Positions 1-64,000 of a stretch of 64,000 bases of DNA are shown one piece after another. A model generated the notes under the pieces. The model saw only the letters and a program-made list of their open reading frames with translations, was not told where the DNA came from and ran no database searches. How positions within the stretch are numbered: the first letter of the stretch is position 1; each line of letters starts with the position of its first letter. This DNA is from Kappaphycus alvarezii (Eukaryota > Rhodophyta > Florideophyceae > Gigartinales > Solieriaceae). Made by a program: the position numbers and the translations under genes. The stretch covers positions 1 to 64,000 of the forward strand of contig NADL03000470.1 of the NCBI GenBank assembly GCA_002205965.3, in the 5' to 3' direction.

Positions 1-160
1 CCATAAGACACACATTGATCAGGGCCTTGTGTCCAAACCTGACGTACTTTTCTTGTTTGTAAGGAGAGAAATGTTATGTGCCATCTACCTTATTATACTT
101 CCGACTCCTTCTCAACAAGGCCCACACAAATTTACTTTCATCTCCGGGCTGGTAACAGCG

Positions 161-913
161 TCAGGAATTCGCAGAGCCAAATTGTTCGGATTTGAACTTG
201 CAGCGATATAAGCACCGCTGAATCTGTTTCCGATGCACCAAACACGAAAGTACCCAGCATGCGTAACACATCTCCATCACTTCCATTTCCACACTTTGGA
301 AACATGTTGAGTCTGTCATTTGTGATTTTTCGTCCAGGCATTGACAGAGAACAGAGAAATTCGAGAACTTAGCTGTGAATAGAGTGCCGCTGCGCGAAGG
401 ACACTGTGTTTCGGAGAAACTCGGGTAGAACTGCAGATACTCAGGGGATGGTATCAAACCTCTAATAACCCGCACCACAACAGAAAACTGCTCCAAGCTA
501 CATGATACTCCAACCTTAAGAGATCCCTGAATGTAGCCATCACAAAATAAGGCCTTCTCTATACTAGAACCTCGTTGGTCTAATGATCCCTGTTTCAACG
601 GTTTCTCGCATCGAATTGCGAGAGCTCTGTACAGAGCCTGAAGCAACCTTTTTGCTTCCTCAACTGCCTTCGCTGTCAATGACACACCAGATTCCAATAA
701 CTCCATTCTTGAGTGTAAGGATGTTATCTTCTTATTTAACGAATCAACGTGAAGCACGAGGGAAGCGTACGACTCCCTCAGTCTTCTAAAATCTTCGTCG
801 TGAAAAGAATTGGTTTGGAGAACGGTACCATGACCAACTCTCGGTTTCTTCAGTTGTTGATTCATTAATTCCACCCAGTCTGGATCATGGGCTTCTGAAT
901 TCGACATCTTCAT
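161..913 (-). CDS. Hypothetical coiled-coil protein, 250 aa
   Basis: An ATG-initiated open frame of 250 codons with no family I recognise. Residues about 35-100 are rich in Leu, Lys and Glu with heptad-like spacing (segments LNKKITSLHSRMELLESG and AVEEAKRLLQALYRAL), so a coiled coil is likely. The last third is Cys-rich (for example CYACWVLSCL) and may be read beyond a real exon end. The opposite strand has no competing long frame. It could be a host gene, an accessory gene of a nearby DNA transposon, or a pseudogene. The start is the first ATG, with a second ATG two codons later. Seen: open frame and composition. Inferred: coiled coil. No function is proposed. Confidence 0.4.
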   Translation of the reverse strand: MKMSNSEAHDPDWVELMNQQLKKPRVGHGTVLQTNSFHDEDFRRLRESYASLVLHVDSLNKKITSLHSRMELLESGVSLTAKAVEEAKRLLQALYRALAIRCEKPLKQGSLDQRGSSIEKALFCDGYIQGSLKVGVSCSLEQFSVVVRVIRGLIPSPEYLQFYPSFSETQCPSRSGTLFTAKFSNFSVLCQCLDEKSQMTDSTCFQSVEMEVMEMCYACWVLSCLVHRKQIQRCLYRCKFKSEQFGSANS

Positions 914-1898
914 TGTTAGATAAGCCTGTACAGGACTAAAACTCCATGACAGACACGGATTCTCACCCTTTACGCAGTCGTTATCTTACCGAGTCAGAAG
1001 AAGACGTGGCAGAAAATGAACTTCATGGACTTCTTTGTGAGAACCACCCGCTTCAGGGTACAGAATGACACCATAGCCAAGACTGGAAGCTAAAGAGTAC
1101 TCTTCAATGTGCATTACGTTTGCAGTACACCACATTTATGGTTTTCCTGACATGTGGTCCATCTTCCACAAAACCTGAATGAGATCGCCGGTATCAGGAA
1201 GTGAGAGGTCTTCAAAATAAAATTGACGATGTGGCTTGCGTGGTCTTTATGTGGTTTCCGCAAGGTTGAAATGTCATTCATGATAGATGCAGTCGCGGAC
1301 GGAGTACTACGAATGTCATACGACGCATCGTTTTCAGTTCCTGGTTGCACTCGTTCGGAAGAGGTAGTGAAGAACGATCGCAGAAGAAAACGGTAAGGAT
1401 GATTAACATGTGAGATGACATATATATATGATACCGGAAGGTGAACAGACTCGATTGATTGATATGAATCGATTTCTCGATCGTACCTGTGTTACCTCAG
1501 CTGTTGTTGTTGGTGTCAACACCCGATGGGTGCACCATGACTTCCCGGCAGCTTAAAAAAACACCGAAACGGTCATCAATCACCACTGTTTGGTGTTCTG
1601 AAGAATAGTCAAGACTGTGCACAGCCATACCTCCCATTTTTTTAAAAAAATGTTCTTCACATCTAGACCCACGATGGCTGGTTAATGGGGGTGTCCAATA
1701 TTTTTTTTCAAAAATTGGATAAAAATGTACCTCGACATCAAAATTACTTACCAAACAAGAAGGTAAGATAGGCAAACAGCAAGTACAAAGGTACCTGTGA
1801 CTGCAAAGTTTCTGGAGATTACCTTCCCCTCCGCAAAGTTCTACCTCATACATTGACAAGACTAACTTTCCCAAATTGACGGTCATATCGCAGTTGGA
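914..1898. other. No supported gene
   Basis: Only short overlapping frames on the minus strand (1114-1350 and 1497-2009), with no recognisable motif and composition like non-coding DNA. The stretch lies between two divergently transcribed candidate genes, so it may hold their promoters; I see no convincing TATA box. Confidence 0.4.
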
Positions 1899-2465
1899 AT
1901 GAGGATGACTCGCAGTCGGCGCAACCGAACTTCTGTTAAGAAGATGGCAGAATACAGGGAACGACTTGAGAAACAGAAACTTGCGAAAGGTATATATCGG
2001 AAATCTCATTCACCTACACCGTGGTCTCCACCAGAAGAAATAACGAATTCAACGGAGAAAGAACTATCGTCAATGGAGCACCGACGTACGCCGAAATCGG
2101 GAAGACCGAAGAAACAAAGCACATTTCGTCTTGAAGTACTTGCTGATGCCGCCGTTACGGAGAGGAACACAAGACTCGCAGCCGGGAGAAAACGAGTATC
2201 TTCTGAACGAGAAGAGTCCGAGATCGACATGCCTATCCCTCGTGGCCCGAAGAAAGAGAAGTTATCAACGGACAAGGAGTCAAATTGCGAAAGTGTCTTT
2301 GACGATATCCGAAGGGAACCCATTGACAGAGAATTGAATGTTGTCGGAAACAACTTGTCCGAACCCAGTACTGGAGTGAGAACACCTCTCCTGTCTCCGG
2401 CTCCATTACCACGCCATCGGCCTCACCAAATGACGGTACTTCACACTGACAAATGGTTCAATTAA
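1899..2465 (+). CDS. Basic, AT-hook-like hypothetical protein (probable first exon or pseudogene)
   Basis: ATG-initiated frame of 188 codons. The N-terminus is strongly basic (MTRSRRNRTSVKK, then a Lys/Glu/Arg helix), and a KSGRPKKQ segment at about residue 65 resembles an AT-hook (GRP core flanked by basic residues). The rest is low-complexity, with S/P, R/K and E. Downstream the frame appears to continue in another frame as a Ser/Asp/Glu-rich stretch (2,470-2,535) running into the next open frame, so the real product is probably longer and either spliced or frameshifted. A chromatin or DNA-binding role is inferred from composition only. I do not recognise the family. Confidence 0.4.
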   Translation: MRMTRSRRNRTSVKKMAEYRERLEKQKLAKGIYRKSHSPTPWSPPEEITNSTEKELSSMEHRRTPKSGRPKKQSTFRLEVLADAAVTERNTRLAAGRKRVSSEREESEIDMPIPRGPKKEKLSTDKESNCESVFDDIRREPIDRELNVVGNNLSEPSTGVRTPLLSPAPLPRHRPHQMTVLHTDKWFN

Positions 2466-2535
2466 CACCGACGAATCTGAAGAGGAATTACGTTGTACAA
2501 GAGGAAGTCTGAAAAACACTGGTGTAAGTACACCA

Positions 2536-2943
2536 GTGAAGGCCGCATTAGGTTGTGACGTGACCGTGATAGGATTGAAGGTGTTGTTGAAATCTTTTGG
2601 TGAAGGCCTTCTTCAAAACATGCATGCACACATGCGTAGGGAGATAGCGTGTGTGCGAAACCATGTCAGTACTGACATATTACAGTTGCGTACACTTGCT
2701 AAATATTTAGATAGAAAGGTTGAAACTGTGTTACAGTTCTCCTCTAATGGCTCTGCGAAGACTCAGAAGTCCAAGTTAAAAACAAAGAGAGGGTACGTAC
2801 TGGATACGTACATTACTCACTTGAAAATAACATTTAATACTGAAAACTTCTCATATGTTACATGCTACAAAGTTCATTCGTTGCTTAACGAGAAATTAGA
2901 AACAGAGGTACCTCTGGGATGGCACACGTTGTTTTTTCAGTAG
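2536..2943 (+). CDS. Hypothetical protein segment, probably same gene as 1899-2465
   Basis: Open frame with no ATG at its start (GTG). The frame is open upstream to about 2,415 and begins with an acidic T/D/E/S-rich stretch, then a segment resembling a folded helical domain (KVLLKSFGEGLLQNM, LQLRTLAKYLDRKVETVL). A GTACGT donor-like site near 2,795 and a TTTTTTCAG acceptor-like site ending at 2,940 could bound an intron, but I could not find a phase that joins cleanly to the next frame. No recognised family. Confidence 0.3.
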   Translation: MKAALGCDVTVIGLKVLLKSFGEGLLQNMHAHMRREIACVRNHVSTDILQLRTLAKYLDRKVETVLQFSSNGSAKTQKSKLKTKRGYVLDTYITHLKITFNTENFSYVTCYKVHSLLNEKLETEVPLGWHTLFFQ

Positions 2944-3398
2944 TCATGACGATTATATTTAGCTTGCAGAGGGATAAGACGAAGGATATATATCACCATG
3001 GCGTTGGGCTGAATCATTGTAGTTTTCGATTTGGTGTAATAACTGGTACATTGTTGAACATTCAGCATAACCAGTTCAACAACTTCATGGAAGGGGTCGA
3101 AATGTGTGGTGGAGCCTTTGATCCAAATACCAACAACAGCCATGTGAAAGGACGCGAGGCAAACAGAATGAACCACGATATCGAGGTTGGAAACGCGCGA
3201 ATCAAACGTCCTGTATGGTTACAGAAAGTATACGTTGGTACCAACCATATCGAAGCAGCCCGTAATATCTTGGAGAAGAGAAGAGATGGAACCAGGCCGG
3301 AGAAACTGAGAGATGAACCATCTCAGTATGATATTGCGGTTTATGGGGCGAGACTTATATACAAACTGTATACGGCTCACCTGCATCAATTGAGATAA
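2919..3398 (+). CDS. Hypothetical protein segment, possible downstream exon
   Basis: Open frame of about 159 codons directly after the acceptor-like site at 2,940. The coding-like part starts near 2,945 (VVMTIIFSLQRDKTKD) and holds a D/N/K-rich region ending at a stop at 3,396. A further short frame (3,436-3,663, then 3,664-3,775 with in-frame stops) continues the same compositional character, ending in a Lys-rich region. I take 1,899-3,780 as one decayed or spliced gene on the plus strand. No recognised domain. Confidence 0.25.
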   Translation: MAHVVFSVVMTIIFSLQRDKTKDIYHHGVGLNHCSFRFGVITGTLLNIQHNQFNNFMEGVEMCGGAFDPNTNNSHVKGREANRMNHDIEVGNARIKRPVWLQKVYVGTNHIEAARNILEKRRDGTRPEKLRDEPSQYDIAVYGARLIYKLYTAHLHQLR

Positions 3399-4582
3399 AG
3401 TCAAGACCAGTTTTTTCTATGATGCGGTATTCTTTTTGAGTGAATGGAGTAGTATGAATATACAATGCTCCCAAGAAAGTGTCCGAATCACGTTCAAGGA
3501 TGAGTATTCACCCGTTGGAGCCACAGAGAATACTCTGAGACTTCGTCACCACGAATTGGAGAATGCTGTTGAAGGTAGTTGGTTGGGTACGAATAAGGAC
3601 GCAGATGTGAACAACCAGAAGAAGCTTGAAAAGATGTACACGGACATGAAGATTTTATTCTGATTGCAGAGTATGAGGATACCGTGGTACCCGGCGAATC
3701 GAAATCACGGAAACAAGTCATAGAAAGCAAACGGCGACTGAGAAGTTTCATCAACCTTTTAGAAGTTGCAGCAAACTAACTGAAGGAATATACTCAGGTA
3801 TCCTCCATGGAAGTTTTGCATGGGTTGCACAAAGCCTCTTTCCGCTCATTCTACTCGATTGCTGTTTCATCTCGTTCACTAATACAAAATTTCTTGGAAG
3901 AAACCAAATTTGAAGCAGGAATTATTGCTGAAGTCTGAAGGGTCAAATGTGGGGAATGTACACTCCTCGCATTCATGCCATCTCAACGGTCTGCTGCTAC
4001 TCACTTGGAGAAAAAGTGTTTACGATTAACAGAGAAGGAATAAATGGCGCTGCATACACCAGAAGAGGCTGTATCTGATGATGGAGAACCGGTCAACTTT
4101 TGAAATGCTACTGAAGGGGATGGAAACACTACGATTCTTGAATCTGTAGAACAAGATCTAGTTCTGTAGTAACCTTAAACAGAGGTTTACATATGTGGAT
4201 ATAGAGAGTTTCATGAAAAGTATTAACAGCTAAATACGCTTATTACTACGTGTAGTAACCAAGAATAGTACTGCAGTACTACAGTAGTAGACATATCCTT
4301 TGTCGACGTAAAATAGAGGAACGACAGGACTATCCTTACATATGTATGGATACTACATGTGACACTTTATGGGAATAGCAAAAACCCATTTGTACATTTA
4401 TAAAGAATCCTAGTAGGAGAACAGTAAGGGACTACCCAGTAACGGCGATATATTGGATGGTGGTCATGACCTGCAGATGCTTCTAATTTTAAGTACAAAC
4501 AGATACCAAAAGAGCATCTTGCCTCCAGAGTGCCGCTTACAACAGTTTGGATATCAGACCTGTACTGTTTCGCATTAAATCA

Positions 4583-4634
4583 CCCCATATTCCCCTTTTA
4601 AAATTCCTCCCTTTTAAAAGGGGGGAACATGGGG
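4583..4634. repeat. Inverted repeat, about 21-23 bp arms
   Basis: Left arm 4583-4603 begins CCCCATATTCCCC and ends TTTTAAAA. Right arm 4612-4634 begins TTTTAAAAGGGGGG and ends ATGGGG. The arms pair with about three mismatches around an 8-nt loop. The right arm and the following GTTTACTGC are repeated, diverged, near 5,010-5,060, so this looks like a dispersed hairpin repeat rather than a chance palindrome. Confidence 0.6.
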
Positions 4635-5007
4635 GTTGTTTACTGCAGAAGATAACAAGTCAAAGATCCAATTAATGTCTTAATCTAAGGACGAATGGAC
4701 CATGTACTAAAGCAGTGCCTTTGTGATACCAACTTAGCAGCGATGTCACGGTACTGCAATGAGCATAACCTTTCTCGAAAGGCCGGCTCCGTATCAATGG
4801 GTAACCAGGGTAATTAGTGAAGTGAACAATAATCAGACTCACATGGTTTCGTCGCGTCCGTGGAATGAGATATTCATTAGATCATAGCCATAGTTATGCC
4901 TTGTTTTCCCAGTAAACAAAAAACAAACCCCCACTTCACATCCTTGCAGCAGAACCAAAATTTACACCCTTCCCAGCCAAGCCTTTTTAATTTCTTCCCG
5001 TCATCAT

Positions 5008-5065
5008 TTTAAGGGGGAGGAATATGGGACAACCCGGTTTTTACTGCGAAGCATGATGGATAGGT
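5008..5065. repeat. Second copy of the hairpin repeat arm
   Basis: The segment TTTTAAGGGGGAGGAATATG, a short spacer and TTTTTACTGC matches the right arm and flank of the inverted repeat at 4583-4660 with a few changes. Only one arm is clear here, so it is either a truncated copy or a decayed full copy. Confidence 0.4.
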
Positions 5066-6179
5066 TACAATGAATTTGTTAATCTAATTTGAAGTGGCGG
5101 CTCCGCTCTGCACCCTGCCATATCGAACCCCGCACAAATGCACCGCTTTAGTGAAGCAGTATATCAGGTGTCATTGCACTTGGGAGTATTCTGGGATATA
5201 GCCATGTATATCTTTCATGTAATAAAGCACCCAACTCTTTCCCAACTCTTTCGCCCTGCTATATCTGAAAGGGTGCATCCCTGCTAGTAAAGGCGATAAC
5301 TCCTGGAGTGTATTCCCTTCCAGAAATCTTCAATCTGCTGTTTCTGTGGAAACACTGGCGCGTCAGTATATGTAGAAAATACAAACATATCAGGAAGGGA
5401 ACCCCTTAGAGAGCGGAGAACTTGATGAATGCGGCGGCGATTGACAGAGACAGAAACATAATTGGGACATAATAGAGACTGGTCATGTAAGATCAGTGAG
5501 CAACTTTCGTTTTCAGCAGCCGGGGGAGGTGCTTATTTTAAGAGCGACACGAATTAGAAACCTTATGCATAAATTCCATGGACTCCCATTTCAAAGATTC
5601 GGCTATGCAGCCGTAAACATCAACAAGCATTTGGTGAAGAATGATTCTGTGGTGTGCAAGGCGGTTTTGACCTCCAGAATGAACACACGCACAAATCTAA
5701 GCTAGAAGAAATCCGCATGCTGACTACTTCGATATGCGGGAAGGCAGAGGGTGGTTTAGTGCGAAGAGTGAGAGGGCTTGAATCCAATAAGAGATTTTGT
5801 GAACGTGGGAAAGATTGGGTGCTTTACTGTTTAGAGGCATGTACGGTTATTTGCCGACATGAGCAGGGGGCAGATCTATACGCTTAGAACGGAGTGAACC
5901 GTACATTGTTACCAACACGAACAGGGCAGATCATTTTGTCGGAGTGTAGACATAAGTACACTTGTATGTGTACTGCAAGGGGGGGACTTTATTTAGCATA
6001 AACAGGGACCACTCTTACGGAGTGGCCAGGTCAAGGGACCTATTGCAAGTTACATGTCTCCATGCTACGGAACAATTTGTTCTGAGATTGAAAGCAAACA
6101 CACAACCGATTTACTATACTCATGTGTAGAAGTGAAGTATTACACTAACAGAACCACAGAATTACATTATTTATCAGTG

Positions 6180-7192
6180 GCGTTAACGGTATGGGTCTCG
6201 GTTATTGTCAGCAGCACGCTGGTCATAACGGTATGGATCGTTGTACGTCTCGTAACTGTTGCGATTCCTTACAGAATTCCCATCATTGCCCATGGTCGAC
6301 GGCCCAGCTTGCCCGTACGAGTATGGGACAGTGTACATGCCAGAATATGGATCATTGGAGGGTTGGCCTCCGTTGGTGATATCAATTATTGCAGGTTGCT
6401 CATCACTACCGGCACCTGTCTCACGTGCGGGAGTGCGGGATCTGCTACCCACCGGTGGGTAGGGGTCATTTGCGTACGGGTCGCGTTCATACGAAGATTA
6501 GTTGGCAGTGGTACCACTGTTGTAATTGCGCCTCTGCTGTGATTGTCGATCTCCGTCCCCGTCATGGTGGCCGTATTCCCCATATGACAGTTGGCGCGAA
6601 GAAATACGATTTTCGCATCGTCCACTCTTCTATTCTATGTAATTAGAGTTGTGATATCCCCTTTTCCTACCGCGGTAGCCGAAATCAAAGTCAACATGGC
6701 GGTTCAAAGCATCCCTCACAAACCTCCCCATCTGTGAGGCCTCTTGACGTGTCTCGCGATAAGAATGTGCAGTTCGCACGTAATTACCCAAATAAACGCT
6801 TACCATATCGTAAAGATTGGTGACGAGATTATGTACAGAAATATCATTTTCAACTGTTAACCTATTCTGACGTTTGGCCAATGCGTATATTCCAGGGAAA
6901 CGGTTCCACTCTTCCTCTCCAAACTGTTTGGAGAGGATTACGGCGGCACTTCGCTTCCTCCTATAGTTCCCACCTACACCCTTCACCTTCAGGCGCCACA
7001 TCTTACGTCTCATGCTTGTCTCCCAAATCTCACCTTGAGGGGCATCAAAGGCAACATCCAAGTCCGCATTATCCGGTACCGGACCTACATCAGAGTCTTC
7101 ATCACCGTCTCCCCTCACACTCGCGATGAAACATGATACTGGTCCCCAGTTGTCGTCAAATGCAACCTTGCTACGGTACGAATGGTCCCTGG
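6180..7192 (-). pseudogene. C-terminal part of an unrecognised gene with a DPY-repeat tail; two in-frame stops
   Basis: On the minus strand one frame runs from about 7,192 to 6,183, broken only by a TAG at about 6,630 and a TAA at about 6,505. It is preceded by a good 3' splice-site-like sequence (TTAATTTCCTGTCCAG ending at about 7,193). The first part is charged (around ERVRGDGDEDSD and RRKMWRLKVKG), followed by a helical region. The last part is rich in G, Y, D, N and Q and repeats the tripeptide DPY (ERDPYAND, NDPYPP, NDPYSG, NDPYRY, NRDPYR). It is probably the 3' exon or exons of the same minus-strand gene as 7,434-9,157. The stops imply a pseudogene, unless each removes itself by splicing. 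No function is assigned. Confidence 0.4.
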
Positions 7193-7433
7193 ACAGGAAA
7201 TTAAAAGCGCGACCACCCAGAACACATTCACAGTACCACGACACAATGAGGAGAATCAGGTACTCCCTATGTACCATGAGTTTCAAAGCATCAACTTACT
7301 CCTTCTCCGATGTTTCCAACTCTTCGTAAGGCTTCCCGAGACAAGAAATGATGTAGTGATACAAGTTCATAGTCAAAGGCATAGGGATGGGCATTACTGC
7401 TTGTTGAACAATACCCCTATCTGTGAACAGCGG

Positions 7434-8043
7434 CTAATCTTTCCATAGATCCTCGGTTGTACAACCGGTCAAATCCGGGCGAAATTGTGACGCTGGCATC
7501 CACATGCCGTGTTCCTTCCTGCAGTAATATTCATACAGATGATGATGGCGCACAGCAAAGGGGTGAAAGGGTCTGGATTTTAGAGAATCAGCCAGTATCG
7601 GGAACCCTTCTATGGTTCTCTGCTCGACGGAGAGACATAAGTAGTCATGAACAGCTTTGATGTAGTAAGCATCTCGGCGGTCATGTACATAAGTAACGGC
7701 TGATTTGGAACCATCGGGTACCCGGTAGCTTTTCTTTCTTCGGATCCTTTCCCATGTAGCATGCGCTGCATTAGGATTTCTTTCCAGCATAGCAGCGAGG
7801 CGCACCATATCACGTCTAAACTTCCTTCTCCTCGCCCTTGCAATTTCTGTTTCCAAGTCGACTGGATAAATGGCTTTCGGCTCCCACTCGGTATGCAACG
7901 GTAGTCCCGAATTATCCAGATCACCACCCAGAATGGGGTCATGCGGCGGTTGATCTTTTTGCGTCGATGCTCTTTTAGCGGTGGTACCATCGACATCGGA
8001 CGCCGGTGAAGGCTGGGGTTGAAGGACCGAACTAAGGCGCAGA
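7434..8043 (-). CDS. Middle exon of the same unrecognised minus-strand gene
   Basis: This frame is in phase with the P/S/T-rich frame upstream, separated only by a TAA at 8046-8048 that lies within GTGTAAGG, a donor-like context. The protein segment has a Q/P/S/D-rich lead, then a basic helical region (ETEIARARRRKFRRDMVRLA) and a segment with several aromatic and His residues (RHHHLYEYYCRKEHG). After its stop, an acceptor-like CAG at about 7,425 opens a short in-frame exon-like piece that ends in GAGTAAGT, another donor-like site near 7,310. This alternation of open frames and splice-like junctions suggests a spliced gene. No family recognised. Confidence 0.4.
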
Positions 8044-8045
8044 CC

Positions 8046-9157
8046 TTACACGCAAGGTGCAGCAACAGGCGCCGAAGGGCGAGTTGAGGTATTTCGTTGC
8101 CGGGGCTTGGGAGCTTGGGTGTTCAGATCGGAAGACCCCTGCGAGTTGGGAGCAGTGTCGGTGGGTGGGGGTGACGGCGGAGCGCGCTCCGCCATCGCGT
8201 TGTTTGCAGTAGTACAGAGGGTCATGGGTGGTGCCAGAGCGTCGTTCGGAGTAGTGCCGGTGGCTTTAGGTGACGGAGGGTTATTTGCAGCCGCAACTAC
8301 AGTACTGCCCGTGCGGCTGGGTGTAGATGCTGCTGCACTACAGCACGTGTCGGTGGGTGAAGGCAGCGGCGGATGGTTCTTCGGAGTAGTGCTGCTGTGT
8401 TTGGCCGGCGGCGGTGGGTAGCGAGGAGCATTGTCGGTTGAGATGGGTGACGGAGGATGACGGTTGTTTGCAGCAGTACTGCATGTGCCGGTCGGTGTGC
8501 ACGGCGGAGGGTTGTTCGGAGGATTGCTGCTGGGTGTGGGCAGGGAGCTGGTCGTCGGAGTGCCGGTGTCCACTGGTGTGGGTGACGGGTTGGAGGGGAG
8601 TTGTTGTTGGAGAAAATCGGCGCCGCGACCCGCTGGTTGAGAACAGTGTTTGTGGATGCGCATGACAGCCCTGGAGCAGAGTTGTGCTTTGAGGATGTCG
8701 GCGGTGGGCCAGGAGCGGACTTGTTTGGATATGAGGCCATAACGGTCGGCGATGTGTTGGGAGCGGGCTTGTTCGGAGATGTGGTCGAGACGGCGGGCGG
8801 CGGGTTGGAAGATGATGTCATAGCGGGGGTGGCGATGAAGACGATGGTTTGCTGGGAGGTGAGTTGATGGGTTCGGATGACCGGGGGTTGGTGGGAGCTG
8901 ATGTGGAGGGGTTGTTTGGAGCAGATGTGAAGGGTTGTTGGGGGCAGCGCTGGTAGCGTTGATGGGTGTAGATGAGGGCGGGTAGTCGGGAGCTGACCTC
9001 AAGGGGTTGTTGGGTGTGGATAAAGGCGGGTTGTCAGGAGTTGAACCAATACCGACAAAATTCGGGAAATCGCGATGAGCGATAAAGGGGGGGGTAGGGG
9101 AGGGGTTAGGTTGTTTTACAGAGATATGAGGACAGGGGAATGTGTTTAGGGAGGTTT
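8046..9157 (-). CDS. Proline/serine/threonine-rich 5' portion of the minus-strand gene
   Basis: Open frame from about 9,157 to the TAA at 8046, with no ATG inside the first 50 codons, so the true start is probably in an upstream exon. The composition is extreme: Pro, Thr, Ser, Asn and Ala in runs such as SNPPNNPPPCTPTG, with recurring PPSPxxTDT-like motifs about every 25-30 residues. The DNA is GC-rich and purine/pyrimidine-biased, so the plus strand also shows open frames that I take as shadows. It could be an extracellular or cell-wall mucin-like region, or a disordered regulatory region. Confidence 0.35.
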
Positions 9158-9299
9158 ATTTGACAGAATAGGGGGATTTTGCTTGAAAAAGGTCGCGTTT
9201 GGCTTTGCTGGGTTCCTCCAGCACCAGCACTAGGAAACAAGTACTCGACAAGTCACTTGTTGACTTTTTATTTAGAAGCTGAGTCGGATCCTTGAGATG

Positions 9300-9970
9300 A
9301 GCAACAGACAATCAGCAACAGACTGCATGTAGTCTATTGCTGATTTGTGCACAAAAAAAGGCTTTGCCTACCCTAGACATAGCCTGTCTTTGTCGTAAGG
9401 TCCGTTACCACAACCAACAGGGTGGCGTTTGGAACTTGCGTGCGTGCGTGTTCATCCGAGTTGGAGGCTTTACAGCCTCCAACGGGACAGCGTGGAGGCT
9501 CCAGATGGCAGCTTCAATACTGAATCTGCCATCTGGAGCTGCCCAGTTTGTCCTTATCGTACTGCAGGACGATATAGTATATATTTTCAGTTGTACATGT
9601 ACATGTACAACTGATGAGATATAGGACCTGGATATCCAATAATGGATCTGCAAATCAGGAATAGCGAATTATAGGCCATATCATTTATATTGCCTGCAGT
9701 CTTTAATTGTAACGAATTCTGTCGATGTAGGTTGGAATTTGCACTACTCCATTATCATAACGGCTGCGTCACTACACACTGTTTCAGTTGGTGGTACCAC
9801 CAACTGTAACACCAGCGCTGAATCTGATGTGCACTTAATCTTGCAGAGTACCTTTAATTCAGATGCAAGCTTCTAACATATAATAGGATCCAAGTACTGT
9901 ACTGTAACATGTAGGCAACCGTACTTGTACTTGGCTCGAATACATAACCAAGTCTATATATAGACTACCA
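9300..9970. repeat. Cluster of seven hairpin-forming palindromes
   Basis: In 660 bp I find: 9310-9345 (15-bp stem, one mismatch, 6-nt loop); 9460-9483 (10-bp perfect stem, TTAC loop); 9498-9539 (14-bp perfect stem, loop with its own 4-bp stem TTCA/TGAA); 9587-9614 (28-bp perfect palindrome with alternating GTACAT core); 9785-9806 (22-bp perfect palindrome centred on GGTACC); 9890-9934 (about 13-bp stem with a bulge); 9951-9966 (16-bp perfect palindrome AGTCTATATATAGACT). No convincing gene covers them. Confidence 0.8.
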
Positions 9971-10300
9971 CCAGTGGCTCAGGGGGTAGCTCTTCTAGAA
10001 TCTCGGGTTTGTGCAAACTCAATCGTGAAAATATCATATCTAGTAATTAAAAGTATTGTTTCTTTTTCCGATATCAACACCAACAATTACAATTTGTTGA
10101 AGTTTGATTTGTAATGTTTCAGAATACGAATCTGATCGAAATATGATGAATACTTGCAGTATTGTAATTCCAGCGGAATAGTACTGAGCGCGACATTCAC
10201 CTTCAGGCATTACGTAGATGTCCGTACCTTGTTCGGTAGTTTTCGCCACCAAAGTACAACATGTCACCAGACTCAGCACATCCAATGCACTAGTAATCCA
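9970..10300. other. No supported gene
   Basis: Short AT-rich stretch between the palindrome cluster and the transposase remnant. A TGGCTCAGGGGGTAG run at 9,979 resembles a tRNA A box but no matching B box or cloverleaf follows. Confidence 0.4.
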
Positions 10301-10797
10301 TCTTATTGGGTACTAGTTCATACGGTGTTCAAACCAGATACTCCATGCCTAAAGTTCGAAGAAGGGTGTTTGATTCCATCTTTCTTGATGCCTTACATCG
10401 AAGAAAGCAGAAAAGAATGCCATCGTCAACAACAATAGGCCACCTAGCAAATTTAGCAGTGAGGATGCTCATGCAGGTCGTCATCAAAATCAAGGTAATC
10501 CTGTACAGGACTCTGCACTTGATTCGTCCACCGCTAACATTCCTGAAAGGGAGGTACTGGCAATCCAGGATGTTGCACCTATCAGCCCGTTCATCCCACT
10601 TGAGGACGAAGCTACAGACAGGGATTCCTCACAAGAAGACCATATCCATGCACCGTCAGTGGAGCCATTTTTGAATCACGATCCACAGTTTCGATTTCAA
10701 ATTTCAGTGGATGAAGAAGAGGTGTAGGGGGACGAACTGCCTAGAGTAAGTTCTCCTCAACCGCGCTTTACAACTACCATCCGCTAACCAACGTAGA

Positions 10798-11436
10798 ATG
10801 ATATCATGTGACCTTCTAAGGCACTGGAGTAACGACAAGGCTTTGTTGGCACTTTCTATGGTCTCTGGAAGCGTAAGTTTCACAGTAGACCATTACAACT
10901 ATGTTAAAGACATAATCGATCTTGATTTTTTCCATACAGGGTATAACTTGGAATCAGATTCATCACCACCAGATACTGATGAGCAAGTCACAGGTCTTGG
11001 TGCATTCGTGAGTGATGCAATGGAAGATGACCTTCAAAGACAATGAAAACTCCCTAACTACAAGAAAATCAGCAGGTTGAGGACTAAATTACTCAAACAT
11101 TGCTTTCCAGCAAGTGTTGTGGCTGATTTCAGCAAAACCAGTTTTAATTTCGGAGTACTCCGACGAGAACTTAATTTTTCAATACCGGATAACGTCCAAA
11201 CATCGGATAATTATGATAGCAGTGAGAACGCTGAAGATGATGGCAACGATATTCCTACACAAGGGACTACCATCGATTTCACGACAACAGGTGAAGGTCG
11301 TCTCGCTTCTGGTCGGATAGTACTTACGAGTTCGTGGGCGAGGTATGATGTCAAAAATACAGTCATGTTCACAATTATGTATGGTGAGGATCTCCTTAAT
11401 CCTGATGAACAAGATGGACGCCGGAAACAATGGTGA
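10798..11436 (+). pseudogene. N-terminal segments of TNP2-like transposase
   Basis: Two consecutive frames (10,798-11,046 and 11,077-11,436) separated by a TGA and a frame change. The first holds DLLRHWSNDKALL and HYNYVKDIIDLD, which resemble the region ahead of the catalytic domain in TNP2-type transposases. The second is S/T/D/E-rich with two possible sheet-forming segments. The upstream acidic stretch (IPLEDEATDRDSSQEDH, near 10,600) is in another frame and ends at a TAG about 70 bp before the first segment. Decay is the simplest explanation. Confidence 0.35.
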
Positions 11437-11778
11437 GACTATTCCAACTTTGAATAACCCCACCATCGAATTAAGCCCATTTGTGAAATACAGATTGAGA
11501 GTTCTGCATGCTGATGGTGGCGTACATATTGATCGTAGTGGGTCCCAAATAGCAGCTCATGCTGGTACCGGCGTGTAGATATTTGTTGATGACAGTTTCA
11601 TCTCTGCATTGCGTCAGGTCGTCTAACCATAGGTGATGAAAGTTACAGGAGTATTGGTATCCTTGGTCCGACTTGGACGGCCTGTGCTGTTACCGAAGGG
11701 TCTGAGAGCGTCGATGCCATTCTAATATCTAGTAGTACAACTGGCACTGAGAAAGTCATTATCAGCAAATATCCAGGT

Positions 11779-12591
11779 GTGGAGCATCGCTATGAGCGTG
11801 ATGACCGTTCGGATAGAGAACGTAATGATGTCAACTTGTTCAGACTTGGCGATTTTTGTACCATTTTCAGATCATCTTCGAATCTTATCCATCAAGATGA
11901 GTCCTCCGCACCTTTCCACGGTACTATGGAGCAAGGTACGAGTTTAGTAGGGGTCTTAAGTCATGTATTCTGGAGATATGAACGCGTATCGGCAACAAGG
12001 AACATAACCTGGTTTACTGTCAAACAATCGGATGGGCCAGTAAGTTCTATTTGCCAGCATAGCGTGAGGTCTATCCATGAATCGCAATTTGATCAATCTC
12101 AGACTATTCCGGAGTGGAGTACTCCTGATCGCAGGAATATGGCTGGAAGCTCAAATCATGGGTTTCTTGCTAATGGTGTGCCATATTTCGTTTACCGTAT
12201 GCTGCTTTGTTGTGATGATTTCAACCCTTTTTCCACCATGTGTCCTCAAGGTTCGGCAGGGGGTGTATATCTTTTGCCCTTAGGTCTCCCACCAGAATTG
12301 AGAAGAAGCAGTAGCTCGATTAGAGTAATCCTTCTCACACCACCAGGTGTATCAAGTAACAAAGTTCTCTCGTATGTTGTGGACGACCTCGTAAACGGTA
12401 CTGTGAACGGGGTAGACGTTGAACTTTCTGACGGCACTCCTTGTAAGGTATTTCTGGATGTTGTGGTCTTTATTGGCGATTATCCTGCTGTTGCACATAC
12501 TGTCGATGTTCTCGGACATAACGAAAGTTCTCGGTGTACACTCTGTACTTTTCGCAGACTTCCAAAAGACACAAAATTTGAATCAAGATAA
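11779..12591 (+). CDS. TNP2-like transposase, central domain
   Basis: ATG-initiated open frame of 270 codons, the longest in this part of the window. Recognisable features in order are: CCDDFNPFSTMCPQGSAGG (residues about 145-165), LPLGLPPELRR, a V-I-L-L-TPPG segment, a DDLVNGTVNGVD loop, DGTPCKVFLDVV, then GDYPAV and GHNESSRCTLCTFRRL. The order of a DYPA motif, a GH and a paired Cys-x2-Cys is typical of TNP2-type transposases, where the Asp residues belong to the DDE-like active site. It stops at 12,589, and the protein resumes after a short gap at 12,703. The ATG was kept because upstream frames (11,590-11,778) have stops. Confidence 0.5.
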   Translation: MEHRYERDDRSDRERNDVNLFRLGDFCTIFRSSSNLIHQDESSAPFHGTMEQGTSLVGVLSHVFWRYERVSATRNITWFTVKQSDGPVSSICQHSVRSIHESQFDQSQTIPEWSTPDRRNMAGSSNHGFLANGVPYFVYRMLLCCDDFNPFSTMCPQGSAGGVYLLPLGLPPELRRSSSSIRVILLTPPGVSSNKVLSYVVDDLVNGTVNGVDVELSDGTPCKVFLDVVVFIGDYPAVAHTVDVLGHNESSRCTLCTFRRLPKDTKFESR

Positions 12592-12702
12592 GGATATTCA
12601 ATCTCGATTTCTTCGAAGCATTCTCTATTCCTACTCAATGCCGCTAGACACGAAGTACTTCGACGAAGCGGAATAAATGACTGGGAATGTATCTACCTTG
12701 GT

Positions 12703-13583
12703 ATGACGAATACATCAAATGTTTCCGCTACAAGTTGTACACTGGTTCAGAAATCTCCTAATCTAGATGATGTCCGAGCCAGAATACCACTCAATGACAA
12801 CAAATGTCCTGTCGTAAGTGGCTACTTTGATCCGTACAGGTCAAATCATGTAGCTCCAGATCATTTTCTCTCTGCAATAGCTCAGAACATCCTATCCTGT
12901 ACATATGCAGCACTTCATACGTCCGAAGAAAGGCAATTAGCGAATACAGCTGTTTTGGACGCACTAAAGCGTAACGGGTTTGTGTCTCAGAAAGCCGTAT
13001 TCACCGAGAAGAAAAAGTCTCTGAACAGTATGACCCTCGCAGGTGTGTCTTCAGTCCTCAGCGCTGCAGTACCTGTTTTCAAGCGGATAATAATCCTTGA
13101 AGACGAATCCTCTCTCGTCAAGAAATGTGTCTCCGCAATGGAAAAGCTGCAATCTCTGGTCGGTTCTACGTATTGGTGGCCAGAAAGAGATTTTGACGGT
13201 GAGGAATGTACTGACTTCGTAACAGGAGAGTTACGGTCAGAATATATTGCTGAACTGAGCCAGATGGCAAGAAATTACGTGCAAGAGGTCAACGAGTTGT
13301 GCAAGCTCTCGGATTATATCAGGGTTATATTGATAAGCCAAACTTGCACCGTTCTATAGAGTCTTATGACTTCACCATTGCAGCTTTTGGTCATTGCCGT
13401 GAGTTCATGGAGCTCGTTTTTGAGGCCACACACCCACCTCTTAAGCGGTGCATCGCTACAAGTAATCACCATGATGCCCATTTGCTTGCGGTGGAACATA
13501 GTTTGTGTTCTGATTGGCTTTGCTTTCTTGCAGTAGTGCATAGTATGGCCATGTGCAACACTTCCGAGACGCAGGGTTTGTAA
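12703..13583 (+). pseudogene. TNP2-like transposase, C-terminal half (frameshifted)
   Basis: Frame 12,703-13,359 (218 codons) contains FDPYRSNHVAPDHFLSAIAQ, resembling the stretch after the DYPA/GH block in TNP2-like transposases, followed by helical sequence and YWWPERDFD. Around 13,300-13,330 the coding character moves to another frame (13,299-13,583), which reads DKPNLHRSIESYDFTIAAFG, then FEATHPPLKR and HDAHLLAVEH. The KPxxH block is a family signature, so a frameshift inside a single ancestral frame is likely. Confidence 0.45.
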
Positions 13584-13758
13584 TGGAAAAGTATAGAGCG
13601 ACTTCTGCTTAGTACAACCACAGACTTTCTCGATAACGATGACAGTTAATTCTTTAAGAATGTTGATCTAGTCCTACGCAATCTTTTCAAGAAGTCCCTG
13701 ATGAAAGGATGGACAAAAGACATCCGTACAGATGCTTTCAGGCTAAAAATTCATCTCA

Positions 13759-14401
13759 GTGGATAGGGAAACTGAAGTTCAAGAAAAGTTAACATTGCAG
13801 TACGTTAGTTTCATGGGGAAGTTGACATTTGACCATATTGTACAATATGTGACAAACAAGTTTGAAACGGAGTACCCAGTTATGTCCGAAGCAGTGTCTA
13901 AATATAAAATGTACTTGGAAGCGAAAAGAATTCGACGTAAAAGAGGCGGTCAAGTCGTTGGAAATCAAATGGGTTCAATACGTTGAGTATAGATTGCGCT
14001 TTTCAGATTCTTTCGACTGAGAAAGACAGCAGATTTTTCTTGGTTCAAAAGTCAAATTCAGGAAGTGCTTCCTTGAAACCAGTCTACTTTGCTACGATTC
14101 TGTTTCTTCAGCGACTGCTGACCCTCTACTGGCTGTCTGTGTGAAATGCACTCTTCACAATTCCGGTATCGTGTATATACCAGGTGGTCTTGTCAGTACT
14201 GATCAGCTACAACTGATTGCGATTGAAGATAGTGCTAGAGGGGTTGGCCTGTATCATTGCTGTGATTTCAACATTACAAGCAACAACAATTGCCTTCTAG
14301 ACTACACCTTGCAAAGAGTCACACACTCGAGGTCTTTGCTGCAGAAAGGCTTCATGACAATTCAACATCTCCCGAATGGTTATATACCTGGAACTGCATA
14401 A
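13759..14401 (+). pseudogene. C-terminal tail of TNP2-like transposase
   Basis: Frames 13,759-13,986 and 14,141-14,401 continue the plus-strand coding character. The first ends in a basic stretch (KRIRRKRGGQ). The second contains GGLVSTDQLQLIAIED and LLDYTLQRVTHS and ends at a TAA at 14,399. About 150 bp between them has stops in all frames. An inverted repeat at 14,517-14,544 follows. Confidence 0.3.
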
Positions 14402-15390
14402 TATTTGATGTCAACATGAACGAGACACATGTGTCGTACAGTATCAGGTAAATGTCCGCTCCTGATCTTACAGCGATTTTTTTACAGCAGTACGGGTGTC
14501 CATGATGTTAAATGTTGATGTGATGTTTATGTCAACATCACATCGACAGGTCAACATCAGCAAACAACAAACACAACATCACATTGAAACAGCAACGCAA
14601 ATTAAAGTAATGTAATGTGCATTCTATGGTGTGAGATGAATAAATGTCCATTATTCTCTCAAAAAAAACCTGTTACTTATACACAACCGTACTTGAAAAT
14701 GCCACAGGCACAATATTAACCATTGATAAGGTGGCTTACTGATATTTATTTGTAATGTGTGGCTGAGGTTGGAAGTAACCATTATACAGATCGCTCCATT
14801 AGTCAATGGCACATGTTTGAATTCATCCCAAAAAAGGGCGCGCACCAGAAATTGATTGTGCAGATTTGAATCTCTGAGGATTGCGCACTGAGGTTCGCGT
14901 GAGTGTGGCATGCCCAACTTCTTCTTCATTATTTTCTCAACTATCGGTTCCCACGACAACAACTTCCAGGCGAACTTTCTTACCTTCCACACAAATCATT
15001 GTTCCGATGGATTCGAATCATGGTACCATGATTTGCTCCTCATCTCTCTTATTATTGCTTCTGTGTGCTGCTTCCATGTATTCTGACTGCACTGCGATAT
15101 CAATGGGATGAATCAAGAGTTACGGTACCACGCCTCTATTATCATACGTTTAAATTTTCGGTTTTCGAATCCCAGGAGTAATTTCTCGCGCAGTTGCGTG
15201 CGATTTGCAGTCAGCTCATGCTATTACTAACAGTCACCAGATGTCTTCGTGTTATCTCAGCTTCACAGCTAAGGGATGATTCCACGTGTGTGATCACAAT
15301 GTTATCAGCTGTTCAACTATTGTTTTGTTGTTTGTGCGTTGAGACGGTCACAGAACTTTCACTTTAAGAATGCCCGTTTGTCTCCAACAA
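14402..15390. other. No supported gene; inverted repeat and palindrome
   Basis: An 11-bp perfect stem at 14,517-14,544 (GATGTGATGTT/AACATCACATC) and a 16-bp perfect palindrome at 15,017-15,032 centred on GGTACC. A short frame ending at 15,111 starts at ATG 15,009 and reads MICSSSLLLLLLCAAS, which is signal-peptide-like but too short to call a gene. Confidence 0.4.
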
Positions 15391-16422
15391 CCATGAGGTC
15401 GTTCACGCCGTATTTTCTTGCGATCATGCTGGTACCAGCAGTATCATTTCAAAAATGGTTTATCGACGGAGATCTGCAGAACTCATGAGGCCACTCACGG
15501 CGTATCTGCTTGCGATCATGCTGGCCAGCAGTCTCACTTGAAGAACACACCTTTATCTCCAACCCTCACGCACACCTTTTCGCGTCGCTTCAGCTGTGTT
15601 ACTTTAAGAATGCTGTTTCGGATGTGGGGAGTTAAGCGCTCACGAGCAGATCAAGGTAGAACCGTGGTTGAAACTTTGGTTGAGGCTGGCTGGGTTAAGC
15701 CGGCCGCTCCAAACCAGGGTTTATATAGAACTGAAAAAAGCTGCAAACTAAAAGAAAATGCAGTCTAATAGTAGCGATTTCAAAGGTGTTCCCGTAAAAC
15801 AGCCCTGACGGTATCGTAAGTAGCGCTTTCAGAATTGTAGTCGGCACGAGTGACATACTCTGACAAGATGTAAGAAGTACATTGGTCCAGGTGGCATGGG
15901 ATAGCAAGGCGACTTTTGATTGGTAAAGCAATGATATAATATCCCAGTATGCAACTCGCCCGTAACTATTCCAAGTGTACCAATGGGTCAAACGCTGTCT
16001 TCAGAACTGTAAGGAAGGTGTAATGACAGCAAAGTACCTCGTAGCCCTGGATGCAAGGTTACCAGTGGTTTGAATCTACAATATAGTAGATGAAGTGAAT
16101 TCGTGTACAGCTGTAAGGTCTGTGAAGTGAAATACAACAGTTTTGTCTGCAATAGTAACTCGGTATTCTCTTGCGATCATGCTGGTACCAGCAGTCTCAC
16201 TTCGACACCGCTTGGTCTCGTTACTGTATGAGTTCATTCACGACGTACCTTCTCGCTCACTTTAAGAACGCATTTTCTCCTCATCTCCTGAGGTCATTCA
16301 CGCGTAACCCATCGCCATCATGGTGGTAGGTAGTGGAACTTCAAGAACACCGCTTCGTTTCCGTCCCGTGAGGTTGTTAACACAGTAACTTCTCTTGATA
16401 ATTCTGGTACCATCAGTGTCAG
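15390..16422 (+). repeat. Degenerate repeat array; units read like signal peptides
   Basis: At least six copies of one motif at 15,394-15,450, 15,485-15,541, about 16,160-16,206, 16,228-16,270, 16,288-16,350 and 16,368-16,422. The core is TGAGGTC-TTCACG-CGTA, then CTTGCGATCATGCTGG, TACCAGCAGT and CACTTyAAGAAC. In one plus-strand frame, unit 1 reads MRSFTPYFLAIMLVPAVSF and unit 2 MRPLTAYLLAIML. Unit 4 starts MSSFTTYLLA, and units 5 and 6 have lost the ATG. Spacing is irregular, with a 600-bp gap between units 2 and 3. The palindrome TGCTGGTACCAGCA occurs at 15,427-15,440 and 16,180-16,193. Confidence 0.6.
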
Positions 16423-17945
16423 GTCAATACCGAGTTGCCGATGAATAGTCCTGTACGTGAGGTATGTAATCAACATTCACATATGCAAATTGCCGGTGTC
16501 ACTCCGCAACCGACAAAACTTTCGTATACGCTACGTTACAGTCAGACTAACCTTTGTTTTGTTTTGGTCGAGACATTTTTCATGTATCCTATTTGAATTA
16601 CATAGTAGAACAGAAGGTTTTATTGGTAGAACAGTAGTATGCTATGGTATTTGAATGAGTAAACAGAGTCCTCTGTTAGTCTCATCTGCATTGAACAACG
16701 TTTCAAGGTCAGTACAAGTACCAGGCTATGAAGATGTTCTCAGAGTATCGTGCACAGGATGAAAAAGCCTCAGACTTTGAAATCATCAAAGCAGATAATG
16801 TAAATTACTGTTGATAAACAAAGTTTCCGTCAATGTACGATCCAGTGTTTTTAGTGATACGAATTGATATGGAGATCGCTGGTACTACGTTACAACTTGG
16901 TGAATGCAAACAAAAAGTATATGACTGTACATTCATTATTAGAACTCACACTTCTTCTTCAAATTTAAACTAGTAGGCGGGAAAATTTGAGAATAGAGGT
17001 TTAAAATTATGAGGGGCACGCAATCAACTAGGAGCTAAGGAAATTTACGAGCAATGCGCTGATTAATTTATCGGAATCCCTTTTCTGCCCGCATGATACC
17101 ATGCGCAGCAAATAGAAGTCATTGATTGATGATTTTTTGATTAATCAAGAAGTATTACATATGCATGTCATTATATGTTATTTCTTTAAGAACTTACAAC
17201 GTAGTGGAGTAAAGCGAGGGTGATTCCACTCTCGTTTCAGTTGGGATAATATCTTTTCCACCAATATCTCTATGCCACACCCCTATCGGCGATCTCTGCA
17301 GAGGACTCCAACCCAATTCCAAGATATCTGGGTTAGATTTACCAACTATATACGCCAAATTGCACGTCAACTACACCCCACAATACGACAATGCACCAAT
17401 AATAACTGCATCCCATCCATTCTCTTGAAAATATACATTAGGAAATATTTAAAGATGTGATTTGAGAACGTTTCTCGCTTGGTTTTCTCGTTTCTTTACT
17501 CCAATGGGCTAGAAGGATATTTAAATGCAATAAACACGCGACACATTTCAATTACGGACTCTAAGGTTTTCAAATAGAGAATCACCACTGTCCACAGATG
17601 TGGCTCCTCTGTACGATGTTTGCTTTTTCGGCCATACATACAAAAAATATCCAAACCCTAGATTCATCTAATTCACAAATGAACGTGTTTAATACTTCTT
17701 CCACTCTTGGTCACTTAATAAAACCTTGCCGAACACCAAGAGTTCAGTAGATTGCAGTTTTTAATCCATTGATCAATGCTTGACCACCCAAGCTCGAGAA
17801 ATAACTACACAAGATGTCAAGAGTTGAATCACATACTCTTGAGATGCAACTCATCTATTTCATTCATATCATAAACACGCAATCAGCGATGTTTCAGAAG
17901 GCACATAATACCAAGGTATTTTCATGCCTTTAGGATGATTTTGTT
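16423..17945. other. No supported gene
   Basis: AT-rich, with only short frames (16,457-16,654 and 17,272-17,460) lacking protein-like composition. I see no LTR, inverted repeat or known motif. Confidence 0.5.
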
Positions 17946-18960
17946 CTCTATTCAACTATGGAATGCCCAAATTCGTTTCGGATAACTTCAAGCAGATGGC
18001 GATTGAGAGTATTGGTGAGGATTTCTGGAACCATGAATAACTTGGAACAGTAACATACCATTAGTGTTCCTTTGTCAGCATGCTCCTTCAAATTTTGCGC
18101 CTTATCACGACATAATTTTCATGGCGCTCTTCAGATGATACCCACTTTACAGCTTCTTGGTTGCCTTCGGCGGCGAATATGCCCCTCATCAGGAAACAAT
18201 TCTTCTCTTTCCATGCAATGAATCCAGGCAACCATTTTTCATATCTCTGAAAATGCAGTAGACCCAGCTCCCGTCGGGGACAGGCCATGGCTTGGCTGAC
18301 TTCCACGCTACAGTGCTTCTACCAAGTTGCAAAAGCACGCCAGTTTTTGACTGTCGATCAACGCGGTTACCTGCTCGATAGTCATTAGAGGACCCTTCCA
18401 GACCTGTTTTGTTCCTACGTGCATTAATCCATATACCAATGTTTTCCGTGCCCGACAAGTACCGCAAAACTCTCTTCAGTGTATCCTATCGATGATAAAA
18501 CGGACTTGATGTATATTCGCTCAGCGGGGAGACCGAGAAGCAAATAATCGGTCTCGGGCTGATTTCTAAAGGCGATTAGCAACCTAGCAGTTCCCGTTAA
18601 TGTCTTTGATCCGCTTGAGGGCTATCATACTCCGCAGATACGCGTGGAATCCATTCACACGTAGGGGTTGATGCCAGATTACACATCTACATTACAAAAA
18701 GCTGGAGTAACTGCTTGATATAGCTCCCTTGTGAGATCCAAGCACCATCTGGGCCACGACTGAAGCTTAACCCTGGAATACGGCGAATATAACCCATATA
18801 TTTCACATCTCCGCACTATGAGAGTTCCTTCCTCACACTCTGAACCTCTACAATATTATCACAGACAACCATAAATTGCTTCTTTTGTATAAAAATCGAA
18901 CTAACTTATCTTCTCGAAGCCAAAGGAGTTCCTCACTTAGATCCACTTCTGATGGCATTG
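17945..18960 (-). mobile_element. Ty1/copia pol remnant (RT end and RNase H)
   Basis: Read on the minus strand from about 18,930. The stretch around 18,720-18,800 gives GLSFSRGPDGAWISQGSYIK followed by QLLQLF, matching the copia RT segment (LGI-x-Q-x-x-YI-x-x-L-x-x-F). From 18,470 it gives RYLSGTENIGIWI, then a DRQSKTGVLLQLG and VAWKSAKP block typical of the copia RNase H (RYLxGT ... DRxSTxGxxxxLG ... WxSxKQ). Several stops and frameshifts interrupt it. No LTRs were found. An old fragment. Confidence 0.75.
18189..18467 (-). pseudogene. copia RNase H fragment
   Basis: Open frame of 92 codons starting at the RYLSGT motif. It carries the recognisable DRQSKTGV and TVAWKSAKPW blocks; the Gln of the usual WxSxKQ is replaced by Pro, and the following SSTEAEY block is disrupted by a frameshift. 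The neighbouring frame (18,088-18,306) continues the C-terminal part (EERHENYVVIRRKI). In an intact element this domain removes the RNA strand during reverse transcription. Not functional here. Confidence 0.7.
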
Positions 18961-19640
18961 CATGGGAGCATGTTTCAACCTTTAAAAAGCCCATTGAAGC
19001 GTCAGCATCTCGTTACTCTTGTGAAACTTAATTACAGGCGGAGATCTGACGTAGACATCCTCGTCAACTGTTCTATGCAAAAATCCGTTCTTACATCAAC
19101 TGATGGATATAGTACCCCTTTTGCCCGCCGGAGTCAGAAAAATATGAGCGGTAGTAAATTCCGCTACTGGGGCGAACATTTGATGGACTGCTCACTTCAT
19201 CAAATGCATCAAGATCATGCGCGCTATTTTTTAAGTTCAAATTCCGTCGCCATCTATTTTTCTCGAAAAAAGAACTTAGTTGATAATCGCTTTATCCATA
19301 ATGAACGGGGAACAACCAAACTCTCGCAATGATGTCAGCCAAGAGTCTGTCGCTGAATTCCACTCAGTGGCATCTTCCTCGTAAAGGGCCTCCTCAACTG
19401 TAAATGGGATCAGCATCAGTTTGTTCGATACAGAATTTAGCAGATGCAGATGTTCCTGTATGTTCCTAATTACGTTTTTCATTCGGGGGTGGGTTATATG
19501 TCAAGAAATTTCCGATCATTTCATCAGCCATCTCGGAAATAATTCTGCTCGGACCCGTAGCACTATCAGTATCACCGGCAATTACTTCAACTTCCACCAT
19601 CTCTGAGCTCCGAAATGGACCATAACTGGTCGTCCCAGAC
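18960..19640. other. No supported gene
   Basis: A plus-strand frame at 18,952-19,332 (126 codons) and a short minus frame at 19,276-19,482 have no recognised motif. The region separates the copia and gypsy remnants and may be further retroelement debris. Confidence 0.4.
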
Positions 19641-21770
19641 ATCTTGAGTAGGGACGCTGTTTACAAGCCTCTTTGTCAAAGATTCTACGTCAAAATGTCA
19701 CAAGTCAGCCTAGAAATAGCTGAAAGGATTGAAGAAAAAGAACGGGTGCCAGCAGTCCTCGAAAAAAGGGAGGAGTGTAATTTCGCTGCCGAAGGAGGAG
19801 ACAGGTCTGTACAACCAATCCCGTTGAAAAAGACATGCGATGTAAATATTGGTCTCGACCAAAGAAAGGAGTTTGGAAACTTGTTGAATATTATCAAAGT
19901 GATAATTCGACTTCTTACTCTATATGATAATGTCATCGGGATATAAGATGAAAAATAAGTCAATCTATTCCTTAATTTCATTCATTACGTTAATAAAAGT
20001 TTCCGGGTCATTAATGAGTCCAAACTTCAGAACAAGAAATTCAAAGTGTACAAATCGTGTTCTAAGGAGGTCAAATGGAATCAATTCTTCGTGTAGTCTA
20101 ATCTGGTGATAACTAGATCTAATCTAACTTTTGCTGAAGTACTTTGATCTCTTAAGCTGGTTGAAAATGTCGTCAATGCGTGATAAGGGATAACTTTTTT
20201 TCACAGTAAGCTGATTTAGAGCTCTATAAATCACTACAACTCCGTAGACCATTAACCATTTTGCTCGCAAAAAAATATTAGCTCCGCAATAGCTCTTATT
20301 CGCTCTAATAAACTCATCTTAAAGTAGCTCTTCCATGTTTTTTCGGAATTCTGACAACTCTCTGTCAGAAATTCTATAGAGCCCTTTTTCCTGTTTTTTC
20401 TCTTCTATGTTTTTTCTCTTTCCTGTAATTATATTTCAAACCCCTGCTTCCCTCCCCATAGCAAATCTCTTGGGTGCTTCTCTGGAAATAAATCAGAAAA
20501 CATTTCCAAAATCTACTGTGCATCTCTATGGTACACTGATGCTCTTTTTTCACTATAATCTAAAAGTCTTAGTAAAGCTGAAATCAATTCATTTCTTCAT
20601 CTAAATCGCTAACAATAGTATTGAAAGATAAAAAAGACTCTGCACGGCATCATAATCAATAACTACGTATCAATTTCCCTTATATTTGGGTTTCACCTCG
20701 TTATTAAAGTAATCGATTTTTTCCATACGATGAACACCATTCCTTTACATAAGCTTCATCTTAACGCTTTAATAGGTTTACGAAAAAGTACATCGGTTCA
20801 GCACAGGTCTCAATCTGTACTCGGACAAAATTAACCAATTCTTGAAGTTTCTGTTCCACACTGTCGGTCATTTCTGCAAGCTCTCTAGAATCTATGGTGC
20901 TTATAGGATGATTCTTGTAAGTTGACTCACTCAGAAATTTGATCTCACCACCAGGATCTATAAGGAACTTTCCTGGCGCACCAGAAATTATACCTTTAAA
21001 ACCGAGAATGTCCTTGTGATTTCTCTCAAATACAGGGGAAAATGTTTCAATGAACATTGCATTCGACCTGATTGTGGGCAAAATGGATCTTTATATCTGC
21101 TTAAATGATAAATTTCGGATTTTTTGCACGTTTATAGGGTGTATAATCTTTTGTCAGTGAAATGAACTGACTAGGGACCATTAATCAGTTCTTCTAGTCT
21201 TTTAGACAGTTCTTGGCCATGTTGTCATTCTATCTGCACCTGAGACAGAAAACTTCGCGTATATATCTTTCACGTTCTGATTTGCCCAGTTTCTGTAATT
21301 TGGGCGTAAATTTTTTAAGCCCCGGTATTACTTCTATGCTCCTAATTTCCATTGTTATTGGACCGCTGTTTTCAGCAAAAGAGAGTCCATTTCCATTCTT
21401 TCCTCCCGAAGACGTTAGTAGGTGCTTCGTCCAGAACGCCGATAGGAGGATTCTACTCGCTCTGCATCTCTTATTAGTTCGGAGAGGCTTGCTTACTCTT
21501 CGGTGCACAATGCTTCCAGATGTAGGGCTTCAAACCGCTAGAGCAACGATCCCTTTAATCTTTCACTCCAATGTCGGAGATTTCCGGTATAATTTGGTTA
21601 GATTCTTCTTTGAAGGTAGAAAAATCTTTCAATTGTTTTCAGCTGGCAAGCTTGTCTCGTGCAATCTTCTATTTGTTCATTGTTTCGAATCGCTGGGTGA
21701 AAGAACACTAAAGCGTCTTCCAGCAATTTATTCACTTCCGTCTTCTATTTTGGGGTGAACCATCGACCAC
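19640..21770 (-). mobile_element. Decayed Ty3/gypsy element (element 5): gag end, protease, RT
   Basis: Minus strand. At about 21,190-21,245 the sequence reads a CCHC knuckle with a stop inside it (CLRCR ... MAKNCLKD). The protease block at 20,928-20,972 reads FLIDPGGEIKFLSES, where the usual D-S/T-G-A is D-P-G-G. The RT at about 20,360-19,940 reads [20 protein letters not shown] and YHQIRLHEELIPFDLLRTRF, matching the Ty3/gypsy DYRxLNxxT and YHQIR blocks. It then gives LKFGLINDPETFINVMNEI. There are many stops. No LTR was recognised. It belongs to a lineage different from elements 1-4. Confidence 0.75.
20761..21081 (-). pseudogene. Ty3/gypsy protease fragment of element 5
   Basis: Frame of 106 codons with the active-site-like LIDPGGEIKFLSES near residues 40-54. 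In retropepsins the motif is D-[ST]-G-[AS]; here Ser/Thr is replaced by Pro. Flanking sequence has the expected beta-strand character (FKGIISGAPGKF). The frame is followed by a Gln/Glu-rich linker and then, after stops, the RT remnant. Domain call from motif only. Confidence 0.6.
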
Positions 21771-22520
21771 TCATGAGCATTCCCGGACAAATAGCTAGGA
21801 GCTTTGTTTAGTGGTTCAATACCATCTCTCGATCTGAAATATTTTTCGTCTAAAAATAGCAGCTACCAATTGATCCTTTCCCAGAAAAATTGATAGGCTC
21901 GTTTTTCTCTGGACCAGGCTGGCTTTCCAGGGATGCGTTGGTGGATGAAATGGCTTGTTTTCGTGTGTTCAGCAGTTAAATTTCCAAAAAGGATACCCTT
22001 TTTGCAGCACTTGCCAGCTCTGATTTATGTGCAACAATCCTGTTGCTTTCATGCTCGAGATTCTTATGCGGCAGCTGTACCATTTGTGGGATATACTGTA
22101 GAATGACGTGCGGCTGATCCATTGATTAGGCTTACAAGCCAATTACAATGTCTCTTCGGGTATCTCAGAAGAATTTTCGATGTTACATGTGTACAAGTGT
22201 GGAAAACGTGTCCATGTTTTCTGAAACGCCTGGAGTAACAGACGGTCGATTGGATGGAGCTCTGGCTAACTACCAGGATGTGTAGCGTGCAGAAAGGTGC
22301 CGGAAATGGATATAAAGCCATCGGTTTTTTTAAAACATGGACTTCAAAGCACACGTTAAAATGAGTGGAAAAACTGTCCAAATTTAATATTTTTTGTTCA
22401 TTTATCAGATCGCAAAAGTTTTTGTAAGTCGAGAGAAGGTGGTTCAATTTTTCTCTATTCTGCTACCTCAGGGTCTAAACGCAGTAATAAGCCACTCCAT
22501 GTTGAGGAGGATAGCATCAA
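21771..22520. other. No supported gene
   Basis: A minus frame at 22,064-22,447 (127 codons) has no recognised motif. The stretch lies downstream of the mariner transposase C-terminus and should contain that transposon's end, but I could not identify a terminal inverted repeat. Confidence 0.4.
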
Positions 22521-23556
22521 ATCAGCACCTCCCTTGCCCCTGTCTCACCTCGAGCCCCTTATCAAAGCGCGTCGGGAGAGGTTCCACCATAGAGAAGAGT
22601 TTTAAGTGGCAAATATCACCCTAGAACTTCTTCAAATACTCAATTAACTCAGTGACAGACCAAAAATGTCTGTTTTCTTTGTACAACTGCCTCGCTAGTA
22701 TTTGACATAAGTTTTCCATCAAGTTAAGATCCGTCAATTTTCCAGGCCACTCCATAACCGCCAAATTTTTTCCAGTGAATGAATCCTTTGCGAGTTTCGA
22801 CTTATGAATAGAAGCTCCATCCTGTTGAAAATCCAGTCCGAGTGGTATTTCTCGGCTGCAAACAGAAAAACATACTTTTGAAGAGATCTCTTGTATTCCT
22901 TCTAATTCTGATGGCCATATAAAACAGCCAACGACGCTATCCCGTACATAGAAAACTTAGCCCGAACCATAACCGACCAACTCCCATGCTGCCAAGTTAT
23001 ATAAGGCTTGCTCCTTCTTTTAACAGCACAAATAACACGTCCAACGATCGGGACCTTCTAAAATTAAATTTTTCTCATCGCTAAACATGACTTGGCGCCA
23101 TTTTTGTTGATTCTGATAGCGGTAAATCGTCGGGGGAAGAGATATTCAGAACTAACTACCCCAAGAAGGAGGTGTTGCAAGCGACAAAAGTGCTACCGTG
23201 GTATAGTTGAACGAACGAAAAGGAGTGTATAGGGAAGACAGTTGAATGGGCTACAAGCAAGTATGGAAAGGGCAGGGTCTACCACCTATGCTTAGTGAAT
23301 AGGGTAAAATAAATGCTTCTTGGGTCTGAAGCTGACTCTCAACTTCCTAACTATTTTGGACTGAGCTTGAAGCTGTCTGCCAACTTGCTTGACCTCTCCA
23401 TGAGGAAGCGGTTTACTCAGCTTGTATAGACTTTTGGCTACCCCTTAAGTCCGAACAAAACTACAGAAGGTACCAGGAAATGCGCAGAAACAATTTGTGC
23501 GGATGACATACTCTAAACAGAAGATACTTAAGAAACTAACAATCAATGAGGTCCTC

Positions 23557-24158
23557 TTATTTTCCATTCTCTAAATCAGATCCGAACAACTCCTCTAAAA
23601 TATCCATGCTGTCCAAGCAGTCCCCACAAATATCTGCGAATGGCTCACAGCTCTCTATTCCCTTCTGGGAGATATCTAAGCTACTAAAGATATCTCCATC
23701 CGGTTCCAGCGTCGGCACCACTTGATCCATACTCTCCAGTCCAAGCCCCACCAGTACAACACTTTCCATGCCCCCATTTCCCTCATCCAACTCGTCCTCG
23801 TCCTCGTCATCCTCCTCTTCCTCCTCTTCATTTTCATCCTCATCCTCATCCTCATCCTCCTCTTCAACCTCATCCTCCCCGTCCTCCTCGTTATTAACCT
23901 CATAGACCAATCCAGGGGCTACCCACTCCTCAACGGTCTCCCCAGCTCCCTCCTCGATGTCCCACTCCTGACCCTCAGGTACCTCCTCGGCCTCGTCCTC
24001 GACGAAGAGCTTGCGGACGAACTCTATTATCTTCTTCTTAGTCTGCCGTCGCAGGTAGTCTTCTGCGTCCTTCGGGCCATATACTGCGAGCGCAAGGCCG
24101 TTTAAGAGGCAAGAGGGGCGGTTTTTGGTGATGGGGCGGAGGGGCGAAGGTTGTTCAT
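23557..24158 (-). CDS. LTR-borne acidic protein gene, copy 1
   Basis: Best-preserved of three copies. ATG at 24,158, conserved in position in copy 2 (MTNVRPS there, MNNLRPS here). A TATTTAAA box lies about 110 bp upstream (24,268-24,275), with counterparts in copies 2 and 3. A 1-nt deletion shortly after the ATG puts the rest in another frame, which stays open to the stop at 23,557. Domains: an N-terminal helical part (LLNGLALAVYGPKDAEDYLR, then KKKIIEFVRKLF), an acidic middle of nearly pure D and E (about residues 110-145), and a C-terminal block with ESMDQVVPTLEP, FADICGDCLD and LEELFGSDL. No known family is recognised. The acidic middle and hydrophobic/acidic tail would suit a transcriptional activator or a chromatin or histone-binding protein, but that is inference. 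Confidence 0.7.
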
Positions 24159-24267
24159 TGTGGTTGTAAATGACTGTAGACGGAGGATAGAGGGTGTTTT
24201 GGGTGTGTGGAGGGAGAGGGGTGATGAGTAAAATGATCAGGGACGTTTGAAACTTGGAATGAAGAGG

Positions 24268-24275
24268 TTTAAATA
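24268..24275 (-). promoter_or_regulatory. TATTTAAA box upstream of the acidic gene
   Basis: TATTTAAA on the minus strand about 110 bp before the ATG. Equivalents are ATTTAAA at 35,602-35,608 and TATTTAAA at 53,797-53,804, each about 80 bp before the start of the homologous gene. Conservation in position suggests a promoter of the gene itself, separate from the LTR's own TATA box. Confidence 0.5.
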
Positions 24276-24999
24276 GGCTCCCGGGGCAGGTTCTATCGAT
24301 TAGGAATAGGTAAAATAAATCTGCAAGGGATTTTGTAGTAGTGCATTTGCGCCCTTTTTCTCAAAAAAACGAGTTTGGAGGAGGAGGTAAGCAAAAAGGG
24401 AAAAAGAACTTGATTCGGGATCGATTCAGAGGGGTAGATACAGTACAGTATAAAAATATCTAGATAAAATGGAAGTAAATTTGGAGAGGACCGCGGTAAT
24501 GATAAGCGAGGTTCAGGGAGGACGAGGAAGGACTGGAACTATAAGCAAATTTGGACAAAGAGAGGTAGTACAGTAAACTATAGGCCTGTAGATGACGGCG
24601 GCAAAAATAATCTGCGCCTAACAGATTCCATGTGATATAAGAGTCCGCAAACACGACCCTTCCCTGTTTGTGCGGTGAGTTCATTGCAGGGACCTTCCTA
24701 ATCAGCTTGAACTTAAATAAACCGCTTCCAAGTAGTAGTCGACGGACCCCTCTACTAGAGCACGACAAATTAAGAGCGGTACGCAGGTCTAACTAAGACC
24801 TACCTTGTTTAGAGGCCTCTCGGGTTAAAAGTTGGTAGAATCTCTCTGTCATTTTTATTCCTCTCAGGGCGCTTTGGGGCTCCGTGTTACTTTTGGAGGC
24901 GAGTTTTATTCCGTACAACTCCTTAGTAGCGCTGTATATGCTCCGGTATTTCCCTGTTAGACATTTTCTGGCTGTGCAGGGCATCAATCGGAGCCTTTT

Positions 25000-25600
25000 G
25001 AAACTCTTTTACTGCCTTCCCCGAGTCATCTTCGATTTTGCTGCAAACATTTCGGATGCCGTTAAAGGGTCGCAGAGAATTATTGGGTATAAGTTATTAT
25101 CATGTATTTTTTTGGTTTGACTGGAAATGATCCTCAAAATTCGTGGCTTTAAAGAATCTTCCGACGCTGGAGTGGCCGAATATGAAAGAAATTAAAAATA
25201 TTTGCTCGATTTCCAAATCCTTTCGACACATCATTTTGAGGTACTAAAATTAATATTTTTGAGTAGTTTTGCTTTTTAATTTAACCTTTTTCAAGTCAGT
25301 GCATTACAAAAGCCAATGGTTTTGTAATCATTTCCGACCCTGTACGTAGGTCTGTTACAGAATATCAGGGAGAAACTTTACTTCGATGGGTTTCTATCCT
25401 GTACAGGAGAAGAACTCTTATGCGTTCAGTATCTACTGGGGGCTGCGCGCGTCCTAACTTTAAGGCTAAGACCTAACCGGATGTACCCGTGGTCCATGCG
25501 CATCGGAGGTCGTGAGAGGATGGCTTGAGCGATGGATGATCAGAGGGTGCAACTCAGTCGCTGGTAGAGACGGAGGCGGGTAAAAACAGGTGCCGAGTGA
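25000..25600. other. No supported gene; small hairpin
   Basis: AT-rich stretch upstream of the mariner transposase. A perfect 9-bp stem (ATTACAAAA/TTTTGTAAT) lies at 25,303-25,328, preceded by CAGTGC. It could be a transposon end, but no partner was found. Confidence 0.4.
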
Positions 25601-25905
25601 CACTTGGACGCGATCCGCGGAACTAATTCCTCAATAAACGCAATGGTATCTGAGAAGGGGCGCCCAGGAGATCAAACGCCAGGGGTCGAAGTGTGAGATT
25701 CGGCGTGTATGGTGCAGAAGATGGGTCAGCTGAGGGGGTGAGAAGACGTCGGGCGAGGTTGCGTTCTATAGTTGTAACCTTGTCACGGGCCGCCACTTCA
25801 GCAGCGCCACGGACAACCTGGGTCGCCTTGGTGCGAAGTGCGGCCATGAAAGGCGAGACGACTATGATGTCACAAGCAATAGGGCGCGGCGCTGCACTTT
25901 ACATC
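25600..25905 (-). mobile_element. LINE 3' fragment: end of restriction-like endonuclease ORF
   Basis: Minus strand reads CDIIVVSPFMAALRTKATQV, then a GAAEVAARDKVTTIERNLAR block. The same block occurs in the interrupted LINE (TVVSPSIQGIRERATQ ... HRDKVKDLERKLVRR) and in the copy at 52,100-52,310 (CDVAMTSPFKQSS ... THQRKV-DLQHKLSRLL). The D-x-x-V-x-SP block is the second core strand of a PD-(D/E)XK restriction-like endonuclease, found at the C-terminus of some non-LTR retrotransposons. 5'-truncated. Confidence 0.6.
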
Positions 25906-26119
25906 AATGAGTATCTATCGTGTACACTGTCGTTCTGACTATACGGCTGAGAAATAACCGAATGTTCCACTTCAGTCACTGCAGACGGGCTCCCAAAAGA
26001 ATTGCCATCGCAATACCACAATGCGCAACTTCAGCGCTGATAAATACGCCTGTGGATCAATCCTGTGGTTTTGTTAAACTTCTCTGCAATGCGCGGGATG
26101 AAATATTAGAGGAGCTGAA

Positions 26120-26338
26120 TGGAGGTGGGAGATGAGGCACCGAAGAAATCGAAAGGAAGGTGCTAAAACTTGAAGTTTGGTTCTTGAAGGGTGTTTTGGG
26201 AATGGGCGGGATGCGACGTACCAGTTTGCGCTCCAAATCTTTGACTTTGTCCCGGTGGGAGATGTCGGCGGCTTAGCCGGCCATTTTGCGTGGCCCTTTC
26301 GCGTATGCCTTGTATGGAAGGAGAAACAACGGTGAGGC
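26120..26338 (-). mobile_element. LINE 3' end, downstream part of the interrupted LINE
   Basis: Continuation of the LINE whose upstream part resumes at 33,864. Across the GAGGC target duplication the minus-strand frame reads PIAYGLTVVSPSIQGIRERA. It then runs, after a frameshift, into HRDKVKDLERKLVRRI, the same order as in the fragment at 25,600-25,905. Only the extreme C-terminus and the 3' tail remain here. Confidence 0.65.
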
Positions 26339-27057
26339 TGATAGGGGTAAATCGTCGGATGAAGAGATATTCAGAACCAACTACCCCAAGACGGAGGTGT
26401 TGCGAGCGACAAAAGTGCTACCGTGGTATAGTTGAACAAATAAAAAGCAGTGTATATGGGAGAGAGTTGAGAGGGCTACAAGCAAGTATAAAAGGGGCAG
26501 CGTCTACCACTGATGCTCTGCGACCAGCTTAGGAAAAGTTTTCTTGGGTATGAAGTTGACTCTCAACTTCCTACTACTCGGAGCTTGACCTGAAGTTGTC
26601 TGCCAACTTGCTTGACCTCCACTAAAGGAAGCAGTTTACTCGGCTTATATAGACCTTTGGCTACCCTAAAAGTCTTCAAACAAACAGACTAATAACCATA
26701 AAATGCATTCACGGGAATCGTGTGAACCAGAGAGACCATTAGAAGATATTTCATCAAGGTAAATATCTAGGTGCCATACCCATGCCAGCCACCTATCGGC
26801 CAGGGGTGGGAATTGATGTGGCCATTATATAGACCTTTCAGAGTCACTCGTAGAATCACCCACAACCTAGAACTGTACTGACATCCACTATGACAGTGTA
26901 TCCTAAAATAAAAAATCAACCGATGAATTTGCCACACTCACCCAAATTAAAAATATCTTGCAAATTCAAAAACTGTAAAAATATCTACCCAGTTCCAATA
27001 CTGTATACAACTATGGTCCTCATCTAGATTTTTTCGTGTGCGAATTTGCGCACATCA
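26339..27057 (-). repeat. Element 1 3' LTR (LTR-A)
   Basis: 719 bp, TG...CA. It starts on the minus strand TGATGTGCGCAAATTC and ends CCCCTATCA. It holds two near-identical TATA contexts, AAAGGTCTATATAA, about 180 bp apart (TATA at 26,644-26,653 and about 26,825-26,834). The mates differ by about a dozen substitutions and one 1-bp indel. Confidence 0.95.
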
Positions 27058-27069
27058 CGCCCTCCCGCT
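27058..27069 (-). other. Polypurine tract of element 1
   Basis: AGCGGGAGGGCG on the minus strand, immediately before the 3' LTR, where a plus-strand primer for reverse transcription is expected. Confidence 0.6.
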
Positions 27070-27090
27070 CAAGACGAACGTCCCGGCTCG

Positions 27091-27519
27091 TCACTGCCCT
27101 TCTTCTGTTTCCGTTAGTGTTCGCTGTCTTATTGATAAAATATATGGTCTCTCAAACGGGTATGGATGCAACTGATTACCAATATGATGCTCTAAAAAGT
27201 AGGTTTGCATTACTGGTACCTCACTTTGTAGCATAACCTCATATATTGGTTTGATAACATCGAGATGGGGTTGAATACATTCTTCTTCCGTGACTCTTCC
27301 GAATCTTCCAAGAGTGAAAAAGTATATGTGATATGCAAACTCTTCTGGAAGATGCCGGAGGAATGGATGCCGATAAGAAAAGAAGACGCGCATCATCAAG
27401 CACGAATCTTCGTAAGATAAGTGCGGTCCATGTAGCGCCCTAAAACATAAACAGATGCTTATCATGAAATAAGAAATGACCTGCGCATCGTTCGCATCCT
27501 CGGAGATATTGCGCAGCCA
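27091..27519 (-). CDS. Post-integrase domain B of element 1
   Basis: Begins FWLRNISEDANDAQVISYF near 27,519 and runs to the stop at 27,091; the ATG at 27,465 lies inside the domain. It is homologous to domain A upstream: W(I/L)-x-x-I-x-x-D at the start, ICLCFR-x-L-x-GP, then RV-x-FS, PEF-x-x-x-IY, GR(Y/F)G-x-V, PIY and PYP-x-x-xPY at the end. It is also matched by domain B of element 2 (43,670-44,146) and element 3 (60,320-60,725). No transmembrane segment, CAAX or envelope-like feature is visible. The family is unknown to me. It is separated from the domain A frame by a frame change and a low-complexity linker, so whether it is a separate protein or the end of pol is unclear. Confidence 0.6.
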   Translation of the reverse strand, partial: WLRNISEDANDAQVISYFMISICLCFRALHGPHLSYEDSCLMMRVFFSYRHPFLRHLPEEFAYHIYFFTLGRFGRVTEEECIQPHLDVIKPIYEVMLQSEVPVMQTYFLEHHIGNQLHPYPFERPYILSIRQRTLTETEEGQ

Positions 27520-27572
27520 AAAAGATAATCTTCTTCTTCCGACTGTATGCTGTGCATGGTTGTGAAGGAGAG

Positions 27573-29219
27573 CTAGAGATGAAGTTGTGGTGGATGGTCC
27601 CGATGAATGGCCGCGACCAGCTCCTGACGTACTGGGACCTGCACGAGGTCCTCTCGGGGGACTACCGGAACCTCTTCTGGGCGGGTTTTGTCTCCCGAAG
27701 GTCCTCCTCTGATCATCATCACTGCTTCAGGAGGATCCTCGCCGCCTCCAACGTTCCCAATTTGTGGCGGAGAAACGCAAGGTTCCCATAGAGGATACGG
27801 GACCAGTCTGTACTCCATATCCGGGGGTAAGGCGTAACCTCTCAGTTGCACATCTTGGTTGTTCTTGAGAAATACGTAAATTGGACTGATAATATTCAGA
27901 TACGTTTGCGACAAGTCTCCAGCAGCTACCATTCCATATCTTCCTATAGAGTAATGATATATTACCTCCACAAACTCTGGATCTGCTTCCGTGAACCTTC
28001 CGTTTTGGAATGAGAATAGAACTCTTATTAATAGTCGGAAATCTTCTTCAGGTAGCAATGGTCCGTTCAACGTACGAAAACATAGGCATATAATAATGTA
28101 GAAATGGATGATTACGTGTAGTTCATAGTAGTCCCGCGTAATCGAGATGATCCATTCCCAGGCCCTTTTTCCTCCCATAGGAATCATTCTATAGTTAAAG
28201 ATGAGTATGCCCCGTGGTTGCGCATAGTCCTGTGTGAGAAGGAATTCTTCAGGCCTCTGATGGTAAGGGCCTAGACGACGTGCATGGATGGCCCTCCTTG
28301 ATCTCTTCCCTGAGCTTGAACAGAGCTTATAGTGCGGGTGCCTTTCCTCCGTGACGACGCAAGGATTCGAGTCCTTTGTTTGGAAGGCCGGCCACTTCAC
28401 AGCCTGCTGCATTGCTTTCCCATGTACTACAAGTACTTTAGAGCCGACTGAAAAGGTTTGGACTGGAGGCTCTTCATTCTTATTTCTTGTCTGTGTTAGC
28501 ACGTGGTGTGATCTCCAGCCTTCGGTGGCCAGTAGTTCAACTTCCCTACTCTCTTCATCGATAATATTTGTTTCCATGTCTCTCTGTAACATTCTAGGAG
28601 CCCTTCCGTACATTAGCTCGAATGATGACCGTCCACTTCTTCCTCTTCTTCGACGATAGCCGTATAATACTTTTGGTAAGGCATCTTCCCACTGGATTTC
28701 ATTCTCCGACATAGTTTTCGATATTGCTCGTTTAATGGTTCCAACCATCCTCTCCGCTTTACCGTTTGACATAGGAGCGTATGCGAGAACGGTCTTCAGC
28801 TGAATCCCTTTCTCGTCCAAAAAACGAAGCAGTGAAGTTGCAGTAAAACAAAGGGCGTTATCCGAGATTATCCTTTTTGGAAGACCAAACGGTTCAATTA
28901 TTTCTTTTTCGATAAATCTCAGTACCACCTCAGCATTTGCCTCCTCAACTGCAACTGCTATTGGCCATCCAGTAAGATGTTCCACCCCTATAAGGAGATA
29001 TTTGTTTCCGGAAGAGGTTTCCTTGAATGGGCCGGCAAAGTCAATTGAGATGGTTTCAAAGAGACCGGAAACTGGAAAACTTAGAGTTGTCTTATACTTC
29101 CGTATTGGAGTGAATTTTTGACAGTTATCGCAGCTTTTCACGAAATTATAGACGTCCTTATGGATACTGGACCACCAGAAGCTCTCCGTAATGAATTTTT
29201 GGTTGTTTCGAGATCCCAA
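27573..29219 (-). CDS. pol: Integrase plus post-integrase domain A, element 1
   Basis: Frame of 548 codons, out of phase with RT by a 1-nt deletion near 29,196 (element 3 has one more base at CCAAACAATTC). It contains the Cys pair of the HHCC zinc finger (CDNCQKF), whose His pair HDELGH sits at the end of the RT frame. The DDE core is present: SIDFAGPF (first Asp), RIISDNALCF (second Asp) and SNGKAERMV (Glu). After the catalytic core comes a typical C-terminal part (SVGSKVLVVHGKA). Residues about 355-480 form domain A (EWIISITRDYYELHVI ... PYPLWEP), then a P/R/E-rich tail. The integrase inserts the cDNA into the genome. Domain A is not a chromodomain. The core is about normal in length; the tail of about 200 residues is unusual. 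Confidence 0.85.
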   Translation of the reverse strand: MGSRNNQKFITESFWWSSIHKDVYNFVKSCDNCQKFTPIRKYKTTLSFPVSGLFETISIDFAGPFKETSSGNKYLLIGVEHLTGWPIAVAVEEANAEVVLRFIEKEIIEPFGLPKRIISDNALCFTATSLLRFLDEKGIQLKTVLAYAPMSNGKAERMVGTIKRAISKTMSENEIQWEDALPKVLYGYRRRRGRSGRSSFELMYGRAPRMLQRDMETNIIDEESREVELLATEGWRSHHVLTQTRNKNEEPPVQTFSVGSKVLVVHGKAMQQAVKWPAFQTKDSNPCVVTEERHPHYKLCSSSGKRSRRAIHARRLGPYHQRPEEFLLTQDYAQPRGILIFNYRMIPMGGKRAWEWIISITRDYYELHVIIHFYIIICLCFRTLNGPLLPEEDFRLLIRVLFSFQNGRFTEADPEFVEVIYHYSIGRYGMVAAGDLSQTYLNIISPIYVFLKNNQDVQLRGYALPPDMEYRLVPYPLWEPCVSPPQIGNVGGGEDPPEAVMMIRGGPSGDKTRPEEVPVVPREDLVQVPVRQELVAAIHRDHPPQLHL

Positions 29220-30685
29220 TGCCCTAGCTCATCATGGAAAGTCCTTAAGAGCTTCATTCTTCCTTTCAAAGGGGCCACTAGTCGGGGACCGGCGTTAGTG
29301 TGCCGGAAGAGTTTCCCATTCCACAATGTAAAAGCCTTTTGATTCCTGCGTACCCAATTTCTGTGTTCAAGATCAACCTTTCTCATTTCTAGTCCATCGA
29401 GGAATTTGATCAGTCCGTGAATATTAGCTTCGTACTCGTTATCGTTCGGCAGCTGCAACTCGGCAACTCCGACGTTGTCCTCGGAAGCTTTTTCATTTGG
29501 AATCAATGGATCCCTCAAGCGGGATAGGTAATCGGCAGGCTGATTATTGCGTCCGGGCCTATACACAATTTCAAACCGATATTCTGCGAAAATGTCGAGC
29601 CATCGGGCCAAGCGGTGATGTACATCCTTCTTTTGGAATGCTTTCTTAAGTGCCTGGTGATCAGTTATCAAGACAAATTTCTCGAGTGATAAAAGGTAAA
29701 CACGAAACTTTTTCAGCGCGAAGACGACAGCTAGCGCTTCTTTCTCGCAGACTGAGTATCTCTTTTCCGCATCATCCAGAGTTTGACTTGCGAATTGAAC
29801 AGGGTGTAGTCTTCCGTGGTCATCTTTTTGGGACAAAACGGCTCCCAAAGACCGCTCTGAGGCATCTGTTTCCACAACGAATGATCTCTTGAGATCTGGG
29901 TACATGAGAACTGGGGGGACACATAGCTTATCTTTAAGCTCCTCAAATGCAGTTTGCATTTCCTTGTTCCGGTAAAATTTTCCGTTCTTCGTAGTGCTGG
30001 CATGTAACGGTGCTGCAGTTTTAGCGAAATCTTTGATAAATCTTCTGTAATATGAGGCCAGTCCTAAGAAGCTTCGGACCTCCGTCTTTGAAGCGGGCCT
30101 TGGTGCCAACTTGATTTTTTTCGTTTTCTCTGGATCCACTTTAATTCCCTCTTGATCGACGATATGACCGAGTAATTGGATAGAAGTTTTCGCAAAGAAG
30201 CATTTGCTCAACTTAATTTTCAAGCTATACTCCGATATTCTCTCCACAACTGTCTTGACGTGCGAGATGTGCTGATCCAACGTTTCTGGGAATATGAAAA
30301 CATCATCGATATAGACTCTTGCGAATGGAAGTCCTTTCAAAACCTCGTTCATCATTCTTTGGAATGTAGCTGGTGCATTCATGAGACCAAAAGGCATCAC
30401 TTCGAACCTGAATGTACCGGCTTTGCTGGTAGAAGTTGTTTTTTCCTTACATTTTTCATCTAATGGAATCTGCCAATAACCAGTGTAAAGATCAATTGAG
30501 GTGAAGTATCTCCCGTCCTTCAAGTCCTCGAGGATTTCTTCCATGTTTGGAATCGGAAATCGATCGGGTATCATTCTCTGGTTCAGTTGTCGGTAATCGA
30601 CGCAAAAGCGAAGTTTTCCATCTTTCTTTGGTGCTATCACAACTGGAAATGACCATGGGGATGAAACTGGCCGAATAATATCATT
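29138..30685 (-). CDS. pol: Reverse transcriptase and RNase H, element 1
   Basis: Continues the pol frame after the TAA at 30,686. RT blocks in order: FCVDYRQLNQRMIPDRFPIP, SIDLYTGYWQIPL, MPFGLMNAPATFQRMM, VYIDDVFIF (catalytic YIDD), LLGHIVDQEGI and EVRSFLGLASYYRRFI. The RNase H part has VVETDASERSLGAVLSQ (first catalytic Asp), YSVCEKEALAVVFAL and LITDHQALKKAF. The end carries the HDELGH part of the integrase zinc finger before the frameshift. All catalytic residues I can check are intact. It copies element RNA into cDNA in virus-like particles. Confidence 0.93.
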   Translation of the reverse strand, partial: NDIIRPVSSPWSFPVVIAPKKDGKLRFCVDYRQLNQRMIPDRFPIPNMEEILEDLKDGRYFTSIDLYTGYWQIPLDEKCKEKTTSTSKAGTFRFEVMPFGLMNAPATFQRMMNEVLKGLPFARVYIDDVFIFPETLDQHISHVKTVVERISEYSLKIKLSKCFFAKTSIQLLGHIVDQEGIKVDPEKTKKIKLAPRPASKTEVRSFLGLASYYRRFIKDFAKTAAPLHASTTKNGKFYRNKEMQTAFEELKDKLCVPPVLMYPDLKRSFVVETDASERSLGAVLSQKDDHGRLHPVQFASQTLDDAEKRYSVCEKEALAVVFALKKFRVYLLSLEKFVLITDHQALKKAFQKKDVHHRLARWLDIFAEYRFEIVYRPGRNNQPADYLSRLRDPLIPNEKASEDNVGVAELQLPNDNEYEANIHGLIKFLDGLEMRKVDLEHRNWVRRNQKAFTLWNGKLFRHTNAGPRLVAPLKGRMKLLRTFHDELGHWDLETTKNSLRRASGGPVSIRTSIIS

Positions 30686-31171
30686 TTACAGCATACCTGT
30701 AACATTCTCTGAGATAAATTGGTCATATTTTGGCGGTTGACGTCTAGGCCTGTGGTAAATTGGTTGAGTATCGGTAAGTTCAAATGAGTGAGTGACCGGT
30801 ACACTGGCTTGTCTTAGATCGGAAGCGCTCCATGCAATTACTTCGGAAGATGTTAAAATGTCGGATATTTTCATTGAGGCGGGGGCTGTAAGGTTCTGTA
30901 CTTTTTCTTGAATTTCTGCCATTTGGCGCTGGTCTTCTTCTCGAGCCTCTCCCTCCAAATTTTGAAGGACTTCTTCCGGCGTGCTCACATCTTCAGATAT
31001 GGAATCCGATATATTCCTGTTTTCCTTGCAATTGTAATCTTCTTTCGTGCTCCGAATTTCGTCCTTTGATTCGATATTATCGCAAAAAGAAACACATTCA
31101 GGTGTCACACCTACCCTAGAATTCCAGTCTTCATCTGTTTCAAACCCAGAATCATAATCATCCCATGCCAT
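30686..31171 (-). CDS. pol: Acidic connector between protease and RT, element 1
   Basis: In phase with both protease and RT. It starts after the TGA at 31,199 and ends at the TAA at 30,686, which in element 3 is a Glu codon (GAA). The sequence is D/E/S-rich (DDYDSGFETDEDWNS) and ends with RRQPPKYDQFISENV, the usual lead-in to RT. Both stops look like single-base nonsense mutations rather than programmed events, because element 3 has GGA and GAA in these places. Confidence 0.8.
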   Translation of the reverse strand: MAWDDYDSGFETDEDWNSRVGVTPECVSFCDNIESKDEIRSTKEDYNCKENRNISDSISEDVSTPEEVLQNLEGEAREEDQRQMAEIQEKVQNLTAPASMKISDILTSSEVIAWSASDLRQASVPVTHSFELTDTQPIYHRPRRQPPKYDQFISENVTGML

Positions 31172-31198
31172 GTTCAGTATCCCCCGAGCGTACCCTTC

Positions 31199-31645
31199 TC
31201 AACTTCCGAAATTGTTAGTTGGTTCGGAATCTTCGCTGTCATACCTAGAAGTGAAATCTTCACTGTCCGTTTCTTTCAAATCTACCGGATGTGTTGTGCT
31301 TTTGTCGAAATCCAGGGGCATCTTCACGGTTCTGCCGTCAATATTAACTGAATCCATTTGATTGCCCAAGTCAATGCATGTCCCTAGTCTTTCCATGGTA
31401 GGGCAGCCAATGATTGCATCGAAAGGGAGATCAGGCATGACAAGAAAGTCTACATCAACTTTAGAGTCCCCAAAGAACACGGAAACATTGTCAACAGTGC
31501 CCATGCATTTCGAGACGGTTCCATCCGCTACAGTTATTTTTCGAGTCGTTGGAGTAATGTCGAGACCTAGATCTGTCACCAAAGTTTCTGAAATGAGATT
31601 TGTAACAGCACCCGAATCGAAGAGAGCCTGGGTTTTCATACCCAA
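31199..31645 (-). CDS. pol: Aspartic protease, element 1
   Basis: Retropepsin-like domain with intact active site ALFDSGAVTNLISETLV near the start, and the expected second half (LVMPDLPFDAIIGCPTMERL, flap and hydrophobic DAIIG motif). It ends in an acidic tail running into the connector. The ATG at 31,645 is internal to the ancestral polyprotein. The equivalent active sites of elements 2 and 3 are mutated (DSRA and DPEV), so this is the only intact protease of the lineage in the window. It cleaves the polyprotein during particle maturation. Confidence 0.9.
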   Translation of the reverse strand: MGMKTQALFDSGAVTNLISETLVTDLGLDITPTTRKITVADGTVSKCMGTVDNVSVFFGDSKVDVDFLVMPDLPFDAIIGCPTMERLGTCIDLGNQMDSVNIDGRTVKMPLDFDKSTTHPVDLKETDSEDFTSRYDSEDSEPTNNFGS

Positions 31646-32300
31646 TACTTTGACTGGTACCAGCTTAAGACGTCTTGGTGCTGTCGAGGCCGATTGAAGA
31701 ACAGTTTCTTACCCTTAGCGGACTTATTAGACCTGATAATTTTTTTGAGTTCTTTTCTCGCATCCTCTGCGTCGCCCCTCAAAAGTTGACCAAACGTTAT
31801 CCCAGTTGGGGCCGATGCAAGCTCAGCCACCAAATTGTACCTCTTCACATACTCTAGTACGTCCTTAGAGATACTCTTAACTTTCTTACTCTTTTTCGTC
31901 TTCTTGGCCGGAGTGACTCCCAATCCTGGAACAACTTGATCAGACCTCTTGGTTCGAGGAGGTACAGGTGCTGGGATATGCTCCAGCATTCCATAATCTA
32001 GCCTAGGTTTCTTCGATAAAATGTTCCCTTCCCCATCCCTTTTTGTCACATTGACTTGACTAATCTCTTCAGCGATGGATACGTTACCGGCATCCGTCAA
32101 CCTTTGATCCCTTCTATTTTGCAAGATTTTCACCTCTGGTCCTGACTCACTCCTTGCTTCCGATAAATTTTCTCTTCTGTTGTCTTTAGACCAGCAGTTA
32201 CTTTCATGATGCCCATATCGACCGCACTTTCCACAACGAGTGTTTCTATGTGGATTATCAGGACACCTGTTTGCAAAGTGTCCAGGCTTGAGAAAGTAGG
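31636..32300 (-). CDS. gag: Nucleocapsid knuckles and gag-protease linker, element 1
   Basis: In a frame shifted from the capsid frame near 32,330 by an apparent 1-nt deletion. It starts with two CCHC zinc knuckles: CSYFLKPGHFANRC (second Cys replaced by Phe) and CGKCGRYGHHESNC (intact). A basic linker of about 165 codons follows (KKTKKSKKVKSI, then ELASAPTGITFGQLLRGDAE). Knuckles bind genomic RNA during packaging. The frame ends near 31,636, where a second frameshift would lead into protease. Confidence 0.75.
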
Positions 32301-32329
32301 AACAGACTTTTGCGGCCTTGGGGCCCCAG

Positions 32330-33056
32330 ACTGGTTCTTCTTAATGGTAAGAGTAAAGCTTTCCAACTGCGAGGTTATCATGTCAAGTCGATTATCGAAT
32401 CGGGTTTCCAACCTTTCTTCCAAGTTTTTGACATCGCTCCTGACAGATTCTAATGCCGCTGCACTAGTAGCCGGCCTTTGATAATTCTTTTCAGGATGTA
32501 CGATAGACATCGATGTGCGGGTTTCCCTCGGTACCTCACTCAGTGACTGAAACGTCTCCGAATTTTTGACAAATTCTACTATGGTACCCTTCAGTTCATC
32601 AAAAGTGTGAGGGCCCTTGATGAGGAGGAAATCAGAGAGCCGCTTATCCCCCATAGCCGCCTTACGCAGCATTCCGTACTTGGCTTGGGCGTTGAACCCA
32701 GCCTTTTCATAAAGATCACACAAGTACACCAATGAGCTTAACAAATCGTCGAAGTTTAGCCGAGCCTCTATGGCGGTACGAATCATCTCATCTGGTTCTA
32801 CCTCCTTAGCATACTCTTTCACAAGCCACTCACATACGTCACCGAAGTTACGCCCATTCCCGTTAAGAGACCACCCGTCGATAAACTTGGACTTATATTT
32901 GTGCTTTGCGTCACCATGAAGATAGGCAAAGATACTTGCGGCCTTCTCTTCATCGCCCTTCTCACGCATCACAACGTTGACATATGTATAGAGAAACTCC
33001 TCAACGTCTTCATTCTTGCCTCCTGTGAACTTTATACGAGCAGCGTTGAGATCCAT
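32330..33056 (-). CDS. gag: Gag capsid region, element 1
   Basis: ATG at 33,056, about 90 bp inside the 5' LTR. N-terminal MDLNAARIKFTGGKNEDVEE is conserved in element 3 (MDPNAARITFTG). Helical capsid-like segments follow (AASIFAYLHGDAKHKYK, FGDVCEWLVKEYAKEV, LNFDDLLSSLVYLCDLYEKA) as in Ty3/gypsy gag proteins. A coiled coil (LESVRSDVKNLEERLETRFD) precedes the knuckles. The annotated frame continues to 32,130, but after about 32,330 it is the wrong frame. Confidence 0.85.
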
Positions 33057-33129
33057 GATTACGGAAAAGAAATCCCCTCGAATGGTTCCCTAAGACTGCT
33101 CAACTCGAATACCTCGGGTGCAACCCCCT

Positions 33130-33143
33130 CCACAAGAGTACCA
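33130..33143 (-). other. Primer-binding site of element 1
   Basis: TGGTACTCTTGTGG, two bases (TT) after the LTR end CA, in the expected place for a tRNA 3' end complement beginning TGG. The same arrangement is at 38,014 in element 2 and 54,746 in element 3 (TGGTAATTTTGTGGATGG). The tRNA is not identified. Confidence 0.65.
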
Positions 33144-33145
33144 AA

Positions 33146-33863
33146 TGATAGGGGTAAATCGTCGGCAGAAGAGATATTCAGAACCAACTACCCCAAGACG
33201 GAGGTGTTGCGAGCGACAAAAGTGCTACCGTGGTATAGTTGAACAAATAAAAAGCAGTGTATATGGGAGAGAGTTGAGAGGGCTACAAGCAAGTATAAAA
33301 GGGGCAGCGTCTACCACTGATGATCTGCGACCAGCTTAGGAAAAGTTTTCTTGGGTCTGAAGTTGACTCTCAACTTCCTACTACTCGGAGCTTGACCTGA
33401 AGTTGTCTGCCAACTTGCTTGACCTCCACTAAAGGAAGCAGTTTACTCGGCTTATATAGACCTTTGGCTACCCTAAAAGTCTTCAAACAAACAGACTAAT
33501 AACCATAAAATGCATTCACGGAATCGTGTGAACCAGAGAGACCATTAGAAGATATTTCCTCAAGGTAAATATCTAGGTGCCATACCCATGCCGGCCACCT
33601 ATCAGCCAGGGGTGGGAATTGATGTGGCCATTATATAGACCTTTCAGAGTCACTCGTAGAATCACCCACAACCTAGAACTGTACTGACATCCACTATGAC
33701 AGTGTGTCCTAAAATAAAAAATCAACCGATGAATTTGCCACACTCACCCAAATTAAAAATATCTTGCAAATTCAAAAACTGTAAAAATATCTACCCAGTT
33801 CCAATACGATATACAATTATGGTCCTCATCTAGATTTTTTCGTGTGCGAATTTGTGCACATCA
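33146..33863 (-). repeat. Element 1 5' LTR (LTR-A)
   Basis: 718 bp, TG...CA, mate of 26,339-27,057. On the minus strand it has TATA contexts at 33,632-33,641 and 33,451-33,460, both AAAGGTCTATATAA. The last 400 bp are shared with LTR-B and with the partial LTR at 63,851-64,000. Confidence 0.95.
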
Positions 33864-35190
33864 GAGGCCATAGGCTATAGGACGGACCTGTTAGTCAGTG
33901 GGCAGGGGAGGGGGTTGAACTAAAATGTCCGCAGGGTGGATATTCGTTCCCGGACAAAAAGCGGGACCTCATGTTGGCTGCTCTGACCCGCTGCGCGAGC
34001 AACGTTGTAGGCAAAAACGTAGCGTAGCGACTTGTGGCGGTGCGGGCGACCGGAGCCGGCAGAGTAGAGATCCGCCCAGTGGTCCCCGAGTGCGTCCATA
34101 GTTTGCCTACCGTGAGCGCAGGTGAGCGGGCAGGAGTCATCATATACGGGGAGGCCAAGATGCCGGCGGAGCATTGTCTGCCAGTTGGCCGAGGCCACCA
34201 CCGTAGCGGTTGTGGAATGAGCGATGAGAAAAACGGCAGCAGGGCTGTTCCGGAATGCCAGGCCACGAATCCTGTGCCGAACGTCGTCGGTGCTGTGGTC
34301 AGCCGGGTTGGGGTGTGTCGCCCATGAGTCGTCGTGCCGGTGGACCCTTGCCTCTACCTCCTGCTGCACACCATTTAAGTAGATTTGCAGGTTGGATAGT
34401 TTGGCAGCAAGCAGGCCCAGGTCAAAGGGGCGAAGGTTAACTGAGCACGGACACACTTGGATACATACCATGAAATCTAGGAGTTATGGCAAGGCTTGAC
34501 GGACCAGAAACGTCTTGTAGCTCCGGTATCGATGACCGGAGAGGGCGGCGAAGGGATGCGTGGTGTACGTCGCCGATCTCTTGCGAGCCGGAGCCGCGTC
34601 GATGATGCTAGCGGCAACCGCGCCGTGTAGAAACGGGGAGATGAAGTCAAATCACTTACCTCCAACACGGATGGGTAGCGTAGCTTGGTCCAATGCGGTC
34701 TCCGACAGGGAGATCCCGTGGATCTCCGTGTAACACGACCTCCGCAGTGCCTCGAGGACCTCTTCAGCGGGGGCCATGTGTGTGAGTTGGCGATTCGAAA
34801 CGCGTAGGTGACGCTTCATACCGACGCGCAGAGCCGGTGCATATGAAAATGGGCGGGGGGTCGCGGACGGGGGTCAGCATTCTGCGAGTATAGCGGCACC
34901 AATGGAACTTGCCCCAGAGTTATAAGTTGATGAAGTCCCGGATGCCGATCGGCGCACCCAGGAGTTTGAAGCCGTCGCGAGAAAACTTGCACACAAGAAA
35001 TTCGCGAAGAAAGTCCGTGTGGTCCGACAGAAGCGTGTGCGGCCAGTGAATGGGCGTCATCCTCGCGTTGAAATAGATGCCAACAGGCGGACCCTCTAAC
35101 TAGAGGAGGCAGAGAGCTCGACGCAGACCCTTGATTGTCCTTATGAGGTTCCCTTCGTCCACATACCATTGATTCCGCACATTGTATTGC
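33864..35190 (-). mobile_element. LINE ORF2 pseudogene, middle part (RT end, endonuclease)
   Basis: Minus strand from about 35,190. It reads NQWYVDEGNLIRTIKGLRRA (RT catalytic motif C, YVDE for YxDD), then GIYFNARM, KLLGAPIG, and a LETALDQATLPIRVGG-type block. The frame at 34,471-33,895 gives HLGLPVYDDSCPLTCAHG, LGDHW, RPHRHKSLRYVFAYNVARAA and, in a neighbouring frame, NIHPADILVQ. The order CxxC ... GDH ... RHN-like ... PAD is the restriction-like endonuclease end of certain non-LTR retrotransposons. Many stops. It is interrupted at 33,864 by element 1 and at 35,190 by LTR-B. Confidence 0.75.
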
Positions 35191-36630
35191 TGTCCTCAGC
35201 GATTTTCCGGATAAGCTTGTTGTTATAAAAACAGCCCTTTTTGTACGAAAGCGGCTCTCTCTACAAACTTCTGTCTTCTTCATTCCTGACCTCTGATTTT
35301 TCAAAACAACGCTTCCCACCTATTTTCCTTTAAGAACAAAATCCGGAAACGACTTTTTCCCACGAATCCAAATTCACTGTACAACTCCATTTCCATTTCA
35401 TCTCTGAAGATTTTGGTGCTCCTTTCTCAAAAAAGAAATCTTTCGACACGTGATCGGCTTCGTCCTCCAAATTCAGTTCCGATATTTTACCAAGCTGATT
35501 ACTTGTTATTGTCCTGATTGTATGCAATTTCAAAGCAGAGGTATTGCTTCACATTTTTTTATTTCGTACAAGGCCGTGAAATGTTTCGAGTATTTCGCCA
35601 CATTTAAAGTTCGATATCGATGTCTTTGAGGAAAAACCCCCGCCATCAACCACCCATAGGCTCAACCCCATTTTTGCCCTCACCATGACCAACGTCCGCC
35701 CGTCCTTCACTATCGCCAAGACATCCCCAGGCCGCCGCCTCCTCAACGCTTTGGACTTGATGGCTAATGGACCAGACGATTATGATGACTATTGTAGAAG
35801 AATGGACCAGGAACACGTTCAGGAGTGGTTCTGCCGGCACTGCTTCGAGGAAATGAAGGAAGAGGGGCTGAAGAGGAGGAGTCTGAGGCTGAGATGGTGG
35901 GATTGGAAGGTGAGGAGGACTTGGTCGACCCGTGAGAGCCATTAGTATACGACAGTGGAGGGCTGCTGAGGACGACAGAGGGGAGAGAGAGGGAGAAATG
36001 GGTATTTTTAAATCCTCTGACATGGGTGAAGATGAGGTTGACGGTTATGAGGAAGGACTGCGGGAGCTTGATATGTCCAAGGAGTCTATCTATATTTCTG
36101 AGCCGCTCAATGGGATTTGTAGGGACTGAATTGGGGGTATAGATAATTTGGAGGACTTGTTTGGCTCTGATCTCAGGGACTAAGATTGTGAGGAGGAAGT
36201 ATACATATTTATCTTTATAATATCTGCTCTTACTCTTTCTCGTTCATATGATTCCATTTGATGCATTTTGTGGTACTTAGTAGGTTTTCTGAGAATTAAG
36301 GGTTAGCCAAAAAGTCTATATAAGCTGAGTAGAATGAGTCCTATTGTGGAGGTGAAGCATGGTGGGGGACAACTTCAAGCCAAGTCGCGAGTAGTTAGGA
36401 AGTTGGGATTTAACTTCAGACCCAAGAACCATTTTTCCTACGCTGGTCATAGTGCATCAGTGGAAGACTCTGCCACTTTTATACTCTCCCGTAGCCTCTC
36501 AACTATCGTCCATACCTAACTTTTTCTGTGCGCTCAACTATACTACAGCAGCACTTTTGTCGCTTGCAAAGCCTTCCTTTTGGAGTAATTAGTTCCGAGT
36601 ATCTCTTTTCCCGACGAATTATCCCTATCA
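35191..36630 (+). mobile_element. Long LTR (LTR-B copy 2), about 1,440 bp, inserted in the LINE
   Basis: Homologous over its whole length to copy 3 (53,390-54,743) and in its 3' 450 bp to LTR-A, ending CCCTATCA at 36,630. It starts TGTCCTCAGCG. Flanks ATTGC (35,186-35,190) and AATTG (36,631-36,635) are not a perfect duplication, so the left end may be off by a few bases. LINE RT sequence lies on both sides (GDSDSRLVFSFTIHPI at 36,640-36,690 and NQWYVDEGN below 35,190). No gag or pol follows, so it is a solo LTR. Confidence 0.75.
35685..36183 (+). pseudogene. LTR-borne acidic protein gene, copy 2
   Basis: ATG at 35,685 (MTNVRPSFTIAKTSPGRRLL). The N-terminal domain LLNALDLMANGPDDYDDYCR, then QEWFCRHCFEEMKEEG, aligns with copy 1. 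After a frameshift near 35,870 an acidic E/G-rich middle follows in another frame. The tail is in the frame of 35,932-36,183, with one in-frame TGA at 36,127: SEPLNGICRD, stop, IGGIDNLEDLFGSDLRD, stop. This matches copy 1 (FADICGDCLDSMDILEELFGSDL). The gene was lost through frameshifts and stops, while the LTR promoter part remains. An ATTTAAA box lies about 80 bp upstream. Confidence 0.65.
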
Positions 36631-37401
36631 AATTGGGTGGATCGTGAAGGAGAATACCAGCCTACTGTCCGAGTCTCCCTTCTGTGTGCCCTAGGCACTT
36701 ATGATGATGGTGTTCTGGCGATCAGCTAGAAGAAACTGTGGCTGAGTACGACCGTATATCATATTCACGAATTGTTCCAGCGAAGGGGCGAGTGCTAGAA
36801 GCTAAAACATCGTTTACTGGCGACCAACGAGGTTTAAAGTGTTGTGCTCGTCAATGAGGACCGTGGCAGTCTGCGGAGCACCAAAGAAACGGCGAAGCAG
36901 GGTGCGGGTGTCATGGATGACCGCTTCAATCCCGCCCTTGATAGCATTGGCCGTTTGGGTTGGTGCGAAAAAGTCTCGGGAGTCATCTACGGCACCCGGC
37001 AGCAGAGTCTTAATGACAATGCGGCGGATGACCAATCCCACAGCGATGGGACGTAATTCGTCCGGTTTCGGCCCTAGAGGGAGTCCGCCAGGTCCCCAAG
37101 CGCAATCCGAGCCACCAATTTCGTCAACACCTCTTTGCCTGACACATGGCGACCAGGCTGACTGACGTTTTAAGTAGCAAGTGAAACAGCGTACCGGCGT
37201 GCGGTCCGGCCCCGCAGTCGTATCACTAGAAATGCTTCGCACAGCCTGCTTGTGCAACGTCCGGCTAGGAATGCGGGTTGAGGCGGGAGCGTCCGATGTC
37301 TGATACCTCTGAAGGCATACTAGAGAGACGCACGCTGGCGTTTCAAATATGCAAAGATGTGGGATTAAGCGTGAGGAAATTGAGTTTGGATCATATTCCA
37401 A
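36631..37401 (-). mobile_element. LINE ORF2 pseudogene, upstream part (RT)
   Basis: Minus strand. It reads GPKPDELRPIAVGLVIRRIV, then PTQTANAIKGGIEAVIHDTR and VLIDEHNTLNLVGRQ (RT motif A, Asp present), then LEQFVNMIYG and GTQKGDSDSRLVFSFTIHPI (the GxQxGD block). This is the RT order of non-LTR elements of the R2/Utopia type, and it continues directly into the piece at 33,864-35,190 once LTR-B is removed. It has in-frame stops. The 5' end is not defined; no ORF1 was seen. Confidence 0.75.
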
Positions 37402-37577
37402 TCTACCTACGATTAACTGATTTGCAAGTTGTATTTGCTGCAGAAATCCTGTGTGTTTTCCTCGAGCGTCACTAGTTGATGAATCCCCTCCACTTTAGCG
37501 CTTTAGTCTGCTATGCGGCAAATAGTGGCTCCACATGTCCTGCATGGTGTTGGCTCATCGCTCTAGTGGATTTCTTT

Positions 37578-38011
37578 TGTTGTAAATGAAAATTTGGACA
37601 GGTTGCTCTGGCTGTGCTGGATGAGCTGGCACTCTGGGCTGGCTGGGCTTATATTCTGCGCTGGATCAGCTGGTATGCTGCATTTGCTGCAATGGCAGCG
37701 CTGTCACTGTAATTAAAATTATTTTTTCAATTATTTATAGAGGGATGCTTTGTACCGTATTGTAGCGGTGGCGATAGGGCACATATGTACTGTATAGGTG
37801 CCACGAATTGTGAGGGTTGAAGAATCTATATAAGGGGCTTTTTGCATGAAATGATAGGAGTACTTGGGAGGCAGCAAGCCCTACTGGGACGCTCCCCAAA
37901 CTGAAGGAATTTTGCAGACAGGTCTACCGTAGCACTTTAGTTGCTCGCAACGACTCTCATCTCGGGAAGTTAGTGGTTCCCTTTTCTTCCGGCGGCATTT
38001 TCTCCCTATCA
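37578..38011 (+). repeat. Element 2 5' LTR
   Basis: 434 bp, from TGTTGTAAATGAAAA to CCCTATCA. It contains CTATATAAGGGG as the TATA context (about 37,830). It aligns with 44,135-44,619 through GCTGG-rich, TTTTCAATTATTT and GTAGCACTTTAGT blocks. Confidence 0.85.
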
Positions 38012-38013
38012 TT

Positions 38014-38031
38014 TGGTACTTCTGTCGATGG
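38014..38031 (+). other. Primer-binding site of element 2
   Basis: TGGTACTTCTGTCGATGG, two bases after the LTR end; same position and similar sequence as in elements 1 and 3. Confidence 0.6.
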
Positions 38032-38112
38032 TTGTTGCACCGGTAGCCCGATAATTGGCGGTTTGTTAGTAAGGTCTGGGGCTTATTCAGTAACTATAAT
38101 AGCGTTCGAATG

Positions 38113-39480
38113 ATGGACTCCACAAATGCTTACTTACATTTCAAGGGTAGCAGGAATGAGAACGTGGAAGAGTTCCCCTATATATATGTTAATGTTTTGA
38201 TGAGAGATAAGAACGACGAGGAGAAGGCTTCAAGTGTTTTTACCTATCTGTCTAGCGACGCGAAGGTGTAGTACAAGGCAAACTTTATAACTGGATGGTC
38301 CTTAAATGAAAATTGCCGTGACTTTAACAAAATTTTTGCATGGCTAGTCAAGGAATACGCAAGGGCGGTAGAGCCCAATGAGATGATTCGTAGTGATATC
38401 GATGCTCGTTTAGATATCCAAGATTTGTTGGTTTCATTGGTTAGTCTGTGCAGTCTCTACGCGAAATACTGTTTAAACGACGAAGCAAAGTACGAGATGT
38501 TCCACAAAGCAGTGACCGTCAAAAAACGTCTTGCAGACTTCCTCCTTATTAAATGACCTCGCGCGTTCAGCGTTCTGCAGGATACGATCGTGGAATACGT
38601 CAGAAACTCCAAGATCTTTCAGTCGCTGGGTTTCCAACACGGGGAAAGCTATGCAAAGAAAGTTATCTTTGACCCCGAGCAGAATTACTCTAGGCCCGCC
38701 ACGAGTGAAGCGGCGTTGGGGTTTGTTCGGAGCGACGTCAGTAAGCACTAGGAGAAAATAGAGATCCAGTTCAACAACCGCTTGTATTTGATAGCTTCGT
38801 AACTCTGGAACTTCACCCTAACCATTAGCAAGAATCACACTGCGAACCCGAAGACGGAAGACGTCTGCTCCTATTGCAACAAGACGGGACACTTCTCTAA
38901 CCGGTATCCTGAGAAACCCCACCGGAACACACGTCGCGGCAAATGCGGCCGGTACGGGCATCATGAGACTAATTGTTGCTCGAAAAATGGGCGTGAGGGT
39001 GGAATACCGAAAGCGAGGGTAGAATCCAGACCCGAGCGGAAGCTGTTAAAAAAAGGACAAGAGAAGGGTCCCGTTAACGCGAAGACGGTATCAGTGGCTC
39101 GGGAATCCGAACAGTTTAGCGTTTCCAAGCGGGAAGCTGAGGGGAACGTGCTGTCGAAAAAAACCAGGCTAGAGCAAGACCCGCTAGAATATCTCCCATA
39201 GCCCTCGTTTTTTTGAAAAAAATATTAATATATTAGCACCTTGGCTATAAAGGCGAAGAAAAAACGGAAGCCGCGGTTTAATACTAGAGATGTGTTAGGA
39301 TACGTTGAAAAATACAACCCATTATCCGAGCTCGCTACGGCTCCATCCGGTATGACATCTGGACAGCTACTGAGTGGGGATGCCTAAAATGCGAGGAAAG
39401 AGTTGAAGAAGGTCGTGAGGCCCGGGAAGACTAACAAGAGGAAGAGGGCTGCCGCTATCCGGCAACCGCAACCGCCAGAC
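38113..39480 (+). pseudogene. gag: Gag of element 2
   Basis: Starts MDSTNAYLHFKGSRNENVEE, matching element 1 gag residue for residue in pattern. It continues with ASSVFTYLSSDAK and then a stop (TAG for the Gln/Lys position). It keeps the WLVKEYARAVEPNEMIR and DLLVSLVSLCSLYAK helices. Tandem knuckles lie near 38,860-38,980: CSYCNKTGHFSNRY (last Cys lost) and RGKCGRYGHHETNC (first Cys lost). The basic linker (KAKKKRKPRF ... ELATAPSGMTSGQLLSGDA) follows. At least seven in-frame stops. Confidence 0.8.
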
Positions 39481-39489
39481 GTCTTAAGT

Positions 39490-40055
39490 TACCGCCTGTT
39501 CAGGTACTAGGAAGGGACTTACAGTCTTTATTTGACTCTAGAGCAGTCCCAAATCTTATTTCCATGTATTTTGTCGAGGAACTGGGCCTTGACATATTTC
39601 CGACCACTAGGAGAATACCTGTCGCAGACAGGACCGTGTCTCACTGCCTCAGCATTATCGAAAAGGTTGCAGTATTCTTTTCGGGGATGAAGGTGAGTTT
39701 AGACTTCCTAGTGATGCAAGAACTTACATTTGACACAATTATAGCTTACCCAACAATTGAGCAACTGGAAGCTTGTATTGACCTGGGTAGTCAAATAGTC
39801 TCAGTCCAAATTGACGGGAATCAAGTGATTCTGCCATTGAATGACGGCAAGGGAACGAGTTTGGATAAATGGAATGGGACAAAAAGCGAAGATTTCACAT
39901 CTAGTTATTATAGCGATGGCTCCGAAGTGACGGGGGAGAAAGAACTAACAGAATCGGACGGAGAGAAAATTCTGAGCTTCGCCTGCGGCGATGCAGATCT
40001 CAGCTACCGTACGGTTTGCAATAAGACAGCGCAGTCCGAACAAATCTACGAATAG
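39490..40055 (+). pseudogene. pol: Protease and acidic connector of element 2
   Basis: The active-site block reads LFDSRAVPNLIS near 39,530, so the invariant Gly of D-S-G-A is Arg. It is followed by VEELGLDIFPTTRRIPVADR, DFLVMQELTFDTIIAYPTIE and an acidic tail. The frame 39,564-40,055 is open. The catalytic change makes it inactive. Confidence 0.8.
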
Positions 40056-40439
40056 GTAGCCTTACGCAAAGAACGCACACGAGACATCAAAGGACGCCAC
40101 ATGATAGCAAGAGAAGGCCTTGGGTGCTTCTCGCTGGCGCAAAATGTATGCTTAAGTAGAGAGGGCTCAGTAAAAAACACTGTGGCGTCAGTAGAACATA
40201 TTATACCGCAGCTAACAAAAAATCCGAGATGGAACCAGTTGATTGAACCATAGAGGTGATGAGAAAATTGGAAATATTGAAGGCTTTTCATGACAAACTG
40301 AAGCAACGTTCTCTCCCTGAAGCAGAGAAAATTGTCGCAATACTTACCTTTAACGAAGTGATCGCCTGGAACGCTTGGTAATTACAACTGGCCCAAGTCC
40401 CTGTCACGCACTTATTCGAGCTGACTAATACCGACCGTG

Positions 40440-41190
40440 TTTATCATCTAAAAGGCCTTCAACTACCAAAATGGGAAGTAGTTATACAAGAGAGCGTCAC
40501 TAATATGCTACGCAGAGGAAAAATTAAGCCGACCTTGTCAGGTTGGTCTTTTCCAGTTGTGATCTTTCCTAAAAAGGATGGTAAGTCGAGGTTTTGTGTA
40601 GATTATCGCTTACTTAACCAAAATATGATCCCAGATCGATTCGTTCTCCGAAATATGGAAGAGATTCTAGAAAAATTGAAAGGACGGCGCTTGTTTTCGT
40701 CTATGGATTTGTACACAGGATATTGGCAGATACCCGTCTCTGAAGAATGCAAAGCTATGACGACGGTTACCTGCAAACCGGGCGTGTTCAGGTTCGAATT
40801 GATGCCATTCGGTCTTAAAATGCAGCGGAGACATTTCAAAGGATGATACATGAAGTATTGAAGGGGTCCTTTTTGGCAAGAGTGTTTGTAGACGACTTGG
40901 TGATATTTTCGGAAACACTTGAATCCCATCTGGACCACATTTGGGTAGCGATGGAAAGGATATCACGGTATCACTTGGAAATGAAACTGAGCAAGTCCTT
41001 CATCGCATAACCCTCTTTCAAATTACTTGTTCATGTGTTGGACGACAGTGGTATTGGGTTAACCCAGAAAAGACATCTAGGATCAAAAAGGCTCCCAGGC
41101 AGACTTCTAAAACCGAAATGCGTAGCTTTTTTTTTGCCTGGTGTCGTAATACAGACGTATTATCTAAGATTTTGCTAAGATAGCCGCCCC
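40440..41190 (+). pseudogene. pol: Reverse transcriptase of element 2
   Basis: Frame 40,505-40,846 gives FCVDYRLLNQNMIPDRFVLR, SMDLYTGYWQIPV and MPFGLK. A 1- or 2-nt loss near 40,817 then shifts it. The next frame gives NAAETFQRMIHEVLKG and VFVDDLVIFSETL, so the FVDD catalytic pair survives. Further shifts follow around 41,000-41,180 (SFFFAWCR in place of the usual SFLGLASYYR). Confidence 0.85.
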
Positions 41191-41279
41191 TCTATACACA
41201 TTAACTTCAAAGGCCGGAAAGTTTGTCTGGGGCCTAGAAATTGAAAACAATTTCGTCGAGCTAAAAAGGAAATTGTGCG

Positions 41280-41753
41280 AGCCACCCGTACTCACAACTC
41301 TGGAATTCCAAAAACCATTCTTCGTCAAAACTGACGCTTCGGAGCACTCAGTCGGCGCGGTGTTGTCCCAGAGAGATGAAGACGTTAAATTACACCAGTA
41401 CAGTTTGCGATTCGTAAAATGAATGATATCGAAAGGAGTTACACAGTATGCGAGAAATAGGCGCTGGAATTGGTGTTCGTGCTAAAAAAATTCCGAGTCT
41501 ACCACCTCCACTAAAGACATTTTTGTTGAAAAAAGACCACCAGGCCTTCAAAACTCCGCTCAAGAAGAAAGACATCCACAACCATTTGGCGCGGTGGCTC
41601 GACTTATTTGAAGAATACCGATTCGAAATCATTTACCGACTGGAAAGAGTCAACCAGCCAGCAGAATTTCTTTCCAGATCCAAGGGTCCGAAAGGAAACG
41701 TCGCAGAGGCAGGAAAACATGGTGAAGAAGTAGCCATCGTCGATATGGCTTGA
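41280..41753 (+). pseudogene. pol: RNase H of element 2
   Basis: Reads FFVKTDASEHSVGAVLSQRD (catalytic Asp present), then frame breaks. From 41,448 an open frame includes LLKKDHQAFKTPLKKKDIHN and LARWLDLFEEYRFEIIYRLE, then QPAEFLSRS. The order matches element 1 exactly. Confidence 0.8.
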
Positions 41754-41899
41754 CTGGCTGACCTCTAAGCCAAATTAAAATCACTCTTTCAATTTTTGAC
41801 GGGGGATATCAAGAAAATTGGTGTGAAATACAGAGACTGGATGAGACGAAACCAAAAAGTATTCTCGATATGGAAGGAAAGCAATTTCGGTTGGAAAGA

Positions 41900-42970
41900 G
41901 CAGGTCTCCGGCTAGTGGCTCCATCACGAAAAAGAAGCGAGATTCTGATAACTTTCCATGATTAATTAGGCCATTTGGCCCTTAGCACTACGAAACAACT
42001 CATCACGGAAATACTATGGTGTTCGAACCTTCACAGAGACATCTATAACCTCGTTAAAAGTTGCGATGATTACCAAAAGCTCACTCCAGTCCAAAAATAC
42101 AAATCCGCTCTCAGTATTCCTATTGCCGGGCTATTTGATACATTCTCCCTGGATTTCGCCGGCCCCTTCAATAAAACCCCCTCTGGGATCAAATAACTTC
42201 TCATAGAAGTTGAGAACCTGGCAGGATGGCCATCTGTAATGTCGGTTAAGGACGCCACCGCAGAGACAGTCATTGAATTTGTAAAGAAAGGAATAGTCAG
42301 CCCTTGGCCTGCCTACGAGAATAATTTCGGGCAACGCGCTTTGTTTTACGACTACATCTCTTGCCAAATTCATTAGGAAAAACTTAATTAATAACAAAAG
42401 TGTTCTGGCACATTCTCCTATGTCTAACTGGAAGGCTCAGAGGATGGTGGGAACAGTAAAAGGGGCCGTATCAAAGATCATGTCCGGAAACGACGCATCC
42501 TGGGAGGACGCTGTGACAAAGATTTTGTACAGTTACAGGTGTAGAAAATGCAGCAACGGGCATTCCACATTTGAGCGTATGTATAGAAATGCCCCTGGGG
42601 TGGTACAAGAGGATTTGGAAGGTGATAACATGGAATCTAAGGGAAGATAAACGGAGCTCCTATTCTCCAAAAACCAGAGGTGCAACCGGGCCAGAAAGGG
42701 GAAACAAGATAAGGGCCCCCTTGAACTACCGCGGACATTTGCTGTCGAATCGAAGGCTCTGGTCATTCATGGTAAGGCGTTACAACAGACTTTGAAGTGG
42801 CCCGCATTCCGTACGAAGTATTACAATCCGTGTGTTATAACAAAAGCGGGGCACCCACATTACGAGATCTGCTCAAACTCTGGGAAGAGGTCGAGGAGGG
42901 CTATTCATGCACGACGACTCATTCCGCATCATGAGAGAACGGAATATCTTTGCACGATTGGCACCTAAAC
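41900..42970 (+). pseudogene. pol: Integrase of element 2
   Basis: Frame 41,975-42,196 reads LHRDIYNLVKSCDDYQKLTP, where the second Cys of the zinc finger is Tyr, then SLDFAGPFNKTPSG (first Asp) and a stop. Frame 42,420-42,650 reads SNWKAQRMVGTVKGAVSKIM, where the catalytic Glu of NGKAERM is Gln. The second Asp block (42,320-42,360) is barely recognisable. Dead integrase. Confidence 0.8.
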
Positions 42971-43029
42971 TGTCCCAAGGAATGTACTGGATCAAAATTA
43001 CATGATTATCAGAATTGGCGGAAGGAGAG

Positions 43030-43414
43030 CAAGGAAATGGATTGACTAAATGACGAGAATAGATGCCGAAACTCAAGTGATTGTACATTTTTTCATTTAC
43101 ATATCTTCAGGGCTCTGATAGGTCCATTCCTTTCTTAGCACGACCACAGTTTGTTGCTAAGGGTAATTTTTTCGTTTCAAAACGGAAGGTTCGCCAACTC
43201 TGGTCCAGAATTTGTAGAAGTCATATACTACTATGTCGTGGATCGTGGGCTTTATGGCGCAGTTACGCTTGGGGAACTGTCGCATACATACTTCAAAGTA
43301 GTTAGACCCGCATTTTGGTTTCTGGAATCCCACTTACACGTCGAAATTTGGGGCTTTGACCTGGCCCCAGATGTGGAGTACACGCTAGTCCCCTACCCCC
43401 TATTGGATCCATAG
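43030..43414 (+). pseudogene. Post-integrase domain A, element 2
   Basis: Reads KWID-stop-MTRIDAETQVIVHFFIYIS, then FRALIGPFLS, LLLRVIFSFQNGRFANSGPE, FVEVIYYYVVD and VEYTLVPYPLLDP. It aligns with domain A of element 1 across the full length (IRVLFSFQNGRFTEADPEFV ... EYRLVPYPLWEP). A few stops. It is retained in an element whose LTR is nearly unrelated to that of element 1. Confidence 0.75.
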
Positions 43415-43669
43415 GCTCCGCCTCCCCAGCAGGGGAACACAGAAGAGGTCGAAGAACCCCTGGGGAAGTCATGGTGGCCCGCATTGGGTCTTCGGAAGTG
43501 TCCGATCAATAGAGAAGGGGCCACAGGAGGCCTCCGAGGGAGCCACGGGCCGGTCCAAGCACCGCTAGAGGTGCGCGCCTCCAGCGAACCTCCGTCAGAC
43601 GAAGCTTCTAGTTATTCATAACCCACTGTACACCTATACACAACACATAGTAGCTAGGAAGAGGGTTTC

Positions 43670-44146
43670 TACGGAGTTTCTTGACCTCACAGACGATAAA
43701 ACGACGCTCAAGTCATTTTTTATTTCATAAGGAGTATTTGTCTCTGTTTCTCGTCGCTCCACGGAGCGCACCTGTCATAATACGATGCATTCTTGTTGAT
43801 ACATGTATTCTTCTTCTTAAGGCACCCATTTCTACGGGATCTTCCGGACGAGTTTGTAGACCAAATATATTTTTTCACTGTGGGAAGTTTCGGATCTTTT
43901 AAAGAAGAAGATTGTATTCGACCCCACCTTTCCATCATCAAGCCGATACATGAGGCCATGAAACGAAGTGACGTACCATTCACGAGAACGTACTTCTTGG
44001 AGCACCATATTTGCAATAGCCTAATCTTTTATCCGCTTGACAGGCCTTACATTCTCCAAAACAGGTTGAGGGCATCAGAAGAAGAAACGGAAAAGCAATG
44101 GCGAGCCTGGACGTTCATCTTGAGCATGGACACATGTTTTAAATGA
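43670..44146 (+). pseudogene. Post-integrase domain B, element 2
   Basis: The open part 43,793-44,146 reads HVFFFLRHPFLRDLPDEFVD, QIYFFTVGSFG, EEDCIRPHLSIIKPIHEAM and RTYFLEHHICN. It aligns with domain B of element 1 (FFSYRHPFLRHLPEEFAYHI ... TYFLEHHIGN). Its start, with stops, is at about 43,670 (FLDLTDDKTTLKSFFIS). Confidence 0.75.
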
Positions 44147-44619
44147 AAATTTGGGCATTTTGCGCTGGCTGCGCTGGAAGAGCTGGCACTCTGCGCTGTA
44201 TGGGCCTGCATGCTGAGCTGGATCATCTGCCATGTTGTGCTTGCTGCGCTGTCATGTGCTGGCAGCGCTGGCATGCGCTGGCATGCGTTGTCACTGTAAT
44301 TACAATTTTATTTTCAATTATTTTTAGAGGGATGCTTTGCACCGTACTGTAGCGGTGGCGATAGGGCACATAGGTACTATATAGGTGCCACGAATTTTGA
44401 GGGTTGAAAACTTTATATAAGGGGCTGTTTGCATGAAATGATAGGAGTACTTGGGAGCCAGTAAGCCCTAATGGGACGCTCGTCAACTAAGTCGCTCACA
44501 ACACAGAGTGTAAAGGGAGTCTGTAGACAGGTCTACCGTAGCACTTTAGTCGCTCGAACGACTCCCATCTCGGGTAGTTAGTAGTTCCGTTTTCTTTCGG
44601 CGCCATTTTCGACCTATCA
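44135..44619 (+). repeat. Element 2 3' LTR
   Basis: 485 bp, from TGTTTTAAATGAAAA to GACCTATCA. It is longer than its mate, mainly because of extra GCGCTGG/GCATGCGCTGG units at about 44,160-44,295, a short-repeat expansion. Confidence 0.85.
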
Positions 44620-45691
44620 AGTTTCATCCACTACTCTGCTCCACGGCATCGGCCGTGATTGTTGGTGCAGGTGAAAGGTTTTCTTCAGCAATTGGCGTCA
44701 TCGGGTGTGCAGGGACCGCGTGGCCTTTCCATAGCGGGCGTCTGCACAGAGGGCTTCAGCGCAACGGCTGCGCCGTGCGTCAATGAAGCCGGAGCCGTAA
44801 GCAGGGCGGTGCTGCTGGATTCACTCGGATCGGGCTTCATGGGCGGGAAGGGCTTCATACTACATCGCATTACAATCAGCTCCAGTGCAAGCGCGCCGGA
44901 TTCGGAAGCCTAGCACGACCTGTTGATCTTTTTTATTTAAAACCATAGTATAGATCAGATATATCTTCTGAGAGTAAAACACCCAAATTTTCCACTTTGT
45001 TACGCTACCAGCCATCCTCCCCGCACAGGCTGCGGGGAGAACAGCGGTAGGCAGCATGTGGAGGTGCAGGAAAGTGCGGCAGGTGGCTTCGTCACCTCTC
45101 GCATGGGCGGCGGCTTGGACCACTTTGATAAAGAAGGGCTTGAAAGGCTTGATACATGGGAAAGGGATATCCTAGAAGATGTCCACTTCCCGGTATGGGG
45201 TCCGGAGGATGTATTGGAGCTTGTAAAAGGAGAAGCAGCAGAGGCGAGAGGGTAAATATGTCCATGACGAGGATGTTTAGGCGAAGGAGCCATCATCCGA
45301 CCGCACTCCTTCCATTGTGGACGCGCCGACCATTGTATGGACAGGGCAGCGGGGGATTTGTGCCGGTCCCTGGGCTGGAGCTATGACATTTTGCATGCCT
45401 GAGGTCGACAGAGGCATGGAAACGGATGTGACAGACTCTCGACCATGTGGCGCCAAGGAGGCGACAGTAAGGGCGAGAACGGCCCACGGCGCAGGGGTTG
45501 CGTTGGCCAACATGAGTAATTCTGCCGCAGGGGCCTCTTCAGTCCCTACGCAACGAAAGCTCAATAATATTTACTCATGATCTTTATTCATTGCTTTTCT
45601 TGAGTGTCCACCGATTGACCGACTATTCAATTAAGAGCTAGTTGGATGGACGTAATCGATCATGTCCAGTGGGGCGCGCGATATGATGGCC
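44620..45691. other. No recognised gene
   Basis: GC-rich sequence with overlapping open frames on both strands (44,659-44,913 plus; 45,058-45,255 plus; 45,277-45,564 minus) and no motif I know. The plus frame at 45,058 (DHFDKEGLERLDTWERDILE) is the most protein-like. It lies on the far side of element 4 from the LINE end and may be old repeat debris. Confidence 0.4.
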
Positions 45692-46116
45692 TGAAACAAA
45701 AAGGGGAATAGCCGGGGCGCTGCTAAAGGAGCAGTAGAGGCGATGGTAAAAGGTTTCAGAAAGTTGGGGGCAAAGTGTGTATGGAGTGTACCTGGATTCC
45801 CACAAGAATCCAGATGAGCCTCCCCTTTTTTGGCAGTACGGTAGCTCTACTCTAGAAATTCTATCCTTTGTTAGCTCAGTAGAACTTACTACAAATTAGA
45901 GGTGTAACTAAAGAATTGTACTATCTAGAATATAACTACATAAATAAAACGATGACGTGGGGCTCCACGTCAAATAAAAACATTGAAGGAAAATCAAATT
46001 TCTAAAATCATTCAAGACGGTACAGTTTCTTTGTTACACCACTGTGTAATAGAGAACCGGAATAGCGACAGCGAACAAGTCTCTATTACACAGTGGCGTA
46101 ACAGAGACATTGTTAA
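45692..46116 (-). repeat. Element 4 3' LTR with a 28-bp hairpin
   Basis: Ends TTTGTTTCA on the minus strand. Arms 46,028-46,055 and 46,080-46,107 pair at 26 of 28 positions around a 24-nt loop. Also a perfect 7-bp hairpin GACGTGG-GGCT-CCACGTC near 45,955. Confidence 0.9.
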
Positions 46117-46118
46117 AC

Positions 46119-46131
46119 TATTCCCTCCCCC
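46119..46131 (-). other. Polypurine tract of element 4
   Basis: GGGGGAGGGAATAG on the minus strand just before the 3' LTR. Confidence 0.7.
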
Positions 46132-46149
46132 GGACTAGTGACGTCCTCG

Positions 46150-46733
46150 TCAATGGTACTGCGGTAGTATAATATGTTTCCGAATATACTCTTGGAAAGC
46201 TTCCGTTACTACAGCAGATCTATCTTCCGTGACATCAACAGAATCCTTTGTTGGCTGCCACTCTGCCTCATGACGTGGCACACCACTCATCGAAACCAAG
46301 AACTTGAAACCGCGTCCAACCTTTTTGTGATCCAAGATAACCTCAACTTCCTGTTCTGGTCCATCAGGCAGTTCAAGCGGTGCAGGTGCAGGAGGAATGG
46401 GCAAACCAATGTCATCGGGCTGCTCCAAATGTGGTGTGGTGTGAATGATATGAATGACTGGATGGATTCTAAAATGAGCAGGGAGATCCAGTCGAACAGC
46501 ATTCTTACCAATTATCTCCTTAACAACAAATGGCCCATATCTGCGCACACCAAGCTTTTTAGAATCCTGTGATCTAAAATAAACATCCGTAAACAACGAA
46601 CGATTGATTTATAGCTTTGAACTGACTTTATAATTTGGAACCTTCTATCGCCTTGAAGCATATGCAGCTTACCGAGCTTTTGCCACTTTGTAGGCAAATT
46701 GCTCATCCTCAAGAGAAACCTTGAGCTTGGCAC
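46150..46733 (-). CDS. pol: Integrase end and chromodomain-like segment, element 4
   Basis: After a frame change, 46,596-46,150 reads SQDSKKLGVRRYGPFVVKEI (GPY/F-type module), VRLDLPAHFRIHPVIHI, then VEVILDHKKVGRGFKFLVSM and HEAEWQPTKDSVD, a chromodomain-like order (conserved aromatic/W positions). Chromodomains at the integrase C-terminus steer insertion toward marked chromatin in chromoviruses. One typical aromatic appears replaced (LVSMSGVP for LVKWxGYP). Its start is internal; no ATG is needed. Confidence 0.75.
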
Positions 46734-46768
46734 GAAAGTCGTCCAAACTCTGAAGAGGTATGCTGCTG

Positions 46769-47560
46769 CTAGCCAAGAAGTCCCGATGGCGATTTAGGTG
46801 TCCATCCCAAGTCCAGCTCAAATGGTGACATACCCAGATCGTCGCTCACAGCCGAGTTGTGCGCAAATTCTGCAGAAGGAAGCAGTTCATCCCAGTCATC
46901 CTGATGATGCGAGCAATAGCAACGAAGATAGTTCTCGATCATCCTATTCATAATCTCGGAAGCACTATCTGTTTGTGGGTGTCTACTTGTAGACATTCTT
47001 AATTTCTCCCCACAAAGATTCATCAGTGTCTTCCAAAACTTTGAAATGAACTTGCTGTCCCTATTTGAAGTCACATCATCCGGCAACCCGTGGTTCTTGA
47101 AGATGTTCGCGAAGAAGTCTCGAGCCGTGTCCTCAGAAGTATCAGATGTTTTAGATTTCAGAAAATGTACTCGACAAGTAAGTCGATCAACCCAAGTCGT
47201 GACAGCATCATGACCGCTCCTCTTCAGGGGTAGCATCACAATGGAAACTGTAGCTAATGATCCCCATCTGCGGTCAGGCAATTCCAGTGACATTGGATCA
47301 GTCAACTTTTTTTGATTAGAGTCCTTATACTGCTGACACGTGAGACATCCTTCACAATACTTTCGAACATCCCGCCTCTTATGTTTCCAAAGGAAGTTAT
47401 CCAATCTGGACAGTGTCTTGGCAAATTTAAAATGCCCACCAATTTTCGAGTCGTGAGCAATTTCCAAAATATCCGAAACTGACCTTCTTGGTACGAATAA
47501 AGTTCATTGTAAAACAGCCTCGAACCATCTTTTCGGAACATCGGCAGAATTCTTTCAAGT
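46769..47560 (-). CDS. pol: Integrase core, element 4
   Basis: Zinc finger HDSKIGGH ... CEGCLTCQQYK, then the DDE core: WVDRLTCRVHFLKS (first Asp), DVTSNRDSKFISKFWKTLMN (second Asp) and HPQTDSASEIMNRMIENYL (Glu). The upstream end (from about 47,560, QKLERILPMFRKDGS) is in another frame beyond a TAG at about 47,581. All three catalytic residues are present. Confidence 0.88.
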
Positions 47561-47580
47561 TTCTGCTTCTGAACCGTATC

Positions 47581-48750
47581 CTAAGGCCACTTTCCTTCCA
47601 TTGCTATAACGGCTGGACCATAGAACTGGTCTTCATCATGCCGAGGAATGATCTGATCAACATCAAGGTACAGAACTTCAACGTCATTCACTGACACGTC
47701 ACGATCTCCTCTCGTCACGTGCGGAGCTCGAGATAATGCATCTCCTAAGACGTGAATTTTTCCGGGCTTCAGTGTGATGGGAAATATTCCGAAGTTACCG
47801 AGAGTTTTCAACTAACGAGCTTCTTTCCGACTCAGTTTCGGTTTTGTGAAGAAGCTCTTAAGCATCTGGTTGTCTGTGAAAATATCAAACTCAGAACCTT
47901 CAAGATGGCACCTGAATCTTCCCAGAAAATTAATCAAAGCCAGAACCTCTCTGTCATTTGCAGTGTAGTCCGACTCAGTTGGGGTAAGCTTCTTTGAATA
48001 GAAAGAAATTACAGGATCCCTTCCATTCTCATCCAACTGTGTTAGAGTTCCACCGACAGCGAGCTGTGAAGGATCTACACCACGGAATGACTTTTTCCAA
48101 TTAAGAGCAACTAAGATTGGAGCCAATTTCATCGCTTCCTTCAGCTTCTGGAAAGCTTTATCACACTGTTGAACCCATTTCCCTATACCTCGACCTTTCT
48201 TTGTCATATCTGTGAGAGGTGCAGCAATTGCAGAGAACTTCGGAGTGAACCTACGGAAAAACTGTATTACACCTAAGAAACTTCTCAACTCCGTTAGAGA
48301 TTCAGGTTTCGGCCAAGTTTGTAAGGCTTCGGTCCTCACAGGATTGACACGAATACCGTGCTTCCCGACAATTAAACCTAAAAACTCCAACTCAGTCTGA
48401 AGGAAACAGCATTTCTTCGGAGAGATGTACAACTTGTGATCCGTAAGTCTTTTTAATACAATTTCTAGATGTTTGTAATGTTCTTCCTCATTTTTACTGA
48501 ATATAAGAATATCATCCATATAGACAACCAAGAATACATCGGTGCAATCATAGAAGATCTGGTTCATCAAAGTTTGGAACGTAGCAGGAGCGTTGCAAAG
48601 TCCCATTGGCATAACAAGATATTCAAATTGCCCATACTTTGTATTGAACGCAGTCTTTTCGATGTCCTCTGGTTTCACCCTTATCTGATAGAGTCCCGTT
48701 TTCAGATCAAGCTTGGAAAAAAATCTCGCATCTCCAAGTCGATCGAACAT
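47581..48750 (-). CDS. pol: RT and RNase H, element 4
   Basis: RT blocks: FFSKLDLKTGLYQIRVKPED, MPMGLCNAPATFQTLMNQIF, VVYMDDILIFSK (YMDD), LGLIVGKHGIRVNP and ELRSFLGVIQFFRRF. In RNase H the first acidic block is FRGVDPSQLAVGGTLTQ (Asp present, usual Ala/Ser changed). The frame has a TAG at 47,812 where the family has Trp (SRKEAR-stop-LKTLGNFG), then continues through PGKIHVLGDALSRAP to a second TAG at 47,581. RT motifs upstream of 48,750 (DYRALNHITKN) lie in a neighbouring frame at 48,770-48,830. Confidence 0.9.
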
Positions 48751-48959
48751 TTCATCAGAACGAGGGAGTGGAGCATTATTATTTTTTGTGATATGATTTA
48801 AAGCGCGATAATCGACAACACCTCTAAGTTTTCCATCCTTCCTTTCATAAAGAAAAGTGGTGCTCCATATGACGGTTTACTGGACCTGATCATCCCTTTT
48901 CTCGAAAGAGACTCGTCGTACTCTTTTGCTACCCTAAGTTCGGATGGGTACAACTGGAA

Positions 48960-49601
48960 TTAAGGTCGATGAGGTGTCTTTGCTCCTTCCTCCACTTTGA
49001 TTTCATGATCAACTGATCGAATCGGAGACCATCTTCTTGGCAATTCATCCTGAAAGACCTCTTTAAAATTATTCAGTAATCTGCTCAGTCTTTCATAGAA
49101 CTTTGAATCTGTCACTCCTCTCATACTGTGAACTTCAAGTAACTGAAATACTTCGAAGTCACCCCCATGCCTCAGAATTCGTCTAAATTTCTTCACTCCC
49201 AAATTGGACACTTCAAAACGGTTTTCGTTATCTGGATCAATCACTGGAATGGAAGCATCTTTCACCATCACAATCCGTTTCCGATAGTCGACACGTGGAT
49301 TGTGGGCAACATGCCACGGCATTCCCAATAGAATATCATACTTGGTTTGGGACATAGCCCAACTAGAATTATACATATGTTCGCCTAACGTAATAGTTCC
49401 CTTGAAAATGATATCAGATACTTCTTCAGTAACTCCCTTCTGTGAATGGCAAACAATGACTCGTTCACGCCGAATCTCAAACAAGTTCCTATTTCGCTGC
49501 AGGAACTCGGCTGAAACCTCTTTTGTATTGCATCCATCGTCTTTTAGTAGTTTGACTGCTATTCCATTCAGTCTACCTTCAAGTACTAACAAAGGCTCCA
49601 C
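48960..49601 (-). CDS. pol: Aspartic protease and linker to RT, element 4
   Basis: Active-site block LLKDDGCNTKEVSAEFL, with D-D-G-C-N-T where most families have D-[ST]-G-A. YDILLGMPWHVAHNPRVDYR follows, which is the end of the retropepsin fold in gypsy elements. It ends EGAKTPHRP, the usual lead to RT. The frame is open for 213 codons. Confidence 0.8.
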   Translation of the reverse strand: MEPLLVLEGRLNGIAVKLLKDDGCNTKEVSAEFLQRNRNLFEIRRERVIVCHSQKGVTEEVSDIIFKGTITLGEHMYNSSWAMSQTKYDILLGMPWHVAHNPRVDYRKRIVMVKDASIPVIDPDNENRFEVSNLGVKKFRRILRHGGDFEVFQLLEVHSMRGVTDSKFYERLSRLLNNFKEVFQDELPRRWSPIRSVDHEIKVEEGAKTPHRP

Positions 49602-49903
49602 CTATATAGATCCATCAGTGGGGATGCTGTTATCATGACTAGACGTGATTCCATTAGACTCGGCTTCGGAGATTCTCGACTTTTCCCTGTCCTCTGAGAA
49701 TTTAGCTCCGGTGATGTCCACAATAGTTTCACTCTGCTCATTGGGACATCTTTTCACACTCACTACTGGTCTCACCTGAGTGTTCACCAAGTCTGGTGGA
49801 CCAACTAGTTTTCCGAGTCAAAGCCATTCAAATCAGTACTGTATTCTGCCTGTATATTGTTTGCTATTATGCGAGTACCACTCCTGTTACCTTTACTCTC
49901 GTT

Positions 49904-50598
49904 TCATTTTCTGTGTTTCCAAGGTCTACAACCCACCTTATGGCACGTAAAGCATCGGTTCTCCATCAAGTCTTTCTGACGCTGCCCATCGTTTTTACGT
50001 TCCAGGTTTCCGATCTCCATCGGCATAGGACCTGAGGCATTTCGATTGGTGTGAAATGAGCCTCTGCCAGTGAGGAACCCTGCACCGTAAAATGCCCCAT
50101 CAACGTTAGGAGCAATGGTAGTCGCAGCTTCAAACTTGGATGGGTTCCTTTTACGACCCTCCAACAGAATGTGGGGTTTGAGACCTTCACAGAACCCCGC
50201 CAATTTTTCCGACTCACTGATACCGGGAATATTGATAACCAAACTTCTGAGCTCCGAGAGGTACGCTGCCACACTTGTTTTCTGGCGGATCTTGGTAAAC
50301 TTGTCGCGAGCTCGAATGACACTGTCCTGGGGGACAAACTCTGCCTCAACAAGGATTTTGAAAGCTTCCCATGTAGGCGGAACAGCATTCTCGGAAAAAC
50401 TGTATACCACCAGTTTGCGGCAGTTCCGGTCATGAATGTCGAAGCAAAGTCGATAGCATTCTGGGCACTGATGACTTCTTCATGGCCCACCTGAATAAGT
50501 CTCAGGTACTTTTCGACTGAACGCAACCATGACCGAACCTTCAACGCATCTCGAGTCCCATCGAACAACATAGGCTTATTTGGTTTGAAGAAAGACAT
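49904..50598 (-). CDS. gag: Gag, element 4 (frameshifted)
   Basis: ATG at 50,598 (MSFFKPNKPMLFDGTRDALK), then AANWWYTVFP. Near 50,405 the frame changes, and the second frame reads PPTWEAFKILVEAEFVPQDS, RDKFTKIRQKTSVAAYLSEL and LAGFCEGLKPHI, the Retrotrans_gag pattern. It ends with a knuckle-like CFTCHKVGC that lacks a normal second half. Standard capsid of this lineage. Confidence 0.82.
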
Positions 50599-50607
50599 GA
50601 TCAGCAA

Positions 50608-51455
50608 ACCTCTTACTTAAAGCCTTACACCAACACCTAAACTTGATTACAAGCACTTGAAGTTGAAATCTGCAAGTGATTCGTCCCTGGACGACGGATT
50701 GGCTCCCTACCCGCGGAGAGAGTGACTCATCAATAGCTTTGATCACACCTACACTCCGGTGTGACTCAGCAATCCTTTCGGGATATCCCCACCAGTCCAC
50801 TACGTAGACCGCGATCGGTTTCCTTACCCTATAGTAAAGCCTCTCAAGCCGACTTTAAACTAGCGAATAACCAAAGAATACCCGTTCTGAGCACCTACCC
50901 ATCAGTCCAAGTCCAGCCCAAGTCAACCCTATGAAGCATTACCTGAACTCGTCACCCAGTCGGTGCACCTAGCTAACAGCCAACAAGTGCAATAGGATTG
51001 TATAGGAATACTGTGAGGGGACCCTCAAATGGGGACTTGGTCAGAAGTACGGCTTTACTAAGGCAACCTAGGTAAGCCTAACTGTCTAGTCTAAGTATTC
51101 TGAACAAGATCACGCAGCTTGGTGAGGCCTGCACGCTACCTGAACAGAATAGCCTAGAGAACGCAGACTATGCTGCACCTCCAAGTTCCCGGTTACCTAG
51201 CTCTCCAATTGGTAACCACGACCTGCGTGGAACAACGGAGTTTGGAGTACATGGCACAGCAGCCCACAGGTACTCTCCTGTACTTGGCCCTCCAGACCAC
51301 AAGTACAGAATATGATATTGCTTACAGTATTACCTGTCGGCAATTTTTTTCCAAAATTAAACAGCCCACACAAAAAATACACGTGTAAAAAAACCTCGAA
51401 CTAGAGCAAGACGAAAGCGAAAAAGCAGCAGAACCGGCGAAAGCGATGCTACCAG
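50608..51455 (-). other. Leader of element 4 with primer-binding site
   Basis: About 850 bp between the 5' LTR and gag without a gene. Directly inside the LTR (after TTTCA and one C) is TGGTAGCATCGC (about 51,443-51,454), complementary to a tRNA 3' end GCGATGCTACCA. The implied U at position 72 and A at 73 would suit an initiator Met tRNA (A1-U72), but this is inference. Confidence 0.55.
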
Positions 51456-51881
51456 TGAAACAAAGAGGGAGGCAGCTGGGGCGCTGCTAAAGGAACAGTT
51501 GAGGCGATGGTAAAGGGTTTCAGAAAGTTGGGGGCAAAGTGTGTATGGAGTGTACCTGGATTCCCACAAGAATCCAGATGAGCCTCCCCTTTTTTGGCAG
51601 TACGGTAGCTCTACTCTAGAAATTCTATCCTTTGTTAGCTCAGTAGAACTTACTACAAATTAGAGGTGTAACTAAAGAATTGTACTATCTAGAATATAAC
51701 TACATAAATAAAACGATGACGTGGGGCTCCACGTCAAATAAAAACATTGAAGGAAAATCAAATTTCTAAAATCATTCAAGACGGTACAGTTTCTTTGTTG
51801 CACCACTGTGTAATAGAGAACTAGAATAGCGACAGCGAACAAATCTCTATTACAAAATGGTGTAACAGAGACATTGTTACA
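51456..51881 (-). repeat. Element 4 5' LTR
   Basis: 426 bp, TGTAACAATG...TTTGTTTCA. The hairpin arms at 51,792-51,819 and 51,844-51,871 have diverged from the other copy and pair less well. Confidence 0.93.
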
Positions 51882-51886
51882 TGGCC

Positions 51887-52560
51887 GTAGCCGCCGACTA
51901 CAAATCGCAACTTATACGTTCGTAGATGCGTGTGCGAATAGTAGTGTCCGAGGTGTAGCATTTCCTGGCTACACGTGGTACAGACCTGTCACCCCTATAG
52001 TCTTGCGAAAATAGCCGTCCTGCATCTGTAATCAGTAAGGAACCCCAATTTCTCCCCCTTGGTACAGACTATTGAATAAATAATTCCGTTTCCGGAGAAG
52101 GGGTACCGAAAGAGTCGAAAAACAGAGAGTGTAATCGGAAAGCTGGGTCGCGGGAGGACAAGGAGGGGGGAACCAGGAGCCTTGACAGCTTGTGCTGTAG
52201 GTCCTAGACCTTGCGTTGGTGAGTCAGGGCAGCAGCCCCACCGGCGACTTGCATTGGTTTGGTGATTGAGGACTGCTTGAAAGGGGACGTCATGGCGACG
52301 TCGCATGCGATAGATCGGTCCGGCAGGCCAGCTTGAGTGTCACGGGGAGATTACACGAAGAGAATGACGGAGGGCCGGTAGTCCGTACCAGGGAGGAGAT
52401 TCTAAACTTTAAACTCGTAGTCGAGCCCGGCGGAGCGGAAAACGTGCCACGCGAACACATTGCGAACAGAGTTGTGGCTGTGAGAGCGCCAAAAAATCTG
52501 AGACGCAGCGGTCGGCGGCACGGTGACCATGGATATCCTTTTGAAACAATTTGATAATGT
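51887..52560 (-). mobile_element. LINE 3' fragment with restriction-like endonuclease
   Basis: Minus strand reads HSHNSVRNVFAWHVFRSAGL, NLLPGTDYRPSVILFV, then SIACDVAMTSPFKQSSITKP and RKV-stop-DLQHKLSRLLVPP. The order RHN-like, R-P-x-x-I-L, D-V-x-x-TSP matches the interrupted LINE. Three stops. Element 4 inserted in its tail. A plus-strand frame at 52,333-52,554 is a shadow. Confidence 0.7.
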
Positions 52561-52599
52561 TGACTAGGTTGACAGAAATCAGTTGCTTCCAACGTTAGT

Positions 52600-53389
52600 C
52601 TTTTTGGGTCTGCTGTTAGATAACTTATTCACAACAAGAATAGCTGGCTATATATATATAGCCAAAACACAAACAAAACTAAGCATATATGCGCGGACGC
52701 CATTTCGCGCCAAAAAATTAAACAATGCAAGTAACAGCCGTTCACAAATTTGAATTTAATACACTCTGTTTGTAGTTCTTGCCACCATTCATCTTCAAAC
52801 CACCTTCTATACTGCAGACTGGAGTCTTTTCCTATTTTCAGATCCCTTTGTTGACATGATTTAAGACCTTTGATGTCCTGAAACACGGACTTGACTTAAT
52901 TGACTGGAAGTTGGCTATGCTGGACCTTACCTTGGGTCCGTGTAACGGTGGAGTAGGAGAACATAACTTTAGTACTGACCGGCTCAATAATGACTTCCCC
53001 ATGAGTTGATAAGTCCCTAACGTAATTCAGGAGTATATATATATATGTTTGTTGCGCCTTAAGTTCGATATATCGGTAGCTCAGGTTCCTGACCCAAATT
53101 TATCCTGGTAAATTTTCGTTCCTCCGTTATATGTGTAACCAAGATCTCCCAGTAAGTTCCGCAGCCATGATAATTCACGAGAGGCTGCTGATAGACTGAC
53201 ATATTAAGCTTCCGTAATGGACAAAGCGATACATTTCTGCCTGACACTTGTCCGCATGATGGGGGCTCCGCTAAGCATTACTACAAAACCAGTAGTCGAA
53301 TAACGATCTGCAGAGCCTCAATAGTCCGAATCTTTATACGAATATAATGTCTTTGACTCCCTAGGAAGGCTTTATACCACGTTCTTTGT
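52600..53389. other. No supported gene
   Basis: Contains an 18-bp perfect palindrome, GGCTATATATATATAGCC, at about 52,648-52,665 and an AT microsatellite near 53,035. A minus frame at 52,629-52,886 has no motif. Confidence 0.4.
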
Positions 53390-54743
53390 ACCTTGTAGAT
53401 ACCGAAAAATCCTTTTGACTCTGTTTGTACGAGAACGGTCATTTCTGTAGGAGAGTGGTCCTTTCCCCAAACTTCTGTCTTCTCCATCCCCATGAGTTTT
53501 CAAAAACGACTCTTCCCGCCAATTATCTTTTACGAAAAAATCATGTAACGGATTTTTCCAATGAATTCAAATTCACTATGCAACTCCATTTCTATTTTTT
53601 CTTTGAGCATTTTGGTCCTCCTTTTTAAAAAAAAGAAACTTTCGACCCATGTTCCGCTTCGACCTCCAAATTCAGTTCCGATATTTTATCAAGCAGATTT
53701 TTAGTTATTGTCCTACTCGCATGCAAATTCAAAGTTGTGGCATTGTCTCACATTTTATTTCGTCCAAGGACGTGAAACGCTTCGAGTAGGTTGACCTATT
53801 TAAAGTCCGAATTAGACGTCGCTTAGGCAACCCTACTGCCATCGACTACCCCATCGGCTCACCCATTTTTTTGTCTTCAACGTGACCAGCCTCCGCCCGT
53901 CCCTCACCATCGCCAAATCTTCCCGAGGCCGCCGTACCCTCAACGCCGTGGGAACCACTAGGGTACAACGGTGGGGGGGGCTTCCATGGAGAAGGAAGGG
54001 GAGTCTAAGGGAGTAATCGTTATCCTTGACTCTTCTGACGAAGATGAAGAAAAGGGTGAAGATGAGGACGAGGAGAATGATAGGGAGAGAGACATAGAAA
54101 ATGCTGGAATAGTGGGGAGGGGGCCGGAAAGTATGGACCAGATGGTACCGCCTCTGGAACCGAATGGTGGTATCTTCAGTGGTCTAGATATTCTCCAGGA
54201 GGCAATGGAGAATTCTAACTTGTTCGCGGATATTTGTGGGGACTTCTTGCGCAGAATGGATATTTCAAGGGCAATGTTTGCTCTCATCTAGAGGACTACG
54301 ATATTAAGGAATAAATCTAGACTTTATCCTGATAGTATCTGCTATTAGTCTTTCTCGTTCAGACGATTCCATTTCATGCATTTTTTTGGTTTTTGGTATG
54401 TTTCTTTGAGACTTTAGGGCTAGCCAAAAGTCTATATAAGCTGAGTAAATTGCTTCGTCTTGTGGAGGTCAAGCAAGGTGGCAGACAACTTCGAGTCAAG
54501 TCCCGAGTTGTAGGAAGTTGAGAGTCAACTTCAGACCCAAGATCCATTTTTCGTATGCTGGTCACAGAGCATCAGTGGTAGACGCTGCCCCTTTTATACT
54601 TGCTTGTAGCCCTCTCAACTGTCTTTCTTATCCACCCCTCTTTGTTCGTTCAACTACACCACGGTAGCACTTTTTTTCGCTTGCAACACCTCATTCTTGG
54701 GTTGGCTCTGAGTATCTCTTCTCCCGACGATTTACCCCTATCA
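53390..54743 (+). repeat. Element 3 5' LTR of the long type (LTR-B copy 3)
   Basis: Homologous to 35,240-36,630 over its length (for example CCAAATTCAGTTCCGATATT at both), ending CCCCTATCA at 54,743, followed by TT and the PBS. The left end is uncertain (53,300-53,420). The 3' LTR of element 3 is the short type instead. Confidence 0.75.
53882..54291 (+). pseudogene. LTR-borne acidic protein gene, copy 3
   Basis: Start codon is GTG where copies 1 and 2 have ATG (MTSLRPSLTIAKSSRGRR if read from there). About 150 bp of the N-terminal domain is missing. The open part 53,971-54,291 reads VIVILDSSDEDEEKGEDEDE, then PESMDQMVPPLEPNGGIFSG, ENSNLFADICGDFL. The block ESMDQ(V/M)VP(T/P)LEP is shared with copy 1. 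The last 15 residues are frameshifted. A TATTTAAA box is at 53,797-53,804. Confidence 0.65.
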
Positions 54744-54833
54744 TTTGGTAATTTTGTGGATGGGGCTGTACCCGAGGTATTCGAGTTCTAAAGTATTAGG
54801 GAACAATTCGGGGAGGGTTTTTTTCTGTAACAA

Positions 54834-55740
54834 TGGATCCCAACGCTGCTCGTATAACGTTCACAGGGGAACAAGACTGAAGACGTTGAGGAGTTTCTCT
54901 ATACATATGTTAATGTTTTGATATGTGAGAAGAGCGCTCAAGAGAAGGCCGCAAGTATCTTTGCCTATCTTTATAGTGATGCAAAGCACCAATATAAGGC
55001 CACGTTTATCGACCGGTGGTCTCTTAACAGGAATGGGCGTAACTTCGGTGAGGTATGTGAGTGGCTTGTGAGAGAATATGCTAAGGAGGTAGAACCAGAT
55101 GAGATGATTCGTACCGCCATAGAGGCCCGGCTCAACTTCGACTATTTGTTAGGCTCATTAGTATACTTGTGTGTTCTCTATGAAAAAGCTGCGTTCAAAG
55201 CCAAAGCCAAGTACGGAATGCTGCGTACGGCAGCGATGGGAGATAAAAGGCTCTCCGATTTCGTTCTCATCACGGGCCCTCACACTTTAATGAACTGATG
55301 GGTACCATAGTATAATTTGTCAAAAACTCGGAGACATTTCAGTCACTGGGTGAGATACCGAAGAAAACCCATATATCGATGTCTCTCGTGCATCCTGGAA
55401 GGAATTATCAAAGGCTGGTTACTAGTGCAGCGGCACTAGTCTGCCAGGAGCGATGTCAAAAACTTGGAAGAAAGGTTGGAAACCCGATTCGATAATCAAC
55501 TTGATAACCTCGCAGTTGGAGAGCCTTACTCTAACCATTAAGAAGAACATGTCTGGGGCCCCTAAGACCGCAGAAATCTTTTTCTGCTACTACAAGCCTG
55601 TAAAATTTGCAAATAGGTGTCCTGATAATCCCCATAGAAACAATAGCTGTGGAAAGTGCGGTCGGTATGGGCATCATGAGAGTAGCTGCTGGTATAAAGA
55701 AATTTGTCGGACGCGAGAAGCAAATCAGGACCAGAAATGA
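54834..55740 (+). pseudogene. gag: Gag of element 3
   Basis: MDPNAARITFTG, then a 1-nt insertion near 54,870. Frame 54,918-55,298 keeps AASIFAYLYSDAKHQYK, VCEWLVREYAKEVEPDEMIR and DYLLGSLVYLCVLYEK. Frame 55,453-55,740 keeps SQLESLTLTIKKNMSGAP, a damaged first knuckle (CYYKPVKFANRC) and an intact second knuckle (CGKCGRYGHHESSC). Confidence 0.85.
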
Positions 55741-57180
55741 ATAGTTTACAAAACAAGAAGGATAAAAGGTTGGCAGATGCTGGTAACGTATCCATCGCTG
55801 AAGAAATCAGTCGAGTCAATGTGATAAAAAGTGATGGAGAAGGGTACATTTTATCGAAAAAACCTGGGTTAAATTACTGAATGCTTGAACATATCCCAGC
55901 ACCTGTACCTCCTCGGACGAGGAGGTCTGATCAAGTTGTTCCAGGAGTGGATATCACCCCGGCCAGGAAAACGAGAAAGAATAAGAAATTTAAGAGTATC
56001 GCGAAGGACGTACTAGAGTATATGAAGAAGTAAAATTTGGTAGCTGAGCTTGCGTCAGCCCCAACTGGAATAACTTTTGGTCAACTTTTGAGGGGCGACG
56101 CAGAGGATGCGAGAAAACAACTCAAAAAAAATATAAGGTCTAATAAGTCTACTAGGGGTAAAAAAATTGTTTGTTCAATCAGCCTCGACAGCACCAAGAC
56201 GTTTTCAGCTGGTGCCAGTCAAAGTATTGGGAATGAAGATCCAAGCCCTTTTCGATCCGGAAGTTGTTCCAAACCTCATTTCAGAAACTTTGGTGACAGA
56301 TCTAGGTCTCGAAATTATTCCAACTACTCGAAGAATAACTGTTGCGGATGGAACCGTATCAAAATGCATGGGCACTGTTGACAAAGGTTCGGTGTGCTTT
56401 GGGGACTCTAAAGTTGATGCAGACTTTCTTTTCATGTCTGACCTCCTTTTCGATGCAATCATTGGTTGCCCTACCATGGAAAGTCTAGGGACATGCATTG
56501 ATTTGGGCAACCAAAGCGTTTAAGTTCATATAGACGGCAGAACCGTGAAGATGTCCCTGGATTTCGCCAAAAATATACAACCGGAAGATCAAAGAGAAAC
56601 GGACAGTGAAGACTTCACTTCTAGTTATGACAGCGAATATTACGAACAAAGTAAAACTTTAGGAAGTGGAAAAGGGTACGCTCGAGGGACAATGAACATG
56701 GCATGGGATGGTTATGATTCTGGGTTTGAAACAGATGACGACTGGAATTCTAGGGCAAATTTGAGACCCGATTTGTTTCCTTTTGCGATAATATCGAATC
56801 AAAGGACGGCATTCAGGGTACAAAAGAAGATTACCTCTGCAAGAGAATAAGAATATGTCGATTTCTATATATGAAGATATGAGAATGCCGGAAGATGTCC
56901 TTCAAAAAGTGGAGGGTGAGGATCGAGAAGAAGAAGAGCGCCAGACGGCAGAAATTCAAGAAAAAGTACAACACCTTCCCGCCCCCACCTCAACGAAAAT
57001 ATCCGACATGTTAACATCTTACGAAGTAATTGCATGGAGCGATTCAGATCTAAGACAAGCAAGTGTACCGGTCACTCACTCATTCGAACTTACCGACACT
57101 CAACCAATTTACCATAGGAGTAGACGTCAACCGCTGAAATATGACCAATTTATCTCAAAAAGTGTTGCAAGTATGCTCGA
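55741..57180 (+). pseudogene. pol: Linker, protease and acidic connector of element 3
   Basis: The linker has ELASAPTGITFGQLLRGDAE. The protease block reads ALFDPEVVPNLISETL, so S-G-A of the active site is lost. It continues to CPTMESLGTCIDLGNQ, a TAA near 56,521, and an acidic connector with GYDSGFETDDDWNS. GGA near 56,672 and GAA near 57,181 are the codons that became stops in element 1. Confidence 0.8.
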
Positions 57181-58300
57181 AAATGATATTATTCCGCCAG
57201 TCTCACCCTCATGGTCACTTACAGTTGTGGTAGCACCAACGAAGGATAAAGAACTTCTCTTTTGCGTCGATTACCAATAATTGAACCAAACAATGATACC
57301 CGATCGATTTCAGACTCCAAACATTATAGAAAACCTGGAGAATCTGAAGAACGAGAGATACTTCACCTCAATTGACCTTTACACTGGCTATTTTCAGATT
57401 CCTTGAGATTGAAAATGTAAAGAAAAATCAGTTTTAGCAGCAAATCCCGTACTTTCAGATTCGAAGTGATGCGTTTTAGTCTTCTGAATGCATCAGCTGT
57501 ATTTCAAAGAATAATGATCGAGGTTTTGAAAGGACTTCCATTTGCAGGAGTTTATATCGATTATATGGTAATATTCTCAAAAACTTTGGATCAGCACATA
57601 TCGCATGTGAAGACAGTGGTGGATAGGAAATCGGCATACAGCCTGAAATTAAGTTGAGCAAATGCTTCTTTACGATAACTTCTATACAACTACTCGGTCA
57701 TGTCGTCGATCAAGAGGGAACTAAAGTGGATCCAGAAGAAACGAAAAAATCAAGTTGGTACCAAGGCCCGCTTCAAAGACGGAGGTTCGAAGCTCCTTAG
57801 GACTTGCTTAATATCACCAAAGATTTTTCAAATATTTCGCCAAGACAGTAACACCGCTACGTGCCAGTACTACGAAGAACGGAAGATTTTACTATAACAA
57901 AAAATGCAAACTGCATTTGAACAGCTTAAAGAAAAGCTATGTGACCCCCCAGTGCTCATGTATCCAGAATTCAATAGACCATTTGTGGTGGAAACAGATG
58001 CCTCCGAACGGTCTTTGGTTACCTTTTTGTCCCAAAAAGATGAAAACGGAAGACTGCACCCTGTTCAATTCGCAAATCGTACTCTGAAAGATGCGGAAAA
58101 GAGTTACTAAGTCTGCGAGAAAGAAGCACTATCTGTTGTCTTCGTACTTAAATAGTTTCGCGTCTACCTTTTGTCACCCGAAAAATTTGTTTTGATAACT
58201 GATCACCAGGCACTTAAGACGATATTCCCAAAAGAAAGTTGTACATCAGCGCTTGGCTCGATAGCTCGACATTCTTGCCGAATACTGGTTTGAAATTTTG
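57181..58300 (+). pseudogene. pol: RT and RNase H of element 3
   Basis: Blocks LLFCVDYQ, a stop, LNQTMIPDRFQTPN, SIDLYTGYFQIP, then VYIDYMVIFSKTL, where the second Asp of the catalytic YIDD is Tyr. RNase H has FVVETDASERSLVTFLSQ and LITDHQALKTIF. At least six stops or shifts. Confidence 0.85.
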
Positions 58301-59617
58301 TATAGATCCGGACGCGATAATCAGCCTGTTGATCACCTATCTCGTTTGAGGGATCCAATGAATCCAAATGAAAAAGCTTCCGAGGACATATTCGGAGTTG
58401 CCGAGGTGCAAGTGCCCAACGATAAAAAGTACGAAGCTAAAATTCACGGACTAACGAAATTTCTTCATGGACTAGAAATGAAAAAGGTTGATCTTAAACA
58501 CAGAAATTGGGTACGCAGGAATCAAAAGTCTATTACATTGTGGAATCGGAAACTCTTTCGATACACTAAAGCCGGTACTCGACTAGGGGCCCCGTTGAAA
58601 GAAAGAATGAAGATCTTCAGGACTTTTCATGATGACTTAGGGTATGGGGATCTCGAAACAGCCAAACAATTCATTACGGAAAGATTCTGGTGGTCCAGTA
58701 TCCATTAGGACGTCTATAATTTCATTAAAAGATGCGACAACTGTCAAAAATTCACTCCGATCCGAAAGTCAAAGACAGCTTTAAGCTTTCCAGTTTCCGG
58801 TCTATGCGAAATCTTCTGAATCTACTTTGCCACCATATTCAAGGAAACATCTTCCGAAAACAAGTATCTCCTTATAGGGGTGAAACTTCTTACTTAATGG
58901 CCAATAGAAGCTGCAGTTGAGGAGGCCATTGCTGAAGTGGTCCTGAGATTCATTGAAAAAGAAATAATTGAACCGCTTGGTCTACCAAGAAGGATCATCT
59001 CTGATAACGTCCTTTGTTTTAATACAACGACTACAACGTCTACTTCTTTTTTTTGGAAGAGAAATGGATTGGAAGAGAAATGGATTCAGTTGAAGACAGT
59101 TCTCGCATACGCTCCTATTTCAAACGGGAAAGCGGAAAGGATGGTAGTAACCATCAATCGAGCAATATCGAAAAATATGTCGGAGAATGAAATCCAGTGG
59201 GAAGATGGCTTACCAAAAGTGATATACGGCTATCGTAGAAGAAGAGGAAGAAGTGGACGCTCAACATTTGAGCTAATGTATGGAAGGGCTCCGAGAATGC
59301 TTAAGAGAGGCATGAAAAGAAATAATATAGATGAAGAGAGTAGAGAAGTCGAACTACTGGACAGAGAAGGCTGGAGATCACACCGTGCGTTAGCCCAGAC
59401 AAGAAGCGTGGGTACAGAGTCTCCGGGCCAAACATTTTCAGTCGGCTCTAGAGTACTTGTTGTACATGGAAAAGCCATGCAGCAGGCTGTGAAGTGGCCA
59501 GCCTTCCAAACAAAGTACTCAACCCCTTGCATCGTCACGGAGGAAAGACACCCGCATTACAAGCTCTGTTCAACCGCAGGAAGTGATCAAGGAGTGTCAT
59601 CTATGCACATCGACTAG
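58300..59617 (+). pseudogene. pol: Integrase of element 3
   Basis: Frame 58,298-58,708 ends in the zinc finger FHDDLGYGDLETAKQ (second His replaced by Tyr). CDNCQKF follows in a shifted frame. The first Asp block (58,800-58,860) is destroyed. Frame 58,937-59,617 has RRIISDNVLCF (second Asp), SNGKAERMVVTINRAISKNM (Glu) and SVGSRVLVVHGKA. A short direct repeat (AGAGAAATGGATT twice near 59,060-59,090) disrupts the spacing. Confidence 0.85.
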
Positions 59618-59658
59618 TCCCTTACAAGCCTGAAGAATTCCTTCTCACACACGACTAT

Positions 59659-60165
59659 GTGCAACCACGAGGGGTACTCATCTTTAACTACAGATTGATT
59701 CCCATGGAAGGAAAAAGAGCATATGAATGGATCATCTCGATTACGCGAGACTATTACGACCTCCACGTAATCATCTATTTCTACATTAATATATCCCTAT
59801 GTTTTCGTACGGTGAACGGCCAATTGCTACTCGAAGAAAATTTCCAACTATTAGTAAGGGTCCTATTTTCATTTCAAAACGGAATGTTCACGGAAGCAGG
59901 TCCAGAGTTTTTGGAAGTAATATATCATTACTCTATAGGAAGGTATGGGAAAGTAGCTATCGGAGACTTGTCGCAATCCTATCTGAACATTATAAGCCCG
60001 ATTTACGTATTTCTCAAGGACAACCAAGATGTACAACTGAGAGGCTACAGCTTACCGCCTTATACGGAATATCGACCGGTCCATATCCCCTATGGGAACC
60101 TTACGGTTCTCTACCTAGAAACGAGAGCTCAAGTCAAGAACAAGATCCTCCAGAGGCATTCATGA
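59659..60165 (+). CDS. Post-integrase domain A, element 3
   Basis: Open for 168 codons: QPRGVLIFNYRLIPMEGKRA lead, then YEWIISITRDYYDLHVIIYF, SLCFRTVNGQLLLEENFQLL, RVLFSFQNGMFTEAGPEFLE, VIYHYSIGRYGKVAIGDLSQ and SPIYVFLKDNQDVQLRGYSL. It is almost collinear with element 1, and substitutions are mostly conservative. It is the only long intact frame in element 3 besides the integrase core. Confidence 0.75.
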   Translation: MQPRGVLIFNYRLIPMEGKRAYEWIISITRDYYDLHVIIYFYINISLCFRTVNGQLLLEENFQLLVRVLFSFQNGMFTEAGPEFLEVIYHYSIGRYGKVAIGDLSQSYLNIISPIYVFLKDNQDVQLRGYSLPPYTEYRPVHIPYGNLTVLYLETRAQVKNKILQRHS

Positions 60166-60309
60166 TGATGCGAGCAGGGCCATCCAGTGATGGAGGCGGA
60201 CCATCAAAGAGGGAAACGCGTCAATATCAGCGAGGAAGATCACCAGGGAGATCACCTCCAACACCGCCCAGTCTCCCAAGAAGAAGGTATTCATCTCTGA
60301 TTATTGGAA

Positions 60310-60760
60310 GGCTGCCAATTAGACGTTGGCTTCGCGAAATAACGGAGGACCTTCGAGAATCCGAGGTAATTTCCTTTTTTTCGATTAATACTTGCATGTG
60401 CTTCTAAAGCATTGACGGGGTGCACGTTACTCGTGAAGACTCGATTCTGATATTGCGAGCTTTTTTCTCTTTCAGATACCCGTTTCTGGACCCGTTGCCA
60501 TAGAAGTTCGCATACTACATATACTATCTAACATTTGGAAGGTTTGGAGAAGTAAAACAAGAGGAGCTCATTAGAGACCACCATTAATCCATACGCAGGA
60601 TGGATTATGAATCTCTTGACCAAGGGGCAGAGCCGGTCATCGCACGGTACACACTTTCTCACCATATTGGAAAACAGTTACTGCCCTATCCATTCAGTCA
60701 ACCATATAGTCTCCCCGATGAATGAATAGCACTACCAGAAGGGGAAAAGGAGCAATGAAG
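60310..60760 (+). pseudogene. Post-integrase domain B, element 3
   Basis: Reads RRWLREITEDLRESEVISFF, a stop after MCF, VTREDSILILRAFFSFRYPF, a stop, KFAYYIYYLTFGRFGEVKQE, then LPYPFSQPYSLPDE. It aligns with domain B of elements 1 and 2. Three stops. Confidence 0.75.
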
Positions 60761-60794
60761 ACGAGACGGGACGATCTTCTTAAGTGTGAGGCCA

Positions 60795-61525
60795 TGATGT
60801 GCGCAAAAATTGTACACGAAAAAAATCTAGAAGAAGACCAAATTTGGAAACAGTATCGGAATTTGCAAGATATTTTTACAATTTCTGAATTTGCAAGATA
60901 ATTCTAATTTGGAGTAGTGTGGCAAATTCATGGGTTGATTTTTTAGGGCACGCTGTCATAATAGATGTCAGTACAGGTCCAGGTTCTGGGTGGTACTAAG
61001 AGTGGCTTTGAAAGGTCTATATAATGGCCACATTAATTCCTACCCCTGGCCGATGAGAAGCGGGCATGGGTATGGCACCTAGACATTTACCTTGAGGATA
61101 TGTCCTCTAATAGTTCCTCTGGTTCAAATGATTCCCTTGAATGAACTTTATGGTTATTTGTATGGTTGTTTGAGACTTTCGGGGTAGCCAATGGTCTATG
61201 TAAGCCGAGTAAACTGCTTCCTCTTGTGGAGGTCAAGCAAGGTGGCAGACAACTTCTAGTTCGACAACTTGGAGTCAAGTCCCGAGTAGTAGGAAGTTGA
61301 GAGTCATCTTCAGACCCAAGACCCATTTTTCCTACGCTGGTCACAGAGCATCAGTGGTAGACCCTGCCCTTTCTATACTTGCTTGTAGCCCTCTCAACTG
61401 TCTTCCTTATCCACCCCTTTTTGTTCGCTCAACTGTACCACGGTAGCACTTTTGTCGCTTGCAACACCTACTTCTTGGGGTAATCGGTTCTGAGTATCTC
61501 TTCTCCTGATGATTTACCCCTAATA
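60795..61525 (+). repeat. Element 3 3' LTR of the short type (LTR-A)
   Basis: TGATGTGCGCAAAAATTG to CCCCTAATA (end degenerate). It aligns with the LTR of element 1 along its length, including AAAGGTCTATATAATGGCC near 61,012. It lacks the acidic gene. Confidence 0.85.
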
Positions 61526-62511
61526 ATCTGCATTTCCGGGTTAGTCAGGCGGAGGTGGGCGATGACGTTGAACGCTTCGGGACGGGCCGCCGCGGGGAAG
61601 TATAAGCAGAATCATTTCCCGACGTGCGGGACAAGGGCGAAGAGGGGCAATGCTGTCTTTGTGACGGTGGTGACAGAGCAGAGCTAGCGGTGGGCAGTGT
61701 CGAAAGAGGGGAAGGATGAAGTAGTGAAAAGGGCGAATCCAAAGTGGAGGAGGTCTGGGCCAGGTGGGGTAGAGGGTTTGGCCTCGTCCGTGCGGGGATC
61801 GAGGCTGCAGGGCTTGTCGGTGAGGTGGCGAGAAAGGCATGTGCGCAGGAAAGGTCGGCCGGAGAAAAATCTTCCGCGTGAACAATCATATGACAAGCTC
61901 GGGGGAGATTCAACACACCCTGAGCAATGTCGAGGTCGAGGGTGGGCAGCTGCACGAAAGGAACCGGACGCAGTGTTTAGGGGTGGACGGGCGTGGTGGG
62001 TGGCGGGAAGACCGGGTACAATGCGCGTATCCAAGGTGCTGACGACGTCAGTGCGGTCCACGCGGGGGGAGACGGCGGCCGCGCGGGAGACGGAGAGGGC
62101 GCGACGGCCGTGGGGAGATGTGGGTATCTATGGAAGCTGGAGAGGAACGGCTTTGTTTGTTTACTTTTGAAAGATATATCCGATATATCCTATAGCCCTG
62201 TGCTCTCGTTTGGGAACCCAATTTTGTCGCCCTCATCGTGTCAACTTTCAATACTTCGCCGGATCTACGAGTTAAGGATCGTTTTATCCTCACTCGATTC
62301 TGCTAAAGACTAGCTTTCCAGTGGTGCAGGTTGTTTCTGGACTGGTCTCCGCAGTGCGGAGCCCCAGGCATTGGATATTTGCAGGATAGTCCGATATTTA
62401 TGATCGGACCAAAATTCTCAAAGAATTCAAAACATTTTCTCAAAACGCACGCAGTTTTACTCATGAAGACTTAGAGAGGTAATTTTGAGAAGTTCTCATG
62501 CCGACACCGAC
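61526..62511. other. No recognised gene; GC-rich
   Basis: Open frames on both strands across 61,541-62,170 (for example plus 61,697-62,170, basic; minus 61,545-61,955, P/S/T-rich) reflect GC-rich composition. Neither has a motif I recognise. Confidence 0.35.
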
Positions 62512-62769
62512 GAACAATGAGAACTTTCCATTCGCTCGATATTTGCATATTGTACAGTCATTTAGAACTCGCAGTATCCCCGTATGCAGACCTAGCGCTC
62601 TATTGAATACTTGAATGTGGTCTGAGACATGTCAGAGAGGGAACAATGAGAAGTTCTCATTCGCTTGAGATTTTCATACTGTACAGTCATTGAGAACTCA
62701 CAGTACCCCCGTATGCAGACATAGCGCTTTACTGCATACTTGAATGTGGTCTGAGGCATATCAGGGAGG
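62512..62769. repeat. Tandem duplication, 129-bp unit, two copies
   Basis: Units start at 62,512 and 62,641 with GAACAATGAGAA. Both contain CATA-TGTACAGTCATT, CCCCGTATGCAGAC and ACTTGAATGTGGTCTGAG. By eye about 85-90 percent identical. Confidence 0.8.
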
Positions 62770-63850
62770 AAATCATGTTGGTGGTGCCACGTACATGACT
62801 CCCGTGACAGTACGATGTGCGCAGGTATCCTTTGCGCGATGACCCCCTACGTTGCAGCCGCGTCGTAGTCGTACTCGCTACGACGCAGCCATTCATTGGA
62901 TATATATGATTCCTTCTCGACAGGCGTGACGGTTATACTTCCCGAAACTTCGGACTAATACTCTCTTTGCCCCAATACTTCGCATGGGCGCATTTAAATG
63001 GGCGCATTTTGCTTTACTCACATGATCAATATTTCTCCCATCCAGAATTCGAAGTACGGCGTTGACAACCCCGACCACAGTACAGTAATACTTGCGATGT
63101 TCTCATTCTTTTCCTGCGCTGCGATTTTATCCCACGTACCGTATTCTTCCACTGTTCTATTTGAGCCTCGCTCCGCTTCGCTCTCTCTTGTGAGACCTCG
63201 CGGCCCTAGTCGTGGGGCACCCCAAAAAGGAAAGAAAAGAAGGAGAGGAGGTGGGTAGATTCTAGAGCTGGAAAGAGTAAAGGAAAAGTGATCACAAAGA
63301 ATTGGCAAAGCTGGGCGTGCGTCTCCCTCTCGTATCCGGGTTCCAGCGACACAGCGAGCTCCCCTTATTAGATCCAGCCTGAGCAGGTTGTACCGCACCA
63401 TTACCCTCAGGCGGCGCCGTCTCTGTTCGACGACGACGGAAGACTTTATGCCCAGATCATCCATATCGCGCGATGATTGGCCCAAGACACACCTCATGGT
63501 GTCAAAGGAGTACCGGCCAGCACCTTTCACGAAACTCACGTAACGCGCACGTGCCCATGTGTGCCTTCAATGCCCGTACTGCTCAGTCGAGGATGTGATC
63601 TCCGGTCTCTAACTTGCGCGGACTCCCATAACTCGGGATCAAATCTGCAGCGCTGCTGGATGATATACTGAGACAGACGTCTTCGTATAGTTGTTCATTC
63701 TAGGCGAGTGCCAGGCGTTACACTCTCCAAATGTCGACAAGCGAGACACCACTGCACCTGCTCTCTTCCGAATCGCTTCTACTTTCATTGCCCACTTGAA
63801 TCCCTCACAGTTATAGAGAAGCTGCGTGGAGCACAGTAGATTGGTGTTGG
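62770..63850. other. No recognised gene
   Basis: A minus frame at 63,018-63,539 (173 codons) is basic with no known motif. It may be chance, or part of an unknown gene. Confidence 0.35.
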
Positions 63851-64000
63851 TGAAACCTAGGGGGAAATAGTCGGCAGAAGAGATACTCAGAACCAACTAC
63901 CCCAAGAAGGAGGTGTGGCAAGCGGCCAAAGTGCTACTGTGGTATAGTTGAACGAACAAGAAGGAGTTTGAATGGAAGAGAGTTGAAAGGGCTACAAGCA
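63851..64000 (-). repeat. LTR of the element 1 family, cut by the window end
   Basis: From GTCGGCAGAAGAGATACTCAG through CAACTACCCCAAGAAGGAGG and GTGGTATAGTTGAACGAACA it matches the 3' end of LTR-A/LTR-B. Orientation as in element 1 (minus). Whether a long or short LTR, or a full element, follows cannot be seen. Confidence 0.85.

Follow-up and report, generated by a model that had tools for sequence, protein, structure and literature searches.

Evidence for a former gene encoding an acidic protein within long terminal repeats of a Ty3/gypsy-related element family

The 1510-bp block at 23114-24623 of the window (the whole 64-kb stretch of DNA that was analyzed) is, as judged from its ends and flanks, a solo long terminal repeat (LTR) with the minus strand as sense, and the interpretation that it contains a former protein-coding gene located ahead of the core promoter is well supported by the sequence. 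This interpretation draws on a target duplication together with a restored transposase frame, on the presence of the gene in three LTRs, on conservation between the B and D copies, and on a 3' part held in common with the Ty3/gypsy element A. The complete reading, in which a gene-bearing Ty3/gypsy solo LTR would reflect modular U3 exchange and encode an acidic regulator, is favored with a probability of roughly 0.55.

Structure of block B and the interrupted transposase

Block B has the TG/CA ends proposed in the initial annotation (plus strand TGATAG...CTAACA; sense strand TGTTAG...CTATCA) and is flanked, as was also proposed, by a perfect 5-bp target duplication, GATTC. Joining the flanks, with the block and one GATTC removed, yields a single minus-strand frame in which ...VVFADSYITWN continues into QQKWRQVMFSDE..., and the rejoined transposase frame reads ...VVFADSYITWNQQKWRQVMFSDE... 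across the empty site. In Pfam, the upstream flank is matched by HTH_Tnp_Tc3_2 (E 1.4e-4; 22.5 bits, curated cut-off 31.5) and its downstream counterpart by DDE_3 (E 2.2e-6; 28.0 bits, curated cut-off 28.6); both scores are below their cut-offs, and the two halves stand in the correct order around the block. The suggestion that excision restores a mariner transposase frame was thus borne out by both the joined frame and the domain matches. The interrupted transposase has further stops, so it was decaying irrespective of the insertion of block B. The features of this locus are as follows.

22624..23113, minus strand: Tc3/mariner-like transposase, downstream half (DDE_3), decayed by stops
23109..23113, no strand: target site duplication GATTC, left copy, read from the sequence
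23114..24623, minus strand (sense): solo LTR B, from its ends, target duplication, lack of an internal long terminal repeat and a 3' part 82% identical to the LTRs of element A
24624..24628, no strand: target site duplication GATTC, right copy, read from the sequence
24625..25008, minus strand: Tc3/mariner-like transposase, upstream half, with HTH_Tnp_Tc3_2 at 24625-24792

A BLASTN comparison of the block with itself showed no long terminal repeat inside it, and a small LTR-flanked element within the block was rejected on this result. Since TG/CA ends, the GATTC duplication and the restored transposase frame occur together with the lack of an internal long terminal repeat, block B is assigned as a solo LTR; the earlier view of 23114-24623 as one LTR holds, given the target duplication, the rejoined frame and the 3' part common with the LTRs of element A. 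Elsewhere in the window, a DNA transposase ORF of the Tnp2 type (Transposase_21, E 8.7e-7) lies at 11593-12588.

Reading frames and boxes of the LTR gene

The gene had been placed at 23557-24158 as one unit with a D/E run and its own upstream box. A gene is present there, the D/E run can be seen, and the box TATTTAAA lies at 24275-24268, but the coding sequence is not one frame: the frame that starts with the ATG at 24158 runs for 18 codons, and the other 187 codons are read in a second frame that has no ATG until after the D/E run. The longest open frame in block B comprises 267 codons, against a maximum of 251 in 1,000 first-order Markov sequences.

23557..24120, minus strand: main open frame of the B gene, 187 codons plus stop inside an open frame of 267 codons; comprises a short N-terminal segment, the D/E run and a C-terminal segment
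24102..24158, minus strand: ATG-started 18-codon frame in B (MNNLRPS...), in a frame different from that of the main open frame (frameshift)
24268..24275, minus strand: TATTTAAA box upstream of the B gene, with ATTTAAA 116 bp before the ATG
23114..23483, minus strand: shared 3' LTR module of B, present in LTRs with and without the gene; its TATACAAGC core box is positioned near 23428

The initial annotation had also referred to three gene copies, and two more were indeed found within the window, in the 5' LTR of element C (C5) and in LTR D. The gene occupies the same LTR position at all three loci. ATTTAAA, which occurs nine times on the plus strand of the whole 64 kb, lies 116 bp (B), 84 bp (C5) and 83 bp (D) before the start position, the C5 and D boxes not being independent because the DNA is similar there between these two LTRs. 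Downstream of the gene, a TATA[T/C]AAGC box is found in B, C5 and D (3/3); the B gene therefore sits upstream of the core TATA-like box of its LTR, and from this downstream box we infer that the gene is located in U3.

35218..36630, plus strand: LTR D, which carries the gene; approximate start; no target duplication was seen, and the TTTGGTA start of A and C does not come after it
35685..35879, plus strand: D gene, N-terminal part, MTNVRPSFTIAKTSPGRRLLNAL...
35998..36183, plus strand: D gene, C-terminal part, in a different frame with one internal stop; ...LEDLFGSDLRD
53394..54743, plus strand: gene-bearing 5' LTR (C5) of element C; start approximate
53882..54279, plus strand: C5 gene copy; GTG at the start position, middle part missing, tail diverged

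Because the TTTGGTA start does not follow it, LTR D is considered solo or truncated. None of the three gene copies in the 64-kb window is intact (0/3), the reading frame being broken in each, and those of C5 and D are more decayed than that of B. The LEELFGSDL tail, annotated as conserved, holds for B (LEELFGSDL) and D (LEDLFGSDL) but is not shared by the third copy, C5.

Protein-level conservation of the gene copies

At the N-terminus, the B and D proteins are 43% identical over 42 amino acids (E 6e-5 in a search of the window with composition correction switched off), and BLASTN gave no DNA match between B and D over this part of the gene. The first ~700 bp of the U3 of B had no DNA match to C5 or D at E up to 1e-2. 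Coding constraint was assessed by comparing pN/pS with neutral simulations matched for how many and which kinds of changes occurred (5,000 runs for the gene frame and 2,000 for each other frame). For segments picked from the best protein alignments, a choice that biases toward low values, the 29 codons of the B-D N-terminus gave a pN/pS of 0.41, the neutral mean being 0.98 and none of the 5,000 simulations being as low. The C-terminal comparisons were borderline, both for B-D (38 codons; pN/pS 0.55, p 0.062; BLOSUM p 0.007) and for B-C5 (59 codons; pN/pS 0.46, p 0.055; BLOSUM p 0.031), and the Jukes-Cantor-corrected dN/dS of the C-terminus was 0.38 and 0.34, respectively. The two other frames of the B-C5 stretch gave p 0.46 and 0.49 (BLOSUM p 0.16 and 0.08), and C5-D (32 codons) displayed no selection signal (pN/pS 1.2, p 0.79).

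These values bear directly on the idea that the frame arose by chance from a GAG/GAT repeat and that the likeness among copies merely follows LTR DNA similarity. The D/E stretch does contain 52 bp repeated at 77% and produces false frames in the antisense direction; in C5 (116 codons, p 0.25) and D (159 codons, p 0.026), the longest open frame runs antisense to the gene and does not correspond to it. However, the D/E run does not include the conserved segments at the N- and C-terminus, and the N-terminal protein likeness of B and D comes without a DNA match; with the B-D N-terminus at 0/5,000, a chance frame is largely refuted and is scarcely credible. The LTR gene was probably once real and conserved and has since decayed, as suggested by the three copies in the window.

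Modular structure of the LTR family

BLASTN recovered seven LTRs of this family in the window: three gene-bearing (B, C5 and D), three gene-less (A5, A3 and C3), and one incomplete LTR at 63858-64000, for which the window ends before the U3. The elements to which the paired LTRs belong are listed here.

26339..33863, minus strand: element A, Ty3/gypsy and full-length; a 719-bp and a 718-bp LTR with 98.2% identity, neither containing the gene; GAGGC flanks the element at either end
54744..61525, plus strand: element C, internal region and 3' LTR; 85% identical to A over a 5.8-kb alignment, 3' LTR at 60795-61525 of the A type and gene-less

Element A comprises an ORF in the gag position (no Pfam match), RVT_1 and RT_RNaseH, then Integrase_H2C2 and rve, and it is classified as Ty3/gypsy (Metaviridae) by this order of reverse transcriptase, RNase H and integrase domains; block B, for its part, has no internal region. 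Its pol frame contains two stops ahead of the reverse transcriptase ORF, and element A may therefore have moved with help from other copies. A further related element, F (37578-44619), is the third of this kind and is decayed (LTRs of 434 and 485 bp, 77.6% alike); the TTTGGTACT start after its 5' LTR is the same as in the related elements. Additionally, a Ty3/gypsy-like element is located at 45692-51879, with LTRs of about 424 bp at 96.2% and a C-terminus that may resemble a chromodomain.

Block B aligned with both LTRs of element A at 82%, over the last 346 bp of the sense strand only (BLASTN), and the first 300 bp of A-type LTRs (A5 and C3) gave no BLASTN match better than E 0.11 to the U3s of B, C5 and D. 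Because the LTRs of A match B in the 3' part only and the U3s are unmatched, the LTR family is, on these alignments, modular: a single conserved 3' module with a box of the TATATAAGC type is combined with alternative U3s that do or do not contain the gene.

Element C (53394-61525) is itself mixed, with the gene-bearing C5 at its 5' end, directly preceding an internal start that resembles the one in A (TTTGGTA...), and the gene-less, A-type C3 at its 3' end. Within the shared module, C5 and C3 are mutually closest (90.6%; identity to A is 86-87%), a grouping weakly supported in the tree (0.665), and in BLAST alignments with gaps counted C5 is 84.2% identical to C3 and 84.7% to A, so that the C5-C3 pairing is not firm. 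The U3s of C5 and C3 differ despite this closeness in the shared module. Reverse transcription makes both U3s of an element alike; since those of element C differ, one of its LTRs was probably changed by recombination after insertion. No clear target duplication was seen for element C or LTR D, the 5' ends of which are approximate.

The placement of C5 also speaks to a different reading of the 1.5-kb unit, as a compact non-autonomous element that has only an end in common with LTRs. B and D do stand alone, and no full element with the unit, or a gene-bearing LTR, at both ends occurs within the 64-kb window, element C having one at its 5' end only. However, C5 occupies the normal place of an LTR directly before the A-like internal start, the block has no long terminal repeat of its own, its end is LTR-like (CTATCA) and ~350 bp of the LTR 3' part are shared, which together make the non-autonomous reading highly improbable.

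The main rival to a functional LTR gene is a passenger, in which a gene from the host or from another element was captured by one lineage into its U3, then spread with it as cargo that had no role, and is now decaying. Element A, the element with the most alike LTR pair (98.2%), has gene-less LTRs at both ends, and the family as a whole therefore does not need a gene in the LTR. This pattern, the 0/3 intact copies and the C5-D comparison without a selection signal would all be expected of a passenger, whereas the pN/pS of 0.41 in the B-D N-terminus would not, unless selection on a host gene preceded separate captures. On balance a passenger is considered unlikely, if the most serious of the alternatives to a gene that served its element.

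Additional genes between integrase and the 3' LTR

Elements A, C and F each contain two related tandem genes, or their remains, between the integrase and the 3' LTR, recognizable by the motif ICLCFRALHGP...RVFFSY...IYFFTLGRFG. These may possibly constitute a new accessory gene pair; AlphaFold2 predictions for them reached a mean pLDDT of 39, too low to guide a comparison of folds.

28178-27771 and 27540-27094, minus strand: tandem genes of element A, 35% identical to each other, no Pfam match for either
59704-60123 and about 60360-60716, plus strand: tandem genes of element C, the second being remains with stops
about 43091-43411 and 43700-44059, plus strand: tandem genes of element F, both being remains with stops

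Their location raises the alternative that the LTR gene first stood between pol and the 3' LTR and was drawn into U3 by a shift of the plus-strand primer site. The occurrence of extra genes at that location in A, C and F agrees with such a route, as does HIV-1 nef, which lies partly within U3 according to the cited part of one source (PMC12789967). However, hhalign gave a probability of only 0.1% for the LTR gene against the tandem genes (from small alignments) and blastp gave E 2.3 or worse, values on which kinship of the two was rejected, and the gene of element C is in the 5' LTR and was not found before the 3' LTR. A primer-site shift is thus regarded as improbable.

Predicted product and homologue searches

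The B protein (187 residues) contains 67 D/E and 11 K/R residues, with a pI of 4.05. AlphaFold2 predicted it with a mean pLDDT of 46.5, the three N-terminal helices reaching 64-67 and confidence being low nearly everywhere else, so that this model is likewise too weak for fold comparison. Nothing in Pfam scored above the cut-off for this protein, and PDB searching by sequence gave three matches with E 0.067 or worse and no convincing homologue. A homologue search with the whole protein found nothing significant among the best 7,988 candidates by shared words, probably D/E words, and the C-terminal region searched alone gave six candidates, none of them significant. In viral and prokaryote contigs, collections that may omit the source genome, the LTR gene had no confirmed match; the reverse transcriptase of element A had no confirmed match in the viral contigs either.

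Of 7,970 candidates scored in the protein collection, the best-scoring relative of the element A reverse transcriptase was 53% identical and covered 96% of the query; identity among the matches listed peaked at 60%, with 60% query coverage. Lacking a near-identical match to this reverse transcriptase, the collection seems to be without the copies of the source genome; the missing homologues therefore do not show that the LTR protein is unique. Across the window, Rfam gave no match at gathering scores and ARAGORN found no tRNA; a 132-bp tandem direct repeat (86%) was observed at 62512-62772.

Retroviral-type transactivators (Tas/Bel1) are nuclear proteins that bind and activate the LTR promoter. 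By analogy, the product of the LTR gene, with its small N-terminal segment (helical in a low-confidence prediction), D/E tract and hydrophobic-acidic tail, might have been a nuclear acidic regulator of its own LTR promoter, comparable to a retroviral accessory transactivator. This role is our best guess, drawn from composition and low-confidence helices, and we hold it to be doubtful. The tail might conceivably be an activation domain, and VIVILDSSDEDEE of copy C5 might conceivably be a SUMO-binding motif.

Proposed history of the gene-bearing LTRs

Combined, these results are most consistent with a Ty3/gypsy element that had a long LTR, with a sense-strand gene in U3 before the core promoter, and that would have left block B as a solo LTR. 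The gene would have had its own TATA-like box and, on the inferred transcription, would have ended just before the shared 3' module, such that each LTR, solo LTRs included, could have acted as a self-contained transcription unit encoding the protein. Gene-bearing and gene-less U3 modules may have been swapped between related elements by recombination, a pattern suggested by element C, which has one of each. More broadly, we tentatively propose, as a possibility of rather low probability, that this Ty3/gypsy lineage put a regulatory gene in an exchangeable U3, that solo LTRs seed the genome with stand-alone copies of the regulator, and that LTR recombination lets gene-less relatives such as A acquire or shed the module. 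If this were true, solo LTRs, which are usually viewed as promoters only, could stay protein-coding.

Comparison with known systems

Genes located in LTRs are known from a few retroviruses. The closest precedent, by analogy of gene position in the LTR, is sag of MMTV. According to the cited part of the source, the whole sag ORF lies in U3, and there are several U3 promoters, with extra ones upstream of the classical promoter (PMC12789967). MMTV differs in being a retrovirus whose Sag is a type II membrane protein, whereas the present case concerns a Ty3/gypsy-like element and a very acidic protein. A literature search, with most subscription journals outside its coverage, yielded among the matches listed no precedent for a protein gene within a Ty3/gypsy LTR. 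If the present interpretation is true, LTR retrotransposons beyond retroviruses would have reached an MMTV-like gene-in-LTR solution.

The modular arrangement is paralleled by crapaud of Podospora, for which the cited sections describe a conserved 3' LTR half with a variable U3 before the TATA box, as well as full copies whose LTRs belong to different subfamilies, as in element C, a mixture ascribed to gene conversion, with template switching discussed by the authors as a further route of exchange (PMC10787394). In contrast to the U3 module of ~1 kb with a gene found here, the divergent U3 of crapaud is <200 bp and no gene is described in it in those sections (PMC10787394). Exchange of LTR segments has also been proposed for RLG_Quinta, in the part of the work cited (PMC11302176). 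The present interpretation, if true, would mean that U3 modules can transfer genes, and not promoters alone, between elements.

Extra conserved genes beyond gag-pol are likewise carried as aORFs by plant elements such as Grande, RIRE2 and Retand, and DNA binding has been suggested for TRP28 of plant LTR retrotransposons, according to the cited portions of two sources (PMC7264820, PMC11963269). Unlike the LTR gene, the plant aORFs are internal to the element, most of them standing between pol and the 3' LTR, with none described inside an LTR in these portions (PMC7264820, PMC11963269). Lastly, in Cassandra a gene-like unit within the LTR, related to 5S rRNA, supplies the promoter, as described in the cited part of the source; this unit is an RNA-gene sequence in a non-autonomous element, whereas LTR B appears to have had a protein gene (PMC10853983).
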